From positions 1-64,000 of the forward strand of contig JALSGP010000007.1 of NCBI GenBank assembly GCA_026982705.1: a DNA stretch of 64,000 bases, read 5' to 3'. Of the stretch, positions 1-64,000 are shown piece after piece; positions within the stretch are counted from its first letter, which is position 1, and each line of letters starts with the position of its first letter. A model generated the notes under the pieces. It was given only the letters and a program-made list of their open reading frames with translations, did no database searches and had not been told where the DNA came from. This DNA is from Alphaproteobacteria bacterium. Lineage in GTDB: Bacteria > Pseudomonadota > Alphaproteobacteria > Geminicoccales > Geminicoccaceae. A program made the translations under genes and the position numbers.

Positions 1-3000
1 GTGCCGGTGGCGCGGGTCGCCGTCGGGACACCGCTCACCGTGACCCTGCGCCGGCCGGTGCGGGCCGATCGACTGCGCGTGCTCCCCCGCATCCCCGGCG
101 GGTCCGTCTACCGCCTGCGGATCGAGGTGAGCCCCGACGGCGAGGGCTGGGAGACGGTCGAGGACGTCGAGGACGTCCGGGGACGTACGCCGGTCGGCGT
201 CGCCCTGGCCGATCGCCCGGTCCAGGGCGTGCGGGTGACGGCGACGGCGCGGACCGGCGACAGCCGGGTGCTCGAGCTCGAGGAGATCGAGCTCTGGAGT
301 CGCGACCACATCCCGCGCCTGCGCTTCGACCTCGCCTGGGCCGGCCACGGCGGACGGGTGATCGGCGTCGCGCCGCCCGTGGACGAACCCCAGCGGCCTC
401 TCTTCTCTCTGATCGACGGCAATCCCTCGAGCTGGTGGGCCGGCGCCCCCGGCGCTTCCGAAGTGGAGGTGACCCTGGGCTTCCTCGAGGACCGCACCTT
501 CGTGGTGGATGCCGTCCAGCTGGTGGTGGATCCGACCAAGGGGATCCCCGCGCGACTCGAGATCCAGGTCAGCACCGAGGGACCGGACGGTCCGTACCGG
601 ACGGTCGGCGTGTTCGAGGTCCCCGAGGAGCGCGAACCGCTGTTCGTCTTCGACCCCCATCCGGCTCGCTATGTGCGGCTGCGGGCGATGGAGCCGCGGG
701 GTTCGGCCCGCATCTGGCTCGCCGCGGTGCGGATCTTCGAGGCCGAGGGCGAGGGACTGCCGTCGCGCTTTGCCACCCTCGCCGCGATTCCGTCCGAGGC
801 GCCGCCGGCGGCACGCAATCTCGCGCTTTGGGCCAACGGCGGTGAGCTGGTCGCCCGTCCGGCGGCACTGGAGGGCGAACCGCGTCGCCTGCAGGACGGC
901 ATCTTCCACAGCGGGGCGGTGCATTTCGAGCTCGAGGAAGCCCCGTTCGTGCTGGCCTTTCTCGGCGGGCGACGGGTGCGCGTCGACGAGGTCAGGTTCC
1001 ATCCGCAGAACTTCGGCTGGCCCGGAAGGGTGCGCGTCGAGGTGGCCGAGACGCCGGAAGGCCCCTTCACGCCGGTGGCCGATCGCCTGCTGCCGCCCGG
1101 CGAGGGCTGGCGTGCCGTGCGCTTCGAGCCGGTCGAGACCCGCTACCTCCGCCTCGTGATCCGGCCGGATCCCCGGGACGGAGGCAAGGAGTCCCTGACC
1201 GAGATCGCGGTGCTGGAGCGGCCCCGGGAGGGGGCGCCCTCGGTGCTGGAGGTGCCGAACGCGGAACGGCGGCCCCTCGGGCCGAACTTGGCCCTCGCCC
1301 CGCTCGGCGGCCGCGTGGTGCGTGTCACGTCCGAGGAGCGGCACCAGGGCTGGTCGGCCCGCCGGCTGATCGACGGACTGGTGGCCGATCAGTGGTATCT
1401 CGCGCGCGGCTCCGGCGGATTCGTCACGGCGAAGGCGCCCACCTGGCCCGTGGAGATCGACCTCGCCCTCGCCGGTGACCGGCCGGCCCGGCTGGTCGGC
1501 ATCGGCATCGACCCGCAGGTGCGGGTGCGCGAGCTCGGCTTGTTGGACACCGATTTCCGCGCCGCCCCCGAGGACCGGCCCCGCCGGTTCGAGATCGAGA
1601 CCAGCCTCGACGGCACGTCCTGGACCCCGGTGCTGCGGGGCATGCTCCGCCCCCACTGGGTGCGACAGGTGTTCGCCTTCGCCGAACCGGTGTCGGCCCG
1701 CTTCGTGCGCTTCCGCTTCCTCGACAACTATGGCGGCAAGCGCCTGGCCCTGGGCGAGCTCGAGGCCTATGGCGATCCCACGCGGGACACCGTGTCCTGG
1801 CCCCTCGCGAATCGCGAATTGAACATTGCCCGACCGGAACTGGGCGGGGCGGTGGTGACCTACACGTCCCAATATGCGGGCGGCGAGGCCTACGTCGGCA
1901 ATCTGTTCGACGGTGAGCCGAAGAGCATCTGGAGCCCCGGTGACGGGTGGCGCTGGCCGCAGAAGGTGGTGCTCGCCTTCGCCGGCAACGCCGAGGCCGA
2001 GATCGCGGCGCTCGAGATCATACCCCGTGAGCCCGCCTATCGGCCGAAGGTGGTCAAGATCCGCACGAGCCGCGATCCCAACCCCACCCGTGGCTACACC
2101 CTGGTCGGCCGCTTCGAGGCACCCGCCGACGTGCCGAGCTGGCGGATCGACTTCCCCGAGCCCGTGCGCGCCCGCTTCCTGGAGGTCTCCTTCGTCGAGG
2201 GGTTCGATCCACGGCGCCTCGGCGTGGGCGAACTCCGGGTGATCGAGGTCCGCCGTCCCGGCTATCGTTCGGTGCTGGCGCGCGCCGCCGAGGACCGCGG
2301 TGGGGTCGGCACGGACGAAACGCGCGAGCAGCCCTGGACGATCGCGGCCGACCTCGGGGAACGCGAGCCCAACGACGACCCGGCCTCGGCGCAGATCGTG
2401 GAACCCGGCCCCGGTGTGGCCGGCCGCATCGATCCCCTGGGCGAGCGCGACACCTATCTGCTCACCACCACCGACGAGATCCCGCGCGCCTATCGCTTCG
2501 CCATCGAGGGCCGCCCCGCGCTCAAGACCCGCCTCGAGGTGGAGGACAAGGGTGGCGAGACGGTCTTCACCCTCGATCCCGCTCGCGGTCGCAGCCGGTT
2601 CGAGGGAACGGTGACGCTCGGCCAGGCCTCCCACCTCCTCCGACTGTACGAGCCGCGCACCCGCATTGTGCTGGTGGTGGACAAGAGCGGCAGCATGGAG
2701 GCGCGGATGGAGGACGCGCGCGCGGCGGTGGAGCGCTTTCTCGCCGGCATGACCGAACAGGAGGAGATCGCGCTCCTGGTGTTCTCGAAGGAGGTGGAGC
2801 TGGCGCAGGACTTCACCGCCGACCGTACGGCGCTGCGCGCGGCGGCACGCAGGACGCTCCGGGCGGGGGGCGGGACCCGGCTCTACGACGCCATGATGCA
2901 GGCGACCGAGCTGCTGGAAGGCTATCGGGGCAACCGGGCGATCGTGCTGCTGTCCGACGGTGCCGACAGCGGTTCCGAAGATGCGGAGGCCGGCACGGTG

Positions 3001-5043
3001 TTCGCCCGCATGCGCGAGAGTGGCATCCGCTTCTATGCCATCGCCCTCGGCGAGGGAATGTGGCGCTACGAGCCCGCGATCGGCACGGTGCCCGCGCGCA
3101 TGCTGGATTTCTGGGCGCGGGCCAGCGATGGGGCGATGCTCGCGACCCCGAGTTCGAGCGAGCTCGAACGGCTCTATGCCCGCATCGCCCGGGATCTGCG
3201 CAGCGGCACCCGCTATCGCTTCCGCCTGACGCCGGAGGAGGGCCGCGGCCGACTGGTGGTGCGCCAGACCGGCGAGCGCATCGCCGGCGTCGGCGTGCCC
3301 GATCGCATCCTGTTCATCCTCGATGCGTCCGGCTCCATGCGCGGCAAGGACGCCCGCGGAAAGGTCAAGATGCGCACCGCCAAGCGGGTGCTGACCGATC
3401 TGGTGCGCGCGCTGCCCGACGACGTGATGGTGGGCCTGCGCGTCTACGGCCATCGCTATCCACGCAAGCCCAAGGCGCGCAGCTGCACGGACAGCCAGCT
3501 GGTGGTGCCGTTCCAGCGGGTGGACAAGGATGCCTTCGCCGCCTTCGTCGAGCAGATCCGCCCGCGCGGCCAGACTCCCATCGGTCTGTCGCTGGCGCAG
3601 GTGGCCGACGACTTCGGCGATGTGCCGGGCCGCAAGGTGGTGGTGCTGATCACCGACGGCGAGGAGACCTGTTCGCCGGAACCCGGCGATCCCGACCACC
3701 CGCCCGCGGTGGTCCGGCGACTGCAGGAACGGGGTGTCGACGTGCAGGTCCAGATCGTCGGCTTCGACATCCGGAAGTCCGAGGTGCGGGACTTCCTCGA
3801 GGAACTCGCCGCGAGCACCGGCGGGCGCTTCTACCGGGCGGACGACGCCGCGGGCCTCGCCCGGGCCCTGGACGAGGCGCTGCGGGCCCGTTTCCGGGTG
3901 GTGGACCTGTTCGGTCAGGTGGTCGCCGAGGGCGTGCTGGACGGCGGCGCGGTGGAACTGCCCGCCGGCCTCTACCGGCTCGAGGTGGCCTCCACCCGTC
4001 CGCTGGTGGTGGAGGAGGTGCGCATCGAGGCCGGGCGCGAGACCCGCATCGACATCAACCGCGAGGGCGAGGAGATCGCCGTCGATCGCAGCATCGGCGC
4101 GCCCGTCACGGCGCTGGCGCGGGCCGAGGGTCCGGCGCCCACGGGGACGGTGACCCGACCGGAAGCGACCGAGGGCACGCCGGCCACCGCGCAACCGCCC
4201 TCCCCCGCGGCGCCATCCGGACCGGCGCCCGCGGTCTCGCCGCGGGAGACGCGCATCGCGATGCTCCTGGACGAGGCGGAGGACCTGTTCCGGCAGCAGA
4301 AACTGACCACGCCCGAGGAGGAGTCGGCGCTCGCCCGCTATCGGGCGGTGCTGGCCCTCGATCCCGACAATGCGGAGGCCCGCGCCGGCATCCGGCGGAT
4401 CGTCCGCACCTATGCGGCATGGGCCGACCGGGCCGAGAAGCGGGGCGATCTCGCCAAGGCGGAACGCTACTACGGCCGTGCGCTGGTGGCCGATCCGCAG
4501 GCGGGCGAGGTCTACATGCTCCGCGGACTGGTGCGGCTGCAGCGCGATCGTTACCGGCAAGCGGCGCAGGATTTCGAGCGTGCGCGCCGGCTGATGCCCG
4601 ACCGACCGGAGGCCGATTTCTATCTGGGGATCGCCGAGCTCAAGGCCGATCGGCCGGAGAAGGCGCTCGCCCCGCTCGAGCGGGTCTGGCAGAGCGAGTC
4701 GGATCGACGTTTCGATGCGGCCCACCTGCGGGCCATCGCCCTGATCCAGGCCGACCGTCCGCGCGAGGCCTTCGATCAGCTGATGGCCGCCCTCGAGGCC
4801 AAGGGCGACTGCGAGTCCGCGCCCCTCGACGACACCTGCACCCAGTTCTGGTCACTCACCGTCCTGAGCCTGCGGATGATGGGCCGGGACGACGTGGTCA
4901 TGGAGAGTATGCCGGAGGTGCTGGAGCTCGGCCCCACCTCGCCCGAGGTCTACGATGCCGTGGCCGAGACCTTCCGGGACAACGGCCGCGAGGAGGAGGC
5001 GCGGCGGATCGAGGCCATGCGCCGACAGCGCTTCGGGCGCTGA
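1..5043 (+). CDS. Giant discoidin-like / double VWA / TPR protein (5' end may be outside window)
   Basis: This is an open frame of 1680 codons from the first base of the window (GTG); no signal peptide is visible, so the true start is probably upstream. Residues about 1-760 hold roughly five discoidin (F5/8 type C)-like beta domains, recognisable by repeated 'NLA...GG' openings, 'LIDG/LFDG' and 'ARYVRLR/ARFVRFR' strands. A segment near 785 starting EPNDDPASAQIV resembles a bacterial pre-peptidase C domain. Two von Willebrand A domains follow, with MIDAS motifs DKSGSM (about 895) and DASGSM (about 1108). A Pro/Ala linker then leads to TPR-like helices (about 1415-1680). The family role would be an extracytoplasmic binding scaffold with metal-dependent adhesion domains; the ligand is unknown. 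It ends 6 bp from a converging gene. Confidence 0.85.
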   Translation: MPVARVAVGTPLTVTLRRPVRADRLRVLPRIPGGSVYRLRIEVSPDGEGWETVEDVEDVRGRTPVGVALADRPVQGVRVTATARTGDSRVLELEEIELWSRDHIPRLRFDLAWAGHGGRVIGVAPPVDEPQRPLFSLIDGNPSSWWAGAPGASEVEVTLGFLEDRTFVVDAVQLVVDPTKGIPARLEIQVSTEGPDGPYRTVGVFEVPEEREPLFVFDPHPARYVRLRAMEPRGSARIWLAAVRIFEAEGEGLPSRFATLAAIPSEAPPAARNLALWANGGELVARPAALEGEPRRLQDGIFHSGAVHFELEEAPFVLAFLGGRRVRVDEVRFHPQNFGWPGRVRVEVAETPEGPFTPVADRLLPPGEGWRAVRFEPVETRYLRLVIRPDPRDGGKESLTEIAVLERPREGAPSVLEVPNAERRPLGPNLALAPLGGRVVRVTSEERHQGWSARRLIDGLVADQWYLARGSGGFVTAKAPTWPVEIDLALAGDRPARLVGIGIDPQVRVRELGLLDTDFRAAPEDRPRRFEIETSLDGTSWTPVLRGMLRPHWVRQVFAFAEPVSARFVRFRFLDNYGGKRLALGELEAYGDPTRDTVSWPLANRELNIARPELGGAVVTYTSQYAGGEAYVGNLFDGEPKSIWSPGDGWRWPQKVVLAFAGNAEAEIAALEIIPREPAYRPKVVKIRTSRDPNPTRGYTLVGRFEAPADVPSWRIDFPEPVRARFLEVSFVEGFDPRRLGVGELRVIEVRRPGYRSVLARAAEDRGGVGTDETREQPWTIAADLGEREPNDDPASAQIVEPGPGVAGRIDPLGERDTYLLTTTDEIPRAYRFAIEGRPALKTRLEVEDKGGETVFTLDPARGRSRFEGTVTLGQASHLLRLYEPRTRIVLVVDKSGSMEARMEDARAAVERFLAGMTEQEEIALLVFSKEVELAQDFTADRTALRAAARRTLRAGGGTRLYDAMMQATELLEGYRGNRAIVLLSDGADSGSEDAEAGTVFARMRESGIRFYAIALGEGMWRYEPAIGTVPARMLDFWARASDGAMLATPSSSELERLYARIARDLRSGTRYRFRLTPEEGRGRLVVRQTGERIAGVGVPDRILFILDASGSMRGKDARGKVKMRTAKRVLTDLVRALPDDVMVGLRVYGHRYPRKPKARSCTDSQLVVPFQRVDKDAFAAFVEQIRPRGQTPIGLSLAQVADDFGDVPGRKVVVLITDGEETCSPEPGDPDHPPAVVRRLQERGVDVQVQIVGFDIRKSEVRDFLEELAASTGGRFYRADDAAGLARALDEALRARFRVVDLFGQVVAEGVLDGGAVELPAGLYRLEVASTRPLVVEEVRIEAGRETRIDINREGEEIAVDRSIGAPVTALARAEGPAPTGTVTRPEATEGTPATAQPPSPAAPSGPAPAVSPRETRIAMLLDEAEDLFRQQKLTTPEEESALARYRAVLALDPDNAEARAGIRRIVRTYAAWADRAEKRGDLAKAERYYGRALVADPQAGEVYMLRGLVRLQRDRYRQAAQDFERARRLMPDRPEADFYLGIAELKADRPEKALAPLERVWQSESDRRFDAAHLRAIALIQADRPREAFDQLMAALEAKGDCESAPLDDTCTQFWSLTVLSLRMMGRDDVVMESMPEVLELGPTSPEVYDAVAETFRDNGREEEARRIEAMRRQRFGR

Positions 5044-5049
5044 GCTCTG

Positions 5050-5571
5050 TCAGCGGCCGGCGGCGGTGAGGCAGCGGCGGGTGAGACTGGCGGTGAGGGC
5101 GTCCACCGCCACTTCCCGCAGGGGCCAGCTCCGCAGCGAGGCCACCTCCGGCGGCGGCGCCACGTAGACGAAGCCGGAATAGGCGAAGCCGTCGCCGGTG
5201 GGCCGGCAATCGGCGAGACGGACGGCGGGATCACGGTCCAGGATCACGAGGCGGGGCCCGGCGAGGCGCAGCCACAGCTCACCGGGTTCGAGGGCGGTGA
5301 GATTGCCGCGGCAGGCGGGCTCCGGCGGCGGTTCGGAAAGGCGCACCCGCAGGTCCAGCAGCACCACCTCGCCCTGGCGCCGCCGCAGGAAGGCGGCGAG
5401 CGCCTCCTCCTCCGGGGAGGGTTCGCGGGCGAAGGCCTCCTCCGCCGGTGGCAGATGGAGGGCGACGGCGAGGGCGGCGAGGCGCCGCTCGTCCGGAAGA
5501 CATTCGACGGCGGCCCGGACGGGAAGGGCCGCCAGCAGTGCCGCCAGCACGATCAGCCGCCGGACCCCCAT
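5050..5571 (-). CDS. Small secreted protein of unknown function
   Basis: It encodes 173 residues starting MGVRRLIVLAALLAALPVRA, a clear Sec signal peptide followed by a short mature domain. The mature part has four Cys (in ECLP, ACRG, DCRP and RRCL), which suggests disulfides in the periplasm. A GTG at 5706 lies in the same frame, but only the ATG at 5571 places the hydrophobic leader at the N-terminus, so that start was chosen. I recognise no family. It is the last gene of the minus-strand run that begins at 11532, 89 bp after the preceding gene, and it converges on the giant VWA gene. Confidence 0.65.
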   Translation of the reverse strand: MGVRRLIVLAALLAALPVRAAVECLPDERRLAALAVALHLPPAEEAFAREPSPEEEALAAFLRRRQGEVVLLDLRVRLSEPPPEPACRGNLTALEPGELWLRLAGPRLVILDRDPAVRLADCRPTGDGFAYSGFVYVAPPPEVASLRSWPLREVAVDALTASLTRRCLTAAGR

Positions 5572-5706
5572 CGCACCAGCGGCGGCACCAGCAGCGCCAG
5601 CAGCAGTCCGCCGCCCACCAGCAGCGACACCGCTCCAGCGCAGCGGCAACCAGCGATCGATCAGTCGGGCGAGCGCCGGGATCCACGGGTCGATTCCCTC
5701 GGACAC
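5553..5706 (-). pseudogene. Possible small membrane-protein ORF broken by a frameshift
   Basis: From GTG 5706, preceded by a GGAGAGGAGG-type ribosome site, the frame reads VSEGIDPWIPALARLIDRW and then loses coding character. One base away a different frame carries a convincing membrane helix (VSLLVGGGLLLALLVPPLV) and ends at TGA 5555-5553, overlapping the next gene's ATG by 19 bp. Removing one G near 5632-5640 would join the two into a single protein of about 50 residues. The helix frame is also the frame of the upstream 515-residue protein after its stop at 5661. It could therefore be a small gene with a frameshift or sequencing error, or the disrupted C-terminal anchor of the upstream protein. 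Confidence 0.3.
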
Positions 5707-7208
5707 CCCTCCTCTCCGGGCCGCAGGGGCGCACTCACCAGCAGCCGGCCGAGACCGTGGCCGGCGAAGTCGGGACTGTAGACGGCGCGAAGCACGCCGG
5801 CCCCGGCCGGGACCGGCAGCTCCACGGTGAGCGCGGCGCCGGGAGCCAGTGTCACCCGATCCCCCTCCGCCAGCGGATCCGGCGCCCGTCCCGGCATCGC
5901 GCCGACGAGGCCCGGACGCGGGGCCTCCGCCGCCGGCATCAGTCGCACCGTCGTCGTCGTGAGGGGACGCACCCGCGCCGGCGTCGCACCGCGGTTCTCC
6001 AGGACCACCCGCACCCGTCCCGCACCGGCGCAGACGAGTCCCAGCCGCAGGGGTTCGGTCAGGGCGCGCTCCGTCGCAGCCTCGGCGGCGGGGACCAGCC
6101 GTGCCACCCAGCCGCGCGGCGGGTCCTCGCCGCGGAACCACCCGGCCAGATAGAGCACGCCGTCGCCGTCGCGGGCGAGGCGGACGGGGACGGTGGGGCG
6201 ACCGCGGTCCCCCAGATCGGCCACCGGCTGCGGCCGCCCGCCCGGTCGGTGGACCAGCAGCTCCCCCCGCTCGCCCTCGCCGTCGTCGCGGGCGACGGCC
6301 AGCAGGACCGCTCCGTCCTCGAGGGCAAGCCCCGCGCCCACCATGCGATCGACCCCGTCGAAGGGCCCCTCGACCGCGAGCACGGTGCCGTCCTCCCGCC
6401 GCACCGTGGCGAAGACCGGGTGGAAGCGCACGCCGCGGTCGGTGAGGAGTCCCGCGTGCCCCACCAGCCGCAGCACCTCGCCCGCGGGGAACACGGCGAC
6501 CGGCTCGAAGCCGTCCCCGTCGCCGAATCGCCGCTGCCAGAACGGTTCTCCCTTGAAGCCGAAGCGGGCGAGCCAGCCGCCGAGACCGGCGCCGGCGGCC
6601 TCGAAGGACCATCCGCCCGCGAGGAAGTCCTCCGCGCCCAGGATCCGCGCCACCTGCGCCGAGCGCGGCCGCACATCCTCGAAGGGCCACTCCCCCTCCA
6701 GCACCAGCCCGTCGGCACGGAAGACGGCGGCCACGCCGACGGCATCCGCGCCCATGGCCGGCCCCGCCTCACCCACCGCCAGCACGCGCCCGAAACCCGT
6801 GTCCACGGCATGGAAGCGAACCGGTCCGCCGCCCCCCACGGTGGCCTCGGCGAGCCGGCGGCCGCGCCTCGGATCCAGGACCACCACCCAGCCGCGCGCG
6901 GGCACCGTGGTCGCCTCCTGCCACGAGCCCACCAGCACCACGCGCCCGTCCCCGAGGGCGGCCCCGTCGCGGAAGTCGCAGCGGAGACAGTCGATGGACG
7001 TGCGGCGCCCCACGGCGAGGGTGGCGGGGTCCAGCAGCGCCCACCAGGCCCGGCCATCGGTCCCGGGGCCCGCCGCCAACAGCCCCGCGGGCGTCGGCAC
7101 CAGCACGTGGACCTCGTCCGGAAACCGGACGAGGTCCGTCACCCGCCAGGTCTCCGCCGCCGCCGCGGTCCCCATCGCCCACAGGGCGATCAGCGCCGCG
7201 GCCAGCAT
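5661..7208 (-). CDS. Secreted beta-rich protein of unknown function
   Basis: It encodes 515 residues beginning MLAAALIALWAMGTAAAA, a Sec signal peptide. An in-frame ATG at 7253 would add 15 polar residues before the leader. The ATG at 7208 was preferred because it exposes the leader and has a G-rich ribosome site. The mature part alternates short hydrophobic strands with Gly-Asp-Gly turns (GDGRVVLVG, EDGAVLLAVARDDG, GDGVLYLAGW), as in WD40- or Kelch-like beta-propellers. Its last 150 residues (VRVVLENRGATPARV) look like an Ig-like domain. Function is unknown. The extreme C-terminus may be altered by a frame change (see the entry at 5553-5706). Confidence 0.65.
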   Translation of the reverse strand: MLAAALIALWAMGTAAAAETWRVTDLVRFPDEVHVLVPTPAGLLAAGPGTDGRAWWALLDPATLAVGRRTSIDCLRCDFRDGAALGDGRVVLVGSWQEATTVPARGWVVVLDPRRGRRLAEATVGGGGPVRFHAVDTGFGRVLAVGEAGPAMGADAVGVAAVFRADGLVLEGEWPFEDVRPRSAQVARILGAEDFLAGGWSFEAAGAGLGGWLARFGFKGEPFWQRRFGDGDGFEPVAVFPAGEVLRLVGHAGLLTDRGVRFHPVFATVRREDGTVLAVEGPFDGVDRMVGAGLALEDGAVLLAVARDDGEGERGELLVHRPGGRPQPVADLGDRGRPTVPVRLARDGDGVLYLAGWFRGEDPPRGWVARLVPAAEAATERALTEPLRLGLVCAGAGRVRVVLENRGATPARVRPLTTTTVRLMPAAEAPRPGLVGAMPGRAPDPLAEGDRVTLAPGAALTVELPVPAGAGVLRAVYSPDFAGHGLGRLLVSAPLRPGEEGCPRESTRGSRRSPD

Positions 7209-7291
7209 CCGGATCCCCCGCACGGTCCCCTCCGCCGTCTCTGCGGGGTCCATTCTAGCGGGACGCGGCACCGGCGACGAGCCGGAAACCC

Positions 7292-7930
7292 TCACCGGCG
7301 CCCGCGCGGCCCGGTGCCAGCCCGTTCCACCCGCACCAGCTTCAGCCGCTCGCGGCGGCCGTCGGCCCACTTCTTGGACCGCTCCACCCAGTGCCCGAGC
7401 CCGGAGGACCAGTACCAGACATGGGTGCGGAGCACCTCGCCGGTCTCCGGGTCGTGACGGCGGCAGACCACCTTCCAGGTGGGGAAGACGCCGGCCGGCA
7501 CCACCCGCTCGCGGGCGCCGGCGGCGCGACAACGCCAGAGTTCCGTGCGCCTGGTCCGGCGCCCGTCCTTCTTGCGGATCACCTCGTAGGTGACGCGGAC
7601 GGTGCGGCGGCTGCCCTTGCGGGCGGGGTGCAGATCCCCGCGCACCTCGAGGGCGACGGTACGCCCGCGGGTGCGGCGGCCGTCCCATGCCACCATGGGC
7701 ACGAAGGGATCGACCTTGACGAAGGTAACGCCGCGGTCAGTGCGCCAGGTCACGCGCTCACCGTCCACCCGCACCACCTCGCGGACCGTCTCGCGGCCGC
7801 GGGCATCCACGTAGACGAAGCGATCGCCCGGAAGATGGCCGGTCCGTTCGAGGGCGGGGGTGGCGCAGGCGGCGAGCAGCAGCAGACCGCAGCCGGCGAT
7901 GGCGGTGCGCAGGATCGTCAGGCGGCGCAC
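7292..7930 (-). CDS. Putative lipoprotein of unknown function
   Basis: It encodes 212 residues. The leader MRRLTILRTAIAGCGLLLLAAC ends in the lipobox LAAC, so the product is predicted to be cut and lipidated by Lsp. GTG 7930 was chosen because GGAG lies 8 nt upstream and the lipobox then falls at the normal position. The mature protein is short, basic and beta-rich (RTVRVTYEVIRKKDGRRTRR), with a Trp-rich patch near HVWYWSSGLGHW; the shape suggests a beta-barrel or lipocalin-like fold, but I do not recognise the family. Its first 13 bp overlap the end of the hydrolase gene, so translation of the two is probably coupled. Confidence 0.75.
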   Translation of the reverse strand: MRRLTILRTAIAGCGLLLLAACATPALERTGHLPGDRFVYVDARGRETVREVVRVDGERVTWRTDRGVTFVKVDPFVPMVAWDGRRTRGRTVALEVRGDLHPARKGSRRTVRVTYEVIRKKDGRRTRRTELWRCRAAGARERVVPAGVFPTWKVVCRRHDPETGEVLRTHVWYWSSGLGHWVERSKKWADGRRERLKLVRVERAGTGPRGRR

Positions 7931-8727
7931 GGCAGGGACTCCTTTTCGGCAGAGACGTGGCACAGTTCGGTGAAGATCCGTTCCACCAGCCGCCCGCGGG
8001 CCGGGTCCACACAGGCGGCGAAGTCGTGACCGGCGCCGGGCAGCAGCTGGAGGACCACATCGACGGCGAGGCCCCGTCGGTGGGCCGCCGTCTCGAGGGC
8101 CGCGCACCAGCGGCGCGCCCGCTCCAGCCGGTTCGTGCCCTGCAGGGCGTCGAGGCGGCTGCCGCTACGGACCGTCTCGTCGCGCTCGATGTCCTCGCTG
8201 CCCACGAACACGCGGATGGGACGGCGCAGGAAGGGTTCGAGACGGAAGACGAGATCGGGCAGCCGCCGGCATGGCGCGAGCCCGTAGGGATAGCGGAGGT
8301 CCGGATCGGGCATGGTGTACCAGCCGGCCGCCGCGAGCAGGAGGACGTCGACGAGATGCGGCCAGGCGAGGGCGAAGCGGTGGGCGAACTGGGCGCCGCC
8401 GGAGAAGCCGAAGAGGGAGAAGCGCCGCACCGGCCGCCCGCGACGCGCCTCGAGATCGGCGAGGGCGGCGAGGAGGCCCAGATCGGCCCGCCGGCCGCGG
8501 CGCCCGAGCCGCTGATAGTCCGGATAACGGGTGGCGTCGAACAGCGGCGCCATCACCGTCCAGCCGCAGCGCCGCGCCGTCTCGTGGAACGCCCGCGCAT
8601 GCGCCTCGGCGTTGCGGGAGATGCCGTGCACCGCGACCAGCAGCGGAGAGGCGGGATCGTCCGCCGCACCCGCCAGCCAGTAGGGCGGGTGGTCGTCACG
8701 ACCGGCGATCCTCTCGATCCGATCCAT
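7918..8727 (-). CDS. Alpha/beta hydrolase
   Basis: It encodes 269 residues of the alpha/beta-hydrolase fold. VAVHGISRNAEAHA supplies the oxyanion-hole strand and turn, GFSGG is the nucleophile elbow with the catalytic Ser, and GAGHDF carries the C-terminal His. The layout resembles PHB-depolymerase-like or feruloyl-esterase-like hydrolases; there is no signal peptide, so it is probably cytoplasmic. ATG 8727 is preferred over GTG 8745 because AAAGGAGT lies just upstream. It sits between the ABC exporter, whose TGA overlaps the alternative GTG, and the lipoprotein, suggesting a role in the same process. The substrate is not evident. Confidence 0.85.
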   Translation of the reverse strand: MDRIERIAGRDDHPPYWLAGAADDPASPLLVAVHGISRNAEAHARAFHETARRCGWTVMAPLFDATRYPDYQRLGRRGRRADLGLLAALADLEARRGRPVRRFSLFGFSGGAQFAHRFALAWPHLVDVLLLAAAGWYTMPDPDLRYPYGLAPCRRLPDLVFRLEPFLRRPIRVFVGSEDIERDETVRSGSRLDALQGTNRLERARRWCAALETAAHRRGLAVDVVLQLLPGAGHDFAACVDPARGRLVERIFTELCHVSAEKESLPCAA

Positions 8728-8741
8728 CGACCGTACTCCTT

Positions 8742-10418
8742 TCACATCGCATGTCCCGGAAACACCACGAGCCCGGCCGAGGCCGGCCGCCCCACCGCGC
8801 GGCCACCCTCGAGCCGGATCTCCAGATCGACGGGTTCCCCTTCCGAAATCTCGTGGGTCGCCGTCACCAGCGTGCCGGGAAAGGCCGCGAGCACCCGCCG
8901 CACCGCCTCGCGGGCGGCGTCGTCGAGACCGGCCTCGGGCTCGTCCACCAGGAGCACCCGCGGTTCCGCCAGCAGCGCCCGGGCGAGGCCGAGGCGCAGC
9001 CGCTCGCCGGCCGAGAAGTTGCGGCCGCCCTGGGCCACGGGTGCATCGAGGCCGCCCGCGTGGCGGATGCGCGCTCCGAGCCCCAGCTCCTCCAGGAGCG
9101 CCAGCACGCGCGTCTCGTCGACGGGGTCGTCACGGCCGTAGAGCAGGTTCTCGCGCAGGGTCCCGGCGAGCAGGGGGAAGGCCTCACCGGCGGCCGCCAC
9201 GGCCCGGCGCCGGGCGCGCGGCCGCAGGGCGTGGACCCGCACGCCGTCGATCTCCACCCGGCCGCGGTCGGGGCGCAGGACGCCGGCCATCACCAGCAGC
9301 AGCGTGGTCTTGCCAGCGCCGCTGGGACCGGTGAGGCGCACGCGGCTGCCGGGCTCGGCGACGAAGTCGATGCCGGCGAGACGGTCGCCCAGGGCGAGGT
9401 CCCGGACCACCAGCCGTCCCCGGCCCGGCGGCAGTTCCGCGCGCCCGCGCCGGCGCACCGCCGGCGCCGTGAGCAGCGCCGCCACCTTCTCGAAGGCGAC
9501 CCGTGCCTCGGCCTGGCGACCGCGAAGCCGGGTCAGCTCCCGGACCCGCGGCGCCAGCAGCCCCACCAGCAGCATCCCCGCCACCACCGTCCCGGGGGTG
9601 CTCCATCCCTCGCGCACGGCCAGGCCCCCGACCAGCACCACCACCGCGGGGCTGGCCAGCGCGCCCGCCTCCCCCACCGCGGCGAGCCCGGCGAGGCTGC
9701 GGGCGCGCGCGATGGCGGCGGCGGCCAGCGCCCGGCTGGCGCGGGCGAGGCGGCGGGCCTCCCCCCGCTCGTGGGCGAAGGCCTCGACGGTCACGAGTCC
9801 CTGCAGACGGTCGTGGAAGAGGGCGGCGAAGCGCCCGCGCCGGCGCCGCAGGCGACGGCTGGCCTCGGCCACGTCGCGTCCCTCCAGATGGCTCGCCAGT
9901 GCCACCACGCCGACCGCCAGCGCCGCCACCGCCGCCAGCAGCGGATCCAGCACCGCCAGCACCAGCAGGGTGCCGCCGATGGCCACGGCGTTGACCACCG
10001 CCCGCGCCACCCCGCGCCGCAGCCAGTTGCCGATGGCCGAGAGATCGGAGCTGGTGCGCACCAGCACGGTGCCGACGCGACCGCCGGTCACCCGCAGCGG
10101 ATCGAGCCGGAAGAGACGGCCGATCACCCGTTCCCGCAACAGATGGACGTAGCCCTGGGCGAAGCGTTCGGCCTCGATGCGCTCGAAGCGTCGCAGCCAG
10201 GCGGCGAGGCCGGCGGCGACGGCGAGGCCCGCCCCGAGCGGCATCAGGCCCGCGGTGCCGTCCGCGGCCACCGCCCGGTCGAAGCCGTCCCGCACCAGGC
10301 GGACGGCGACCACCCCGAGGACGGCCTGGACCACGCCGGCCGTCACCAGCCGCGCCAGCCGGCGACGACCGTCGCCGGCCGCAAGGGGGGGCAGGGGTTC
10401 AGGCAGCGACCAGGGCAT
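8742..10418 (-). CDS. ABC exporter half-transporter (membrane domain fused to ATPase)
   Basis: It encodes 558 residues. The N-terminal half (about 20-310) is an ABC transporter type-1 membrane domain with around six helices. The C-terminal half is the ATPase, with Walker A GPSGAGKTT, a divergent signature FSAGERLRLG instead of LSGGQ, Walker B VLLVDEP and H-loop ATHE. One fused half-transporter would work as a homodimer; this layout is typical of lipid, peptide or drug exporters. It starts inside the last 20 bp of the P-loop NTPase gene and ends at GTGA with the hydrolase, so the three are co-translated. The cargo cannot be read from the sequence. Confidence 0.9.
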   Translation of the reverse strand: MPWSLPEPLPPLAAGDGRRRLARLVTAGVVQAVLGVVAVRLVRDGFDRAVAADGTAGLMPLGAGLAVAAGLAAWLRRFERIEAERFAQGYVHLLRERVIGRLFRLDPLRVTGGRVGTVLVRTSSDLSAIGNWLRRGVARAVVNAVAIGGTLLVLAVLDPLLAAVAALAVGVVALASHLEGRDVAEASRRLRRRRGRFAALFHDRLQGLVTVEAFAHERGEARRLARASRALAAAAIARARSLAGLAAVGEAGALASPAVVVLVGGLAVREGWSTPGTVVAGMLLVGLLAPRVRELTRLRGRQAEARVAFEKVAALLTAPAVRRRGRAELPPGRGRLVVRDLALGDRLAGIDFVAEPGSRVRLTGPSGAGKTTLLLVMAGVLRPDRGRVEIDGVRVHALRPRARRRAVAAAGEAFPLLAGTLRENLLYGRDDPVDETRVLALLEELGLGARIRHAGGLDAPVAQGGRNFSAGERLRLGLARALLAEPRVLLVDEPEAGLDDAAREAVRRVLAAFPGTLVTATHEISEGEPVDLEIRLEGGRAVGRPASAGLVVFPGHAM

Positions 10419-11532
10419 CGTCGGGAAGCCAGGCGGTTTCCTCGAGCCGGGCGGGTGGCACCACCGGCAGGTCGAGATGGTGGCGGCACTCCTCCACGGC
10501 GAGGGGCGAGAGGGTGAGGGCCCCGGAGACGGCGAGGAGGGGCAGTCCGCGCTCCCGCGCCCAGGCCCGGCCGGCGAGCGCGCCGGCGGCGTCGGCGGCG
10601 GCCAGCAGGAGCCCCCGCACTAGGCCCGCTCGGCACAGCTCCTCCACCAGCCGGGCGCTGTCCTCGAACAGGAAACCGTCGGCCACTTCCACCACCAGGC
10701 GCTCGACGCCGCGGCGGATGGCCTCGGCCACCAGCACCCGTACCGTCTCCCACTGGCGGGGCCAGGGGACGTCGGCGGTGGAGGGCAGGCCGTGATCGCT
10801 CGGATCCAGCACCACCTCGGCACCGGCGTCCAGATAGGCGAAACGGTCGCCGGCGCTGGCCGTCCCGCTGGCCTTGATGGCCCCCACCGCGAGACCGAGG
10901 CGGCGCCAGCCCCGCACCAGTGCCGCCGCGGTGGTGGTCTTGCCGGCGTTCATGGCGGTGCCGGCGACCGCCACCGCCAGCGGTCGCGGTCCGTCCGGCA
11001 GCCGGGAATCCGCACCGGCGAGGGGCGCCGTGTCGCGGGTGTTCCACACCCGCCCCGTCTCGTCGGCGAGAAGGCCCAGGGGCGCGATGCGGGTGGGCGC
11101 CCGGACGCCGGCGTGGCGGGCGATGCAGCGGCCGGCGAGGCCGCCCGCCGCCAGCAGATGGCAGGCGCCGAGACGGGACGGGACCTCGCCGCGGAACTGA
11201 TCGGGCGCGTAGCGGGCGCCGTAGACCAGGATCACCTCGTCGCCCGGCTGGAGATCGGCCCGTCGGCCCGTCTCCGTTTCGAGACGGCGATGGCGGCCGA
11301 TCTCCAGCACCCGCGCCAGCACGTAGTCGCCGATGCGCGGCCGCGCGCCCGGTCCGCGCACCAGGCACGCCACCCGGCCGGCATCGAGATGGCGCGCCAT
11401 GAAGGCGCGGCGGGCGGCCCGGAGCTGGACCGACCGCAGACGATAGCGCTGACGTTCACTGTCGGCGTCGGCCAGAACGGCCGGTCGCACCTCCGCGAGG
11501 TCGTCCTCTGCGCGCGCGTCGAAATCCCGCAT
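10399..11532 (-). CDS. P-loop NTPase, DUF1611/MobB-like
   Basis: It encodes 377 residues. Residues about 190-210 (VAGTAMNAGKTTTAAALV) form a Walker A loop of the type in MobB, dethiobiotin-synthetase-like and DUF1611 proteins. LVVEVADGFLFED may supply the second acidic motif. Residues 40-160 form a separate beta-rich domain (VLARVLEIGRHRRLE, GDEVILVYGARYAPDQF) that I do not recognise. It is the first gene of the minus-strand run and overlaps the ABC exporter gene by 20 bp. A role in activating or loading a substrate for the exporter is conceivable, but this rests only on gene order. Confidence 0.7.
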   Translation of the reverse strand: MRDFDARAEDDLAEVRPAVLADADSERQRYRLRSVQLRAARRAFMARHLDAGRVACLVRGPGARPRIGDYVLARVLEIGRHRRLETETGRRADLQPGDEVILVYGARYAPDQFRGEVPSRLGACHLLAAGGLAGRCIARHAGVRAPTRIAPLGLLADETGRVWNTRDTAPLAGADSRLPDGPRPLAVAVAGTAMNAGKTTTAAALVRGWRRLGLAVGAIKASGTASAGDRFAYLDAGAEVVLDPSDHGLPSTADVPWPRQWETVRVLVAEAIRRGVERLVVEVADGFLFEDSARLVEELCRAGLVRGLLLAAADAAGALAGRAWARERGLPLLAVSGALTLSPLAVEECRHHLDLPVVPPARLEETAWLPDDALVAA

Positions 11533-11666
11533 CCCTCGTCCACGCTCCGTGTCCCGCTCCCTTCCATAGGGTGCGAAGCTTGCAGGAGGCTTGCGTCACC
11601 GGCGAGCGGATGCGCTCCAGAGAGCACGAATGTGTGAAGAAAGGGTGAAGACGGCCGCCGGAACGG

Positions 11667-11693
11667 GCCGGATCGGGAACACCGGGATCCGGC
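11667..11693 (-). terminator. Stem-loop after the oxidoreductase gene
   Basis: GCCGGATC (11667-11674) and GATCCGGC (11686-11693) form a perfect 8-bp inverted repeat with an 11-nt loop. It lies directly downstream of the stop of the indolepyruvate oxidoreductase gene as read on the minus strand. No T-tract follows, so if it is a terminator it is not a classical intrinsic one. Confidence 0.35.
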
Positions 11694-11698
11694 GGACG

Positions 11699-14600
11699 TC
11701 ACTCGGCGGCGGCCGCGAGCGGCTCGGCCCGTCCCTCGAAGCGGGCGAGAAGGGCCGCACTGCGGGCGCGCCAGTCGGCGATGGCGCGTTCCTTGACGTG
11801 GCCGAAGCCCCGCACCCGCCCGGCCAGCGAGGCGATCTCCACCGCGAGGGCGTGATTGGCGGGCGAGAGACCGGCGAGGAGTCGTTCCACCTGGGCCCGG
11901 TACTCCTCTATGAGCGCCCGTTCGGTGCGCCGCTCGCGGGTCCAGCCGAAGGGATCGAGGGGCGTGCCGCGCAACCGGCGCAGGCGTGCCACCAGCCGGA
12001 AGACGTGGCGCATCCAGGGCCCGTAGCGGGCCTTGCGGAGATGGCCGGTGCGGGGATCGCGGCGCGCCAGCAGCGGCGGCGCCAGATGATACTCGATGCG
12101 CGTGATGCCCTCGAACTCGCGCGCAAGCGCCGCCTCGAAGCGGCCATCGGTGAACAGTCGGGCCACCTCGTACTCGTCCTTGTAACTCATGAGCCGCCCG
12201 AGGGCGTCCGCCACCGCCCGGGCGAGATCGTCCCGTCCCGGTACCCGGCTGCGCTCCACCTCCCCCACCCGGGCGACGAAGGCACGATAGCGCTCGGCCC
12301 AGGCCCGGTCCTGCCAGGCCTCGAGGCGGGCCGTCCAGCGGGCGATCCGCGCATCCAGCGTCTCCGCCTCCGCCGGTACCCCGCCCTCGATGCCGGCGAG
12401 GCGCCGGACCTCCCCGGGATCGAGGGCGGCGAGACGGCCGAAGCGGAAGGCCCGGCGGTTCATCTCCACCGCCACGCCGTTGAGCTCGATGGCCCGCTCG
12501 ACGGCGGCCGGGGAGAGGGGCAGAAGCCCCTTCTGGCAGGCGTAACCCACCAGCAGCAGATTGGCGCCGATGGCATCGCCCAGGAGCCGTCGCGCGAGAC
12601 CGGTGGCGTCGAGGAAATCCACCGCCTCCGCCCCCACCGCCTCCTCCAGGGTCCGGCGGAGCCGCGCACCGGGCAGGCGGAAGTCGGGATCGCGGGTGAA
12701 GGTGCCGGTGGGGATCTCGGCGGCGTCCACCACCGCCCGGGTGCGGCCGCGGGCGAGGGTGGGCAGGGCCACCGGCCCCGCGCTCACCACCAGATCGCAG
12801 CCCAGCAGCAGATCGGCCGAACCCGGCGCCACCCGCGGCGCGCCGATGGTGGCCATGTCGGGGCCGATCTTGAGGAAGGAGACCACCGCGCCGCCCTTCT
12901 GGGCGAGGCCGATCATGTCGAGACCCGCCGCGCCCTTGCCCTCGAGATGGGCGGCCATGGCCAGGATCGCCGCCACCGTCACCACGCCGGTGCCGCCGAT
13001 GCCGGCGACCACCACGCCCCACGGTCGCACCAGCGGCGGCGGCACCGGCTCCGGCAGCCGCTCCAGCCGCTCGCTCGCCGCCATGGGCGCGCGCCTGGGA
13101 CGGCCGCCCACCACCGTCACGAAACTGGGGCAGAAGCCGTCGAGACAGCGGTAGTCCTTGTTGCAGGCCGACTGGTCGATCCGCCGCTTGGTGCCGAAGG
13201 GGGTCTCGGACGGCAGGATGGCAACGCAGTTGGAGACCAGCCCGCAGTCGCCGCAGCCCTCGCACACCTCCTCGTTGACGAACACCCGCACCGGCGGGTC
13301 CGGATATTCGCCGCGCTTGCGGCGTCGACGTTTCTCGGCGGCGCAGGTCTGGTCGTAGACGATGGCGGTGACCCCGGGGGTGCGGCGGAATCGCTCCTGC
13401 ACCGCGTCCAGCTCCTCGCGCGGATGGACGCGCACCCCCCGCGGCCATTCGGTGCCGATGGGATATTTGTGCGGGTCGTCGGTGACCACCGCCACCTCCC
13501 GCACTCCCTCCGCCACCAGCAGGCGGACCAGCTGGGGGACCGTGAGATTGCCCACCTCCATCTTCTGGCCGCCGGTCATGGCGACGGCGTCGTTGTAGAG
13601 GATCTTGAAGGTGACGTTGCAGCCGGCGGCCACCGCCGCCCGCACCGCCAGCGAGCCCGAATGGTAGAAGGTGCCGTCGCCCACGTTCTGGAACACGTGC
13701 TCGCGGTGGACGAAGGGGGCCTGGCCGATCCAGGAGGCGCCCTCCCCGCCCATCTGGGTGAAGGTGGCGGTGTCGCGATCCATCCACTGGGCCATGAAAT
13801 GGCAGCCGATACCGGCCAGGGCCCGCGATCCCTCGGGCACGCGGGTGGAGGTGTTGTGGGGACAGCCGGGGCAGAACCAGGGCAGGCGCACCACCGGCGG
13901 TGTCCGGCGGGCGGCCGCCCCGGCGCGGGCGGCGAGGGCCTCGGCCCGGCGGACCAGCGCCTCGTCGCCGGCGAGCTCGCCGAGCCGTCGCCCCAGCTCG
14001 GCGGCGATGCGATCGATGGCCAGGGCCCCGTAGGAGGGGAACAGTTCGGCGCCGAAACGGTCCCGCTTGCCCTCGATCAGTGGACGGAGGGGGGCGTCGT
14101 AGAGGAGGGTGCGCATCTGGTCCTCGATCAGCGGGCGCTTCTCCTCCACCACCAGCACCCGCCCGACGCCGGCCACCGCCCGCTCCAGCCCCCGCGGCTC
14201 CAGCGGGAAGACGAGCCCCACCTTGTAGAGCCTGAGCCCCAGCCGCGCCGCCCTCGCGAAGTCGAGCTCCAGGAGATCGAGGGCGGCGATCACGTCGAGA
14301 TAGGACTTGCCGGTGGTGACCAGCAGCAGCCGCGGCTCCTCGGGTTCGATCACGATGCGGTCGAGGGCGTTGGCGCGGGCGAAGGCGCGCACCGCCTCCA
14401 GTTTGTGACGGTGGAGCCGGCGTTCTTGGGCGAGGGCCATGGAGGGCCCGATGCCGTGGTCGGGCCAGCGGATGTGGAGCCCGTCCTCCGGCGGCGTCCA
14501 GTCCTCCGGCTCGCGGATGGCGGGGTGCGCCGGATCCACCGCCACCACCGCGGTGCTCTCGACGGTGTCGTGGACGCACTTGAGGGCCACCCAGGCGCCG

Positions 14601-15181
14601 GAGAAGCGCGACATGGCGATGCCCAGGAGGCCGAATTCCAGGATCTCCTGCACCCCCGCCGGGTTCAGCACCGGCACCATGGCATCCACCATGGCGTATT
14701 CCGACTGGTGGGCGGTGGTGCTGCTCTCGCAGAGATGGTCGTCGCCCAGCAACAGCAGCACGCCGCCTCTGGGGTGGGTGCCGAAGAGATTGCCGTGGCG
14801 GATGGCGTCGCCGGAGCGGTCCACGCCCGGCCCCTTGCCGTACCAGATGGCGAAGACGCCGTCGTACTTCTGCTCGCCGAAGAGGGCCACCTGCTGGGTG
14901 CCCTGGCAGGCGGTGGCGGCCAGTTCCTCGTTCACCGCCGGCTGGTGGACCACCCGGTGTTCCTCCAGGAGCGCCCGTGCCCGCTGGAGCTGGAGATCGT
15001 AGGTGCCGAGGGGCGAGCCGCGATAGCCGGTGACGTAGCCGGCGGTGTGCCAGCCGCGGGCGCGGTCCCGCCGGATCTGGTCCAGGGGCAGACGCACCAG
15101 CGCCTGGATGCCGGTCATCAGCGCCGCCCCCCGCTCGAGGCGGTATTTGTCGTCGAGGCTCACCGCGCGCAGCTCGCTCAT
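11699..15181 (-). CDS. Indolepyruvate:ferredoxin oxidoreductase, fused alpha/beta type
   Basis: It encodes 1160 residues, the usual size of the proteobacterial fused enzyme. It should oxidatively decarboxylate aryl-pyruvates (or related 2-keto acids) with CoA and ferredoxin, in the cytoplasm. The N-terminal pyrimidine-binding domain includes GYRGSPLGTYDL; the TPP domain includes FCPGCPHNTST and GDGTFYHSGS. Cys clusters CEGCGDCGLVSNC and CNKDYRCLDGFC suit Fe-S centres. The C-terminal half starts GIGGTGVVTVAAILA, the gamma/beta domain. ATG 15181 has AGGAGGGGAG directly ahead. It appears to be transcribed alone, with 166 bp before the next minus-strand gene. Confidence 0.92.
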   Translation of the reverse strand: MSELRAVSLDDKYRLERGAALMTGIQALVRLPLDQIRRDRARGWHTAGYVTGYRGSPLGTYDLQLQRARALLEEHRVVHQPAVNEELAATACQGTQQVALFGEQKYDGVFAIWYGKGPGVDRSGDAIRHGNLFGTHPRGGVLLLLGDDHLCESSTTAHQSEYAMVDAMVPVLNPAGVQEILEFGLLGIAMSRFSGAWVALKCVHDTVESTAVVAVDPAHPAIREPEDWTPPEDGLHIRWPDHGIGPSMALAQERRLHRHKLEAVRAFARANALDRIVIEPEEPRLLLVTTGKSYLDVIAALDLLELDFARAARLGLRLYKVGLVFPLEPRGLERAVAGVGRVLVVEEKRPLIEDQMRTLLYDAPLRPLIEGKRDRFGAELFPSYGALAIDRIAAELGRRLGELAGDEALVRRAEALAARAGAAARRTPPVVRLPWFCPGCPHNTSTRVPEGSRALAGIGCHFMAQWMDRDTATFTQMGGEGASWIGQAPFVHREHVFQNVGDGTFYHSGSLAVRAAVAAGCNVTFKILYNDAVAMTGGQKMEVGNLTVPQLVRLLVAEGVREVAVVTDDPHKYPIGTEWPRGVRVHPREELDAVQERFRRTPGVTAIVYDQTCAAEKRRRRKRGEYPDPPVRVFVNEEVCEGCGDCGLVSNCVAILPSETPFGTKRRIDQSACNKDYRCLDGFCPSFVTVVGGRPRRAPMAASERLERLPEPVPPPLVRPWGVVVAGIGGTGVVTVAAILAMAAHLEGKGAAGLDMIGLAQKGGAVVSFLKIGPDMATIGAPRVAPGSADLLLGCDLVVSAGPVALPTLARGRTRAVVDAAEIPTGTFTRDPDFRLPGARLRRTLEEAVGAEAVDFLDATGLARRLLGDAIGANLLLVGYACQKGLLPLSPAAVERAIELNGVAVEMNRRAFRFGRLAALDPGEVRRLAGIEGGVPAEAETLDARIARWTARLEAWQDRAWAERYRAFVARVGEVERSRVPGRDDLARAVADALGRLMSYKDEYEVARLFTDGRFEAALAREFEGITRIEYHLAPPLLARRDPRTGHLRKARYGPWMRHVFRLVARLRRLRGTPLDPFGWTRERRTERALIEEYRAQVERLLAGLSPANHALAVEIASLAGRVRGFGHVKERAIADWRARSAALLARFEGRAEPLAAAAE

Positions 15182-15292
15182 CTCCCCTCCTCCCCGACGC
15201 GCGCCGCCGGCGTCCCCACCAGAGGTCCCGGCACCCGGCCGGATTATAGGGCGGCGGGCGGGCGCCGGTAGGGCGGCGGCGCGCGGCGGCCC

Positions 15293-15321
15293 TTGACGCC
15301 GCCGGGAGCGCTCCCTATTGC
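15293..15321 (+). promoter_or_regulatory. Promoter of tRNA-Gln
   Basis: TTGACG (15293-15298) and TATTGC (15316-15321) are separated by 17 bp, which puts the transcript start a few bases before the tRNA. The 17-bp spacer contains a perfect 12-bp palindrome GGGAGCGCTCCC (15304-15315). The GC-rich stretch between the -10 box and the tRNA resembles the discriminator of stringently controlled stable-RNA promoters. Confidence 0.65.
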
Positions 15322-15337
15322 TCCGGGCAGGCCGGGA

Positions 15338-15411
15338 TGGGGGATAGTTTAACGGTAGAACGCTCGGCTCTGGACCGAGTAGTCCTGGTTCGAATCCAGG
15401 TCCCCCAGCCA
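15338..15411 (+). tRNA. tRNA-Gln (anticodon CTG)
   Basis: The 74-nt cloverleaf is complete. The acceptor stem TGGGGGA pairs with TCCCCCA. The anticodon arm is CTCGG-CTCTGGA-CCGAG with CTG at the anticodon position. The T arm contains GGTTCGAATCC, the discriminator base is G, and the CCA end is encoded. It is the only RNA gene I find in the window. Confidence 0.97.
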
Positions 15412-15508
15412 AATCTCCCGCACCCGTGGTTCGCGTGCGTCCCGTGCTGGACGTGGCGTCCGCTCACGCTATGGTGAGAGCGGCGCACGGGAGGGATCGA
15501 GCCGGCCG

Positions 15509-16282
15509 GTGAGCGCCGCACCCGAAAGACCCGAGAAGACGGACCGGGCCGAGCCGCTGCTGTGGTCGCAGGCGCCGCGCCGCTGGTGGCGGCGGTTGCT
15601 GGCGCGTCTGCGCAACTATCTCCTCGCCGGCATCGTGGTGACGGCGCCGGTGGGCATCACCTTCTACATCGTCTGGCAGATCGTCGACTTCTTCGACGAG
15701 TGGGCCGCCGCCTTCATCCCGGCCCGCTACAATCCCAACACCTACCTCCCCTTCAGCCTGCCCGGCATCGGCTTCCTGCTGATGCTGGGGGTGCTGGTGG
15801 CGGTGGGCTGGTTCACCGCCAGCTACGTGGGCCACAGCCTCATGCGCCTCGGCGAGCAGGTGCTGCGGCGCATGCCGGTGGTGCGGAGCATCTACGGCAC
15901 CCTCAAGCAGATCTTCGAGACGGTGCTCTCCAGCTCCTCCCGCTCCTTCCGCGAGGTGGTGCTGATCGAATATCCCCGCCGCGGCATCTGGTGCATCGCC
16001 TTCGTCACCGGTCCCACCCGCGGCGAGATCGCCGGGATCCGGCCCGAGCTCGAACTGGTCAACGTGTTCCTGCCCACCACGCCCAATCCCACCTCGGGCT
16101 TCCTGCTGTTCGTGCCGAGGCGCGACGTGATTCCCCTCTCCATGTCCATCGAGGACGGCATGAAGCTGGTGATCTCCGGCGGCATCGTGGTGCCGGAGAC
16201 CATGACGGAGCCGGATTCAGCCGGCGCGCAGGAGGTCCCGCGCCCCGTCGTGGTCGAACAGTTCCAGAAGCAGCCGTCGTGA
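15509..16282 (+). CDS. DUF502 family membrane protein
   Basis: It encodes 257 residues. Two membrane helices, about 36-58 (LLAGIVVTAPVGITFYIVW) and 84-108 (GIGFLLMLGVLVAVGWFTA), are followed by a conserved cytoplasmic or periplasmic domain with PVVRSIYGTLKQ, the signature of the DUF502 family. The family's biochemical role is not established. The start is a GTG with GGGAGGG about 14 nt upstream, so a slightly different start is possible. Its last 66 bp overlap the 3' end of recG on the opposite strand. Confidence 0.88.
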   Translation: MSAAPERPEKTDRAEPLLWSQAPRRWWRRLLARLRNYLLAGIVVTAPVGITFYIVWQIVDFFDEWAAAFIPARYNPNTYLPFSLPGIGFLLMLGVLVAVGWFTASYVGHSLMRLGEQVLRRMPVVRSIYGTLKQIFETVLSSSSRSFREVVLIEYPRRGIWCIAFVTGPTRGEIAGIRPELELVNVFLPTTPNPTSGFLLFVPRRDVIPLSMSIEDGMKLVISGGIVVPETMTEPDSAGAQEVPRPVVVEQFQKQPS

Positions 16283-18310
16283 GGGCACGAGGGGCCCCGC
16301 CGTCACCGCGCGCCGCGCTTCCGCCGCCGCCTCGGCCAGCAGATCGCGATGGTGATGGAGATCGGCGAAGCGCAGCCGCGGCATGCCGCTCTGCTGGACT
16401 CCCAGCACCTCGCCGGGCCCGCGCAGGGCCAGGTCCTCCTCGGCGATGCGGAAGCCGTCGTCGCAGGTGCGCAGGAGGGCGAGCCGCCGGCGGGCCGTGG
16501 CGGAGAGGGGTGGCGTGTGGAGGAGCAGGCAGATGCCCGGGCGCGTGCCCCGTCCCACCCGACCGCGGAGCTGGTGGAGCTGGGCGAGGCCGAAGCGCTG
16601 GGCCTGCTCCACCACCATGAAGGCGGCCTCCGGCACGTCCACGCCCACCTCCACCACCGTGGTGGCCACCAGCAGCCGCAGCCGACCGGCGGCGAAGGCG
16701 CGCAGGGCCCGCTCCCGCGCCGTCGGCGCGAGAGCGCCGTGGACCATCCCCACCACCTCGCCGAAGCGTGCCCGCAGCTCCGCGAAGCGGGTCTCGGCGG
16801 CGGCGATGTCACCGGCCTCCGCCGGCGCCACCGCCGGACAGATCCAGTAGCCCCGCTCGCCGCGGGCGAGCGCCCGGCCCACCGCCGCCACCACCTCGTC
16901 CCGTCGCCGTTCCGAGACCACCCGCGTCGTCACCGGCGCCCGCCCCGGCGGCCTCTCGTCCAGCCGCGAGACGTCGATGTCGCCGTACCAGCAGAGGAGC
17001 CGGGTGCGGGGGATGGGAGTGGCGGTGAGCATCAGCAGATGTGCGCCCGGCCCCTTGGCCACCAGCGCGAGGCGCTGGGCGACGCCGAACCGGTGCTGTT
17101 CGTCCACCACCGCGAGCGCGAGACGGGGGATCTCCACCTCCCGCTGGAAGAGGGCGTGGGTGCCGACGCAGAGGCGGAGCCGCCCCCCGGCCAGGGCCGC
17201 CAGCGTCCGCCGCCGCACCGGGGCCGGGTCGCGGCCGGTGAGCAGCCCCACCTCGAGCCCGAGGGGGGCGAGGAGACGGGCGAGGGTGGCGGCGTGCTGA
17301 CGGGCCAGCACGTCGGTGGGGGCCATGAGCACCGCCTGATGGCCCGCCTCTACCGCCACCAGCATGGCCAGCAGCGCCACCAGCGTCTTGCCGCTGCCCA
17401 CGTCGCCCTGCAGCAGCCGCATCATCGGCCGCGGGCGGGCGAGATCGGCGCGGATCTCGGCGAAGGCGCGCCGCTGGGCGCGGGTGGGGGCGTGGGGGAG
17501 ACGCTCCAGCAGCGCCCGCACCAGCCGGCCGTCGCCCACCAGCGCGGGGGCCCTCTCCTCGGCCCGCGTCCGCCGCACCAGGGCGAGGGCGAGCTGGAGG
17601 GCGAAGAGCTCGTCGAGGGCGAGGCGGCGGCGGGCCGGGGCGTCGGGATCCGGCGGTTCGTCGCCGCGCTGCAGCCGGGCCAGGGCCGCGCGGAAGCCCG
17701 GCAGGGCGAGCCGCCGGACCAGGGCCGGCTCGTGCCACTCCGGCGGCTCCGGCACCCTGGCCAGCGCCGCCTCCACCAGTCCGCGGAAGCGACCGGCGCC
17801 GATCTCCGCCGCCAGCGGCCACACCACCCGCCGTCCCGCCGCCACCTCGGCGGCGGCCGGCCGCGGATGGTGGATCTCGAGCCGCCCCCGGAACCGCACG
17901 AGGCGGCCCGCCACGTACAGCCGCCGGCCCGGCGGATAGGTCCTCGCGACGAGCGGCCGGCGGGCCCGGAAGAACACCAGATCGAGGGGACCGTCGGCGG
18001 TGCGCGCCTCGATGCGCAGCGGCGCCCGACCGCGGACGGCACGGTGGCGCAGGATCTCCACCTCCACCACCACCTCGCGGCCGAGGTCCTCCGGAAGGAG
18101 CCGCCCGCGGGGTTCCACCGCCCGCACCTCGCGGGGCAGGTGGAAGAGGAGATCGCGGAGACACGGCCGCGCCACGCCCAGCACCCGGGCGAGGCGGCGG
18201 GCGAGCGCGGGGCCGACCCCGTCCAGCGTCTCCAGCGGGGCGAACCAGCCGGCGGCCCCGTCCGTCGGTGTCGCGTCCCGGCCACTCGACAAGAAAGCGG
18301 CCCGTGCCAT
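16217..18310 (-). CDS. recG: ATP-dependent DNA helicase RecG
   Basis: It encodes 697 residues, the normal RecG length. It remodels stalled replication forks and branch-migrates Holliday junctions. The N-terminal wedge/OB domain is followed by superfamily 2 helicase motifs: QGDVGSGKT (Walker A), VVDEQHRFGV (motif II, DEQH), TATPIPRT (motif III) and TTVVEVGVDVPEA (motif V). A C-terminal LFDHDGARDLLRAG closes the protein. Its start codon lies only 23 bp from that of the divergent sdhE, so each gene's promoter must reach into the other gene. Confidence 0.96.
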   Translation of the reverse strand: MARAAFLSSGRDATPTDGAAGWFAPLETLDGVGPALARRLARVLGVARPCLRDLLFHLPREVRAVEPRGRLLPEDLGREVVVEVEILRHRAVRGRAPLRIEARTADGPLDLVFFRARRPLVARTYPPGRRLYVAGRLVRFRGRLEIHHPRPAAAEVAAGRRVVWPLAAEIGAGRFRGLVEAALARVPEPPEWHEPALVRRLALPGFRAALARLQRGDEPPDPDAPARRRLALDELFALQLALALVRRTRAEERAPALVGDGRLVRALLERLPHAPTRAQRRAFAEIRADLARPRPMMRLLQGDVGSGKTLVALLAMLVAVEAGHQAVLMAPTDVLARQHAATLARLLAPLGLEVGLLTGRDPAPVRRRTLAALAGGRLRLCVGTHALFQREVEIPRLALAVVDEQHRFGVAQRLALVAKGPGAHLLMLTATPIPRTRLLCWYGDIDVSRLDERPPGRAPVTTRVVSERRRDEVVAAVGRALARGERGYWICPAVAPAEAGDIAAAETRFAELRARFGEVVGMVHGALAPTARERALRAFAAGRLRLLVATTVVEVGVDVPEAAFMVVEQAQRFGLAQLHQLRGRVGRGTRPGICLLLHTPPLSATARRRLALLRTCDDGFRIAEEDLALRGPGEVLGVQQSGMPRLRFADLHHHRDLLAEAAAEARRAVTAGPLVPSRRLLLELFDHDGARDLLRAG

Positions 18311-18333
18311 CTCTACCGCGCGGAGATATGGCC

Positions 18334-18603
18334 ATGACCGAGTCCGAGACGAGCCTCCGGCGGAAACGCCTGCTCCACCGCAGCCGCTATCGCGGCTGTC
18401 TCGAGTGCGACATCCTGCTGGGCCGCTTCGCCGCGCGCCATCTTGCCGGCTTCGACGCGCGCCGGCTCGACCAGTTCGAGGCGCTGCTGGAGGAGGCGGA
18501 CGCGGACATCCTCGCCTGGGTGTCCGGGCGCCGGCCGGTGCCGGCCCGCCACGACAACGAGGTCATGGCCCTGCTGCGACGCTTCGACCCCGCTGCCCGA
18601 TGA
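18334..18603 (+). CDS. sdhE: FAD assembly factor SdhE
   Basis: It encodes 89 residues of the SdhE/YgfY family, which helps attach FAD covalently to the flavoprotein subunit of succinate dehydrogenase. The FAD-contact motif RGxxE is present as YRGCLECD, within a small five-helix domain of normal size. ATG 18334 is preferred over ATG 18328 because GGAG (18322-18325) is then 8 nt away. It ends ATGA with mfd; recG-sdhE-mfd is a familiar alphaproteobacterial neighbourhood. Confidence 0.93.
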   Translation: MTESETSLRRKRLLHRSRYRGCLECDILLGRFAARHLAGFDARRLDQFEALLEEADADILAWVSGRRPVPARHDNEVMALLRRFDPAAR

Positions 18604-21600
18604 GTGCCGAGGCCCCGCCGTCCGTCGCCGCGGCGGCCACCGCGGAGAGCACCGCCGCACCGCCGGAGACCCTCGTCGTCCGCGCCCGCGAGGGGGCGGA
18701 CGCCGCCTTCCTGCTCCGTCTCCTCGCCGAGCGCCGGCCGCCGCTGCTGGTCCACGTGGCCCGCGACGCCGAACGGCTGGATCGGATGGCGCGGCTCCTG
18801 CGCTTCCTCGACTGTCCCGTCCCCATCCTCCGCTATCCCGCCTGGGACTGCCTGCCCTACGACCGCGTCTCGCCGCAGGGCACGCTCATGGCCGAGCGTC
18901 TCGCCACGCTCCGGCGACTGGCGATGGAGGCGCGGGGGCCGCGGCTGCTGCTGACCACCGCCAACGCCCTGGTCCAGCGCACGGTGCCGCGGGAAGTGGC
19001 GCGCGCGGCGGTGCTGGAGCTGCGGCCGGAGCGCCGGCTGGGCCGCGAGGCGCTGGTGAGACATCTGGAGCGGACCGGCCATCGCCGCGGCGCGACGGTG
19101 ACGGAACCGGGCGAATACGCCGTCCGCGGCGGCCTCGTGGACGTCTGGCCCATGGGCGCGAAGCGGCCGGTGCGGGTGGACTTCTTCGGCGAGGTGATCG
19201 AGAGCCTGCGCGCCTTCGATCCCGAGAGCCAGCGCAGCGAGGGGCGGCTGCGGCGGGCGGTGGTGGGGCCGGTGAGCGAGGTGCTGCTGGAGGAGGAGAC
19301 CATCGGACGCTTCCGTGACCGCTTCCTCCGCCAGTTCGGCGCCGTCACCGACGATCCCCTCTTCGAGGCGGTGGCGGCGGGCCGGCCGTGGCCGGGCATG
19401 GAGCACTGGCTGCCCCTCTTCTACGAGCGGCTCGAGACCCTCTTCGATCTGCTGCCGTCGGGCACGCTGCTCGCCCTCGACGAGCCGGTGCCGGAGGCCA
19501 TGCGGGCCCGCCTCGCCCAGGTGGGCGAGCACTACGAGGCCCGGCGGGCGCCGGATGCCGCCGACGGCAGCTTCGGTGCCGGCGCGCCCTACCGGCCGGT
19601 GCCGCCGGAGAGCCTCTATCTCGACGAGCACGAGCTGGCCCGTCGCCTCGCCGGTCTCGAACGCTTCCTGCTGAGCCCCTTCGAGCGCCCCACCGGCACC
19701 GGCGGCGGCCGGGTGGTGGCGCTGGAGGTGCGCCCGGCCCGGGACTTCGCCGCCGAGCGCCACGCCCGCGACGGCGGTCTGTTCGCGGAGGTGGCGGCCC
19801 ATCTGGAGGCGCAGCGCCGGCGCGGCCTCCGGCCGGTGGTGACGGCGTCCGGCGAGGGGGCGGCGGAGCGCCTGCGCCAGCTCCTCGCCGACCACGGTCT
19901 CGGCGGCACTCGTACCGTTTCCCGTCTCGCCGAGCTGGAGCCGGGGCAGGTGGGCTTCGCCGCCCTGCCGATGGATCACGGTCTGGAGGCGCCGGACCTC
20001 GGCCTCCACCTCCTCACCGAGGCCGACATCCTGGGCGAGCACATCGGCCGGCCCAGGCGGCGGTCCAGGCGGGGACGCGCGGGCGTCCTCGACCTCTCGC
20101 TGCTGGAGCCGGGCGATCTCGTGGTCCATGCCGACCACGGCATCGGCCGCTTCCGCGGCCTCGCCACCCTGGACGTGGCGGGCGCGCCCCACGACTGCCT
20201 CGAGATCGAATACGCCGGCGGCGATCGCCTCTACGTGCCGGTGGAGAATCTGGATCTCGTGAGCCGCTACGGTCGCGGCGAGGAGGTCCCGCTCGACCGG
20301 CTGGGCGGTGCCTCCTGGCAGCAGCGCAAGGCCCGCGCCAAGAAGCGCATCCGCGAGATGGCGGAGGAGCTGGTGCGCGTCGCCGCCGCCCGCCGGCTCG
20401 AACGCGCGCCGCGCTTCACCCTGCCCGAGGGCCTCTACGAGGAGTTCGTGGCCCGTTTCCCCTACGAGGAGACGGAGGACCAGGCCCGCGCCATCGAGGC
20501 GGTGCTGGAGGATCTCGCCTCGGGTCGGCCCATGGACCGGCTGGTGTGCGGCGACGTGGGCTTCGGCAAGACGGAGGTGGCGCTGCGGGCGGCCTTCGTG
20601 GTGGCCACGGCCGGCGCCCAGGTGGCGGTGCTGTGCCCCACCACCCTCCTCGCCCGCCAGCACGCCCGCGTCTTCCGCGAGCGCTTCGCCGGCCTGCCGG
20701 TGCGCATCGCCGAGCTCTCCCGTCTCACCGCCCCGCGGGAGGCCCGCCGCGTCCGGGAAGCCCTGGCGCGGGGCGAGATCGACATCGTCGTCGGCACCCA
20801 TGCGCTGCTGTCGGCCGACGTGCGCTTCGCCGACCTGGGTCTGCTGGTGATCGACGAGGAGCAGCGCTTCGGCGTCGCCCACAAGGAGCGGCTCAAGAAG
20901 CTGCGGGCCCGGGTCCACGTGCTCACCCTGACGGCCACGCCCATTCCCCGCACCCTCCACATGGCGCTGGGCGGGCTCAAGGACCTGTCGGTGATCGCCA
21001 CGCCGCCGGTGGACCGGCTGGCGGTCCGCACCTTCGTGATGCCCTTCGATCCGCTGGTGGTGCGGGAGGCGATCCTGCGCGAGTACCATCGGGGCGGGCA
21101 GACCTTCTACGTCTGCCCCCACATCTCCGATCTCGAGCGGGTGGCGGCGCGGGTGCGCGAGCTGGTGCCGCAGGTCAGGGTGGCGGTGGCCCACGGCCGC
21201 ATGCCGGCCCGGGAACTGGAACGGGTGATGGCCGCCTTCGACCAGCGGCGGGTGGACGTGCTGGTGGCCACCGACATCGTCGAGAACGGCCTCGACATCC
21301 CCACCGCCAACACGCTGGTGGTCCACCGCGCCGACCGCTTCGGCCTCGCCCAGCTCCACCAGCTCCGGGGACGCATCGGCCGCGCCAGGGTGCGGGGCTA
21401 TGCCTATTTCACCTGGCCGGCCGGTCGCATCCTCGACGGCCCCGCCCGCCGACGGCTGGAGGTGCTGCAGTCGCTCACGGGACTCGGCGCCGGCTTCCAG
21501 CTCGCCGCCTACGACCTCGACATCCGCGGCGCCGGCAATCTGCTGGGAGCCGAACAGAGCGGCCACATCCGCGAGGTGGGGTTCGAACTCTACAACCGCA

Positions 21601-22133
21601 TGCTGGAGGAGGCCGTCGAGGAGCTGCGGGCCGCCGAGGGCGCGCGCCCGGCCGAGTCACGCTTCACCCCGCAGATCTCCATCGACGCCGCCGCCCTGCT
21701 GCCCGAGGCCTACGTGCCGGATCTCGACCTGCGGCTGCGCCTCTACCGCCGCCTCGCCGCCCTCGAGACGCCGGAGGAGCTGGACGCCTTCGCCGCCGAG
21801 CTGGTGGACCGCTTCGGCCCGCTGCCGGAGGAGACCCGCCAGCTGCTGGACCTCGTCGCCATCAAGCAGCTCTGTCGCCGCGCCCACGTGGCGCGGCTGG
21901 ATGCCGGCCCCCGCGGTCTCGTGGTGGCCTTCCACGAGGATCGCTTCCCGCGGCCGGAGCGGCTGGTGCGCCGCATCGCCGAGTCCGGCGGCCGCATGAA
22001 GGTGCGGCCGGATCATCGGCTGGTGGTGCGGATGGAGACCCGCGATCCCCGCGAACGGCTGCTGCGCGCCCGCGAACTGGCCGCCGAACTCGCCGCCCTC
22101 GCCGCCCGAGGCCCGGTGCTGACGGGCGTGTGA
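18600..22133 (+). CDS. mfd: Transcription-repair coupling factor Mfd
   Basis: It encodes 1177 residues. Mfd removes RNA polymerase stalled at lesions and recruits UvrA. The N-terminal UvrB-like domain (about 20-350) is followed by the RNA-polymerase-interacting domain starting LEPGDLVVHADHGIGRF (about 500). RecG-like helicase motifs then appear: CGDVGFGKTEVAL (Walker A), VIDEEQRFGV (motif II, DEEQ) and TATPIPRTLHMAL (motif III). The C-terminal TRCF domain occupies about 1000-1177. The ATG overlaps the sdhE stop (ATGA), so the two are translationally coupled. Confidence 0.96.
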   Translation: MSAEAPPSVAAAATAESTAAPPETLVVRAREGADAAFLLRLLAERRPPLLVHVARDAERLDRMARLLRFLDCPVPILRYPAWDCLPYDRVSPQGTLMAERLATLRRLAMEARGPRLLLTTANALVQRTVPREVARAAVLELRPERRLGREALVRHLERTGHRRGATVTEPGEYAVRGGLVDVWPMGAKRPVRVDFFGEVIESLRAFDPESQRSEGRLRRAVVGPVSEVLLEEETIGRFRDRFLRQFGAVTDDPLFEAVAAGRPWPGMEHWLPLFYERLETLFDLLPSGTLLALDEPVPEAMRARLAQVGEHYEARRAPDAADGSFGAGAPYRPVPPESLYLDEHELARRLAGLERFLLSPFERPTGTGGGRVVALEVRPARDFAAERHARDGGLFAEVAAHLEAQRRRGLRPVVTASGEGAAERLRQLLADHGLGGTRTVSRLAELEPGQVGFAALPMDHGLEAPDLGLHLLTEADILGEHIGRPRRRSRRGRAGVLDLSLLEPGDLVVHADHGIGRFRGLATLDVAGAPHDCLEIEYAGGDRLYVPVENLDLVSRYGRGEEVPLDRLGGASWQQRKARAKKRIREMAEELVRVAAARRLERAPRFTLPEGLYEEFVARFPYEETEDQARAIEAVLEDLASGRPMDRLVCGDVGFGKTEVALRAAFVVATAGAQVAVLCPTTLLARQHARVFRERFAGLPVRIAELSRLTAPREARRVREALARGEIDIVVGTHALLSADVRFADLGLLVIDEEQRFGVAHKERLKKLRARVHVLTLTATPIPRTLHMALGGLKDLSVIATPPVDRLAVRTFVMPFDPLVVREAILREYHRGGQTFYVCPHISDLERVAARVRELVPQVRVAVAHGRMPARELERVMAAFDQRRVDVLVATDIVENGLDIPTANTLVVHRADRFGLAQLHQLRGRIGRARVRGYAYFTWPAGRILDGPARRRLEVLQSLTGLGAGFQLAAYDLDIRGAGNLLGAEQSGHIREVGFELYNRMLEEAVEELRAAEGARPAESRFTPQISIDAAALLPEAYVPDLDLRLRLYRRLAALETPEELDAFAAELVDRFGPLPEETRQLLDLVAIKQLCRRAHVARLDAGPRGLVVAFHEDRFPRPERLVRRIAESGGRMKVRPDHRLVVRMETRDPRERLLRARELAAELAALAARGPVLTGV

Positions 22134-22185
22134 CGTGACCTATCTCGGAAGGAGGCGACTGGCGCGGGCCCGGCTCGCGCGATAG

Positions 22186-23295
<1,110 letters not shown>

Positions 23296-23359
23296 GGCCC
23301 GGCCGTGGCCTCGGTGCGCGCATGGGTCCGCGGGAGTCCCGGTCGGGGAGGTAGGTTCG

Positions 23360-24319
23360 GTGGCACGAGCCGCGGCGCGTAGCCCCACCTCCGAGGACAT
23401 CCGCCGGCTGCTGTGGCAGCGCCGCCTGCGTCTGTGGTGGCTGCTGCTGCGCCGCGTCCTCCGCCGCTTCGCCATCCTCTCCGGGGCGGTGCTGTGTGCC
23501 GTGCTGCTGGTGGCGGCCAAGCTCGACATCGCCCTGGTCCGCTTCGTCCAGGCCCGCGCCGGCGATGCCGCCGCGCTGGTGCTCGATGCCGTCCGCCTGC
23601 CCCTTGCCGCCGTCGGCCGGCTGGGCGAGACGGTCGGGGAGATCGTGGCGGTGTGGCGCGAGAACCGCCGGCTGGAGGCGGAGAACCGGCGGCTGCTGGA
23701 ATGGCGGCGCGAGGCCATCCGTCTGTCGGTGGAGAATCAGGCGCTCCGGCGCATGCTGGCCATGCCCACGGTGCCCATGCCCATGCGCCGCACCGCCGCC
23801 CGGGTGGTGGCGGACCCCGGTTCCGCCTTCGCCCACACCCGCCTCGTCGACGCCGGCAGCGAGCGCGGCATCCGCGTGGGCATGCCGGTGATGGACGACC
23901 ACGGCCTCGTGGGCCGGGTGGTGGCGGTGGGACGCTGGAGCGCCCGCATCCTGCTGCTGCTGGACTCCGCCTCCCGCATTCCGGTGGTGGTGGAACCCTC
24001 CGGCGACCACGCCATCCTCGAGGGGAACAACGGCCCCCATCCCGGCCTGCGCTTCCTGCCGCTGGAGCCGCGGGTCGAGGTGGGCGACCGGGTGCTCACC
24101 AGCGGCGCCGGCGGCCTGTTCCCGCCGGGGCTGCCGGTGGGCGAGGTGGTGGCGGTGGGCGAGCGCGGGGTGGAGGTGCGTCCCTACGCCGACTGGAGCC
24201 GCCTCGATCACGTGGTGGTGCTGGACTGGCGGCCGCTGCCGCCACCGCCCGCCGATGCCCAGCCGGCCCCGCCCGTCGCCGTCCCCGCCCCCGCCGCGGC
24301 CCCGGAGGCCGGGACATGA
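23360..24319 (+). CDS. mreC: Rod shape-determining protein MreC
   Basis: It encodes 319 residues. A basic N-terminal tail leads to one membrane helix (about 34-54, ILSGAVLCAVLLVAAKL). A coiled coil (about 95-130, WRENRRLEAENRRLLEWRR) and a periplasmic beta domain (about 140-295) follow, which interact with PBP2 to activate elongation. The C-terminal tail is rich in Pro and Ala. The GTG start is preceded by GGGGAGG. Its stop overlaps the mreD ATG. Confidence 0.94.
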   Translation: MARAAARSPTSEDIRRLLWQRRLRLWWLLLRRVLRRFAILSGAVLCAVLLVAAKLDIALVRFVQARAGDAAALVLDAVRLPLAAVGRLGETVGEIVAVWRENRRLEAENRRLLEWRREAIRLSVENQALRRMLAMPTVPMPMRRTAARVVADPGSAFAHTRLVDAGSERGIRVGMPVMDDHGLVGRVVAVGRWSARILLLLDSASRIPVVVEPSGDHAILEGNNGPHPGLRFLPLEPRVEVGDRVLTSGAGGLFPPGLPVGEVVAVGERGVEVRPYADWSRLDHVVVLDWRPLPPPPADAQPAPPVAVPAPAAAPEAGT

Positions 24320-24849
24320 TCGGCGCCCGCACCACCCTCGCCCGTCTGGCGCGCCGGCAGCTCCCCATGGTCAGCGCCCTCGCCGCGGTGCTGGTGGACC
24401 TGGCGCCGCTGCCGGATGCCGCACCCCACAGCCTGTTTCCCCTGGCGACCCCGATGGTGACCTTCCACTGGGCGCTGCGGCGGCCGGATCTGTTCACCCC
24501 CCTCTCCTTCCTGCTGGTGGGGCTGGTGCTGGACGCCGCGGGCGGTCTGCCGCTGGGGACCACCGGCCTCGCCCTGCTGGCCGCCGCCGCCCTCGTCCAC
24601 GGCCGCGAACGCGTCCTGCTCGCCCAGCCGCCGCTGCTGCTGTGGGGGGCCTTCGCCCTCTTCCTCGCCGTCTTCGAGGGCGTGCGCTGGAGCGTGGTGG
24701 GGCTGTGGCACGGTCTCGAGGCGCGCCCCCTCGGCCCGCTGCTGGGCGAGTATCTGATCACGGTCTCGGTGCAGCCGCTCATGGGACCGCTGCTGGCGCC
24801 GCTGGAGCGGTGGGTGGGACGGATCCGCCATGCGACCGGATCTCGATAG
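24316..24849 (+). CDS. mreD: Rod shape-determining membrane protein MreD
   Basis: It encodes 177 residues with about five hydrophobic segments and the family-typical stretch FLLVGLVLDAAGGLPLGTTG. MreD is an integral inner-membrane partner of MreC in the elongasome. Its ATG overlaps the mreC stop, and its last 20 bp overlap the start of mrdA, so the operon is tightly coupled here. Confidence 0.92.
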   Translation: MIGARTTLARLARRQLPMVSALAAVLVDLAPLPDAAPHSLFPLATPMVTFHWALRRPDLFTPLSFLLVGLVLDAAGGLPLGTTGLALLAAAALVHGRERVLLAQPPLLLWGAFALFLAVFEGVRWSVVGLWHGLEARPLGPLLGEYLITVSVQPLMGPLLAPLERWVGRIRHATGSR

Positions 24850-26707
24850 GGCGAAGCTCTTCACCCGCCGGGCGGTGGTGGTGGGCGCGGCGCAGCTCGC
24901 CGCCTTCGGCGCCCTGGTGGTGCGACTGTGGCAGCTCCAGGTGCGCGACGGGGCCCGCTATGCCGAGCTCGCCCGCGACAACCGGGTGGCCATCCGCTTC
25001 CTCGCCCCGCCGCGGGGCCGCATCTTCGACCGCCGCGGTCGGCCCCTCGCCGTCAACGTGCCCACCTACCGGGTGCGGCTGGTGCGCGAGCGGGCGCCCG
25101 ATCTCGACACGACCCTCGCCCGCCTCGCCCGCATTCTCCCGCTGCCGCCGCGCCGGCTGGCGGAGGTGCGCCGCCAGGCCCTCGCCCGTCGTCCCTTCGT
25201 CCCCGTCACCATCCGCGACGATCTCTCCTGGGAGGAGCTCGCCCGCATCGCCGTCCATCTGCCGGAGCTGCCGGGTCTGCTCCTGGAATCGGCGCTGCTG
25301 CGCGACTATCCCCACGGCCCCGTGCTCGCCCACATCCTCGGCTATGTGGGGCCGGTGGCCAAGGAGGACCTGCGGCGCGACCCGGATCCGCTCCTGCGCC
25401 TGCCCGAGTTCCGCATCGGCAAGACCGGTCTCGAGCGCACCTACGACCGCCGTCTGCGCGGCCGCGCCGGCCGGGTGGAGGTGGAGGTCAACGCCGTCGG
25501 TCGCGAGATCCGGGCCATCTCGCGCGACGAGGGCGAGGCCGGCGAGGATCTGGAGATCAGCCTCGACCTCGAGCTGCAGCGTTTCTGCTTCGACCGTCTC
25601 GCCCGCGAGCGGGCGGCCGCGGCGGTGGTGCTGGATGCCGTCACCGGCGCGGTGCTGGCCTCCGCCTCGATTCCCGGCTACGATCCGCGCCCCTTCACCA
25701 ACGGCATCGACGCCCGCACCTGGCGCCAGCTGGTGGGCAATCCCCTCCATCCGCTGGTGGACAAGTGCATCCAGGGCCAGTATCCGCCCGGTTCCACCTT
25801 CAAGATGGTCACCGCCATCGCCGCCCTCGAGGCGGGGCTGGTGAGCCCGGGCTACGAGGTGTTCTGTCCCGGCTACCTGGATCTCGGCAACACGCGCTTC
25901 CACTGCTGGAAGCGCGGCGGGCACGGTCGCATCGCCCTGGTCCAGGCGCTGGCCCAGTCCTGCGACGTCTATTTCTACGATCTCGCCCGCCGTGTCGGCA
26001 TCGACGCCCTCGCCGCCACCGCCCGCCGCTTCGGCATCGGCGAGCGTTTCGGCGTCGATCTGCCGGGCGAACGGAGCGGTCTCATGCCCACCCGCGCCTG
26101 GAAGCGGCGCCGCTTCGGCCGTCCCTGGCAGAAGGGCGAGACGCTGATCGCCGGCATCGGCCAGGGCTTCGTGCTGGCGACACCGCTCCAGCTCGCGGTG
26201 ATGACGGCGCGGCTGTGCAACGGCGGGCGGGCGGTCCGCCCCTGGTTCGTGCGCGACCGCTTCCCCGAGGCGGCGGATCCCACCGGCCGCAGCTGGCCCT
26301 CCCTCGAACTGCCGCGCGCCGGGCTGGAGGCGGTGCTGCGGGGCATGTACGAAACGGTCAACGGCCGTCTCGGCACCGCCCGGGCATCACGCCTCGATCT
26401 CCCCGGCATCGCCATGGCCGGCAAGACCGGCACCAGTCAGGTCCGCCGGATCACGCGCAAGGAGCGTCTCACCGGCGCCTACCGGGAGGAGAAGCCCTGG
26501 GAGGAGCGCGATCACGCCCTCTTCGTCTGCTACGCGCCTTTCGAGGCGCCGCGCTACGTGGTGGCGGTGGTGGTGGAACACGGCGGCAGCGGGGCCAGGA
26601 CGGCCGCGCCCATCGCCCGCGACATCATGCGCCGGACCCTCGAGATCGATCCGGCGGAGACCGGCGTGCTCACCGCCGCCCTCGCCCGCGGGAAGGACCG
26701 GGGATGA
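24830..26707 (+). CDS. mrdA: Penicillin-binding protein 2 (peptidoglycan transpeptidase)
   Basis: It encodes 625 residues. One N-terminal membrane anchor (about 14-36) is followed by the dimerisation domain containing PPRGRIFDRRGRPLA and by the transpeptidase domain. The catalytic motifs are STFK (PGSTFKMV), SCD in the SxN position (AQSCDVYFYD), and KTG (AGKTGTSQV). It crosslinks lateral-wall peptidoglycan together with RodA. Its stop overlaps the RodA ATG. Confidence 0.96.
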   Translation: MRPDLDRAKLFTRRAVVVGAAQLAAFGALVVRLWQLQVRDGARYAELARDNRVAIRFLAPPRGRIFDRRGRPLAVNVPTYRVRLVRERAPDLDTTLARLARILPLPPRRLAEVRRQALARRPFVPVTIRDDLSWEELARIAVHLPELPGLLLESALLRDYPHGPVLAHILGYVGPVAKEDLRRDPDPLLRLPEFRIGKTGLERTYDRRLRGRAGRVEVEVNAVGREIRAISRDEGEAGEDLEISLDLELQRFCFDRLARERAAAAVVLDAVTGAVLASASIPGYDPRPFTNGIDARTWRQLVGNPLHPLVDKCIQGQYPPGSTFKMVTAIAALEAGLVSPGYEVFCPGYLDLGNTRFHCWKRGGHGRIALVQALAQSCDVYFYDLARRVGIDALAATARRFGIGERFGVDLPGERSGLMPTRAWKRRRFGRPWQKGETLIAGIGQGFVLATPLQLAVMTARLCNGGRAVRPWFVRDRFPEAADPTGRSWPSLELPRAGLEAVLRGMYETVNGRLGTARASRLDLPGIAMAGKTGTSQVRRITRKERLTGAYREEKPWEERDHALFVCYAPFEAPRYVVAVVVEHGGSGARTAAPIARDIMRRTLEIDPAETGVLTAALARGKDRG

Positions 26708-27855
26708 CGCCGCACGCCCGCATCCGTCCGCTGCGACTCGACCTGGGCGAGAAGCTCCGCGCCCTCAACTGGGCGCTGGTGCTGCTGGTCCCGATCCTCG
26801 GTCTCGTGGGCTATCTGGTGCTCTATTCCGCTGCCGGCGGCGCCCATGCACCCTGGGCCTGGCGCCACGCCGTGCGCCTCGCCGTCGGCACCCTCGTGAT
26901 GCTGGCGGTCGCCCTCACGGACGTCCGTCTCGTCTACCGTTTCGCCTATCCCGTGTTCGCGCTCTGCCTGCTGGCGCTCATGGCGGTGGACATCGCCGGC
27001 ACCCTCAGCAAGGGTGCTCAGCGCTGGCTCGATCTCGGTCCCGTCCGTCTGCAGCCCTCGGAAGTGACCAAGGTGGCGCTGGTGCTGGCGCTGGCCCGCT
27101 ATTTCCACGGGCTGCGGATCGAGGAGGTGGGACGGCCCTCGGCGCTGCTCGCCCCCCTGGGCATGATCGGTCTGCCGGCGGTGCTGGTGCTGGGCCAGCC
27201 CGATCTCGGCACGGCGGTGATGCTGGTGGCGGTGGGCGGTACGGTCCTGTTCCTCGCCGGCGTGCGCATCTGGAAGTTCCTGCTGGCGGGCGCGGCGGTG
27301 GCGGCGGCCCTGCCGGTGATCTGGGCCAATCTCCGCGACTATCAGCGCGAACGGGTGCTCACCTTCCTCGACCCCGAGCGCGATCCCCTGGGCGCGGGCT
27401 ATCACATCCTCCAGTCGTACATCGCGCTGGGATCGGGGGGTGTGTGGGGACGCGGCCTGCTCGGGGGGACTCAGGCCCAGCTCGATTTCCTGCCGGAAAA
27501 GCAGACCGACTTCGCCTTCGCGCTCCTCGCCGAGGAGACCGGCTTCGTCGGCGCCGTGCTCCTGCTTTCCCTTTACGCGACGATGGTCTTCATCGCCTTC
27601 GCCGTCGCCCTCCGCTGCGAACACCACTTCGGGCGCCTTCTCGCCGCCGGTCTCGCCGTCAATCTCGCGCTCTACGTGACGATCAACGTGGGCATGGTGG
27701 CGGGCCTGCTCCCGGTGGTGGGGGTACCGCTGCCCTTCGTCTCCTACGGCGGCACCGCCATGTTCGCGAGCCTGCTGGGTCTCGGCCTGGTGCTGTGCGT
27801 GGACGTCCACCGCCGGGTGCCGCTGCCGCGCCACCCCGGCGACCCGCCCGCCTGA
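26704..27855 (+). CDS. mrdB: SEDS peptidoglycan glycosyltransferase RodA
   Basis: It encodes 383 residues with about ten membrane helices. SEDS signatures are visible: KGAQRWLDLG, QPSEVTKVALVLALA, DLGTAVM, FLPEKQTDFAFALLAEE and the C-terminal PFVSYGGT. RodA polymerises glycan strands for elongation with PBP2. It is the last gene of the mre-mrd operon and converges on argJ with 7 bp between stops, so no separate terminator fits there. Confidence 0.95.
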   Translation: MTPHARIRPLRLDLGEKLRALNWALVLLVPILGLVGYLVLYSAAGGAHAPWAWRHAVRLAVGTLVMLAVALTDVRLVYRFAYPVFALCLLALMAVDIAGTLSKGAQRWLDLGPVRLQPSEVTKVALVLALARYFHGLRIEEVGRPSALLAPLGMIGLPAVLVLGQPDLGTAVMLVAVGGTVLFLAGVRIWKFLLAGAAVAAALPVIWANLRDYQRERVLTFLDPERDPLGAGYHILQSYIALGSGGVWGRGLLGGTQAQLDFLPEKQTDFAFALLAEETGFVGAVLLLSLYATMVFIAFAVALRCEHHFGRLLAAGLAVNLALYVTINVGMVAGLLPVVGVPLPFVSYGGTAMFASLLGLGLVLCVDVHRRVPLPRHPGDPPA

Positions 27856-27862
27856 GGGGCGC

Positions 27863-29089
27863 TCAGCTCCGGTAGCTGGCGTTGACCTCGACGTAGCCGT
27901 GGGTGAGGTCGCAGGTCCACACCACCGCCCGGCCGGGCCCGTCACCCACCCGGATCTCGATGCGCACCTCGCGGCCCTCCAGGTGCCTCCGGAGCGGCGT
28001 CTCGTCGAGATGGGGAACGGCACGCCCGTCGCGCGCCGCCGCGTAGCCGCCGAAGGCCACGGCGAGACGGTCCACGTCGATCGGCTCGCCGGCCCGGCCG
28101 ACGGCGGCGACGATGCGTCCCCAGTTGGGATCGCCGCCGGCGATGGCGGTCTTGACCAGCGGCGAGTTGGCGACGGTGAGGCCGATGCGGCGGGCGGAGG
28201 CCTCGTCCACCGCCCCCTCCACCGTGATCTCCACGAAGCGGCCGATACCCTCGCCGTCCTTGGCGATCTGGACGGCGAGCTCGCGGCACACCTCGAACAG
28301 GGCCTGCCGGAAGGCGGCCACCAGCGGCCCGTCCGCCTCGCCCAGCGGCGGGCCGCGGCGACCGGTGGCGAAGAGCAGCACCGTGTCCGAGGTGGAGGTG
28401 TCGCCGTCGACGGTCAGCGAGCCGAAGGTGGCGGGGACGACCCCGGCCAGGAGGCGCTGCAGCAGCGGTGCGGGGATGCGGGCGTCGGTGAAGAGGAAGG
28501 CCAGCATGGTGGCGAGATCGGGGGCGATCATGCCCGCCCCCTTGGCGATGCCGGCGAGGCGCACGGTGGCACCCCCCACCTCCACCGCCCGGGCCGCCCC
28601 CTTGGGATAGGTGTCGGTGGTCATGATGGCCCGCGCCGCCGGCTCCCAGGCGCCGGGCCGCAGGGCCCCCGCCAGCTCCGGCAGGGTCGCCTCGATCCGC
28701 TCCACCGCCAGCCGCTCGCCGATCACGCCGGTGGAGGCGACGAACACCTCCTCCGGTGCGCAGCCCAGGGCCGCCGCCGCCGCCGCCGCGGTCCGCCGCA
28801 CCGCCTCGTCCCCCTCCTCGCCACGGAAGACGTTGGCGTTGCCGGCGTTGACCACCAGCGCCCGGGCGCGACCGGCGGGAAGGATGCGCCGGCACCAGAC
28901 CACCGGATGGCCCACCACCCGGTTGGTGGTGAAGACGCCGGCCACCGTGGTCTCCGGCGGCAGCCGCACGAGGGCGAGATCGAGCCGGTCGGCATGGCGG
29001 ATGCCGGCGGCGGCGGCGGCCAGCTCCACGCCCGCCACCTCGGGCAGCTCCGGGAACCTGGCCGGTGCGAAGGGCGAGACGGTGGTCAC
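27863..29089 (-). CDS. argJ: Bifunctional glutamate N-acetyltransferase / ornithine acetyltransferase
   Basis: It encodes 408 residues of the self-cleaving ArgJ family, which transfers acetyl from N-acetylornithine to glutamate in the cyclic arginine pathway. The autoproteolysis site APDLATMLAFLFTD contains the conserved Thr that becomes the nucleophile of the beta chain. Other family motifs are KGAGMI and GGDPNWGR. GTG 29089 was chosen; GAGGGGAC precedes it and it overlaps the isomerase TGA as GTGA. Confidence 0.96.
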   Translation of the reverse strand: MTTVSPFAPARFPELPEVAGVELAAAAAGIRHADRLDLALVRLPPETTVAGVFTTNRVVGHPVVWCRRILPAGRARALVVNAGNANVFRGEEGDEAVRRTAAAAAAALGCAPEEVFVASTGVIGERLAVERIEATLPELAGALRPGAWEPAARAIMTTDTYPKGAARAVEVGGATVRLAGIAKGAGMIAPDLATMLAFLFTDARIPAPLLQRLLAGVVPATFGSLTVDGDTSTSDTVLLFATGRRGPPLGEADGPLVAAFRQALFEVCRELAVQIAKDGEGIGRFVEITVEGAVDEASARRIGLTVANSPLVKTAIAGGDPNWGRIVAAVGRAGEPIDVDRLAVAFGGYAAARDGRAVPHLDETPLRRHLEGREVRIEIRVGDGPGRAVVWTCDLTHGYVEVNASYRS

Positions 29090-29919
29090 CGTGTCCCCTC
29101 CTCTCGGGGCCCGGCGAGGGCCTTCTCGTGGATCTCGATGCGGGCGGCGGCGCGCAGTCGCTCGAGCCGCGCCTCCACGGCCTCGCGGGCGAGCTCCTGG
29201 CGCAGCTCCTCCTCGAGCTCGGCGAAGTCGGGCACCAGCTCGCGGCGATCCTCCACCCGGATCACGTGCCAGCCGAAGCGGGTGCGGACCGGTTCGCGTC
29301 CGTGGGTGCCGGGCGCGAGGGCGAAGGCGGCGGCGCCGAATTCCGGCACCAGTTCTTCGCGGCGGACCCAGCCGAGGTCGCCGCCACGCGGCCCCGAGGG
29401 ACCGGTGGAACGGCGCCGGGCCAGCTCGGCGAAGTCCGCCCCCGCGTCCAGCTCCCGGATCACCGCCCGCGCCGTCGCCTCGTCCGGAAGCAGGATGTGG
29501 CGCACGCGCAGCTCCACCACCCTCGCCGCCGGATCGCGGACGCGTTCGGCGTAGCGGGCACGCAACGCCTCCTCCGTCGTGGCCGCGGCGACGATGCGCT
29601 CCAGGAGGGCGTTGCGCAGCACCCGCGTGCGGGCGTGTTCGATCTCCGCCGCCACCGCCGGATCGCGGTCGAGACCGAGGCGCTCGGCCTCGCGGCGCAG
29701 CAGTTCGTCGTCGATCACCCGCTCCAGCAGGGGCCGCAGCAGCGCCTCCTTCGGCAATCGCCGATAGCGCTCGGGCAGCTCGCGCCAGGCCCGCTCCAGG
29801 GCGCTGCGCGGCACCGGCACGCCGTCGACGGTGGCCACCACGGGATCCTCCGCGGCCCCGGCGGAGAGACCCAGGACCACCACACAGCCCGAGAGCAGGG
29901 GCCGGACGCGACGCCGCAC
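29086..29919 (-). CDS. Periplasmic parvulin-type peptidyl-prolyl isomerase
   Basis: It encodes 277 residues. It starts with a signal-like hydrophobic stretch (PLLSGCVVVLGLSAGAA), then a SurA_N-like helical region with VDGVPVPRSALERAW. The parvulin domain (about 130-230) contains RHILLPDEATA and GDLGWVRREELVPEF and ends GWHVIRVEDRR. Such proteins catalyse proline isomerisation during folding of exported proteins. The GTG start has GGAGG 5 nt upstream. The pairing with argJ is common in alphaproteobacteria; the two genes overlap by 4 bp. Confidence 0.92.
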   Translation of the reverse strand: MRRRVRPLLSGCVVVLGLSAGAAEDPVVATVDGVPVPRSALERAWRELPERYRRLPKEALLRPLLERVIDDELLRREAERLGLDRDPAVAAEIEHARTRVLRNALLERIVAAATTEEALRARYAERVRDPAARVVELRVRHILLPDEATARAVIRELDAGADFAELARRRSTGPSGPRGGDLGWVRREELVPEFGAAAFALAPGTHGREPVRTRFGWHVIRVEDRRELVPDFAELEEELRQELAREAVEARLERLRAAARIEIHEKALAGPREEGTR

Positions 29920-29933
29920 GGCAACCTCCGCCG

Positions 29934-29952
29934 CCACACGGCGGCAGTGTGG
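29934..29952. repeat. Inverted repeat in the isomerase leader
   Basis: CCACAC (29934-29939) and GTGTGG (29947-29952) flank a 7-nt loop, just upstream of the ribosome site of the isomerase gene, in the 256-bp divergent region shared with the fatty acid ligase gene. It could be an operator or a leader hairpin. I found no convincing promoter hexamers in the rest of this region. Confidence 0.3.
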
Positions 29953-30133
29953 AACGGGCCCCGCCCGGCGGCAAGTGAATTCCCGGTCATGGTCCGCCGG
30001 CCTGCGGCCACCGCCGGACACCTCCCGATTGCAACCTTCTGCAACACGACTTGAGTGGCCTGCGCGTACGCACCCGGCTAGCTCTGCGGTGGAGGCTCGG
30101 GGACGCGACGATTCGCCCGGCGTCGTCCGGGAG

Positions 30134-30152
30134 CCGGCCCCGGCGGGGCCGG
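30134..30152 (+). promoter_or_regulatory. Strong leader hairpin before the ceramide genes
   Basis: CCGGCCCC (30134-30141) and GGGGCCGG (30145-30152) form a perfect 8-bp all-GC stem with a 3-nt loop. It ends 8 nt before the AGGAGAAGG ribosome site of the first ceramide gene. In RNA it would be very stable and could influence leader termination or ribosome access. Confidence 0.4.
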
Positions 30153-30175
30153 TCGCCGCGAGGAGAAGGACGGGG

Positions 30176-31963
30176 ATGCTTCGATCTCTGCCCGGCCGCA
30201 ACGAGCGGCTGCCGTTCCGCGTCGAGGGCTTCGCCACTCTCGTCGAGGGTCTGGAATACGCCGCCCGCGGGGAGACCGGGTTCGGCTTCCACGACGGCCG
30301 CGGCCGGCTGGTGACCGTGCTCGCCTATGCCGAGCTCGCCGAGCGGGCGCGGGATCTGGCGGGGCGGCTCCTCGCCACCGGTCTCGCCCGGGGCGACCGG
30401 GTGGCGATGGTGGCCGACACCACCCCCGAGTTCGTCGTCCTCTTCTTCGCCTGCCAGTACGCCGGTCTCGTGCCGGTGCCGCTGCCGCTGCCGGTCAATC
30501 TCGGCGGTCGGGAGGCCTACATCGCCCGGCTCGCCGCCATGATGCGGGCGGCGGGGGCGGCGCTGGCGGTGGCCACCGACGACTTCCGGCCCATGCTGGC
30601 CGAGGCGGCGCGTCGCGCCGCCGTGCGGGCGACGTTGGCGCCGGCGGAGATCGCCGCCCTCGCCCCGCGGGGCCGGCCGGTCCCCTTCGGCCCCGACGAG
30701 CCCTGCTACATCCAGTACAGTTCCGGCAGCACCCGCATGCCGCGCGGGGTGCTGGTGGACCAGCGGGCGCTCGTGGCCAACGCCCGGGCCATCGCCCGCG
30801 ACGGACTGCGGCTGCGGCCCGGCGACCGCTGCGTTTCCTGGCTGCCCCTCTATCACGACATGGGACTGGTGGGCTGCTGTCTCACCCCCACCCTCGCCCA
30901 GATCCCGGTGGACTATCTGGCCCCCACCGCCTTCGCCCGCCGGCCGCTGCTGTGGATCGAACTCCTCGCCCGCTATCGGGCCACCATCTCCTACGCCCCC
31001 ACCTTCGGCTACGAGCTCGCCGCCCGCCGGGCCGAGCGCGCCGGCGGGGTGGAGCGTTTCGACCTTTCCGCCTGGCGGGTGGCCGGGCTCGGCGGCGAGA
31101 TGATCCGGCCGGCGGTCCTCGAGCGCTTCGCCCGCGTGTTCCGGCCCGCCGGCTTCGATCCCCGCGCCTTCCTCGCCAGCTACGGCCTCGCCGAGGCGAC
31201 GCTGGCCGTCACCATGGCGCGGCCGGGCGAGGGACTGCGCTGCGACCTCGTGCGCCGTGACGAGACGTTGGAACGGGCGCGGCTGGCGGTGCCGGCCCGG
31301 GTGGGCGACGCCGTGCCGGTCCGCGACTTCGTCCGCTGCGGCCGGCCGCTTGCCGGCTATCGGGTGGAGATCCGCGACGAGAGGGGCCGGCCGCTGCCGG
31401 AACGCCACGTGGGGCGGGTGTGCGTGGCTGGCCCCAGCCTCATGCGCGGCTACTTCCGCGATCCCGCCGCCAGCGCCCGCGCCTTCGAGCCGGACGGGCT
31501 GCTGGACACCGGCGACCTCGGCTATCTCGTCGACGGCGAGCTGGTGGTGACGGGTCGCGCCAAGGACCTGATCATCGTGGGCGGGCGCAACATCTGGCCG
31601 CAGGATCTGGAATGGGCGGTGGAGCGCCTTCCCGAGGTGCGGGCGGGCGACGTGGCGGCCTTCGCCGTCGCCGGCGGCGAGGACCGCGAGGAGGTGGTGG
31701 TGGTGGTGGTGGAATGCCGCCTCGCCGACCCTGCCGCCCGCGCGCGCCTGCGCCGGGAGGTGCGGGGGACGGTGGCGCGCACCGCCGGCATCGACTGCCG
31801 GGTGGCGCTGGTGCCGCCCCGCTCCCTCGCCTACACCACCTCCGGCAAGCTCTCGCGGGCCGCCGTCCGGGCGCGCTGGCTGCGCGGCGAGCTCGTCGAC
31901 CTCGACGACGCCGCACCCGTGCGGCCGGAAGCCGTCCCCGCCCGCGAGGTGGAAGCCGCCTGA
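30176..31963 (+). CDS. Fatty acid-AMP ligase / acyl-ACP synthetase of ceramide synthesis
   Basis: It encodes 595 residues of the adenylate-forming superfamily. Motifs are QYSSGSTRMPRGV (P-loop), SYGLAEAT (A5), DTGDLGYLVDGEL (A7), GRAKDLIIVGGRNIWPQDLE (A8) and a C-terminal TTSGKLSR with the catalytic Lys. The FAAL-like subtype loads a fatty acid onto a carrier protein rather than CoA. An acyl carrier protein gene lies two genes downstream, and the set matches the Caulobacter ceramide cluster, so the product probably feeds the dedicated ACP. ATG 30176 is preceded by AGGAGAAGGA. Confidence 0.85.
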   Translation: MLRSLPGRNERLPFRVEGFATLVEGLEYAARGETGFGFHDGRGRLVTVLAYAELAERARDLAGRLLATGLARGDRVAMVADTTPEFVVLFFACQYAGLVPVPLPLPVNLGGREAYIARLAAMMRAAGAALAVATDDFRPMLAEAARRAAVRATLAPAEIAALAPRGRPVPFGPDEPCYIQYSSGSTRMPRGVLVDQRALVANARAIARDGLRLRPGDRCVSWLPLYHDMGLVGCCLTPTLAQIPVDYLAPTAFARRPLLWIELLARYRATISYAPTFGYELAARRAERAGGVERFDLSAWRVAGLGGEMIRPAVLERFARVFRPAGFDPRAFLASYGLAEATLAVTMARPGEGLRCDLVRRDETLERARLAVPARVGDAVPVRDFVRCGRPLAGYRVEIRDERGRPLPERHVGRVCVAGPSLMRGYFRDPAASARAFEPDGLLDTGDLGYLVDGELVVTGRAKDLIIVGGRNIWPQDLEWAVERLPEVRAGDVAAFAVAGGEDREEVVVVVVECRLADPAARARLRREVRGTVARTAGIDCRVALVPPRSLAYTTSGKLSRAAVRARWLRGELVDLDDAAPVRPEAVPAREVEAA

Positions 31964-31974
31964 GCCCGTCCGGC

Positions 31975-32934
31975 ATGGCCGTCGTCGCGCTCACCGGAGC
32001 CACCGGGTTCATCGGCCGCCACACCGTCCACCGCCTCGCCCGGGACCATCGCGTGCGGGCGCTGGTGCGCACGCCGGCGGAGGATCTGGCCGCCCTCGGC
32101 GTGGAGACGGTGCGGGGCGATCTCGACGACGACGCGGCCCTCGCCCGTCTGGTGCGCGGGGCGGAGGTGGTGCTGCACCTGGCCGGCGCCGTCCACGCCC
32201 GCGACCGCCGCACCTTCTTCCGCGTCAACGCCGACGGCAGCGAGCGTCTCGCCCATGCCGCGGCCGCCGCCCGGGTGTCGCGCTTCGTGCTGGTCTCCTC
32301 GCTGGCGGCCCGCGAGCCCCACGTCTCCGCCTACGCCGCCAGCAAGGCGGAGGCGGAGGCGCGGGTGCTGGCGGTGGGCCGGCCCTTCGAGCTGGTGATC
32401 GTGCGCCCGCCCGCCATCTACGGTCCCGGTGACCGCGCCACCCTCGACCTGGTCCGGGGCCTCGCCCGCGGCCTGCTGCCGCTGCCGGCCGCCCGCCGTG
32501 GCCGCTTCTCGCTCCTCTACGTGGAGGACCTGGCGGAGCTGCTGGTGCGGCTGGTGGACGCGCCGGGGCTCGACGGGCTGGTGCTGGAGCCGGACGACGG
32601 CCGTACCGGCGGCTGGGGCTGGGACGAGCTCGCCGCCGTCGCCACCACCGTCACCGGCCGGCCGGTACGGGTCCTGCCCATCCCGCGGCCGCTGGCGTGG
32701 CTGCTGGCCCTCGCCGGCGAGGTGGCGGCCCGCCTCCGGGGCACGGCGCCCCCGCTTCCCCGCGACCGGCTGGGCCAGCTCTACCATCCCGACTGGGTGT
32801 GCGCGCCCCAGGCGCTGTGCCATCTTCCCGACTGGCGGCCGCGGGTGGACCTGGCGGAGGGGCTGCGCCGCACCCTCGACTGGTACCGGGCCTCCGGCCG
32901 GCCGCAGCGGCTTTTCGCGGGAGAAGGACCGTGA
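31975..32934 (+). CDS. cerR: NAD-dependent epimerase/dehydratase family, CerR-like ceramide reductase
   Basis: It encodes 319 residues of the extended short-chain dehydrogenase family. ALTGATGFIGRHT is the dinucleotide-binding Gly motif, and SAYAASKAEAE carries the YxxxK catalytic pair. In Caulobacter the corresponding protein (CerR) reduces the 3-keto group of the sphingoid intermediate. Membrane-like segments near 240-260 (LAWLLALAGEV) would suit a lipid substrate. It starts 11 bp after the ligase and ends GTGA with the ACP gene. The cerR assignment rests mainly on gene context. Confidence 0.8.
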   Translation: MAVVALTGATGFIGRHTVHRLARDHRVRALVRTPAEDLAALGVETVRGDLDDDAALARLVRGAEVVLHLAGAVHARDRRTFFRVNADGSERLAHAAAAARVSRFVLVSSLAAREPHVSAYAASKAEAEARVLAVGRPFELVIVRPPAIYGPGDRATLDLVRGLARGLLPLPAARRGRFSLLYVEDLAELLVRLVDAPGLDGLVLEPDDGRTGGWGWDELAAVATTVTGRPVRVLPIPRPLAWLLALAGEVAARLRGTAPPLPRDRLGQLYHPDWVCAPQALCHLPDWRPRVDLAEGLRRTLDWYRASGRPQRLFAGEGP

Positions 32935-33185
32935 CCGACCGCAGCGCCATCCTCGAGACCGTGCGCGACCTGCTCCGCGCCCAGTGCCCGGATGCCGGCG
33001 AGATCGGCCCGGAGAGCGATCTCGCGGCCGACCTCGCCATCGACTCGGCGGCGGCCATGGATCTGGTGATGGAGGTGGAGGAACGCTACGACCTCGACAT
33101 TCCTCTCAACGAACTGGCCGATCTCCGCACCGTGGGCGATCTGGTGGAGCTGGTCGCCCGTCGCCTCGAGGCCCGGGAGGGATGA
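32931..33185 (+). CDS. Dedicated acyl carrier protein for sphingolipid synthesis
   Basis: It encodes 84 residues with the four-helix carrier fold. The phosphopantetheine site is the Ser in AIDSAAAMDLVME, and the segment EERYDLDIPLNELADL forms helix III. It would carry the acyl chain handed to serine palmitoyltransferase. The GTG overlaps the end of the reductase gene and the TGA overlaps the start of the transferase gene (ATGA), so the three are translationally coupled. Confidence 0.92.
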   Translation: MTDRSAILETVRDLLRAQCPDAGEIGPESDLAADLAIDSAAAMDLVMEVEERYDLDIPLNELADLRTVGDLVELVARRLEAREG

Positions 33186-34390
33186 AGGACATCCTCGCCA
33201 AATACGAGCCCCTCGCGGCCCGCCGCCGGCGTCTTCTGGGGGAGGGCGGGCACGATCCCTTCGGCCTGCGCATCGAGCGGGTGCTCTCGCCCACCCGCGC
33301 CCTGGTGGACGGACGGGAGACCATCCTCCTCGGCACCAACAACTATCTCGGCCTCACCTTCGACCCGGCGGCGGTGGAGGCCGGGGTGGAGGCGCTGCGG
33401 CGCTGCGGCACCGGCACCACCGGTTCGCGCATCGCCAACGGCACCTACGCGCTCCACCGCGAGCTGGAGGAGGACTTCGCCCGCTTCCTCGACCGCCGCC
33501 ACTGCATCGTCTTCACCACCGGCTATCAGGCCAATCTCGGCATGATCGCCGGCCTCGCCGGCCCCCGCGACGTCATCCTCGTGGACGCCGACTCCCACGC
33601 CAGCATCTACGACGGCTGCCGGCTCTCCGGCGCCACCGTGATCCGCTTCCGCCACAACGATCCCGAGGATCTGGACCGGCGCCTCGCCCGTCTCGGCGAG
33701 GTGGAGGGCTCGCTGCTGATCGTGGTGGAGGGCCTCTACAGCATGCTGGGCGACGTGGCGCCCCTCGCCGACCTCGTGGCGGTGAAGCGGCGCCACGGCG
33801 CCTTCCTGCTGGTGGACGAGGCCCACTCCTTCGGCGTCTACGGCGCCCGCGGCCGCGGCCTCGCCGAACACGCGGGCGTGGAGCGGGAGGTGGACTTCGT
33901 GGCCGGCACCTTCAGCAAGAGCCTGGGGGCGGTGGGCGGCTTCGGCGCCTCCGACCATCCCCGCTTCCCGCTGCTGCGTTACGCCGCCCGCCCCTACATG
34001 TTCACCGCCTCGCCGAGTCCGGCCACCATGGCCTCGGTGCGGCGGATCCTCGGTCGCATCGAGGCCGAGCCGGAACTGCGCCGCCGCCTCTGGACCAACG
34101 CCGAACACCTGCACGCCGGGCTCAGGGCGCTGGGCCTCGAGGTGGCGGCACCGCCCTCGCCGGTGGCGGCGGTGGTGCTGCCGGACGAACGGACGGCGGT
34201 GGCGGCCTGGACGCTGCTGCTGGAGCGGGGGGTCTACGTCAATCTGGCGCTGCCCCCGGGCACGCCGGGACGCCGGTCGCTGCTGCGGGCGAGCGTCTCG
34301 GCGGCCCACGAACGGCAGGAGATCGACCGCGCCCTCGCCGTCTTCGCCGCCGTCGCCCGCACCCTCGGGCTCGGCGGGGGCGCGACCTGA
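33182..34390 (+). CDS. spt: Serine palmitoyltransferase
   Basis: It encodes 402 residues of the PLP-dependent alpha-oxoamine synthase family, which condenses serine with an acyl thioester to give 3-ketosphinganine. Visible features are GTNNYLGL (N-terminal), TTGSRIANGTYALHRELE, DADSHASIYDG, VDEAHSFGVYG (Asp contacting the pyridine N) and the PLP Lys in GTFSKSLGAVGG. KBL and BioF are relatives, but the coupled ACP and neighbouring ceramide genes favour serine palmitoyltransferase. A weak stem (34414-34433) follows, without a T-tract. Confidence 0.9.
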   Translation: MKDILAKYEPLAARRRRLLGEGGHDPFGLRIERVLSPTRALVDGRETILLGTNNYLGLTFDPAAVEAGVEALRRCGTGTTGSRIANGTYALHRELEEDFARFLDRRHCIVFTTGYQANLGMIAGLAGPRDVILVDADSHASIYDGCRLSGATVIRFRHNDPEDLDRRLARLGEVEGSLLIVVEGLYSMLGDVAPLADLVAVKRRHGAFLLVDEAHSFGVYGARGRGLAEHAGVEREVDFVAGTFSKSLGAVGGFGASDHPRFPLLRYAARPYMFTASPSPATMASVRRILGRIEAEPELRRRLWTNAEHLHAGLRALGLEVAAPPSPVAAVVLPDERTAVAAWTLLLERGVYVNLALPPGTPGRRSLLRASVSAAHERQEIDRALAVFAAVARTLGLGGGAT

Positions 34391-34574
34391 GCGACACTTG
34401 GCGGCGCGTCCCCCCGCCTTACCTTACGGGCGGCACCGCCTCGCGGGCTCCGGAACAGGAACGCGGCGGCCGGGCGGAGCGACTCCGCGGGGCCGGGCGC
34501 GTGCGATGCGGTGCGGGAATCCCGGAGGAGAACCAACCAGTCACGGCGAGCGGCGCGGAGGTCGAGACGGGTCG

Positions 34575-35321
34575 ATGAGTACGGACCGCGAGTTCATCGA
34601 ACGGGCCGAGCGGGCGAGCATGTGGGCATGGCCGCCGCGGGAGACCTTCTACGTCTCCGGCTGGATCCTGCAGGCCGGCGAGGCCTCCATCCCCCGCATC
34701 AATGCGGCCAAGACCCTGCGCTTCGAACGGGGCGCCGACCTCGCGCGCGCCATCGAACGGGTGGAGGGCTGGTACGCCGAGCGCGACCGCACGCCGCGCT
34801 TCCAGATCACCGATCTGGTGGAGCCCGAGGAGCTGGACGGCGCACTGGAGGCGCGCGGCTACGCCCGCGTGGGCGCCACCTCCGTCTGGTGGCGGCCGCT
34901 GGACGAGCTGCCGCCGGCCGATCCCGCCATCGAGATCGAGACCCGCCCCCGGGCGGCGGTGATGAACGCCATCGCCGATCCCAACTGGGACGAGACCATG
35001 CGCGAGGAATACGCCGCCATGTTCGAGCGCATCAAGCGGCCGCTCGCGCTCGCCGTCGCCTTCGAGGGCGAGTTCCCGGTGGCCGGCGGCGCCTGCGTGG
35101 TGGTGGACGACCTCGCCATCATCCACAGCGTCTTCACCCAGCCCATGTTCCGCGGCCGCGGCCACGGCCGCGCCATCCTCGCCCGCCTGCTGGGCTGGGC
35201 CCGCGCCATGGACGGCCGCGAGGCCGTGGCGCACGTGCCGGACGGCAGCGAGATCGCCGAGGCCATGGTGCGCCGCTTCGCCTTCACCCGCCGCTACGGC
35301 TACGCCTTCCGTCGCCGCTGA
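34575..35321 (+). CDS. GNAT-family bacterial ceramide synthase (bCerS-like)
   Basis: It encodes 248 residues. The C-terminal half has the GNAT acetyl/acyl-CoA site RGRGHGRAILARLL, and strand-helix order fits a GNAT fold with an extra N-terminal helical region. In Caulobacter a GNAT protein is the ceramide synthase that N-acylates the sphingoid base. Location 184 bp downstream of spt in the same direction supports that role here. The N-terminal stretch MWAWPPRETFYVSGW is aromatic-rich and may contact lipid. GGAGG lies about 13 nt before the ATG. A generic GNAT acetyltransferase remains possible. Confidence 0.72.
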   Translation: MSTDREFIERAERASMWAWPPRETFYVSGWILQAGEASIPRINAAKTLRFERGADLARAIERVEGWYAERDRTPRFQITDLVEPEELDGALEARGYARVGATSVWWRPLDELPPADPAIEIETRPRAAVMNAIADPNWDETMREEYAAMFERIKRPLALAVAFEGEFPVAGGACVVVDDLAIIHSVFTQPMFRGRGHGRAILARLLGWARAMDGREAVAHVPDGSEIAEAMVRRFAFTRRYGYAFRRR

Positions 35322-35402
35322 CCGCCTCGGCCGTCCGGACGCGCCACCCCGAGCCGGCATGGTCCGGGCGGGGGCGTCGTCCGTCCGATGGCGCGTCTCA
35401 CG

Positions 35403-35430
35403 TTGAGATTGATTTTTCTTGGGATATACT
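35403..35430 (+). promoter_or_regulatory. Promoter of the FG-GAP protein gene
   Basis: TTGAGA (35403-35408) and TATACT (35425-35430) are 16 bp apart, in the most AT-rich stretch of this part of the window (GATTTTTCTTGGGATATACT). This is one of the clearest housekeeping-type promoters in the window. Confidence 0.65.
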
Positions 35431-35451
35431 CCCGCACGGCGATGGTGCGGG
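35431..35451 (+). promoter_or_regulatory. 5' hairpin overlapping the ribosome site
   Basis: CCCGCAC (35431-35437) and GTGCGGG (35445-35451) form a perfect 7-bp stem with a 7-nt loop, directly after the -10 box. The second arm contains the first G residues of the GGGAG ribosome site of the following gene, so folding would hide the translation start. Confidence 0.5.
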
Positions 35452-35460
35452 AGCGGGCGG

Positions 35461-38400
35461 GTGACACGACGCGAGGACATCTGGCCCATCGATCCGGGAC
35501 GGCGCTTCGACCTCCGTGAGCTCCGCGATCTGCCCGCGGAACGGCTGCGCACCGGCGCCGACGGCGACGCGGTGCTGGTCTTCCGCGGCGAGAGCGCCGC
35601 CTGGCACAACAGCCTCTTCGTCTATCGGGTGGACGCATCCGGCCGCTTGGTGGACCTCCGGCCGGTCTGGTCCGATGCCAGCGATTCCCGCTTCGATCCC
35701 GCCCGTCCGCGCGATCTCGACGGCCGCGGCCCGCTGCGGGAAGGCGATTCCGTCGCCCTCTCCGACGTCTACGGCCACGTCCTCGCCCCCGGCGAGCGCT
35801 TCGGCCTGCTGCTGGTGGCCGACGGTGCCCGCCGCATCGGCACCGTCCATTTCGCCGACGGGGGGAGTTGGCGGCTCGTGGACGTGCGCACCGGCACCGC
35901 GCCCGGGCCCGATACCGGAGCCGGCGACGTGCGGCTGATCCACGAGGACGACGCCGGCGTGCGGAGCTGGTCGCGGGGCCTGTGGTTCGCCACCGATCCC
36001 GACCCCGACGGCGGCCCCGGCCACGGCCTCCACCCGGACGGGGTCGAACACGTGGCGTGGGCGGTGGACGGGGACGGACGGCTGTGGCTCGCCTTCGAGG
36101 ATCTGGACACGCGGGCCTACGACCGTCCCGCCCGCAACTTCGTCGATCTGGTGCTGGAGGTCCGCACGACGCCCCTTGCCGCCCCCGCCTGCCCGCTGCC
36201 GCTGGACCGGGCGCATCTGGACGGGGGCACGGGCTCCCTCGTGACCGGCGCCGATCCCGGCGGACGCTTCGGCCACGCCCTCGCCCGCGGCGACTTCGAC
36301 GGCGACGGGGCGGTGGATCTGGCGGTGGGAGCGCCGGATGCGGCCGGCGGTCGCGGGACGGTGACGGTGCTCTCGGGCTTCGCCGGCCGTCCCCTCGACC
36401 TCGCGCCGGCCCGCACCGTGACGCTGGTGGGCGACGCCGCGGGCGACCGCCTCGGCACATCCCTCGCCGCCGCCGACGTGGACGGCGACGGCCGCGACGA
36501 GCTGCTGGTGGGCGCCATCGGCGTCGACGGCGGCGGTCCCGACAGCGGCGCCGTCTACGTGGTGGACGTGGAGACGGCCGGCGACGGATCGGTGGGGGAC
36601 GCGGCCGCCCTGCGCCTCGACGGCCTCGCCGCCGGCGACGAGCTCGGGCGTTCCCTCGACGGCGGCATGGACGTGGACGGCGACGGCTTCGAGGACTTGG
36701 TGGCCGGCGCCCGCCTCGCCGAGCCGGACGACGCCCGCTACAGCGGTGGCCTCTCCTATGTGGTCTTCGGCGCCGCCGGCGGTCCCGCGGGCGATCTCGC
36801 CGCCCTCGACGGGGATTCCGGCTTCCGCATCGAGGGCGGCGGCCGCTTCGATCAGTCCGGCCGCAGCGTGGCGCTGCTGGGCGACATCGACGGCGACGGT
36901 TTCGCCGACGTGGCGGTGGGCGCGCCCGATGCCGATCCGCTGGGGCGGACCAACGCCGGCGAGGTGCTGGTGGTCCTCGGCGGTGAGGACGGATTCCCCG
37001 CGAGCCTGGCGCCGGCGGATCTGGACGGGGTCCGCGGCTTCCGCGTCGCCGGCCCGCGGGCCGGCGCCTTCGCCGGCTTCCACGTGGCGGCGGCCGGCGA
37101 CGTGGACGGCGACGGCTTCGACGATCTGCTCGTCGGCAGCTACGGGACCCTCGACGACGCCGGCCGCGGCGGCGCCTTCCTCGTCTACGGGCGCGAGGAC
37201 TGGCCGACGGTGGTGGACCTCGCCGCGCCCGCGGCCGGCACCGTCACGCGTCTCCTCGGTCCGGGCGGGCACGTGGCCGGAGGTCTCGGGCGGGCGGTGG
37301 CGGCGGCCGGCGACGTGGACGGCGACGGCTTCGACGATCTGCTGGTGGGCGCCCGCTACAGCGATCCCGGCGGCCCCGGCGGCGAGGGCATCGCCTATCT
37401 GGTTTGGGGGCGCGACGACCGGCCCGCCGAGATCGATCTCGCCACGCTGGAGGCGGACGAGGCCGGCTGCCGGCTGCTGGGCGCCACCGCCGACGCCTAT
37501 GCCGGCTTCGCCTTCGCCGGTCCCGCCGACATCGACGGCGACGGCCTCGACGACCTGGTGGTGGGGGCACCGGCCCCCCCCGGCGGCACCGATCCCGGAA
37601 CGGTGTTCGTGGTCTACGGCTCCGCGGACGAGTCCGGCGGTTCCGGACACGACGGCGGATCCGGGAAGGGAAATGGCGGAAACGGGGGAAGCGGCGGCTT
37701 CCCCACGCCCGCCGCATTCGCCGTTCCACCCCCGCCTCGGGGCGACGGTGGAAGCGCATCCTCGCCCGAAGAAGAAGGACACGACCGCGGCGCGATCACG
37801 GGCGGGGGAGAGGCCCCCGCATCGGGCCGCGGCGGTCCGGGCGATGCCGCATCCGCCCCGGACGGGCATCCGCCACCGCCTCCGTCCACGCCCCACGACA
37901 CCGCCGGCGAGGGGGGCGGATCCGGGGGCAGCCGTGCCGCCGGCGACGATGCCGTGGCGACCGGCGGTGATCCCGCGGCCGGCGCGTGGCGCCCGGACGA
38001 CGGAACGGCGGATCCGCCCCCCGGGGCCGAGGACGTCCCGTCACCGCCGGCGGACCCGGAGGTGGACGGTGTCCCCCGCGACGGGACGGGCCGGGGCGGG
38101 AGCCCCGTCCCGGCGGACGACCTCCCGGGGCGCGGGAGCGGGGCCGGCGACGGCGCCCCGATGGTGGACGAGGGCGGTGACGACGGCCGGGGACGGGCCG
38201 CCGCCGGCGAGGTCCCGGCCCCTCCGGCGGCGATACCGGCGGATGACGATGTCCCCGCGCCCGCAGGAGGCGGCGCCGCGTCCGAGGAGCGTGCGGAGCC
38301 CGGCGGTTCCGGGCCGGAGGCGGGCCTGCCTTCCGACTTCGGGGACGGCGGCGCCGACGGGCCCGAGCCGGTGTTCGTGGGCGGCGGCCACGGTCTCGTG

Positions 38401-38478
38401 AGCCTGCTGTTCGGCGACATCGCACCGCGGGCCGGCTGGGCGGCCCACTTCGGGCTCGACGCGGACCCCCAGCCCTGA
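35461..38478 (+). CDS. Large FG-GAP repeat protein with DUF4114-like N-terminus and Gly/Pro-rich tail
   Basis: It encodes 1005 residues. Residues about 25-240 resemble DUF4114 domains (HNSLFVYRVDASG, ARNFVDLVLEV). Seven FG-GAP/integrin-alpha-like repeats follow (near 278, 339, 402, 476, 547, 618 and 689), each with a calcium-type loop such as DVDGDGFDDLLVGA. Residues about 720-960 are disordered, rich in Gly, Pro, Asp and Ser, and end with a compact LVSLLFGDIAPRAGW segment. There is no classical signal peptide; type I secretion is possible since DUF4114 and calcium-loop proteins often leave that way. A cell-surface or extracellular calcium-binding protein is likely. GTG 35461 has GGGAG 7 nt upstream. 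Confidence 0.82.
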   Translation: MTRREDIWPIDPGRRFDLRELRDLPAERLRTGADGDAVLVFRGESAAWHNSLFVYRVDASGRLVDLRPVWSDASDSRFDPARPRDLDGRGPLREGDSVALSDVYGHVLAPGERFGLLLVADGARRIGTVHFADGGSWRLVDVRTGTAPGPDTGAGDVRLIHEDDAGVRSWSRGLWFATDPDPDGGPGHGLHPDGVEHVAWAVDGDGRLWLAFEDLDTRAYDRPARNFVDLVLEVRTTPLAAPACPLPLDRAHLDGGTGSLVTGADPGGRFGHALARGDFDGDGAVDLAVGAPDAAGGRGTVTVLSGFAGRPLDLAPARTVTLVGDAAGDRLGTSLAAADVDGDGRDELLVGAIGVDGGGPDSGAVYVVDVETAGDGSVGDAAALRLDGLAAGDELGRSLDGGMDVDGDGFEDLVAGARLAEPDDARYSGGLSYVVFGAAGGPAGDLAALDGDSGFRIEGGGRFDQSGRSVALLGDIDGDGFADVAVGAPDADPLGRTNAGEVLVVLGGEDGFPASLAPADLDGVRGFRVAGPRAGAFAGFHVAAAGDVDGDGFDDLLVGSYGTLDDAGRGGAFLVYGREDWPTVVDLAAPAAGTVTRLLGPGGHVAGGLGRAVAAAGDVDGDGFDDLLVGARYSDPGGPGGEGIAYLVWGRDDRPAEIDLATLEADEAGCRLLGATADAYAGFAFAGPADIDGDGLDDLVVGAPAPPGGTDPGTVFVVYGSADESGGSGHDGGSGKGNGGNGGSGGFPTPAAFAVPPPPRGDGGSASSPEEEGHDRGAITGGGEAPASGRGGPGDAASAPDGHPPPPPSTPHDTAGEGGGSGGSRAAGDDAVATGGDPAAGAWRPDDGTADPPPGAEDVPSPPADPEVDGVPRDGTGRGGSPVPADDLPGRGSGAGDGAPMVDEGGDDGRGRAAAGEVPAPPAAIPADDDVPAPAGGGAASEERAEPGGSGPEAGLPSDFGDGGADGPEPVFVGGGHGLVSLLFGDIAPRAGWAAHFGLDADPQP
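37084..37343 (+). repeat. Perfect 47-bp direct repeat inside the FG-GAP gene
   Basis: The 47 bases at 37084-37130 are identical to those at 37297-37343, 213 bp apart in the same frame. Each copy encodes the core of an FG-GAP repeat (VAAAGDVDGDGFDDLL). The match at silent positions suggests recent duplication or gene conversion, and the pair could recombine to gain or lose a blade. Confidence 0.9.
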
Positions 38479-38493
38479 AAGGCGCGCCGTCCC

Positions 38494-38508
38494 GACGGCC
38501 CCGCCGTC
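38494..38508 (+). terminator. Stem-loop after the FG-GAP gene
   Basis: GACGGC (38494-38499) and GCCGTC (38503-38508) form a perfect 6-bp GC stem with a 3-nt loop, 15 bp after the stop codon. There is no T-tract, so the terminator call is tentative. Confidence 0.35.
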
Positions 38509-39693
38509 GAGACGGCGTCACCGTCCCACCGTCCCCGGTCCCGCGCGCGGATGGCATCCGCACGGCAACGGCAACGGCCCCGGCCTCACCGCGACCCGCA
38601 TCCCCGGCGCGTTTCCACCGCACACGGTGCCGGCGGCTTCCGCGCTCCGCCACGGACCAGCGCTCGGGCCGCCGGTCCCACGGCCCACCGGGGCCGTCGC
38701 CCCTCGGGCACGGGATCACGTCGACCCTGGCCCGAAGGCCCCCGACCGCCCGGTCCTTCCGGCCGGCCTCACCGCGCTCCGGCTCGTCGCGACGCCCCGG
38801 CACACGCCCCCGGATCCCCGCCACCCGTGCGGCGGGCCGGGCACGGACGAGCGACCGACGGCGGCTCCGCCCATGGTGCACGGCGGCCGTATCCGCCCAC
38901 CGGCTCCACCGTCCCGGCCCCCACTTCCCGCCGACCCGCGGCGCGTCTCCGGTCGAGGCTTCCGGCCGGCTACCCACGATCCGCGGCCGCGGCGCTCGGG
39001 CCGGACATCGCCAACGGCGTGGAGGTCGGGGATGCCGCGCACGCGAGCGGGGGGTCGCCCGACGGACGGATCCGCGTGCGCCCGCGGACGCCGTCCCGCC
39101 CCTCCCGGCGGATCCGACGGGCCCCGATCGCCTTCCGGAGGGCCGGACGGACGCCCTGTCCGCGCCGGGGCGCGTGCTGCCCGGGTCGGCATCGCCCGCG
39201 GGGGCTCACACCGTCGCCCGCCACCCGTCGCCGCGGCGGGATCCCGACGCGCCGTGCGAGCGAAGCCGGTGAGGAGCGATCGCGCGCGCACCCGCGCCCG
39301 CCCGCGGACACGCGAGGCCCCTCGCGGATCGGACGGCCCCTCCAGCCGGGCCCGCCCCTGCACGGGCGACGGCGATCTCCGGAGCTCGACCTCCAGCCGG
39401 CGGGGCCGGCCCGCCCGGGCACGGGCGAGGGCCTCCGGGGCCTTCGCGACGTCCCGGAAGGGACCCCGGCCCGCGTGCGCGGCCCGGAGCCGGCGAAGCG
39501 GTTCCGGACGGTCCTCGGGGCGATCGCGCCGGGGCGTCCCGACCGTGCCCCGGGGCGCGTGGGTCCGGCCGGTCGGACCGCGCCTATCCGTGACGGACCC
39601 ATCGGGGTGCCGCCCCCGGGCGGGGAAGGGTCGTCCCGCCGTCAGCCGCCGCCACCCGGCGGCGGTACCGCTCCCGGGCGGAGGAGGGCCGCC
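38509..39693. other. 1.2-kb stretch without a credible gene
   Basis: Reading frames are open on both strands only because the sequence is so GC-rich. Their translations are Arg/Pro/Gly-rich, lack any recognisable domain, and none has a convincing ribosome site. I see no tRNA, no AT-rich promoter and no long repeat. It is the longest gene-free stretch in an otherwise tightly packed window. It may be a decayed gene, a structured untranslated RNA or a spacer. Confidence 0.6.
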
Positions 39694-40716
39694 TCAGGCC
39701 ACCCGGCGCGGGGCGACGGCCGGCGGCGGCACGGGTTCAACCCGCTGCGGCCGGAACAACGGCCCGGTGGCGAAATCCACCGGATAGTCCAGCACCTCGA
39801 GGAGCTCCCGTTCGCTCGCCAGGTCCCGCACCACCACACGGATGCCGGCCCGCCGGCAGGCCTCCAGCCGCGCCATCAGATCCGGGTCGATGCCGTCCTC
39901 GGGGCCGCTCGCGAGGAAGGGGCGGGCCGGCACCATCAGCCAGGCGAAGCCGAGCCGGCGCAGCCGCTCCACCTCCAGTCCGGCGAGACCGTCGGCGGCG
40001 AGGCCGAACTCCAGCCGTTCCGGCGCCGCCAGGTCCATCACCAGATCGAGCGGCAGCGATTCCGGCGTTCCGTCCGCCCCCAGCGGGAAGACCGGCACCA
40101 AGGTACAGCCCGGCGGCGACGGATCCCCCACGAAGGCGCTCACCCGGCTGCGGGCGCCGGCGGTGGCCAGCACCAGCGGATCCAGATCCACCAGCAGGGC
40201 CGTGGCCCGGTTGGCGAAGCCGAGATCGCGGGCGAGGGTCACCGCCCGCACGAGCCGTCCCAGTTCGCGCCCGGTGGAGCGGGTCTCTCCCGCCGGCAGC
40301 CAGGCCATGCAGGCGAGTCGTTGCGGCAGCCGCACCACCGGCCACAGTCCCGCCGCCAGCGGCGGCGCACCGCCGGCACGCTCCCGCGGTCTGAGCCCCC
40401 GCGCCGACGGAGCGGCCGCGGACGGCACCCCCACCGCCGTCGGCGCCGCGGCCGGCGGCAGCACCCGGTCCAGCAGCCGGTCCACGGCCCGCACGAGATC
40501 GTCCCACAGCACCCGTGGCGACGGGATCCGCCGCGCCTCCTCCCGGTGCCGGCCGCGGTGCCAGAAGAGCGCCGCCAGGGCCAGCGCCAGCAGTCCGGCG
40601 GTGACGGTGAGCAGCCGCCACCACGGCCACCCCGCCGCCTCCGGCAGCAGCAGCGCCGCCAGCGTCACGCCCGCCACATAGCCCACCAGCACCGACAGCA
40701 GCCAGGTCGGGGACAT
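39694..40716 (-). CDS. Membrane-anchored protein with a degenerate EAL-type domain
   Basis: It encodes 340 residues. Two N-terminal membrane helices (about 4-24 and 31-52) precede a Pro/Ala linker and a C-terminal domain (about 140-330) with the outline of an EAL phosphodiesterase. LEFGLAADGLAGLEVERL stands where active enzymes have DDFGTGYSSL, and the last strands AGIRVVVRDLASERELLE and FATGPLFRP match the EAL C-terminus. The catalytic E-A-L and paired Asp residues are absent, so it is probably a c-di-GMP-independent or binding-only scaffold. ATG 40716 has GGAG 8 nt upstream; ATG 40743 is the alternative. Confidence 0.7.
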   Translation of the reverse strand: MSPTWLLSVLVGYVAGVTLAALLLPEAAGWPWWRLLTVTAGLLALALAALFWHRGRHREEARRIPSPRVLWDDLVRAVDRLLDRVLPPAAAPTAVGVPSAAAPSARGLRPRERAGGAPPLAAGLWPVVRLPQRLACMAWLPAGETRSTGRELGRLVRAVTLARDLGFANRATALLVDLDPLVLATAGARSRVSAFVGDPSPPGCTLVPVFPLGADGTPESLPLDLVMDLAAPERLEFGLAADGLAGLEVERLRRLGFAWLMVPARPFLASGPEDGIDPDLMARLEACRRAGIRVVVRDLASERELLEVLDYPVDFATGPLFRPQRVEPVPPPAVAPRRVA

Positions 40717-40822
40717 GGCGCCGCTCCGTCGCGTCTCCCGCATTTCCCTCGCACATCGAGGTTAACGGGACGTGAACGCCGAGGGATCTACCACAGGTTG
40801 AAATCGACTCCAAGCCCGGCGC

Positions 40823-40851
40823 TTGCCCCCGGGCCGCCGGCCGACTAACGC
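40823..40851 (+). promoter_or_regulatory. Candidate promoter of the UxaA-family gene
   Basis: TTGCCC (40823-40828) and TAACGC (40846-40851) are 17 bp apart, 25 bp before the ATG at 40877. The match is weak in the -10 box but follows the TTG...CTA pattern seen elsewhere in the window. Confidence 0.35.
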
Positions 40852-40876
40852 TGCTTCCGAGCCAGGGGGGAGGCCC

Positions 40877-42397
40877 ATGCGGACGATGCGGCGGGTGATC
40901 CGGCTGGCGCCGGGAGATCCCGTGGTGGTGCTGCGGGAGGCGGGGTTCCCCGGCGATCCGCTGGCCGGCGAGACGGTGCGGCTGCGGGAGGCGGTCCCGG
41001 CCGGCCACAAGGTGGCGACGGCGCCCGTGCCGCGTGGCGCGCCCGTGCGCAAATACGGCCAGATCATCGGCGTCGCCACCCGCGACATCCTCCCCGGCGA
41101 CCATGTCCACACCCACAATCTCGCCCCGGGCGACCTCGCCCGCGAGGCCGAGATCGGCCGCGAGGCCACGCCCCTGCCGCCGGCCGGCGAGATCCGCACC
41201 TTCCGCGGCTACCGCCGTCCCGACGGCCGGGTGGGCACCCGCAACTGGCTGGGCGTGATCGCGACCGTCAACTGCGCCGCCACCGTCGCCCACATGGTGC
41301 GCGAACGCTTTTCCGCGGACGAGCTCCGGGCCCACCCCACCGTCGACGGCATCGTCGCCATCGCCCATCCCGGTGGCTGCGGCACCGCCCTCGACGGCGA
41401 GGGCTTCCGCATCCTCCGGCGCACGCTGCTGGGCCTGCTGCGCCATCCCAACTTCGCCGGCGTGCTGCTGGTGGGACTCGGCTGCGAGGTGGCCCAGATC
41501 CGCTTCCTGCTGGAGGCGGCGGGGCTCGAGGAGGGACCGCGCCTGCGCACCCTGGTGATGCAGGAGTGCGGCGGCACCCGCCGCACCGTCGCCCGTGCCG
41601 TCGACATGCTGCGGGAGATGCTGCCGGAGGCCGGCCGCGCCCGCCGCGAGGAAGTGCCGGCGGCGGAACTGGTGCTGGCGCTGCAATGCGGCGGCTCCGA
41701 TGCCTGGTCCGGCGTCACCGCCAATCCCGCCCTCGGCGTCGCCGCCGATCTGCTGGTGCGTCAGGGCGGCACCGTGATCCTCTCGGAGACCCCGGAGATC
41801 TACGGCGCCGAGCACCTGCTGGCGCGACGGGCGGTCTCCCGCGAGGTGGGCGAGCGTCTGCTCGCCCGCATCCGCTGGTGGGAGGCGTACGTGGCCCGCC
41901 ACGGCGGCACCATGGACCACAACCCCACCCCGGGCAATCGCGCCGGCGGTCTCACCACCATCCTTGAGAAGTCGCTGGGGGCCGTCGCCAAGGCCGGCAC
42001 CGCCCCGCTCGTGGACGTGCTGGAATATGCCGAGCCCGTGCGCCGGCGCGGCCTCGTCTTCATGGACAGTCCCGGCTACGACCCCTGTTCCGTCACCGGC
42101 CAGATGGCGAGCGGCGCCACCGTGGTGGCCTTCACCACCGGCCGTGGCTCCTGTTTCGGCTCCAAGCCGGCGCCCACCCTCAAGATCGCCTCCAACGGCG
42201 ACACCTTCCGGCGGATGGAGGAGGACATGGACCTGAACGCCGGTCTCGTCCTGGACGGGGAGACGACCGTCGAGGAGATGGGCCGGCGGATCTTCGAGCG
42301 CATCCTCGCCCTCGCCTCCGGCGAGCCGTCCAAGTCCGAGCGTCTCGGCGTGGGCGACCACGAATTCGTCCCCTGGCAGATCGGGGCGGTGATGTGA
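40877..42397 (+). CDS. UxaA-family hydro-lyase (altronate/galactarate dehydratase-like)
   Basis: It encodes 506 residues with the two-part UxaA layout: an N-terminal SAF-type domain (about 1-95) and a large C-terminal dehydratase domain. HPGGCGTALDGEG, LGCEVAQI, MQECGGTRRT, LQCGGSDAWSGVTANP and GRGSCFGSKPAPTLKIASN are family signatures, with conserved Cys able to bind iron. Members dehydrate altronate, galactarate or sulfolactate; which substrate applies cannot be decided here. GGGGGGAGG precedes the ATG. It is followed after 13 bp by a hydroxyacid dehydrogenase, suggesting a shared sugar-acid or hydroxyacid pathway. Confidence 0.85.
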   Translation: MRTMRRVIRLAPGDPVVVLREAGFPGDPLAGETVRLREAVPAGHKVATAPVPRGAPVRKYGQIIGVATRDILPGDHVHTHNLAPGDLAREAEIGREATPLPPAGEIRTFRGYRRPDGRVGTRNWLGVIATVNCAATVAHMVRERFSADELRAHPTVDGIVAIAHPGGCGTALDGEGFRILRRTLLGLLRHPNFAGVLLVGLGCEVAQIRFLLEAAGLEEGPRLRTLVMQECGGTRRTVARAVDMLREMLPEAGRARREEVPAAELVLALQCGGSDAWSGVTANPALGVAADLLVRQGGTVILSETPEIYGAEHLLARRAVSREVGERLLARIRWWEAYVARHGGTMDHNPTPGNRAGGLTTILEKSLGAVAKAGTAPLVDVLEYAEPVRRRGLVFMDSPGYDPCSVTGQMASGATVVAFTTGRGSCFGSKPAPTLKIASNGDTFRRMEEDMDLNAGLVLDGETTVEEMGRRIFERILALASGEPSKSERLGVGDHEFVPWQIGAVM

Positions 42398-42410
42398 GGG
42401 AGGCGGCGAC

Positions 42411-43436
42411 ATGGGCGGCGGGCGGACGACGCACGGGCCGCGGGTGCTGGTGGCGGTGCCGCTGCTGGCCGAGCGACGCCACCTCCTGCGGCCCCTCGCC
42501 GAAGCCGGCTTCACCCCGGTCTTCAACGAGACCGGCCGCTTCTACGACGAGGCGGCGCTGATCCGGGCCCTGCCCGGCGCCGTGGCCACCATCGCCGGCA
42601 TCGAGCCCTACACCGCCCGGGTGCTGCGGGCGGCCCCGGAGCTCCGGGTGATCGCCCGCTTCGGTGTCGGCTACGACACCGTGGATCTGGAGGCCGCGCA
42701 TCGCCACGGCGTCGCCGTCGCCATGACCTTCGGTGCCAATCACGAGGCGGTGGCGGACCACGCCATGGCCCTGATCGCCGCCCTCCTCCAGGGTCTGTCG
42801 GCCTACGACCGGCGGGTGCGGGCCGGTGGCTGGGGGACCCTGTTCCACCCGGGTGTCCACGGCCGCACCCTCGGTCTCGTGGGCTTCGGGCGCATCGGCC
42901 GCGCCACCGCCCGGCGGGCCCTGGGCTTCGGCATGCGGGTGCTGGCCGCCGATCCGGCGGTGCCCGCGGCGGAGATGCGACGGGCGGGCGTGGAGCCGGT
43001 GGACCTCGAGACCCTCTTCGCCGAGGCGGAGGTGGTCTCGCTCCATGCCCCGCTGACTCCCGCGACGCGGCATCTCGTGAACGCCGCGCGCCTTTCCCGC
43101 ATGCGTCCCGGTGCCTATCTGGTGAACACGGCGCGGGGCGGCCTCGTCGACGAGCGTGCCCTGGTGGCGGCGCTGCGGGAGGGGCGGCTCGCCGGCGTCG
43201 CCCTCGACGTGTTCGAGGAGGAGCCGCTTCCTGGCGACTCCCCGCTGCGGTCGCTGGATGGGGTGATCCTCACCCCCCACGTGGCCGGCCTCGGCGAGGA
43301 GGCCGTCGCCCGCATGACGGAGGTCTGCATCGACAACATCCTGCGCATCCTGCGCGGCGAGGAACCGCCGGAGGGGCGTCTCCTGACCCCCGCGGTGCCC
43401 CGCCGTGCCGGAGGCGGATCGACGGAGCCGGCATGA
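42411..43436 (+). CDS. D-2-hydroxyacid dehydrogenase family protein
   Basis: It encodes 341 residues of the phosphoglycerate dehydrogenase-like family. NAD binding: LVGFGRIGRATARRAL. Catalytic residues are in NTARGGLVDE (Arg), DVFEEEP (Glu) and LTPHVAGLG (His). It reduces 2-keto acids or oxidises D-2-hydroxyacids. Coupling to the UxaA-family gene suggests it handles the keto or hydroxy acid made or used there. GGGAGG is 9 nt upstream of the ATG. The stop overlaps the start of the aminopeptidase gene. Confidence 0.9.
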   Translation: MGGGRTTHGPRVLVAVPLLAERRHLLRPLAEAGFTPVFNETGRFYDEAALIRALPGAVATIAGIEPYTARVLRAAPELRVIARFGVGYDTVDLEAAHRHGVAVAMTFGANHEAVADHAMALIAALLQGLSAYDRRVRAGGWGTLFHPGVHGRTLGLVGFGRIGRATARRALGFGMRVLAADPAVPAAEMRRAGVEPVDLETLFAEAEVVSLHAPLTPATRHLVNAARLSRMRPGAYLVNTARGGLVDERALVAALREGRLAGVALDVFEEEPLPGDSPLRSLDGVILTPHVAGLGEEAVARMTEVCIDNILRILRGEEPPEGRLLTPAVPRRAGGGSTEPA

Positions 43437-44296
43437 AGAAGACGCGCACCGTGATCGACGTGGGCGGCACCGGCAAGCCGGTGCCCATCCACGGTCCCGA
43501 CGACTTCGCCGCCATGCGGCGGGCGGGACGGCTGGCCGCCGAGACCCTCGACTTCATCACCCCCCACGTCCGCCCCGGCGTCAGCACCGGCGAGCTGGAC
43601 CGCCGCATCGACGCCTTCATCCGCGACCACGGCGCCCTCCCCGCCACCCTGGGCTATCGGGGCTTTCCCAAGAGCTGCTGCATCTCCGTCAACCACGTGG
43701 TCAACCACGGCATCCCCAGCGACGACAAGATCCTGCGCGAGGGGGACATCCTCAACATCGACGTGACGGTGATCCTCGACGGCTGGTACGGCGACACCAG
43801 CCGCATGTTCTACGTCGGCGACCCGGCGCGGGTGCCGGTCAAGGGCCGCCGGCTGGTGGAGGTCACCTTCGAGGCCCTGTGGGCGGGCATCCGCGCCGTC
43901 CGTCCCGGCGCCACCCTCGGCGACGTGGGGCACGCCATCCAGTCGCTGGCCGAGCGCCATCGCTTCTCGGTGGTGCGCGAGTTCGTGGGCCACGGCGTCG
44001 GCCGCGCCTTCCACCAGCCGCCGGAGGTGCGCCACTTCGGCCGCCCGGGCCGCGGGCTGGTGCTGGAGCCCGGCATGATCTTCACCATCGAACCCATGAT
44101 CAACGCCGGCCGGGCGGCGGTGAAGGTGCTGAAGGACGGCTGGACCACCGTCACCCGCGACCGCTCCCTCTCCGCCCAGTTCGAGCACACCGTGGGCGTG
44201 ACGGAGGACGGCGTCGAGGTCTTCACCCTCTCGCCCCGGGGCTGGCACAGGCCGCCCTATCCGGTGGACGGGACGGCCGGCGCGGAGGCTCAGTAG
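43433..44296 (+). CDS. map: Type I methionine aminopeptidase
   Basis: It encodes 287 residues, a little longer than the usual 260 owing to an N-terminal extension. It removes the initiator Met from new proteins. The metal ligands of the pita-bread fold are visible: Asp in NIDVTVILDGWYGDTSR (two), His in GHGVGRAFHQPP, Glu in TIEPMI and Glu in FEHTVGVTEDG. Substrate His is in NHGIP. It starts ATGA with the preceding gene and its last 7 bp overlap the converging acyl-CoA dehydrogenase gene. Bacteria often carry more than one map copy; whether this is the main one cannot be judged here. Confidence 0.94.
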   Translation: MKKTRTVIDVGGTGKPVPIHGPDDFAAMRRAGRLAAETLDFITPHVRPGVSTGELDRRIDAFIRDHGALPATLGYRGFPKSCCISVNHVVNHGIPSDDKILREGDILNIDVTVILDGWYGDTSRMFYVGDPARVPVKGRRLVEVTFEALWAGIRAVRPGATLGDVGHAIQSLAERHRFSVVREFVGHGVGRAFHQPPEVRHFGRPGRGLVLEPGMIFTIEPMINAGRAAVKVLKDGWTTVTRDRSLSAQFEHTVGVTEDGVEVFTLSPRGWHRPPYPVDGTAGAEAQ

Positions 44297-45468
44297 CTCC
44301 TGGGAAGGCCCAGCACCCGGTGGCCGAGATGGGCGAGGATCAGGTTCTCGGAGACCGGGGCGATGCGGTAGAGCCGGGTCTCCCGCCACTTGCGCTCGAT
44401 GTCGTACTCGCGGGCAAAGGCATAGCCGCCGAAGGTCTGCATCGCCGCCTCCCCGGCCTGCCAGGAGGCGTCGGCGGCCAGCAGCTTCGCCATGTTGGCC
44501 TCGGGGCCGCAGGGGGCGCCCGCGTCGAACAGGGCACAGGCCCGGCGCACCGCGAGATCGGCCGCCTCGGTGGCGGCCAGCGCCCGGGCCAGCGGGAACT
44601 GGATCCCCTGGTTCTGGCCGATGGGGCGGCCGAAGACCCGGCGCTCGCGGGCATAGGCCGAGGCCCGAGCCAGGAACCAGCGGGCGTCGCCCACGCATTC
44701 GGCGGCGATGAGGATGCGTTCGGCGTTCATGCCGTCGAGGATGTGGCGGAACCCCTCCCCCTCGCGGCCCACCAGCGCGTCCGCCGGCAGCTCCAGCCCG
44801 TCCATGAACACCTGGGTGGTGTGGTGGTTGATCATGGTCTCCACCGGCCGGATCTCGAGACCGCGCCCCCGCGCCTCCCGCAGGTCCACGAGGAACACCG
44901 AGAGGCCCTCGGTGCGGCGCGCCACCCGCTCGAGGGGCGTGGTGCGGGCCAGCAGCAGCATGAGGTCCGAGTGCTCGGCGCGGCTGGTGAAGATCTTGCT
45001 GCCGTGCACCACCCAGCGGTCGCCGCGCCGTTCGGCGCGGGTGCGGATGGCCGGCGTGTCGCTGCCGCTCTCCGGCTCGGTGACACCGAAGGCCTGCAGT
45101 CGCACCCGGCCGGCCGCGATCTCCGGCAGCCAACGCCGCTTCTGGGCCTCGCTGCCGTGGCGCAGCAGCGTCCCCATGACGTACATCTGGGCGTGGCAGG
45201 CGGCGGCATTGCCGCCGCAGGCGTGGACGGTCTCCAACGCCACCGCCGCCGCCCGGAGCGGCAGACCGGCGCCGCCGTAGGCCTCGGGGATCAGCATGCC
45301 GAGCCAGCCGCCCTCCGCCAGCGCCCGCACGAATTCGGCGGGATAGGCCCGCTCGGCGTCCAGCCGCCGCCAGTAGGCGGCATCGAAGCGGGCGCACAGC
45401 CGCTCCAGCGCCTCCCGCACCTCCGGCCAGTCGCGGCCGATGGCCATGGTGATCCCGTCGTCCGACAT
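44290..45468 (-). CDS. Acyl-CoA dehydrogenase family protein
   Basis: It encodes 392 residues with the normal ACAD layout: helical N-terminus, FAD-contacting FGVTEPESGSDT and SKIFTSRAEHSDL, and a C-terminal helical domain with QTFGGYAFAREYDIERKWRE. The C-terminal Glu of medium-chain enzymes (YEG motif) is replaced by APV in RIAPVSENLI. A Glu at the isovaleryl-CoA-dehydrogenase position (MNAERILIA) is a likely catalytic base. The substrate is unknown; branched or short acyl-CoA is possible. ATG 45468 has GGAGG a few bases upstream. Confidence 0.9.
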   Translation of the reverse strand: MSDDGITMAIGRDWPEVREALERLCARFDAAYWRRLDAERAYPAEFVRALAEGGWLGMLIPEAYGGAGLPLRAAAVALETVHACGGNAAACHAQMYVMGTLLRHGSEAQKRRWLPEIAAGRVRLQAFGVTEPESGSDTPAIRTRAERRGDRWVVHGSKIFTSRAEHSDLMLLLARTTPLERVARRTEGLSVFLVDLREARGRGLEIRPVETMINHHTTQVFMDGLELPADALVGREGEGFRHILDGMNAERILIAAECVGDARWFLARASAYARERRVFGRPIGQNQGIQFPLARALAATEAADLAVRRACALFDAGAPCGPEANMAKLLAADASWQAGEAAMQTFGGYAFAREYDIERKWRETRLYRIAPVSENLILAHLGHRVLGLPRSY

Positions 45469-45480
45469 CCCCACCTCCCC

Positions 45481-45524
45481 TGTCGCAGCACGGTCCCCGA
45501 ACGCCGTCGGCGGACTTGTCGCAG
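45481..45524. promoter_or_regulatory. Direct repeats between acyl-CoA dehydrogenase and GlxA-type regulator
   Basis: TGTCGCAG occurs at 45481-45488 and again at 45517-45524, 36 bp apart, in the 107-bp space between divergent genes. The second copy overlaps TTGTCG (45516-45521), a possible -35 box of the regulator gene with CATAGG (45539-45544) 17 bp further on. AraC-type proteins commonly bind direct repeats, so this could be an autoregulatory site. Confidence 0.3.
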
Positions 45525-45575
45525 GCGTGGACTTCCGGCATAGGCGGGTCAAGCCCCAGCGCGGGGAGCACGGCC

Positions 45576-46574
45576 GTGACGGCATGGACGGAGAGCTCGC
45601 CGGATCCCCCGGAGCGCATCGCCATCGTGCTGGTGCCGGGCTTCTCGCTGATGGCCTATGCCTCCACCCTCGAGCCCCTGCGCGCCGCCAATCGCATCGC
45701 CGAGGCCGAACTGTACGCCTGGACCACCTGGTCCCTCGGGGGCGGGCCCATGCGCGCCTCCAACGAGGTCCAGGTGCTCACGGAGGTGCTGGATCCGGCC
45801 GTCGATCCGGTGCCGGATCTGGTGGTGGTGTGCGCCGGTCTCGGCGGCGAGCGCCACCGCGACCGCCGGCTGGAGGCGGCGCTCAGACTGCTGGCCCGGA
45901 GGGGCGCCCGCATGGCGGCGGTCTCCACCGGCAGCTTCCTGCTGGCGCGGGCGGGTCTCCTGGAGGGCTACCGCTGCACCGTCCACTGGGAGTACATCGA
46001 GGCCTTCGAGCGGGCCTTCCCCCAGCTCGAGGTGGTGCGGGGCCTCTACGTCATCGACCGCGACCGCCTCACCTGCGCCGGCGGCACCGCCCCCATCGAC
46101 CTGATGCTGGAGCTCCTGCGCCGACGCCACGGCCCCGAACTCGCCGCCCGCGTGACCGACGAGTTCGTCTACGGGCGCGGTCGCGAGGCCGACGAGCCGC
46201 AGCGCCTCGCGCCCGCCTTCCGCCACCGCATCCACCATCCGGCGCTGGTGAGGGCGGTGGAGATCATGGAACGCAATCTGGAGCGCCCCCTCTCCACCGC
46301 CGCGGTGGCCCGCCGCACCGGTCTCTCCGCCCGCCAGCTGGAGCGCCTGTTCAAGAAGCACGTGGGCCGCTCCCCGGCCCGCTTCTATCTCGACCTCAGG
46401 CTGGAGCGGGCGCGGCGGCTGCTGCGCGGCAGCACCCTCTCGGTGACGGAGGTGGCCTTCGCCTGCGGCTTCGAAACCGTCTCCCACTTCGCCCGCTGCT
46501 ATCGGGCCCGCTTCGGCCTGCGTCCCTCGGAGGAGCGTCGCGAGGCCGCCACGGCGGCGGTGGCGGCCCCGTAG
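45576..46574 (+). CDS. GlxA family transcriptional regulator (DJ-1-like + AraC HTH)
   Basis: It encodes 332 residues. The N-terminal DJ-1/PfpI-like domain (about 10-190) begins IAIVLVPGFSLMAYASTLE and senses an unknown amine or metabolite. The C-terminal AraC domain (about 215-320) has two helix-turn-helix units, STAAVARRTGLSARQLERLF and SVTEVAFACGFETVSHFARC. GlxA-type activators often control choline, carnitine or glycine betaine use. GTG 45576 with GGGGAG 8 nt upstream was chosen over a TTG further up. It is divergent from the acyl-CoA dehydrogenase gene, a plausible target. Confidence 0.87.
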   Translation: MTAWTESSPDPPERIAIVLVPGFSLMAYASTLEPLRAANRIAEAELYAWTTWSLGGGPMRASNEVQVLTEVLDPAVDPVPDLVVVCAGLGGERHRDRRLEAALRLLARRGARMAAVSTGSFLLARAGLLEGYRCTVHWEYIEAFERAFPQLEVVRGLYVIDRDRLTCAGGTAPIDLMLELLRRRHGPELAARVTDEFVYGRGREADEPQRLAPAFRHRIHHPALVRAVEIMERNLERPLSTAAVARRTGLSARQLERLFKKHVGRSPARFYLDLRLERARRLLRGSTLSVTEVAFACGFETVSHFARCYRARFGLRPSEERREAATAAVAAP

Positions 46575-46585
46575 CGCCATCCCCC

Positions 46586-47248
46586 TCAGTCGGCGTCCAC
46601 CGGTACCAGATGGTCGGCGAGGAAGCGGGCGGCCGCCTCCAGTCCCACCGGGTCGATGCCGTGGCCGAGCCCGGGCCGCAGCAGCCACTGCACCGGGATC
46701 CCCGCCTTCTGCAGGCCCCAGACCGCCTGCATCAGCATCTCCGCCGGCACCACCTCGTCGGCGTCGCCGTGGACCAGCAGCACCGGCGGACGGCTGCGGA
46801 CCTCCGCCACCAGCCGTTCCGGCGCCACCAGGGCGCCCGAGAAGCCCACCACCGCGCCCGGCGCCCGCGGCCGGCGCGGCGCCACGTGGAGGGCCACCAT
46901 GGTGCCCTGGGAGAAGCCCAGGAGCCCCACGCTCGCCGGTCGCAGTCCCCAGCGTTCCATCACCTGGTCCAGGAACGCGTCCACATAGGGGCGCGCCCGC
47001 TCCACCCCGGCCAGCAGCGCCGTCGGCGACATGTCGCCCAGCGAGAACCACTGCCGGCCGAAGGGGGCCATGTCGAAGGGAAAGGGCCCGTCCGGCGCGT
47101 GGAAGGCGCAGTCCGGCAGCCGCCGCTGCAGTTGGGGGGCGAGACCGATCAGGTCCCGCCCGTCGGCGCCCACCCCGTGCAGCATCACCACCGCCCGCCG
47201 CGGCCGCCCCTCGCGGGGCAGCACGCTCGGCCCCGACAGTCCCTGCAC
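46586..47248 (-). CDS. Phospholipase/carboxylesterase family hydrolase
   Basis: It encodes 220 residues of the cytosolic carboxylesterase / lysophospholipase-like family. AVVMLHGVGADGRDL provides the oxyanion region, LGFSQGTM the nucleophile Ser, VHGDADEVVP the Asp and GLGHGID the His. The family cleaves short carboxylic esters or acyl-thioesters from proteins and lysolipids; the natural substrate here is unknown. GTG start with GGAG 7 nt upstream. It converges on the GlxA-type gene with 11 bp between stops and is separated by 72 bp from the upstream GGDEF-EAL gene. Confidence 0.9.
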   Translation of the reverse strand: MQGLSGPSVLPREGRPRRAVVMLHGVGADGRDLIGLAPQLQRRLPDCAFHAPDGPFPFDMAPFGRQWFSLGDMSPTALLAGVERARPYVDAFLDQVMERWGLRPASVGLLGFSQGTMVALHVAPRRPRAPGAVVGFSGALVAPERLVAEVRSRPPVLLVHGDADEVVPAEMLMQAVWGLQKAGIPVQWLLRPGLGHGIDPVGLEAAARFLADHLVPVDAD

Positions 47249-47320
47249 CTCTCGCTCCCCTCGGGCCCGCGGCGAGGATAGCGGCGTCGCGGGCCGATTC
47301 GAAGACCCGGTGCGGGACCG

Positions 47321-49201
47321 TCAGGAGGCGGAGACCGCGCGGCGCTCCGGCGCCATCGTGGGACCGGCCCCAGAGACCGGTCCGGCACCGGGGGTCGCCC
47401 GCGTCACCCAGGCGGACGCCTCCGTCTCGGGGAGCGGACGGGCGAAGAGATAGCCCTGGGCGAAGCCGCAGCGGAAGCCGCGCAGCTCGCGGGCCTGGGC
47501 GGGATGTTCGACGCCCTCGGCCACCGTCTCCGCCTCGATGGCACGGGCGAGCCGGCAGACGGCGCGCACGATGGCGGCGCTGCGGGCCGAGCGACCGAGC
47601 CGCTGGACGAAGCCGGCGTCGATCTTGAGGGTCTGGATGGGACTCCGTTCGAGGCAGGAGAGAGAGGCCCAGCCGGTCCCGAAGTCGTCGAGGGCGAGGC
47701 GCACGCCCAGCTCCCCCAGTGCCCGCAGCACCGGACCGAGGCTCCGATCGCCCTCTTCCACCAGCACGTCCTCCGTGATCTCCAGCTCCAGCATGGCGGG
47801 CGGCAGACGGTGGCGGGCGAGCGCCGCCCGGATCCGGTCCACCAGATCCGGCAGACACAGCTGACGATGGCAGAGATTGACGGCGACCGTGCCCGTGAAA
47901 CCGTGCGCCCGCCGCAGGCGCGCGGCGAAGGCCGCGGCCCGGTCCAGTGACCAGTCGGTGAACTCGGAGACCAGGGCCGAGCGCGCCACCACGTCGAGGA
48001 ACCGGTCGGGTCCGAGACGGCTGCCACGATAGTCCCAGCGCACCAGCGCCTCGAAGCCGCGCAGCCGTCCGTCGTCCAGCGACACCTGGGGCTGGTAGAG
48101 CAGCAGCAGGCGACCGTCGCCCAGGGAGGCGGCGAACTCGTCGAGCCAGTCGCGGGCGAGCGGGCCGCCACCGCCCCGCCGCGCCTCCACCGCGCGGTTG
48201 CGCCCGTCGCGCTTGGCCTCGTAGAGAGCGGCGTCGGCCGCGGCCAGCAGCCCCTCGGCGGTGGCGGCGTGATCGGGCACCACGGCGAAGCCGACGCTGA
48301 CGGAGATGCGCAGGCGCCGACGGCCGAGGACCACGGGTCGGGACAGGACCTCGAGGAGGCGTCGCCCCAGGCGGGCGAGGTGATCCACGTGCGCCCCCTC
48401 CTCCACCAGCACGGCGAACTCGTCGCCGCCGACGCGGGCCACCGTGTCCACCTGGCGCACGGAACGGGCCAGGCGGTGGGCCACCTCCACCAGCACCCGG
48501 TCGCCGGCGTCGTGACCGAAGACGTCGTTGACCGTCTTGAAGTGGTCCACGTCCAGCCGCAGCAGCCCCACCGGGCGTCGGGTGCGCTCGTGGAGGCGGA
48601 TCGCCCGTTCCAGCCGCGCCACGAACAGCCGCCGGTTGGCGAGGCCGGTGAGGGGATCGCTGGTGGCGGTGCGCTCCAGCTCCCGTTCCACCGCCCGTGC
48701 CTCGTCCTGCTGCAGCCGCCAGAGGGTCTCGAGGGCGAGGGCCAGATCCACCCCCACCGCTTCCGACAGCCAGCGGCCGACGGCATGGCGCCGTCCCTCC
48801 TCGAGGGGCGCCCGCTCCACCAGACGACGGGCGATGAAGGCGTAGGCCATGGCCATGGCCCCGGGATCGATGGCGAGGCGCCAGTGCACTTCCGCCACGT
48901 GGCGGACGATGGCGAGACGGGCCGGCGCCAGCGGATCCGCCAGCAGCAGCCGCCAGTACCGTTCCTGCTCCTGGCGCAGGCGCCGGATGCGCCGTTCGCC
49001 GCCGAGGAGGGCGGCGAATTCGGGCACGGCACCGAGACGGGCGTAGAACTCCAGCAGCACCGCGGGCAGGACGGCGGTGAGCGCCCGGCGGGCATCGTCG
49101 TCCGGCGGGGGGACGCGGTCGACCAGACAGGCCGAGGCGCCGAGCGCGTCGGCCAGATCGAGGCGGGTCGGGGTCGCGGGGGCCATCGGGATTTTCGTCA
49201 C
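47321..49201 (-). CDS. Globin-coupled sensor with GGDEF and EAL domains
   Basis: It encodes 626 residues. Residues about 35-170 fit a sensor globin: EFYARLGAVPEFAALL, then AEVHWRLAIDPGAMAMAY with His at about 106 as the likely heme ligand. The GGDEF domain (about 195-350) has an intact active site VGGDEFAVLV and an inhibitory RQVD site five residues before it. The EAL domain (about 365-610) keeps EALVRW, ITEDVLVEE, DDFGTGWASL and AEGVEHP, so both synthesis and breakdown of c-di-GMP look possible, switched by O2 or another gas. GTG 49201 was chosen over ATG 49186, which has no ribosome site. Confidence 0.88.
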   Translation of the reverse strand: MTKIPMAPATPTRLDLADALGASACLVDRVPPPDDDARRALTAVLPAVLLEFYARLGAVPEFAALLGGERRIRRLRQEQERYWRLLLADPLAPARLAIVRHVAEVHWRLAIDPGAMAMAYAFIARRLVERAPLEEGRRHAVGRWLSEAVGVDLALALETLWRLQQDEARAVERELERTATSDPLTGLANRRLFVARLERAIRLHERTRRPVGLLRLDVDHFKTVNDVFGHDAGDRVLVEVAHRLARSVRQVDTVARVGGDEFAVLVEEGAHVDHLARLGRRLLEVLSRPVVLGRRRLRISVSVGFAVVPDHAATAEGLLAAADAALYEAKRDGRNRAVEARRGGGGPLARDWLDEFAASLGDGRLLLLYQPQVSLDDGRLRGFEALVRWDYRGSRLGPDRFLDVVARSALVSEFTDWSLDRAAAFAARLRRAHGFTGTVAVNLCHRQLCLPDLVDRIRAALARHRLPPAMLELEITEDVLVEEGDRSLGPVLRALGELGVRLALDDFGTGWASLSCLERSPIQTLKIDAGFVQRLGRSARSAAIVRAVCRLARAIEAETVAEGVEHPAQARELRGFRCGFAQGYLFARPLPETEASAWVTRATPGAGPVSGAGPTMAPERRAVSAS

Positions 49202-49260
49202 TTGAGTAGACCTTTCGCGTGGACCGGCGGGAATCACCGGCTCGGCCCGACTGTCGGCGC

Positions 49261-49302
49261 CACCTCTTTGTAAAAGGTGAACACCGCTGCTATAGACAGC
49301 GG
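49261..49302 (+). promoter_or_regulatory. Promoter with two overlapping palindromes before the XRE gene
   Basis: TTGTAA (49268-49273) and TATAGA (49291-49296) are 17 bp apart, the best promoter match in the window. The -35 box is inside an imperfect 19-bp palindrome CACCTCTTTGTAAAAGGTG (49261-49279). The -10 box is the loop of a perfect inverted repeat CCGCTG-CTATAGA-CAGCGG (49284-49302). A protein bound to either would block polymerase. CTATAG is itself palindromic, so the box could also serve the divergent sensor gene. Confidence 0.6.
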
Positions 49303-49326
49303 AGCCCCGTCCGCATCTCGATTTAC

Positions 49327-49342
49327 GCGTATGTATGCGTAT
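49327..49342. repeat. Helically phased direct repeat GCGTAT
   Basis: GCGTAT occurs at 49327-49332 and 49337-49342, exactly 10 bp apart, so both copies face the same side of the helix. It lies 30 bp downstream of the XRE promoter in an AT-rich patch. This is a typical layout for a dimeric or tandem-binding regulator; the adjacent XRE protein is the obvious candidate. Confidence 0.45.
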
Positions 49343-49452
49343 ATGACCCAACCATCGGGGGATGACCACACCATGCAAAGTCGCGTGGGGGTAGGGCGGC
49401 GTCGAGAGCCCGGCGCGTAGTCCCTCAGGGGGATGCTCGAGGAGCCGTGCGC

Positions 49453-50136
49453 GTGGAGAGATTCACGAGCTGGGCGACACTGGTCCGCGCGTTCCGCCGG
49501 ACGCAGCGGCTGACCCAGCAGGAGGCGGCCCAGCTCCTGGGCGTCAGTCAGCCGACCCTCTCGCGCTGGGAGGCCGGCCGACAGGTTCCCGACGGCCGGA
49601 CCCGGCGCCGGCTGCGGGAGCTGATGGAGACCCTGACCGGCGTGCGGCGGCGTCTCCTGGAGGCCATCGTCACCCAGTCGCCGGTGCCCCAGGTGCTGAT
49701 GGACGGCGAGCTCAGGGTCCTCGGTCTGTCGGAGCCCTTCGCCCGGCTGCTGGACCGGCCGGCGGGCGAGTTGGTGGGGACCCACGATCCCGCCCGCCAC
49801 CCCCTCGGGCCGTCCTGCCGCGATACCCTGGCGCGGCTGGAGCACGAGGGGCTGGGCCGGGGCGAGGTGGCCTTCGCCGAATGCTACGACATGGTCCACG
49901 ACCGTCACGGCAAGCGGCTGGCGACACGCCAGCTCTGGGTGCCGGTGGAGACCGGCGACGGCGAGCTTCTGGTACGGGCCGAAGTGGGCCTCGTCGACGA
50001 GGCCGCCTATCGGGCCGCGCTCGACGTCGGCGCGCGGGTGCGGATCACCCGCATCCGCGAGGTGGTGGGCATCCCGGAGCTGGCCGGCGGCCCGCGGCAC
50101 GCGCCGGCCGGACCGTCACGTCAGACGCAAACGTGA
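49453..50136 (+). CDS. XRE-family regulator with PAS-like sensor domain
   Basis: It encodes 227 residues. The N-terminal helix-turn-helix (about 10-60) contains LTQQEAAQLLGVSQPTLSRW followed by EAGRQVPD, a textbook Cro/C1-type motif. Residues about 70-190 form a PAS-like domain (SPVPQVLMDGELRVLGLSEPF, LLDRPAGELVG). It may repress or activate its own promoter and the divergent c-di-GMP sensor gene. GTG 49453 has AGGAG 8 nt upstream; GTG 49447 is two codons earlier. Its last 21 bp overlap the converging small gene. Confidence 0.8.
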   Translation: MERFTSWATLVRAFRRTQRLTQQEAAQLLGVSQPTLSRWEAGRQVPDGRTRRRLRELMETLTGVRRRLLEAIVTQSPVPQVLMDGELRVLGLSEPFARLLDRPAGELVGTHDPARHPLGPSCRDTLARLEHEGLGRGEVAFAECYDMVHDRHGKRLATRQLWVPVETGDGELLVRAEVGLVDEAAYRAALDVGARVRITRIREVVGIPELAGGPRHAPAGPSRQTQT

Positions 50137-50400
50137 GCGCAGGCGGTCACGGGCGAGGACGACCCCAGCGGCCAGCGTCGGATCGGCCAGCCGCAGGGCG
50201 ATGCGGTCGAGCAGCCGCAGCACCGATCGTCCCGTCCGCCAGCGCGTGCTGCGCTTCTCCGCCTCCAGGGCTTCGAGAATGGCGTATTCCAGCCGCGCCA
50301 CCGTCCACGGTCTCCCCCGCTCCGCATCCTTGGCCGCCGCCACGATGATGCGCTTGGCCCGGACCCGGGCACTGCAGTCGGCGTCTCCCCAATGGCCCAT
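50116..50400 (-). CDS. Small alpha-helical protein of unknown function
   Basis: It encodes 94 residues, basic and predicted to be mostly helical (KRIIVAAAKDAERG, ARLEYAILEALEAEKRS, LRLLDRIALRLADP). The amino-acid pattern looks coding, unlike the other frames. No family is recognised and the ribosome site is weak. It converges on the XRE gene and overlaps it by 21 bp. Confidence 0.5.
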   Translation of the reverse strand: MGHWGDADCSARVRAKRIIVAAAKDAERGRPWTVARLEYAILEALEAEKRSTRWRTGRSVLRLLDRIALRLADPTLAAGVVLARDRLRSRLRLT

Positions 50401-50824
50401 CGTCGTCGTGATCCCACCCGGTGCCCGGCCAGTCTATGCGGGTCGATACGGAGGGAACAAGCGGCCGCGGTTCGCTGCGTCTCCGAGTATGCCCCACTGT
50501 CGCTACCGGGCTACGACCCGGCGTCGACACGCCGGCCAACACCGTCGGTACTCGCGTATGGGTCGTGACCGGTGCGACATTTCGCACCCTCGCGCCGCAC
50601 CGCACCCCTGTTCATATGCGCGGTCGCGTGCATGCACACGCGTCTCCGGGCCGTGCCGCGCGAGCACGCTCCCGCCGGCCCGGAGGCCGTCACCACGGAT
50701 TTTGCCGTTGCCCCCGCGTCCCGGATGATGTAGCCACACCGTTCGGGGTGCGCGCCCCGCGGGCGATTCCGATCCGGTTCTTCGCGTCTGCGTCATTATT
50801 CCTCCGCGCCCGACCCGTGGAGAC
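50401..50824. other. 424-bp intergenic region with tandem inverted repeats
   Basis: No credible gene is seen. Two inverted repeats share bases: CCGGG/CCCGG (50506-50521) and CCGGCGT/ACGCCGG with a 4-nt loop (50518-50535), so only one stem can form at a time. A palindrome GTGCATGCAC lies at 50628-50637. The last 60 bp are less GC-rich and may hold the helicase promoter, but I found no clear hexamer pair. Confidence 0.5.
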
Positions 50825-53800
50825 GTGACGTCGTCGCGAAAGACCGTGATGTCGACCAACCCGGAGTCGAAATCGACGTCGCTGGCGATGCTGCCCTTCA
50901 ACCGATCCGATCTCGAGAAGCTGTTCCCGGCGAGCGTGTGGGAGAAGGCGGAGGAGCTCCTCTCCAGCGGCGCGCTCGTCGAGGTCAACGTCGAACGCGA
51001 CGGCCGTTCCATCACCGGGCGTGTGCGGGGCCGACGACGCACCCCCTATCTCACCCGGGTCAAGATCGCCAACGGCCGCGGGGGCCGCATCCGTCTCTCC
51101 GCCACCTGCACCTGCTTCGTCGCCGACTGCGAGCACGCCGCCGCCATGCTGCTGGGGGTGCTGGACCGCGCCGCCGCTCCCCGCGAGGAGGAGGTCTCCG
51201 CCACCCTCGACCAGCACCTCGAGAGCTGGATCCGCCAGGTGGTGGAGCGCGCCCGCGCGCTGAAATCGCGCGGCGGCGAGAGCGGCGACTGTCTCCTCTA
51301 CGTGCTGGAGCCGGCCCAGCGCGCCTGGGGCGAGGTGGGGCTCGCCCTGCCGGTGGCCGTCTCCACCCTCCGTGCCCGCCGCCTGCGCGCCGGCGTCTAC
51401 ACCCGCGAGATCCCCTTCGCCATCGCCAATCTGGTGGGGGACCAGCCGCCGCCCTTCGCCACCTTCGAGGACCTGGTGATCGGCCGCCTCCTGGGCGGGG
51501 TGCCCTCCTCCACCCGCCGCCTCGGCGGCCGGGCCGACGCCGAGACCCTGGTGCGCATGGTGGAGACCGGCCGCTGCTTCTGGCGCAGCCCCGCCAATCC
51601 GCCGCTGCGCCTCGGCCCGGAGCGGCGCGCCCGCTTCGTCTGGCGCTTCGACGAGGAGGGGCGCCAGCGGCTGGTGTGCGCGCTCGAGGATGCGGCCGAG
51701 GGGGTGATCGTCGTGCCGCTGGGCGGTCCCTGGTACATCGACACCGCCGCCGGCGAGGTGGGGCGCGTCGAGACCGACGTGCCCGAGGATCTCGCCGCCC
51801 TCTTCCTCAAGGCGCCCGCGGTCCCGCCGGACGCCGCCACCGTGGTCCGCCAGAAGCTGGTGCAGGTGAGCGAGCAGGTGCCGCTGCCGGAGCCGCTGCG
51901 CCGCCGCGAGCGCGTCGAGATCCGGCCGGTGCCGGTCCTCCATCTCCACGCCCCCGACGTCACCGTGGTGCGCGGAAGCGGCTGGAACCGCACCGAGGAG
52001 CCGGTGATGGTGCCCCTGGCCCGCCTCGCCTTCGACTACCGGGGGCTCCTGGTCCACTGGCACGACCCGCGCGACGAGCTCAACCACGTGGTGGACAACC
52101 GCCTGCTGGTGATCCCCCGCGACACGGAGTTCGAGCGCGCCGCCCTCGAACGGCTGCAGCGCGCCGGTCTCGCGCCGCTGGGTCCGGCGGGCCTCGGCCG
52201 CTTCGCCGCCGAGGAGCTGCGCCAGGACTTCACCTTCGACGAGGAGGGCGAGGGCGACGTCTCCCTCAAATGGGTGGAGTTCAACCACCGGGTGGTGCCG
52301 GAGCTGACGCGGGAGGGCTGGCGCATCACCTTCGCCGAGGGCTATCCCTTCCGCGTGGTGCAGCCTCCCGCCGTCTGGAAGGCGGAGGTGGTGGAGACCG
52401 GCACCGACTGGTTCGAGTTCGATCTCGCCGTCGAGATCGACGGCACCCGCGTGCCGCTGCTGCCGGTGGTGCTCGAGCTGTTCCGCCGCGCCCCCGACGC
52501 CCTCACCCCCGAGGCGCTGGAGGCGGCCGGCGAGGAGCCGGTCTACGCGGAACTGCCGGACGGCCGCATCCTCCCCATCCCGGCGAGCCGGCTCAGGGTG
52601 ATCGTCGAGGCCCTCTTCGAGCTGCTGGCGACCCGCAAGGTGGACCGGCGCGGGCGGGTGCGTCTCCCCCGCGCCGCCGCCGCCAAGCTCGAACCCTTCG
52701 AGCGCGAGCTGCCGCCGGGGACCGTCGAGTGGCACGGCGGCGAACGGCTGCGCGAGATCGCCCGCCGGCTCTCCCGTCTGCGGGAGATCCCGCGGGTGCC
52801 CCCGCCCCGCGGGCTGCGGGCGAAGCTGCGCCCCTATCAGGAAGAGGGACTCGCCTGGCTGCAGTTCCTGGCCGGACACGGGCTCTCCGGCGTCCTCGCC
52901 GACGACATGGGCCTCGGCAAGACGCTGCAGACCCTGGCCCACGTCCTCCGCGAGAAGGAGGCGGGACGGCTCGACCGGCCGGTGCTGGTGGTGGCCCCCA
53001 CCAGCCTCGTGCCCACCTGGCGCAGCGAGCTCAGGCGCTTCGCCCCCGACCTGAGCCTGCTGGTGCTGCACGGACCGCACCGCCACGAGAACTTCGGGCG
53101 CATCGACGAGAGCGACGTGGTCCTCACCAGCTACGCGCTGATGCTGCGCGACGCCGAGGTGCTGCTGGCGCGGGAGTGGCATCTGGTGGTGCTGGACGAG
53201 GCCCAGGCCATCAAGAACCCCTCCACCAAGCTCGCCCGCACCGCCTGTCAGTTCCGCGCCCGCCAGCGGCTGGCGCTCACCGGCACGCCCATGGAGAACC
53301 ACCTCGGCGAGCTGTGGTCCATCTTCCACTTCGTCATGCCCGGCTTCCTGGGCGACCGCGAGGCCTTCCGGCGGGTGTTCCGCAATCCCGTGGAGAAAGA
53401 AGGGGACGAGGCGCGGCGCGAGCTGCTGGCGGCGCGGGTGCGCCCCTTCATGCTGCGCCGGACCAAGGAGGAGGTGGCCCGCGAGCTGCCGCCCAAGACG
53501 GAGGTGGTGCGCGAGATCGAGCTCGGCGAGGAACAGCGGGAACTCTACGAGGCGGTCCGGCTCGCCGTCCACGAGCGGGTGCGCGAGGAGATCCGCGCCC
53601 GCGGCCTCGCCCGCTCCAACATCGCCATCTTGGAGGCGCTCCTCAAGCTGCGCCAGGTGTGCTGCGATCCCCGTCTGCTCAAAGACCGGGACGGGCGCAC
53701 GCCACCGCCGCCCTCCGCCAAATACGAGCTCCTCATGGAGATGCTCGCCAACATGGTGGAGACCGGCCGGCGCGTCATCGTCTTCTCCCAGTTCGTGGAG

Positions 53801-54226
53801 ATGCTGAAGCTGATCGAGGAGGGCCTGCGCCGCCGGAGACTGCCCCACGTCTCCCTCACCGGCACCACCCGCGACCGCGAGACGCCGGTGCGTCGCTTCC
53901 AGGAGGGCGAGGTGCCCATCTTCCTCGTCAGCCTCAAGGCCGGCGGCACCGGCCTCACCCTGACCGCCGCCGATACGGTGATCCACTACGATCCCTGGTG
54001 GAATCCGGCGGTGGAGGCGCAGGCCACCGACCGCGCCCACCGCATCGGCCAGGACAAGAAGGTCTTCGTCTACAAGCTCATCGCCGCCGGCACGGTGGAG
54101 GAACGGATGCTGGAGCTGCAGGCGAAGAAGGCGGCCCTGGTCCGCGGCATCGTCGGCGGCGCCAGGGGCGGCCTCGCCTTCACCGAGGAGGAGATCGAGG
54201 CGCTGTTCGCGCCGCTGCCCGAGTGA
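50825..54226 (+). CDS. SNF2-family ATPase with SWIM zinc finger
   Basis: It encodes 1133 residues. An N-terminal SWIM zinc finger is seen as CTCFVADCEHAAAML (about 95-110). A long family-specific region follows, then the helicase core (about 670-1120): LADDMGLGKTLQT (Walker A), VVLDEAQAIKN (DEAQ), LTGTPMENHLGELWSIF (III), SLKAGGTGLTLTAADTVIHYDPWWNP (V, VI region) and RAHRIGQ. Bacterial SWIM-SNF2 proteins are linked to RNA polymerase recycling or DNA transactions. The start is uncertain: GTG 50825 and ATG 50849 both lack a well-spaced ribosome site. The last 47 bp overlap the converging permease gene. Confidence 0.92.
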   Translation: MTSSRKTVMSTNPESKSTSLAMLPFNRSDLEKLFPASVWEKAEELLSSGALVEVNVERDGRSITGRVRGRRRTPYLTRVKIANGRGGRIRLSATCTCFVADCEHAAAMLLGVLDRAAAPREEEVSATLDQHLESWIRQVVERARALKSRGGESGDCLLYVLEPAQRAWGEVGLALPVAVSTLRARRLRAGVYTREIPFAIANLVGDQPPPFATFEDLVIGRLLGGVPSSTRRLGGRADAETLVRMVETGRCFWRSPANPPLRLGPERRARFVWRFDEEGRQRLVCALEDAAEGVIVVPLGGPWYIDTAAGEVGRVETDVPEDLAALFLKAPAVPPDAATVVRQKLVQVSEQVPLPEPLRRRERVEIRPVPVLHLHAPDVTVVRGSGWNRTEEPVMVPLARLAFDYRGLLVHWHDPRDELNHVVDNRLLVIPRDTEFERAALERLQRAGLAPLGPAGLGRFAAEELRQDFTFDEEGEGDVSLKWVEFNHRVVPELTREGWRITFAEGYPFRVVQPPAVWKAEVVETGTDWFEFDLAVEIDGTRVPLLPVVLELFRRAPDALTPEALEAAGEEPVYAELPDGRILPIPASRLRVIVEALFELLATRKVDRRGRVRLPRAAAAKLEPFERELPPGTVEWHGGERLREIARRLSRLREIPRVPPPRGLRAKLRPYQEEGLAWLQFLAGHGLSGVLADDMGLGKTLQTLAHVLREKEAGRLDRPVLVVAPTSLVPTWRSELRRFAPDLSLLVLHGPHRHENFGRIDESDVVLTSYALMLRDAEVLLAREWHLVVLDEAQAIKNPSTKLARTACQFRARQRLALTGTPMENHLGELWSIFHFVMPGFLGDREAFRRVFRNPVEKEGDEARRELLAARVRPFMLRRTKEEVARELPPKTEVVREIELGEEQRELYEAVRLAVHERVREEIRARGLARSNIAILEALLKLRQVCCDPRLLKDRDGRTPPPPSAKYELLMEMLANMVETGRRVIVFSQFVEMLKLIEEGLRRRRLPHVSLTGTTRDRETPVRRFQEGEVPIFLVSLKAGGTGLTLTAADTVIHYDPWWNPAVEAQATDRAHRIGQDKKVFVYKLIAAGTVEERMLELQAKKAALVRGIVGGARGGLAFTEEEIEALFAPLPE

Positions 54227-55841
54227 CGGGACCCTGGCCGGTCGCCGCCGCCAGCAGGAAGGCGGCGAGGGGCAGCAGCGTCGCCAGCAGACCGGCGCAG
54301 GCGGCGAGGCGCCGATCCCCCGCGGCGGCGTAGGCCAGGGTCTCGGTGGCGAGGGTCCGCACACGGCCCGCCCCCAGGAACAGGGTGGTGGCGTACTGGG
54401 CGGTGGAGACGGCGAAGCCCACCGCCAGCGCCGCCGCATAGACCGGCCCCAGCAGCGGCAGTTCCACCGCCAGGAGCCGCCGCCAGGAGCGTGCGCCCAG
54501 GGTGCGGGCGGCGTCGAAGAGCACCGGCGGCAGCCGTCGCCACGGCCCCCACAGCACCAGCAGCTGGTAGGGCACCACGTAGAGGAGATGGCCGGCCAGC
54601 ACCGCCGCGGCCCCGCCGTCGAGACCGAGGCGCAGCACCGGGCCCTGCAGCAGCAAGGCCGCCACCGGCTCCGGCACCAGCAGCGGCAGGAACACCCAGA
54701 GGGGTGGTTCGCCGCCCTCCCGCGGGCCGTGCCGCCGTCCGAGGGCGAGGCGGGCGAGGAGGAGGCCGAGGAGGGTGGCGGCGAGGCCGAGGCCGAGGGT
54801 GGTGGTGAAGGGGGTGGCGAGGTCCTCGGCGAGGCGCAGCGCCAGCGTCGGATCGAGCCACCGCGGCAGCAGGGCCGGGAAGGGCCAGGGCCCCGCCACC
54901 GTCCACAGCGCCAGCGCACACGCCACCAGCGCCGCGAGGGGGGCCACCACCAGCAGTACCAGCGGCGCGCCCGCCCGCGGCAGCCGCAGTCCGGACCGTT
55001 CGCCCTCCGCCGCCGCCCGCCGCTCCAGCGCCCACCACCCCGCCAGCACCGGCAGCGCCAGCACCAGCAGCAGCGCCGCCCCGGCCCGGGCGAGGCCGAG
55101 GCGGGCCGGGTCGGAATCCAGGAACCAGCGCAGTACCAGCACGGCGAAGGTGGGGGGCAGATCCGGCCCCAGCACCGCCGCCATGTCGGCGTTGCCCAGC
55201 CCGTAGGCCAGCACCGCCAGCGTCGGCAGGGCGAGACGGGGACGGAGCTGCGGCCACACCACCCGCGCGTAGGCGGTCCAGGCATCGCAGCCGAGGGTGC
55301 GGGCGCAGGCCACCGCCGGGGCCAACCGCAGCCGAGCGCGGGCGGCGAGCCCCAGGAACAGGAGGAAGGGAATCTCCTTGAGGGTGAGGCCGAGGATCAG
55401 GGAAAGTCCCCAGGGATCGCCGGCAAGCGGCCAGTCGGGAGGGCGTTCGAGGCCCAGGAGCGGCACCGCCACCAGCCGCACCAGCCAGCCCGAGGGGGCG
55501 AGGAGGAAGGCGAGGCCCACGGCGAAGGCGGCGTGCGGGACCGCCAGCAGCGGTGCCAGCAGCATGCCCGCCCGTCGTCCCGGCGCCGAGGTCTCCACCA
55601 GTCCCAGCAACAGGGCGGTGGCCGCCCGCGCCAGCGCCGTGGAGGCCACCGCCGTCCAGAGGCCGAGGACCAGCGCCTCGCCCACGCCCGGCCAGCGCAG
55701 CACGGCGGCGAGATCGGCGGTCGAGGGGACCAGCAGCCAGGCCAGGACCACCGTCGCCGCCGCCGGCCACCACCGGCCCGCCGCCGGGAGCGTCGCGGGC
55801 AGGACGGGGGTCAGCCCGCGCGGCCGTAACGCTCGAGCCAC
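54180..55841 (-). CDS. ABC importer permease, two fused domains (YnjC-like)
   Basis: It encodes 553 residues with about twelve membrane helices in two homologous halves, as in YnjC, ThiP and FbpB. EAA-type loops that contact the ATPase are visible near CARTLGCDAWTAYARVVWPQ and DAARTLGARSWRRLLAVELP, one in each half. It should form the channel for the solute bound by the adjacent YnjB-like protein. GTG 55841 overlaps the binding-protein gene by 31 bp; the exact start is uncertain. No ATPase gene for it is found in the window. Confidence 0.87.
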   Translation of the reverse strand: MARALRPRGLTPVLPATLPAAGRWWPAAATVVLAWLLVPSTADLAAVLRWPGVGEALVLGLWTAVASTALARAATALLLGLVETSAPGRRAGMLLAPLLAVPHAAFAVGLAFLLAPSGWLVRLVAVPLLGLERPPDWPLAGDPWGLSLILGLTLKEIPFLLFLGLAARARLRLAPAVACARTLGCDAWTAYARVVWPQLRPRLALPTLAVLAYGLGNADMAAVLGPDLPPTFAVLVLRWFLDSDPARLGLARAGAALLLVLALPVLAGWWALERRAAAEGERSGLRLPRAGAPLVLLVVAPLAALVACALALWTVAGPWPFPALLPRWLDPTLALRLAEDLATPFTTTLGLGLAATLLGLLLARLALGRRHGPREGGEPPLWVFLPLLVPEPVAALLLQGPVLRLGLDGGAAAVLAGHLLYVVPYQLLVLWGPWRRLPPVLFDAARTLGARSWRRLLAVELPLLGPVYAAALAVGFAVSTAQYATTLFLGAGRVRTLATETLAYAAAGDRRLAACAGLLATLLPLAAFLLAAATGQGPVTRAAARTAPRSPPR

Positions 55842-57046
55842 GCCCGTTCCAGCCGCTCCATCCAGTCCGGATGGGGTTCCGGCAGCACCGGCCGCCGTGC
55901 CTCGGGCGGCAGCGTGGCCGGATGACGGGGGATCCGCGCGAAGCGTGCCCGCGCCTCCGCGTCCAGCCGGGCGAGGGCCAGGACCGTGCCGTCGCCCCAC
56001 ACCGCGGGATCGGCCTTGCGCGCCTGCGCCTCGGGCGAGAGGAGGAAGTCGATGGCCACCAGCGCGCCCTCCTTGTGATCGGCGTTGACGGGGATGGCCA
56101 GGAAATGGGCGTTGCCGATGGTCCCCTCCCGCGGCACGAAGGTGCGCACCGTCTCCGGCAGCCGCCCCGCCAGGATCAGGTTGGATGCCTCGGCCGGATT
56201 GAAGGACATGGAGAAGTCCACTTCGCCGTCGGCGAGCAGCTGGTGGAGCTGCCCCTGGGTGCGTGGGAAGCTGCGTCCCTTCCGCCACATGTGGGGATGG
56301 AGGTCGTCGAGGCGCTCGAGCACCGCCCCGCCGAAGCGGGCGAAAGTGGCGTCGTCCACCGGCGCCAGCAGGCGTTCGCGCGGCGTGCCCACCAGATGGA
56401 GCAGGTGCTTGAGGAAGGTGCTGCCCACGAAGTCCGGCGGCTGGGGATAGGTGAAGCGGCCGGGCCGCGCCCGCACCGTCGCGAACAGCGCCGCCCAGTC
56501 CACCGGCGCCTCCGGCACCCGCGCCGTGTCGTGGAGGAAAACGAACTGCGCTGTGCCCCAGGGCACCTCCAGTCCCTCGGTGGGGATGGTGAAGTCGAGG
56601 GTGAGCGCGGGATTGCCCTCCACGTCCACCAGCCGGTAGTTGGGGATCCGCGGCGGCAGCGGACCGAACAGCAGGCCGCGCTCCTTGAGGTGGCGGAAGT
56701 TCTCGCCGTTGATCCAGATCAGGTCGATGCTGCCGCCCTCGTGACGGCGCCCCGCCTCCACCTCGCCGACGATGCGCGCCACCGCCTCGGCGGTGTCCCG
56801 CAGGCGCACGTGTTCCAGCCGCACGCCGTCGCGCTCGGCCAGCCGTTCCCCCGCCCAGCGGATGTAGCGGTTGATCTCGGGCGAGCCGCCCCAGGCGGCG
56901 AACCAGACGGTCTGTCCCCGCGCCCGCCGGCGGATCTCCGCGAAGTCGACGGGGATCCCGTGCGCGGCCCGCACCACCGCGGGCAGGGCCAGGGTGGACG
57001 CGAGGGCGGCCAGCAGTCCCCTCCGGTCGATGCCGTGCTCGGCCAT
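55811..57046 (-). CDS. ABC transporter substrate-binding protein (YnjB-like)
   Basis: It encodes 411 residues. The N-terminus has a twin-arginine-like signal (DRRGLLAALASTLALPAVVRA). The mature start VWFAAWGGSPEINRYIRWAG is typical of the YnjB group of periplasmic binding proteins, related to iron/thiamine/polyamine binders. Later motifs include IDLIWINGENFRHLKE and SMSFNPAEASNLI. The ligand of YnjB is not settled. ATG 57046 has AAGGGAAGG upstream. It precedes and overlaps the permease gene. Confidence 0.88.
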   Translation of the reverse strand: MAEHGIDRRGLLAALASTLALPAVVRAAHGIPVDFAEIRRRARGQTVWFAAWGGSPEINRYIRWAGERLAERDGVRLEHVRLRDTAEAVARIVGEVEAGRRHEGGSIDLIWINGENFRHLKERGLLFGPLPPRIPNYRLVDVEGNPALTLDFTIPTEGLEVPWGTAQFVFLHDTARVPEAPVDWAALFATVRARPGRFTYPQPPDFVGSTFLKHLLHLVGTPRERLLAPVDDATFARFGGAVLERLDDLHPHMWRKGRSFPRTQGQLHQLLADGEVDFSMSFNPAEASNLILAGRLPETVRTFVPREGTIGNAHFLAIPVNADHKEGALVAIDFLLSPEAQARKADPAVWGDGTVLALARLDAEARARFARIPRHPATLPPEARRPVLPEPHPDWMERLERAWLERYGRAG

Positions 57047-57145
57047 GATCCTTCCCTTCCCCCGGATCGGCCTTCCCCGCTATGGCGGGGGTGCGGCGGC
57101 GTGGCAAGCGGCACCCGCCGTCCTCGCCCTTCACGTCCCTGTCAG

Positions 57146-57174
57146 TTGGTGCCGGCCGGCGTCGCCGCTAGCTT
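57146..57174 (+). promoter_or_regulatory. Candidate promoter of the MerA-like flavoprotein gene
   Basis: TTGGTG (57146-57151) and TAGCTT (57169-57174) are 17 bp apart; with GC before the -10 box it reads GCTAGCTT, close to the GCTA-type -10 of Caulobacter-like promoters. It lies 45 bp before the GTG start, in the 172-bp divergent space to the YnjB-like gene. Confidence 0.4.
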
Positions 57175-57218
57175 GGCACGGGAACCCGCGCGGGTGCGCG
57201 CACCGGCGGAGTCGCCCG

Positions 57219-58619
57219 GTGGTGGAAGCGCTGGACTGCGATCTCTGCATCCTCGGCGCCGGGGCCGGCGGCCTGGCGGTGGCCGCCGGCGCCGCCCGCA
57301 TGGGCGCCCGGGTGGTGCTGGTGGAGGCGGCGCGCATGGGCGGCGACTGTCTCCACGCCGGCTGTGTCCCCTCCAAGGCGCTGCTGGCCGTCGCCGCGCG
57401 GGTGCGGGCGGCGCGCGAGGTCGTCCGCCTCGGGGTCACGGTGGCGACGGACGGCGTGGATTTCGCCCGCGTGCGTGCGCGGGTGGCGGAGGCCGTGGCC
57501 GCCGTCGCCCCCCGGGATTCCGAGGAACGGTTCACCGCCCTCGGCGTGCGGGTGATCCGGGGCCATGGCCGCTTCACCGGCCCCGACCGGGTGGTGGCGG
57601 ACGGCGTCGCCATCCGCGCCCGCCGCTTCGTGGTGGCCACCGGCTCGCGGCCGGCGGTGCCCCATCTTCCCGGTCTCGACCGGATCCCGGCGCTCACCGC
57701 CGAGGATCTCTTCGGCCTCGACCGGCGGCCCGAACATCTGCTGGTGGTGGGCGGCGGACCGGTGGGGGCCGAGCTGGCCCAAGCCATGGCGCGCCTCGGC
57801 GCCCGGGTGACGTTGGTCCAGCGGCGGCGGCTGCTGCCGCGGCTGCCGGAGGATCTGGTGGCGCCGGTGCGGGCGGCCCTGCGGGCGGACGGCGTCGAGC
57901 TGTGGGAGCACACCCGCATCGAACGCGTGGCGCCGGGGCCGGTCCTCCATCTCGCCCGTGACGGCCAGCGCACCGCCGTCGCCGGTTCGCATCTGCTCCT
58001 CGCCGCCGGCCGGGTCCCCAACGTCGAGGATCTGGGGCTGGAGGCGGCGGGCATCGCCGTCGGCCCCGACGGGATCCGCACCGACGCGCGGCTGCGCACC
58101 ACCAACCGCCGCGTGTTCGCCGTGGGCGACGTCACCGACCGGCCCCGCTTCACCCACGCCGCGCTCCAGCAGGCCGGGGTGGTGCTGCGCAACGCGCTGC
58201 TGGGGCTGCCGGCACGGGTGGACGACCGGCTGGTCCCCCGCAGCGTCTACACCGATCCGGAGGTGGTGGTGGCGGGACGACTGGAGCCGGCCCCCGGCGT
58301 CCACTTCGTCGACCTGCCCTTCGCCGAGAACGACCGCGCCCTCGTCGAGGGATGCGGCGAGGGCCGGCTGCGCCTCGCCGTCGACCGGCGGCGCCGGCTC
58401 CTGGGGGTGGGGATCGTGGGTGCCCGTGCCGCCGAGATCCATGCCGCCCTCGCCCCCTTCCTGGCCGGCCGCGGGCGTCTCGCCGATCTCGCCCGCGCCG
58501 TGCTGCCCTACCCCACCTTCGGCGAGCTGGCGAAGCGCGCCGCCGGCCTCGTCTTCGAGCCCCTGGTCTTCGGACCCTGGGTGCGGCGCTGGGTGCGTCT
58601 CGTGGGGAGGTTGCCGTGA
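57219..58619 (+). CDS. MerA/dihydrolipoamide-dehydrogenase-like FAD oxidoreductase
   Basis: It encodes 466 residues of the class I pyridine nucleotide-disulfide oxidoreductase family. ILGAGAGGLAVAAGAA binds FAD, GGDCLHAGCVPSKALL carries the redox-active CxxxxC pair, VVGGGPVGAELAQAMARLG binds NAD(P), and VFAVGDVTD is the second FAD motif. The C-terminal HxHPT of lipoamide dehydrogenase is PYPTFGE, as in the MerA-like subgroup associated with TVP38 membrane proteins; the N-terminal mercury-binding domain and terminal Cys pair of true MerA are absent. The substrate is unknown. The stop overlaps the GTG of the TVP38-family gene. Confidence 0.88.
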   Translation: MVEALDCDLCILGAGAGGLAVAAGAARMGARVVLVEAARMGGDCLHAGCVPSKALLAVAARVRAAREVVRLGVTVATDGVDFARVRARVAEAVAAVAPRDSEERFTALGVRVIRGHGRFTGPDRVVADGVAIRARRFVVATGSRPAVPHLPGLDRIPALTAEDLFGLDRRPEHLLVVGGGPVGAELAQAMARLGARVTLVQRRRLLPRLPEDLVAPVRAALRADGVELWEHTRIERVAPGPVLHLARDGQRTAVAGSHLLLAAGRVPNVEDLGLEAAGIAVGPDGIRTDARLRTTNRRVFAVGDVTDRPRFTHAALQQAGVVLRNALLGLPARVDDRLVPRSVYTDPEVVVAGRLEPAPGVHFVDLPFAENDRALVEGCGEGRLRLAVDRRRRLLGVGIVGARAAEIHAALAPFLAGRGRLADLARAVLPYPTFGELAKRAAGLVFEPLVFGPWVRRWVRLVGRLP

Positions 58620-59419
58620 CCCGCGGCCGGCACCGCCTGCTGCTCCTCGCCCTGCTGGTGACGGCGGCGGCCGCCCTCCACCTCTCCGGTCTCGCCGCCC
58701 TCCTGGACCCGGAGACGCTGGCCGCCGAACACCGGCGGCTGCGGGCGCTGGTGGCGGCCCATCCGCGCCTCGCCCCCGCCGTCTTCGTCCTGGTCTATGC
58801 CCTCTCGGTGGCGGTCTCCCTGCCGGGGGCGACGCTGCTCACCCTCACCGGCGGCTTCCTCTTCGGGACCCTGTGGGGACTGGTGTGGTGCGCCCTCGGC
58901 GCCACCCTCGGGGCGGTGGCGGTGTTCCTCGCCGCCCGCGGCCTCCTGGCGGAACCGCTGCGGCGGCGAGCGGGGCCGTGGCTGGGGCGGCTGGAAGCGG
59001 CCTTCCGCCGCGACGCCGTGAGCTATCTGCTGTTCCTGCGGCTGGTCCCGATCTTTCCCTTCTGGCTGGTCAATCTGGTGCCGGCCTTCCTGGGCATGCG
59101 GCTGCTGCCCTACACCCTCGCCACCCTCGTGGGCATCCTGCCGGCCGGGCTCGTGTACGTGGCCATCGGGGACGGCCTCGGCGAGCTGCTGGCGCGCGGC
59201 GCGCGGCCGGATCCCGCCGTCATCCTGGAGCCCCGCTTCCTCCTGCCGCTGCTGGGCCTCGCCGTGCTGGCGCTGCTGCCGGCGCTGGTCCGCCGCAGAC
59301 GGGCCGCGGTCGACGGGGAGGCCGCGACGCCGGGCCGTCCGGAATTCAGCTCGCGGTCCCCATCGCCAGGAAGCGGCGCCGGCGGGCCGCCCGCAGTTCC
59401 TCGCCGGGGATCTCCGTGA
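58616..59419 (+). CDS. TVP38/TMEM64 (VTT-domain) membrane protein
   Basis: It encodes 267 residues with about six membrane segments. The VTT/SNARE-associated motif is seen in [17 protein letters not shown] and [25 protein letters not shown] proteins are candidate lipid or ion transport partners; the biochemical role of the bacterial TVP38 group is not settled. Coupling with a MerA-like flavoprotein recurs in bacteria. The tail after residue 225 is disordered and its last 74 bp overlap the converging accA gene. Confidence 0.88.
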
Positions 59420-60290
59420 GCTCCTCGAGATGGCGGGCGATGGCATCGCCCACCCGGGCGATGGTGGTCTGGGGCGCCCGATGGGCCCCGCCCAGCGGCT
59501 CCTCCACGATCTCGTCCACGAGCCCGAAACCGTGGAGGTCTTGGGCGGTGAGGCGCAGCGCCCCCGCCGCCTCCGGCGCCTTCTCGGCGTCACGCCAGAG
59601 GATGGCGGCACAGCCCTCGGGCGAGATCACGGAATAGACGGCGTGCTCCAGCATCAGCACCCGGTCGGCGGTGGCGATGGCGATGGCGCCGCCCGATCCT
59701 CCCTCGCCGACGACGGTGGCGACGACGGGCACCCGCAGGTCCAGACAGGTCTCGATGGTGCGGGCGATGGCCTCGGCCTGGCCGCGCTCCTCGGCGCCGA
59801 CGCCGGGATGGGCGCCGGGCGTGTCCACGAAGGTGAGCACCGGCAGGCCGAAGCGCTCCGCCAGCCGCATCAGCCGCTGGGCCTTGCGGTAGCCCTCGGG
59901 CCGCGCCATGCCGAAATTGTGGCGCACCCGGTCCTCCGTCTCGCGCCCCTTCTCCTGACCCAGCACCACCACCGAACGGCCGCGGAAGCGGCCGAGCCCG
60001 CCGATCATGGCCGGATCCTCGCCGTAGAGGCGATCGCCGGCCAACGGCGTGAAGTCCTCGATCAGGGCCGCCACATAGTCGCCGGTGTGGGGGCGGTCGG
60101 GATGGCGCGCCACCTGGGTCTTCTGCCAAGGGGTGAGCCGGGCGTAGGTCTGCGCGAGGAGGCGCGCCGCCCGCTGCTCCAGCCGCTCGATCTCGTCGGC
60201 GAGGTCCAGCTCGGCGTTGTTCTCCATGAGCTGGCGCAGCTCGCGCACCTTGCCCTCGAGCTCGACGATGGGCTTCTCGAAGTCGAGCAC
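59346..60290 (-). CDS. accA: Acetyl-CoA carboxylase carboxyltransferase alpha subunit
   Basis: It encodes 314 residues, the normal AccA size. It works with AccD to carboxylate acetyl-CoA to malonyl-CoA, the first step of fatty-acid synthesis. Signatures are [61 protein letters not shown] and [15 protein letters not shown]. The GTG start has GGGAGG close ahead. It follows gph by 11 bp, probably in the same transcript. Its last 74 bp overlap the TVP38-family gene. Confidence 0.96.
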
Positions 60291-60301
60291 GACCCCTCCC
60301 G

Positions 60302-60985
60302 TCAGTCTCCGTCCACCAGCCGCCGCACCGCCGCCGGCACTTCGGCGAAGCCCGTCACCACCGCCTCCGGCGCCAGCTCCTCGGCCCGATGCTCGCCGTA
60401 GCCCTCGGCCAGCAGCACGCAGGGCACGCCGGCGGCCCGGGCGGTGAGCCGGTCGTTGCGCGAATCCCCCACCATCACCGCCCGCGCCGGCGCCACCCCG
60501 AGGCGGGCCAGCACGTGGCGCAGCGGCCCCGGATCCGGCTTGCGCACCGGCAGCACGTCGCCGCCCACCACCAGCGCGAAATGGCGGGCGAGGTCGAAGG
60601 CCTCGAGGATGGCGAGGCTGGGTCGCTGCGGCTTGTTGGTGCAGACGGCGAGGCGGAAGCCGTCGTCCCGAAGCGCCACCAGCGCCTCCACCACCCCCTC
60701 CGGCAGGCGGCTGTCGCGATGGGGGTCCGCCTCGTAGAGGTCCAGGAAACGCCGGTGCAGGCGGTCGAGTTCGCCGTCGGCGAGGGGCCGGCCGGCGGCG
60801 GCGAAGGCCCGCTCCACCAGCCGCCGCACACCGTCGCCGATCATGCGCCGCACCTGTTCGCGCGCGAGCGGCGCCAGCCCCTCCTCGGCCAGCACCGCAT
60901 TGGTCACCCGCCACAGATCGGGCAGGGTGTCCACCAGCGTGCCGTCCAGATCGAAGACGGCCGCCTTCCCTTCGTACGTCGGCAC
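60302..60985 (-). CDS. gph: HAD-family phosphatase, probable phosphoglycolate phosphatase
   Basis: It encodes 227 residues. HAD motifs are [10 protein letters not shown] (nucleophile Asp), TNKPQ (motif II), KPDPGPL (motif III Lys) and [11 protein letters not shown] (motif IV acidic pair). The helical cap sits between motifs I and II, as in Gph, which hydrolyses 2-phosphoglycolate from DNA repair. The GTG start directly adjoins a GGAGG, an unusually short spacing, so the start may be inaccurate. It is divergent from glmU (87 bp) and precedes accA. Confidence 0.88.
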
Positions 60986-60997
60986 CCTCCGGCCCGC

Positions 60998-61025
60998 TTG
61001 TTGCCGCGGCGAGAATTGCTACGTT
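60998..61025 (+). promoter_or_regulatory. Candidate promoter of glmU
   Basis: TTGTTG (60998-61003) and TACGTT (61020-61025) are 16 bp apart; the -10 reads GCTACGTT with its flanking bases, matching the form upstream of the flavoprotein gene at 57167. It is 48 bp before the glmU ATG. Confidence 0.4.
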
Positions 61026-61072
61026 GGCGCGGGAAGTCCAGTCGCACCGACCGGAGCCGGGTTTCCACCGCC

Positions 61073-62464
61073 ATGAGAGACCTCGCCGTCGTCGTCCTCG
61101 CCGCGGGCAAGGGCACGCGGATGCGCAACGATCGCCCCAAGGTGCTGCATCCGCTGGCCGGCGTCCCCCTCCTCGCCCACGTGCTGACCACCGCCCGGGC
61201 GCTGGCGCCGGCGCGGCTGGTGGTGGTGGTGGGACACGGTGCCGCGGCGGTGACGGAGGCGGTGGGGCGGATCGCCCCCGAGGCCCGGGTGGTGCGGCAG
61301 GAACCACAGCGCGGCACCGGTCATGCCGTGCAGGCGGCCCTCCCGGCCCTGCCGGCGACGGGCACGCTGCTGGTCCTCTATGGCGACACGCCGCTGCTGC
61401 GGCCCGCGACGTTGCGGCGGCTGCTGGAGACCCATCGCGACGCCGGGGCCGCCGTCACCCTCCTCGCGATCCGCCCCGCGGATCCCGCGGCCTACGGGCG
61501 CATCCGGCTCGATGCCGAGGGGCGGCCGGTGGCCATCGTGGAGGCGCGCCACGCCCCGCCCGAGCTCCTCGCGAGCGATCTCTGCAACGGCGGCGTGATG
61601 GCCCTCGATCTCGCGGTGGTGCGGCGGCTGCTGCCGGACCTCCGTCCCCATCCCGAGAAGGGCGAGATCTACCTCACCGATCTGGTGGCCCGGGCGGTGG
61701 CGGCGGGATCCGGTACCGCGCTGGTGGAAGCGCCCTTCGAGGAGGGTCTGGGCGCCAACGCCCAGGCGGAACTGGTGGAGCTGGAGCGGCGCTGGCAGAG
61801 GCGGCGGCGGGCGGAGCTGCTGGCGGCCGGGGTGGTGATGCCGGCGCCGGAGACGGTCCATCTCGCCGCCGACACCGAGATCGCGCCCGGGGCGGTGGTG
61901 GAGCCCTACGTGGTGTTCGGGCCCGGCGTGCGGATCGGGGCCGGGGCCCGGGTGCGCAGCTTCAGCCATCTCGAGGGGGTGCGGGTCGAGGCCGGCGCCG
62001 AGGTGGGCCCCTTCGCCCGTCTCCGCCCCGGCAGTCTCGTGGCCGAGGGGGCGAAGGTGGGCAATTTCGTCGAGCTCAAGAACGCCCGTCTCGGCCCCGG
62101 TGCCAAAGCCAACCATCTGAGCTATCTGGGCGACGCCGAGGTGGGCGCGGGTGCCAACATCGGCGCCGGCACCATCACCTGCAACTACGACGGCGTCGCC
62201 AAGCATCCCACGCACATCGGCGCCGACGCCTTCGTCGGCTCCAACAGCGCCCTGGTGGCACCGGTGCGGGTGGGCCGCGGGGCCATCGTCGGCGCCGGCA
62301 GCGTGATCACCCGCGACGTCCCGGAGGAGGCCCTGGCCGTCGCCCGCGGCCGCCAGGAGGTGCGCGAGGGGATGGCGCCGGTGCTGCGCGAGCGTTTCCG
62401 CCACCGCCGCGCGACGGCCGGGTCCGGAGCGGGTTCGGCGAGCGAGGGAGGGGATCGCCGGTGA
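61073..62464 (+). CDS. glmU: Bifunctional UDP-N-acetylglucosamine pyrophosphorylase / glucosamine-1-P acetyltransferase
   Basis: It encodes 463 residues. The N-terminal pyrophosphorylase domain has [34 protein letters not shown] and SDLCNGGV. The C-terminal left-handed beta-helix of hexapeptide repeats (about 255-440) holds the acetyltransferase site with [21 protein letters not shown] and [11 protein letters not shown]. It makes UDP-GlcNAc for peptidoglycan and lipid A, complementing the elongasome genes in this window. Its stop overlaps the next GTG. Confidence 0.97.
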
Positions 62465-63483
62465 GGAGCACGGTGCGGATTCTGGCCCTGCTGCTGGCCC
62501 TGCTGGTCCCGGTGGCGCTGCGGGCCGAAGGGCTGGAGGCGGCGGAGAAGGGCGAACGGCTGTATCGGGAGAAGCGCTACGAGGCGGCCATCGAGGCCTA
62601 CACCCGGGCGATCGTCTCGGGCGAGCTCGATCCCGCCACCCTCGCCATCGTCTACAACAACCGCGGCGTCGCCTACAACGCCATCGGCGACTACGACCGT
62701 GCCATCGCCGACTATCAGGAGGCCCTCGGCCTCGAGCCGGGCGACGAGATCACCGTCCGCAACCTCCGCATCGCCCTCACCCGCCGTGCGGTGGCCGCGG
62801 CGAATGCCGGCAAGTACGAGGAGGCGCTGGAGGATCTGGGCAAGGCCATCGAGCTGGAACCCTCCCATCCCCTCGCCTGGCTGCGTCGCGCCCAGGTCTA
62901 CATGGAACTGGGGCAGCTCGAGCGCGCCCGCCACGATCTGGAGGAGGCGCGCCGGCGCGGGGCCGATCCGCGGGAGGTGGCCGAGGCGACCCGTCGCCTC
63001 GCCGTGCTGGAGGAGGCGGCCAAACGGGCGCTGCTGGCACCGCCACCGCCGCCCGCGCCCGAACTCGCCGCCCGGGCCACCCGCACCGGAGCCGGCGGAG
63101 ACGAGACGGCGGGACCGGGCGAAGGTCCGCCGGAGGGCCGAGCGGAGGAGACCCCGACGACGGCGGCATCGGCGGCGCCGGCCGCCGGAGCGGGCGAAAC
63201 CCCGCAGGCGGCGTCGGCCGGCGCGCGCTGGCGCGCCCGCGCCCACGTCAACGCCCGCAAGGGACCGGGCAACCGCTTCCCGGTGCTGCGGGTGGCCCGC
63301 AAGGGCGAGGAACTCCTGGTGGTGGGCGAGGAGCGGGGCTGGAAGAGGGTCCGCTTCGCCGACGGCACCGAGGCCTGGATCTATCGCAAGTGGCTGGAGC
63401 CCGTCGAGGAGGCGGGCACGGCGGGTTCCGCCGACGTCCCTTCGGCCGGCCGGAGGGAGACGTCCCGCGAAGATCGTCGATGA
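62461..63483 (+). CDS. Secreted TPR and bacterial SH3 domain protein
   Basis: It encodes 340 residues. A signal peptide (VRILALLLALLVPVALRAE) precedes three to four TPR units (about 25-180: YNNRGVAYNAIGDYDRAIADY, ALEDLGKAIELEPSHPLAWL). A Pro/Ala-rich linker follows, then a bacterial SH3 domain (about 258-320: RARAHVNARKGPGNRFPVL, RKGEELLVVGEERGWKRVRF). SH3b domains usually bind peptidoglycan, so a periplasmic wall-associated scaffold is likely. GTG start overlaps the glmU TGA (GTGA). Confidence 0.85.
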   Translation: MRSTVRILALLLALLVPVALRAEGLEAAEKGERLYREKRYEAAIEAYTRAIVSGELDPATLAIVYNNRGVAYNAIGDYDRAIADYQEALGLEPGDEITVRNLRIALTRRAVAAANAGKYEEALEDLGKAIELEPSHPLAWLRRAQVYMELGQLERARHDLEEARRRGADPREVAEATRRLAVLEEAAKRALLAPPPPPAPELAARATRTGAGGDETAGPGEGPPEGRAEETPTTAASAAPAAGAGETPQAASAGARWRARAHVNARKGPGNRFPVLRVARKGEELLVVGEERGWKRVRFADGTEAWIYRKWLEPVEEAGTAGSADVPSAGRRETSREDRR

Positions 63484-63619
63484 TCCGATCGCCCGGCCGC
63501 ACGACCGTGCAGCCCCTGCCCCGCTGCCCGACCCACCGCCGGCGCGCCCGCTCGACCTCGCCCCCGACCGGGCCGACCCGCGGCGCGCGCCGGAGCGTCG
63601 CGGCTGGAGGGGCGAACAG

Positions 63620-63850
63620 GTGGGCGTCGACGTCTCGCCGGATCCGGCGGCCGACGTCGTCCACGATCCGGTGCCGGAGTCCCTGGCGGCCCCGCGCATC
63701 GCCGACCGTGATCGCATCCTCGATCCCGAGCGCCACCGGACCCGCGAGGCGCCGGAGGCGGCAGGCCGGACCGCCGGCCCGCGGCTCGAACACCGGCACG
63801 CCTTCGAGGCCGGCCCGGACCCGATGGCGGTGTTCCGGCGGGCCCGGTGA
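63620..63850 (+). CDS. Possible small protein of unknown function
   Basis: From GTG 63620, with GGAGGGG 7 nt upstream, a 76-residue frame runs to TGA 63848-63850. It is charged and likely disordered, with a His/Arg-rich C-terminus (LEHRHAFEAGPDPMAVFRRA). The same frame stays open and protein-like further upstream, without a good start codon, back to the end of the TPR-SH3 gene. So the gene may begin earlier, or it may be a detached part of that gene. Confidence 0.4.
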   Translation: MGVDVSPDPAADVVHDPVPESLAAPRIADRDRILDPERHRTREAPEAAGRTAGPRLEHRHAFEAGPDPMAVFRRAR

Positions 63851-63878
63851 GACCCCCTTGCCGACGACCGGTTTATCA

Positions 63879-63893
63879 CATATTGCTCATATG
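63879..63893 (+). promoter_or_regulatory. AT-rich operator-like inverted repeat
   Basis: CATAT (63879-63883) and ATATG (63889-63893) form a perfect inverted repeat around TGCTC, in a 25-bp AT-rich island (GTTTATCACATATTGCTCATA) unlike its surroundings. It lies 25-40 bp before the metallo-beta-lactamase-fold gene. ArsR-type sulfide or metal regulators use short AT-rich dyads of this kind. No clean -35/-10 pair was found, though TTGCCG (63859-63864) is nearby. Confidence 0.45.
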
Positions 63894-63917
63894 CGGCCGT
63901 CGCGGAGAGCCCCGGAG

Positions 63918-64000
63918 ATGAGCGAACGCGTCCACGTGCCCGTCCACTCCTTCTACGATCCCGAGACCGCCACCGTCTCCCACGTGGTGGTGGAGCCCAA
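63918..64000 (+). CDS. Start of a metallo-beta-lactamase-fold hydrolase (truncated by window)
   Basis: Only 27 residues are visible: VHVPVHSFYDPETATVSHVV and a few more. The pattern FYDPET.TVSHVV is typical of the N-terminus of metallo-beta-lactamase-fold proteins of the ETHE1/Blh group (persulfide dioxygenases). GGAG lies 10 nt upstream of ATG 63918; ATG 63891, inside the palindrome, is in frame and cannot be excluded. Confidence 0.6.
   Translation, partial: MSERVHVPVHSFYDPETATVSHVVVEP

Follow-up and report, generated by a model that had tools for sequence, protein, structure and literature searches.

A widespread P-loop NTPase family linked to exchangeable transporters and a PahZ1/LpqC-type hydrolase

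Organization of the locus

Positions 5050 to 11532 of the window (the whole analyzed stretch of DNA, 64,000 nucleotides long) hold six adjoining, co-oriented genes separated by short gaps, which we term A to F (Table 1). All six are called by codon scoring and have homologs in related genomes; hence they are not chance ORFs, and the unbroken minus-strand run described in the first-pass annotation stands. Its overlaps of 20 bp (A/B) and 13 bp (C/D) were likewise recovered, whereas the 3 bp given for B/C was not: the overlap is 4 bp if C begins at GTG 8745, and the likelier start, ATG 8727 with AAGGAG ahead of it, leaves a 14-bp gap to B. The GTG start of D at 7930 is preceded by AAAGGAG. As described earlier, the remaining gaps stay below 100 bp, with 83 bp between D and E (38 bp with the upstream ATG 7253 of E) and 89 bp between E and F. 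A pattern scan of positions 5000 to 11900 returned no sigma-70-like promoter and a single terminator-like site, inside B and at chance level; at 75% GC, such a scan says little.

Table 1. Genes of the cluster and the adjacent VWA-domain gene
Feature	Coordinates	Strand	Remarks
Gene A: P-loop NTPase	10399..11532	-	Predicted BioD/DUF1611-type fold, residues 181-376; beta domain, residues 30-176
Gene B: fused ABC exporter, membrane + ATPase domain	8742..10418	-	Nearest to CydD/CydC in NCBIfam, below cutoff
Gene C: alpha/beta hydrolase, LpqC/PahZ1 type	7918..8727	-	S109-D179-H234; no obvious signal peptide
Gene D: lipoprotein, GTG start	7292..7930	-	Conserved next to A-B-C in close relatives
Gene E: secreted, no known family	5661..7208	-	Separate E-F unit in relatives
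Gene F: secreted, no known family	5050..5571	-	Comes after E in relatives
VWA / F5_F8 type C / TPR protein	1..5043	+	Runs to window edge

The two-domain NTPase encoded by gene A

The description of A as a DUF1611/MobB-like NTPase holds for the predicted fold of its P-loop domain but not for its family scores. By structure, this domain matches the DUF1611 proteins 2g0t (Z 15.3) and 2obn (Z 15.2), with scores that many other SIMIBI-class chains equal, and dethiobiotin synthetase BioD (Z 16.4; 3.0 Å over 180 residues at about 16% identity). With BioD it shares the P-loop and the lysine of the K..TGT stretch, and with MobB the P-loop region, comprising GKT and the following K...D...GA segment; indeed, the profile of the A family aligns its K..TGT..D stretch with both. 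The protein of this locus nevertheless passes no Pfam or NCBIfam cutoff, scoring 16.7 bits against 25 for DUF1611 (PF07755), 14.2 against 26.6 (PF03205) and 16 against 76.2 (TIGR00176) for MobB, and 11.3 against 83.3 for BioD (TIGR00347). As whole-protein structure match lists also mirror the P-loop domain, we rejected assignment of A to a known family. Across the 80 rows of the family, MobB is matched most often (65 in Pfam and 56 in NCBIfam) and also gives the top sequence match in the PDB, albeit a weak one confined to the P-loop region (E value of 0.0018); PF07755 matches 16 of these rows at an E value of ≤0.001. Among DUF1611 proteins, DgcN acts on d-glutamate. The literature on DgcN and d-glutamate includes PMC12363236.

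What sets A apart from BioD, MobB, and DUF1611 is the conserved, mostly beta domain of about 145 residues ahead of the P-loop domain; the gene neighbors of A and MobB also differ. The first-pass annotation had regarded this domain as unknown, and its model, though confident (pLDDT of 92.6), finds no clear match in the PDB when searched alone (best Foldseek E value, 0.69; best VIA Z score, 2.6 among 989 chains). No further DUF1611 domain is among the matches listed. Such an absence of matches for a predicted structure does not prove a new fold. All 91 A sequences have an intact P-loop, and the invariant residues of A are spread over both domains, which fits an enzyme.

Distribution and gene neighborhood

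The A family spans five phyla; we confirmed 565 relatives and kept 80 loci. For the neighborhood counts, 92 nonredundant loci were used, leaving out L102, L159, and L160; these direct counts supersede an earlier clustering of neighbors over 87 loci (cluster A present in 80, B in 74, and C in 51). A is directly followed by B at 79 of the 92 loci, bearing out the expected conservation of the NTPase-exporter pair, and C lies near A on the same strand in 59. Exceptions are five Actinokineospora loci, in which A lacks both B and C as neighbors, and the remote homologs in L159 and L160 (27 to 31% identity), around which 14 kb holds no match to either. Operon lists leave out nine loci in which gene calling missed A (L022, L029, L059, L068, L070, L073, L081, L097, and L099), and L028, whose reading began before a stop, was left out of alignment A2 and the A tree. 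Closer to the present genome, A is found in 7 of 60 relatives and, at an E value of <1e-30, in 5 of 398 genomes of the phylum, including its own; eight plasmid records also match. The A-B-C core is widespread but patchily distributed, with D added in this bacterial family.

Further neighbors include porins (29/92 loci), a histidine kinase together with a response regulator, both within 9 kb (20/92), and Asp_Arg_Hydrox proteins (11/92), all as raw counts. Cyanophycin-synthetase-like ligases occur in L015 and L058 (the two proteins scored reached 470 and 244 bits against a family cutoff of 877), and a CapA-annotated protein lies near A on a Microvirga plasmid. The neighbor family scan, covering 102 of the 107 listed neighbors, found no recurring cofactor gene family. 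We also considered a defense system and rejected it, as PADLOC returned nothing for A, C, D, E, or F and, in the case of B, matched the ATPase domain only. Literature searches on DUF1611, COG3367, DgcN, cyanophycin synthetase export, PahZ1, degenerate ABC exporters, and SIMIBI NTPases with transporters found nothing on this module.

Exchange and degeneration of the transporter

B is a fused ABC exporter, as first annotated: its ABC_membrane (63.7 bits) and ABC_tran (85.6 bits) matches exceed the cutoffs of 28 and 25, and its ATPase domain has Walker A (GPSGAGKTT), signature (FSAGE), Walker B (LLVDE), and H-loop (TATHE) motifs. The signature, which had been singled out as divergent, is not exceptional, as relatives have LSAGE, LSTGE, FSLGE, or LSLGQ. 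In architecture and best NCBIfam matches, B resembles CydD/CydC, but it scores below both cutoffs (181.7 against 435 for TIGR02857; 165.3 against 329.05 for TIGR02868), is one gene rather than a pair, has an NTPase partner, and has lost the ATPase in some relatives.

This loss affects 11 of 76 uncut B proteins, which lack Walker A; five of them end after the membrane domain, and the called operons of these five loci hold no separate gene for an ATPase domain. On the tree of A, this trait calls for seven changes, with five independent pairs on well-supported branches. Elsewhere, B is replaced altogether, by an MFS carrier in one clade of seven and by a type I secretion system (T1SS)-type ABC protein with HlyD in L015 and L058, to which L015 adds TolC. 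The transporter of the cassette is therefore exchangeable while A stays constant. A link of ATPase-less B to an S8 protease, seen in seven of seven loci in one search, was set aside, as a laxer search added L097, where Walker A is present, and the pairs available on the tree were too few for the test to reach significance.

The hydrolase encoded by gene C

C is related to LpqC (75.3 bits; E value of 5e-20) and PahZ1 (69.5 bits; E value of 2.9e-18). This relationship and its conserved Ser-Asp-His residues place it in the PahZ1/LpqC type: S109 and H234 are present in 51 of 52 rows and D179 in 49, with one row gapped and two having Glu at position 179. C and PahZ1 further share a GWYTMPD...YPYGL pattern. 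PahZ1 is described as a poly(aspartic acid) hydrolase that cleaves beta-Asp amide bonds (PMC4456602). By comparison, the hydrolase activity of C is predicted from sequence, and C lies in an exporter operon and lacks an obvious signal peptide here; some lineages have signal-peptide-like starts in C, and others have none. Eight of the 10 matches to C in the 60 relatives (E value of <1e-10) sit in loci with A or B.

Genes D, E, and F

The lipobox of D (LLAAC) and the signal-peptide-like N-termini of E and F, recognized by eye, agree with the earlier reading of these products, as does the hydrolase assignment of C. The claim that did not survive is that of a single dedicated six-gene pathway. The genes are contiguous, co-oriented, and closely spaced, which would favor it. 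However, D is linked to A-B-C in close relatives, whereas in G018 and G001 E-F stands as a pair of its own, apart from A-D; E-F follows a VWA gene in G018 and G004, the latter with neither A nor D; and the congener G002 has B-C-D, adjoining a tRNA-Gln region, with no E or F found in its genome. In G018 and G004, the VWA homolog is directly ahead of E-F, head to tail, while here it is convergent with them. Scattering of homologs among relatives, named in the first-pass annotation as grounds for refutation, thus holds true of E and F. As a conserved unit, the six-gene pathway is largely refuted, and we consider it very improbable, although a shared A-F transcript could still exist in this species. 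The six genes are two units, the A-D cassette and the E-F group, and E and F lie outside the export cassette.

Proposed function of the cassette

The envelope or export role proposed at first remains reasonable, given the conserved A-B pair, the frequent presence of C, the linkage of D, and the nearby porins. Taking these findings together, we tentatively favor the possibility that an amino-acid-like substrate is activated by A, exported by B or its substitute, and cleaved by C at an amide or ester bond. A, as a BioD/MobB/DUF1611-like protein with an extra beta domain, would spend ATP or GTP in the cytoplasm on activating or modifying a small substrate, probably one resembling an acidic amino acid or an isopeptide. 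The product would leave through B or, in other lineages, through the MFS carrier or type I secretion exporter; C might cut the amide or ester bond as a serine hydrolase, and a porin may complete the outward route in many Gram-negative bacteria. The acidic nature of the substrate is suggested by the likeness of C to PahZ1 and by the recurrence of Asp_Arg_Hydrox, cyanophycin-synthetase-like, and CapA-annotated proteins. On the other side, two genomes supply the cyanophycin-synthetase-like links, whose two scored proteins fall far short of the family cutoff, the presence of a signal-peptide-like start in C varies by lineage, A stands without B and C in Actinokineospora, L159, and L160, and the loss of the ATPase in 11 loci is left unexplained. 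The family is conserved over five phyla and goes mostly by weak labels, either DUF1611 or MobB. It includes a domain whose fold is not recognizable, and the adjoining transporter differs in type or has lost its motor, depending on the locus. The substrate, once found, would give a function to hundreds of gene clusters.

A could instead be a MobB-like adaptor or carrier, supplying enzymes or the exporter with a cofactor or a modified compound without ligating anything. The prevalence of MobB matches speaks for this; yet the PDB match and that of the present protein are weak and limited to the P-loop region, MobB has nothing corresponding to the N-terminal domain, and no cofactor gene family recurs in the neighbor scan. 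We regard this role as doubtful. We are equally skeptical of detoxification or resistance efflux, frequently regulated by two-component systems, in which C would break down the toxic compound. The two-component and porin neighbors, patchy distribution, and plasmid matches would suit it, but two-component systems are common, no resistance family was matched, and none of the PADLOC models matches A, C, or D.

The degenerate transporters raise a further possibility, rather unlikely in our estimate, that A energizes or gates the membrane protein by docking on B, leaving the ATPase of B free to decay. ArsA is the energizing partner of ArsB, and pumps of this type resemble the cassette in having a SIMIBI-class NTPase next to a membrane transporter; they differ in the transporter, which in the cassette is of the ABC or MFS type. 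The repeated changes on the A tree, the invariably intact P-loop of A, and the lack of a separate ATPase-domain gene in the called operons of the five loci with the membrane domain alone point in this direction. Yet Walker A is kept in 65 of the 76 uncut B proteins, the MFS and T1SS substitutes would need no second energy source, and the Actinokineospora A occurs without any transporter. Slightly less probable still is the stronger version, in which A, through a new N-terminal fold, would act directly on B, at its membrane domain, and could stand in for the ATPase of B, a SIMIBI partner thus driving or gating an exporter that has repeatedly lost its own. If A does drive an ATPase-less ABC membrane domain, this would be a new way to power transport.

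The A-D and E-F gene sets

Codon scoring and homologues in relatives identify as genes all six minus-strand ORFs that the first-pass annotation described at 5050-11532, and which are present as described (see the table). The window itself derives from contig C7 of a 2.66-Mb assembly of 48 contigs. The reported overlap of B and C exists with a GTG start, but it measures 4 bp, not 3 bp; the ATG start of C has a good ribosome site and leaves a 14-bp gap.

Genes of the A-D cassette and the adjoining E-F pair
Gene	Product	Length	Strand
A	NTPase	377 aa	minus
B	ABC exporter	558 aa	minus
C	hydrolase	269 aa, counted from ATG 8727	minus
D	lipoprotein	212 aa	minus
E	secreted protein	515 aa	minus
F	secreted protein	173 aa	minus

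The proposal that A-F form a single pathway is contradicted by searches with D, E, and F in 40 genomes, the source genome counted among them. Homologues of E and F occur in G001, G004, and G018 (that of E also weakly in G016), and those of D in G001, G002, G018, G007, and G031. E and F are carried on a different contig from A and D in both G018 and G001; G004 lacks both A (60 relatives searched) and D (40 genomes searched); and E and F were not found in the 89% complete genome of the congener G002. In G018 and G004 a homologue of the VWA gene (VWA, F5_F8 type C, and TPR domains) is followed by E-F, while in the window this gene, at 1-5043, is convergent with them. Taken together, this distribution and these contig positions indicate that A-D constitute one unit, that E-F go with the VWA gene, and that the two units have become neighbours in the window. 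The VWA gene and E-F are an uncharacterised secreted set of their own. The VWA gene product is very large, and its homologues are immediately 5' of E-F in two relatives.

The four-gene A-D cassette is real and conserved in close relatives, with the A-B-C core conserved far more widely; a literature search found no paper on it. In G002 the B-C-D stretch, with B truncated by the contig end, is 71.9% identical at the DNA level and directly adjoins the tRNA-Gln region, the intervening oxidoreductase gene of the window being missing there. The tRNA-Gln flank (window 15262-25014 versus L151 36-9781 of the congener) shows 81% identity over 9.8 kb; relative to its flanks, the cassette (72%) may be of more recent origin or may evolve more rapidly. 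The oxidoreductase gene's longest ORF (11699-15412) extends back over tRNA-Gln (15338-15411); its initial portion is therefore probably non-coding, and it matches L151 because of this tRNA region. A second, partial copy of D at the very end of contig C17 of the same genome (L153 2840-3013; about 65% identical across 58 residues) raises the possibility of a second cassette that the assembly has split.

A constant NTPase with an exchangeable transporter

The full-length model of A (80-row alignment) has a mean pLDDT of 91.9. In structure comparisons, its residues 181-376 match BioD (Z 16.4) and SRP GTPases and DUF1611 proteins (Z about 15). Residues 30-176, modelled separately (pLDDT 92.6), gave at best an E of 0.69 in Foldseek and a Z of 2.6 in VIA. 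Across the 80 rows, H81, R107-Y108-A109, D111, and C124 are invariant in this domain, as are G197-K198-T199, K220, D229, D235, E282, and D285 in the P-loop domain, a conservation pattern that points to a protein with two working parts.

Neighbours were counted at 92 non-redundant loci (L015-L101 together with the window and two loci each from plasmids and genomes); the counts are lower bounds, as 23 of the 92 have less than 3 kb on one side. By HMM, B lies downstream of A in 79 (L068 adds a further B by a tblastn match at a contig end), and C is on the same strand between -1.5 and +9 kb in 59. Regardless of strand, the features within 9 kb are a porin (Porin_O_P or OprB; 29 loci), a histidine kinase with a response regulator (20), Asp_Arg_Hydrox (11), an MFS carrier (7), and D (5).

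The transporter is exchangeable, but the NTPase is not. Excluding three contig-truncated proteins without Walker A, 76 B proteins were assessed, and 11 are missing this motif. The ATPase domain is degenerate in L016, L019, L049, L103, L157, and L158, and B stops after the membrane domain in L017, L018, L047, L053, and L086. On the tree of 91 A proteins, this loss maps to seven changes, with five independent pairs on well-supported branches. Some further versions (e.g., L050, L020, and L087) retain Walker A with weak catalytic motifs. In a well-supported clade of seven, B is absent and A and C have an MFS gene nearby, and a clade of five Actinokineospora has A with neither B nor C. All 91 A proteins retain an intact G..M[NS].GKT motif, counting that of L017, whose internal stop was read through with X.

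Subtilase (S8) genes occur near A in L016, L017, L018, L047, L053, L086, and L103, in all seven of which B is without Walker A. By eye, sigma-factor-like and anti-sigma-like genes follow the subtilase in L016 and L103, and an anti-sigma-like gene adjoins it in L053. In L017 and L018 an OpgC_C-family membrane protein gene is directly upstream of A and the membrane-domain-only B.

Candidate substrates

The closest solved relatives of C are LpqC and PahZ1, the latter sharing with it a GWYTMPD...YPYGL segment. L015 has the order A, ABC, HlyD, cyanophycin-synthetase-like ligase, TolC, and C, and L058 has the same order without TolC; HlyD and TolC of L015 score above NCBIfam cut-offs and both ligases below them. 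On a Microvirga plasmid, the strand opposite A encodes an ABC protein, an HlyD, and a CapA-annotated protein similar to the ligase. The likeness to PahZ1, the Asp_Arg_Hydrox genes, and the ligases loosely suggest an acidic amino acid or isopeptide substrate, which we offer as a lead rather than a result.

Distribution of A

In a profile search of genome contigs, at least 565 of at least 595 candidate stretches among the matches listed encode a relative of A, the best 80 of which were retained. The rows placed on the tree represent Pseudomonadota, Cyanobacteriota, Actinomycetota, Chloroflexota, and Thermodesulfobacteriota. The distribution is patchy: A occurs in 7 of 60 relatives, and among 398 genomes from the phylum, 5 (the source genome counted) match at E<1e-30. 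Eight plasmid records match A, one match covering 80% of the query. In the public record of a Microvirga ossetica plasmid (L102 7911-9674), an A homologue is labelled "transposase."

Follow-up and report, generated by a model that had tools for sequence, protein, structure and literature searches.

A predicted four-gene ceramide operon in a Geminicoccaceae alphaproteobacterium, with the ceramide synthase homologue encoded on another contig

The closest described systems are those of Caulobacter crescentus and Escherichia coli BL21. In C. crescentus, the region CC_1168-CC_1152 contains aasR, cerR, acpR, spt, cerS and the CPG genes, and the roles of the genes of this ceramide phosphoglycerate region have been described (PMC11324152). 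The products of aasR, cerR, acpR and spt ensure the loading of a fatty acid on AcpR, its condensation with serine and the reduction of the product (PMC9386255, PMC11324152, PMC11087976), the Caulobacter CerR being periplasmic (PMC11087976). The known bacterial ceramide synthase (bCerS) is CC_1154, and its E. coli homologue is YghO (PMC9386255). The cerS gene is always found in an operon apart from aasR/cerR/acpR/spt (PMC11324152): in Caulobacter it lies beside lptF2/lptG2 and a nucleotidyltransferase gene, both operons being contained within one region of ~20 kb. The E. coli BL21 island comprises yghO, a fatty acyl-AMP ligase gene, cerR, acp, spt, lptG and lptF, with yghO adjoining the ligase gene on the opposite strand.

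The window analyzed here, 64 kb long, is the first part of contig C7 (99,791 bases) from an alphaproteobacterial genome of 2.66 Mb that is 99.66% complete. Its features of interest are the following:

30176-31963, plus strand: aasR-like fatty acyl-AMP/acyl-ACP ligase, 595 amino acids (NF006624; identity to spt-linked ligases)
31975-32934, plus strand: cerR-like reductase of the SDR/epimerase family, 319 amino acids, ATG start (PF01370; identity to cerR)
32931-33185, plus strand: acpR-like dedicated acyl carrier protein (ACP), 84 amino acids, GTG start (PF00550; Ser39)
33182-34390, plus strand: spt, serine palmitoyltransferase (SPT), 402 amino acids, ATG start (NF047599; identity; motifs)
34391-34574, plus strand: 184-bp leader separating spt from the GNAT gene (direct reading; alignment)
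34575-35321, plus strand: Rv0428c-type tandem-GNAT acetyltransferase, 248 amino acids, ATG start (PF24553, PF00583)

The layout reported in the first-pass annotation is correct: five plus-strand frames span 30176-35321, the reductase/ACP and ACP/synthase pairs each overlap by 4 bp, and 184 bp precede the GNAT gene. The ligase and reductase genes are separated by 11 bp. Each of the five frames has a Pfam match far above chance; a codon signal is also present in all five and lends them weak further support, the codon model having been partly trained on these same genes. The ligase-reductase-ACP-synthase order is that of the C. crescentus region and of the BL21 island, and is common to Caulobacter vibrioides, Pseudomonas umsongensis and other Geminicoccaceae. 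The segment 30176-34390 is thus a predicted aasR-cerR-acpR-spt operon covering the early steps of ceramide synthesis. The best explanation of the locus, supported with high confidence, is that this alphaproteobacterium, a member of the HRbin39 genus in the Geminicoccaceae, carries such a four-gene ceramide operon, that its true bCerS is encoded on contig C46, and that the GNAT gene is an independent neighbor with its own leader, located beside spt by chance in this genus.

A search of the genome with YghO retrieves one gene, on the minus strand of C46 at about 93858-94997 (E-value of 1.5e-91). With E-values up to 1 this remains the only match, and the GNAT gene of the window is not among the results. 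Identity of the C46 product is 40% with YghO, 45% with its Caulobacter counterpart (over about 375 amino acids in both cases) and 62% with that of the Geminicoccaceae KatS3mg117, and it aligns over its full length with nine family members. CC_1154/YghO homology and co-occurrence with spt decide which gene is bCerS, and the C46 gene displays both. The gene heads a block whose boundaries come from a simple gene caller:

C46:85001-105000, positions 2967-9997 of that stretch, minus strand: bCerS, nucleotidyltransferase, metallophosphoesterase, lptF2, lptG2, DAGK-family ceramide kinase and CC_1161-like genes

Overlaps of 4 bp join bCerS, nucleotidyltransferase, phosphoesterase and lptF2. The genes of the block match the corresponding genes of the C. 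vibrioides locus L142, which were assigned to CC_1161, CC_1160, CC_1158, CC_1156, CC_1155, CC_1154 and CC_1153 on the basis of the account given in PMC11324152; by this likeness, it would be a phosphosphingolipid synthesis and export block. Three further proteins of the Caulobacter locus, presumed to be CC_1159, CC_1166 and CC_1152, had no match in searches of the genome; these were run without a positive control, and the CC_1152 query lies near the locus edge, so that its identity is unsure. As in Caulobacter, the bCerS gene belongs to an operon distinct from that of spt, together with lptF2/lptG2 and a nucleotidyltransferase gene, in conformity with the rule quoted above. The distance differs: whereas the two Caulobacter operons share one region, spt and bCerS are here on different contigs (C7 and C46), at least about 57 kb apart. 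The arrangement also departs from that of BL21, where yghO adjoins the ligase gene. The complete genome of KatS3mg117 (AP024683.1) possesses counterparts of all eleven genes, and there the aasR-spt block and the block running from bCerS to the CC_1161-like gene form one convergent cluster, with spt and bCerS 7.2 kb apart; the present genome is split at that junction.

Co-occurrence was surveyed in 60 genomes, namely this one and its relatives. The spt gene was counted at 50% identity or more, and the weaker matches of four genomes (36-39%), either other oxoamine synthases or ambiguous cases, were left out. Both spt and bCerS are present in 28 genomes and both are absent from the remaining 32, with 0 exceptions (Fisher 1e-17, not a strict probability since the genomes are related). 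The GNAT gene does not follow this pattern, being found in 17 of the 28 genomes with spt and in 6 of the 32 genomes that lack it. Of the 28 genomes, 11 have spt and bCerS within 5-9 kb of each other and three have them far apart on a shared contig; the other 14 carry them on separate contigs, but many of these assemblies are fragmented. In HRbin40, 88 kb separate the two genes on one contig. Judging from relatives rather than from a tree, the cluster was probably broken apart at the junction of spt with the CC_1161-like gene in this genus and HRbin40, the GNAT gene being placed after spt later, in part of the genus. Both spt and bCerS are missing from 6 of 31 Geminicoccaceae genomes (G005, G012, G013, G021, G022 and G026), which suggests that the pathway is lost or gained as a unit in this family. 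To note, the bCerS match of one genome (L210, G042:C1:1323067-1324242) contains one in-frame TAA stop; this copy may be broken, misassembled or ending early.

The product of the GNAT gene belongs to another family. It matches PF24553 (Rv0428c_C) over nearly its full length (4e-13, 50 bits for a gathering score of 27.2) and PF00583 (4.6e-9). Its AlphaFold model has a pLDDT of 93, and a fold search with it leads to tandem-GNAT acetyltransferases, while a sequence search of the PDB yields weak matches only. The RGRGHG motif, of the acetyl-CoA-binding GNAT type, is intact. The protein is an Rv0428c-type tandem-GNAT acetyltransferase and very probably lies outside the ceramide pathway. The 184-bp leader that precedes its gene aligns across the three genomes of the genus that share the spt-GNAT arrangement (G000, the present one, G002 and G003). 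It contains a possible promoter, TTGGCG-N16-TACCTT at 34398-34425, a weak motif; a consensus scan of the leader for promoters and terminators reported nothing, this site included.

Could the protein be the N-acetylglutamate synthase of arginine synthesis (C-NAGS, Cg3035-like)? This proposal concerns the GNAT gene only and fits the four-gene explanation. The CG3035 family model NF049894 is its top NCBIfam match (E-value of 1.6e-17), Cg3035 has been shown to be an N-acetylglutamate synthase (PMC3827942), and argJ (27863-29089) is 5 kb distant. However, the match reaches 63.7 bits for an equivalog cut-off of 280, Cg3035-type synthases are described as confined to Corynebacterineae (PMC3827942), and, by eye, the gene has no arginine-synthesis neighbors in the relatives examined. 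Such a function is unlikely, and no substrate can be assigned to the protein because its score is so far below the C-NAGS cut-off.

Its position next to spt raises another question. This adjacency, observed only in G000, G002 and G003, three of the four surveyed genomes of the genus, could hint at a link, and its conservation together with the leader and with an intact acetyl-CoA motif would be compatible with an accessory sphingolipid enzyme recruited in the genus beside the true bCerS, N-acetylating for example the sphingoid base or a (ceramide) head group. The neighborhoods of the gene elsewhere argue against it: in G001, of the same genus, it lies between purH and yajC, and sister-genus orthologues adjoin unrelated genes, as in G016, where it is located between moaE and an MFS gene (by eye, G004 and G018 have like neighbors). 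The 184-bp gap moreover favors a separate transcript, and recruitment of this kind is improbable.

The first-pass annotation went further and took the GNAT gene for the ceramide synthase gene, adjoining spt and completing a five-gene block. Besides the adjacency in three members of the genus, this proposal draws on the description of bCerS as an N-acyltransferase (PMC11324152), and the sequence of the GNAT protein, taken alone, may be compatible with a function in acyl transfer. It is nevertheless very improbable, and as to homology it is already refuted: profiles of 12 GNAT and 10 bCerS sequences align with an hhalign probability of 0.45%, and the best profile matches of the protein are to unrelated acetyltransferases of the Rv0428c_C/CG3035 type. 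The GNAT gene is also missing in 11 of the 28 spt genomes, and C46 carries a gene that is clearly bCerS. By family, as far as sequence comparison can tell, the GNAT protein is not a bCerS, although the two may share a remote GNAT fold. Neither YghO nor bCerS has a match in Pfam or NCBIfam, and any GNAT gene adjacent to spt therefore invites misnaming; the present assignment corrects an annotation that would misplace the ceramide synthase beside spt. PF04339 (FemAB-like) was also considered as a model for bCerS and rejected: it has no match in this genome and strong matches in relatives without spt, and YghO is not matched by it or any other Pfam family.

The identities of the four operon genes were established individually. 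The ligase passes the NCBIfam fatty acyl-AMP ligase model NF006624 (771.7 bits, cut-off 600) and shares 49% and 44% identity with the spt-adjacent ligases of Caulobacter and E. coli BL21, respectively; membership of this family and linkage to acpR-spt identify it as AasR. The reductase matches PF01370 (1.4e-25), harbors the GATGFIG and YAASK motifs, and occupies the same position as the spt-cluster cerR of Caulobacter (43% identity) and E. coli BL21 (38%). The ACP exhibits a PP-binding domain (PF00550, 2.5e-13) with its phosphopantetheine serine, Ser39, within a DSA motif, and 46% identity to Caulobacter AcpR over 54 amino acids; these features and its location upstream of spt are those of AcpR. 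The synthase passes the SPT equivalog model NF047599 (607.5 bits, cut-off 500). Its identity reaches 59% with Caulobacter Spt, 53% with E. coli Spt and 70% with that of KatS3mg117, and the active-site motifs DADSH, DEAHS and TFSKS (the latter with the PLP lysine) are conserved with respect to the E. coli and Caulobacter proteins. The score with the HemA model is 210 bits, under its cut-off of 338, and HemA is the sole other match to the synthase within the genome. The product of 33182-34390 is thus, on these profile and motif matches, a predicted serine palmitoyltransferase. That it might instead be BioF or Kbl, in a block not devoted to ceramide, has next to no likelihood: the PLP superfamily is common to all of them and the BioF model reaches 328.8 bits, but this is under its cut-off of 426, the Kbl model also stays below its own, the nearest solved structures are SPTs (2x8u, 2jg2), the gene order is that of characterized ceramide clusters, and the synthase gene co-occurs perfectly with bCerS. 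Profile searches, identities and order hence bear out the first-pass assignment of the ligase, SDR, ACP and oxoamine synthase to ceramide gene classes. The claim of an encoded ceramide pathway holds for the genome, which contains the full ceramide gene set, and falls for the "complete" five-gene block, whose fifth gene is unrelated.

With gene identities, order, genomic separation and co-occurrence as observed, synthesis of ceramide phospholipids through the known pathway is very likely in this organism, bCerS and spt being apart. The reactions are proposed from the characterized Caulobacter and E. coli orthologues. AasR would load a fatty acid on the dedicated carrier AcpR, and Spt would condense the acyl chain with L-serine into 3-oxo-sphinganine. 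The ketone would be reduced by CerR, before or after N-acylation, an order that is debated, and N-acylation would be performed by the bCerS encoded on C46. Finally, the products of the C46 block would convert ceramide to a phosphosphingolipid and ensure its export. The pathway itself, of the Caulobacter type, is already known; it is documented here in a new host, a Geminicoccaceae genus with HRbin39 and HRbin40 as nearest named relatives.

Upstream of the operon, a cell-elongation run recognized by eye, mreB-mreC-mreD-PBP2-rodA, is located at 22255-27855 on the plus strand, and only argJ and a PPIC-type PPIase gene, both on the minus strand, lie between this run and the spt operon. Downstream of the GNAT gene, a gene at 35461-38478 (plus strand) encodes a 1005-residue FG-GAP repeat protein. 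In G003, a relative of this protein is also encoded downstream of the GNAT gene (L172:2601-3914, by eye), and in G002 a malate/lactate dehydrogenase gene occupies the place of the FG-GAP protein gene.
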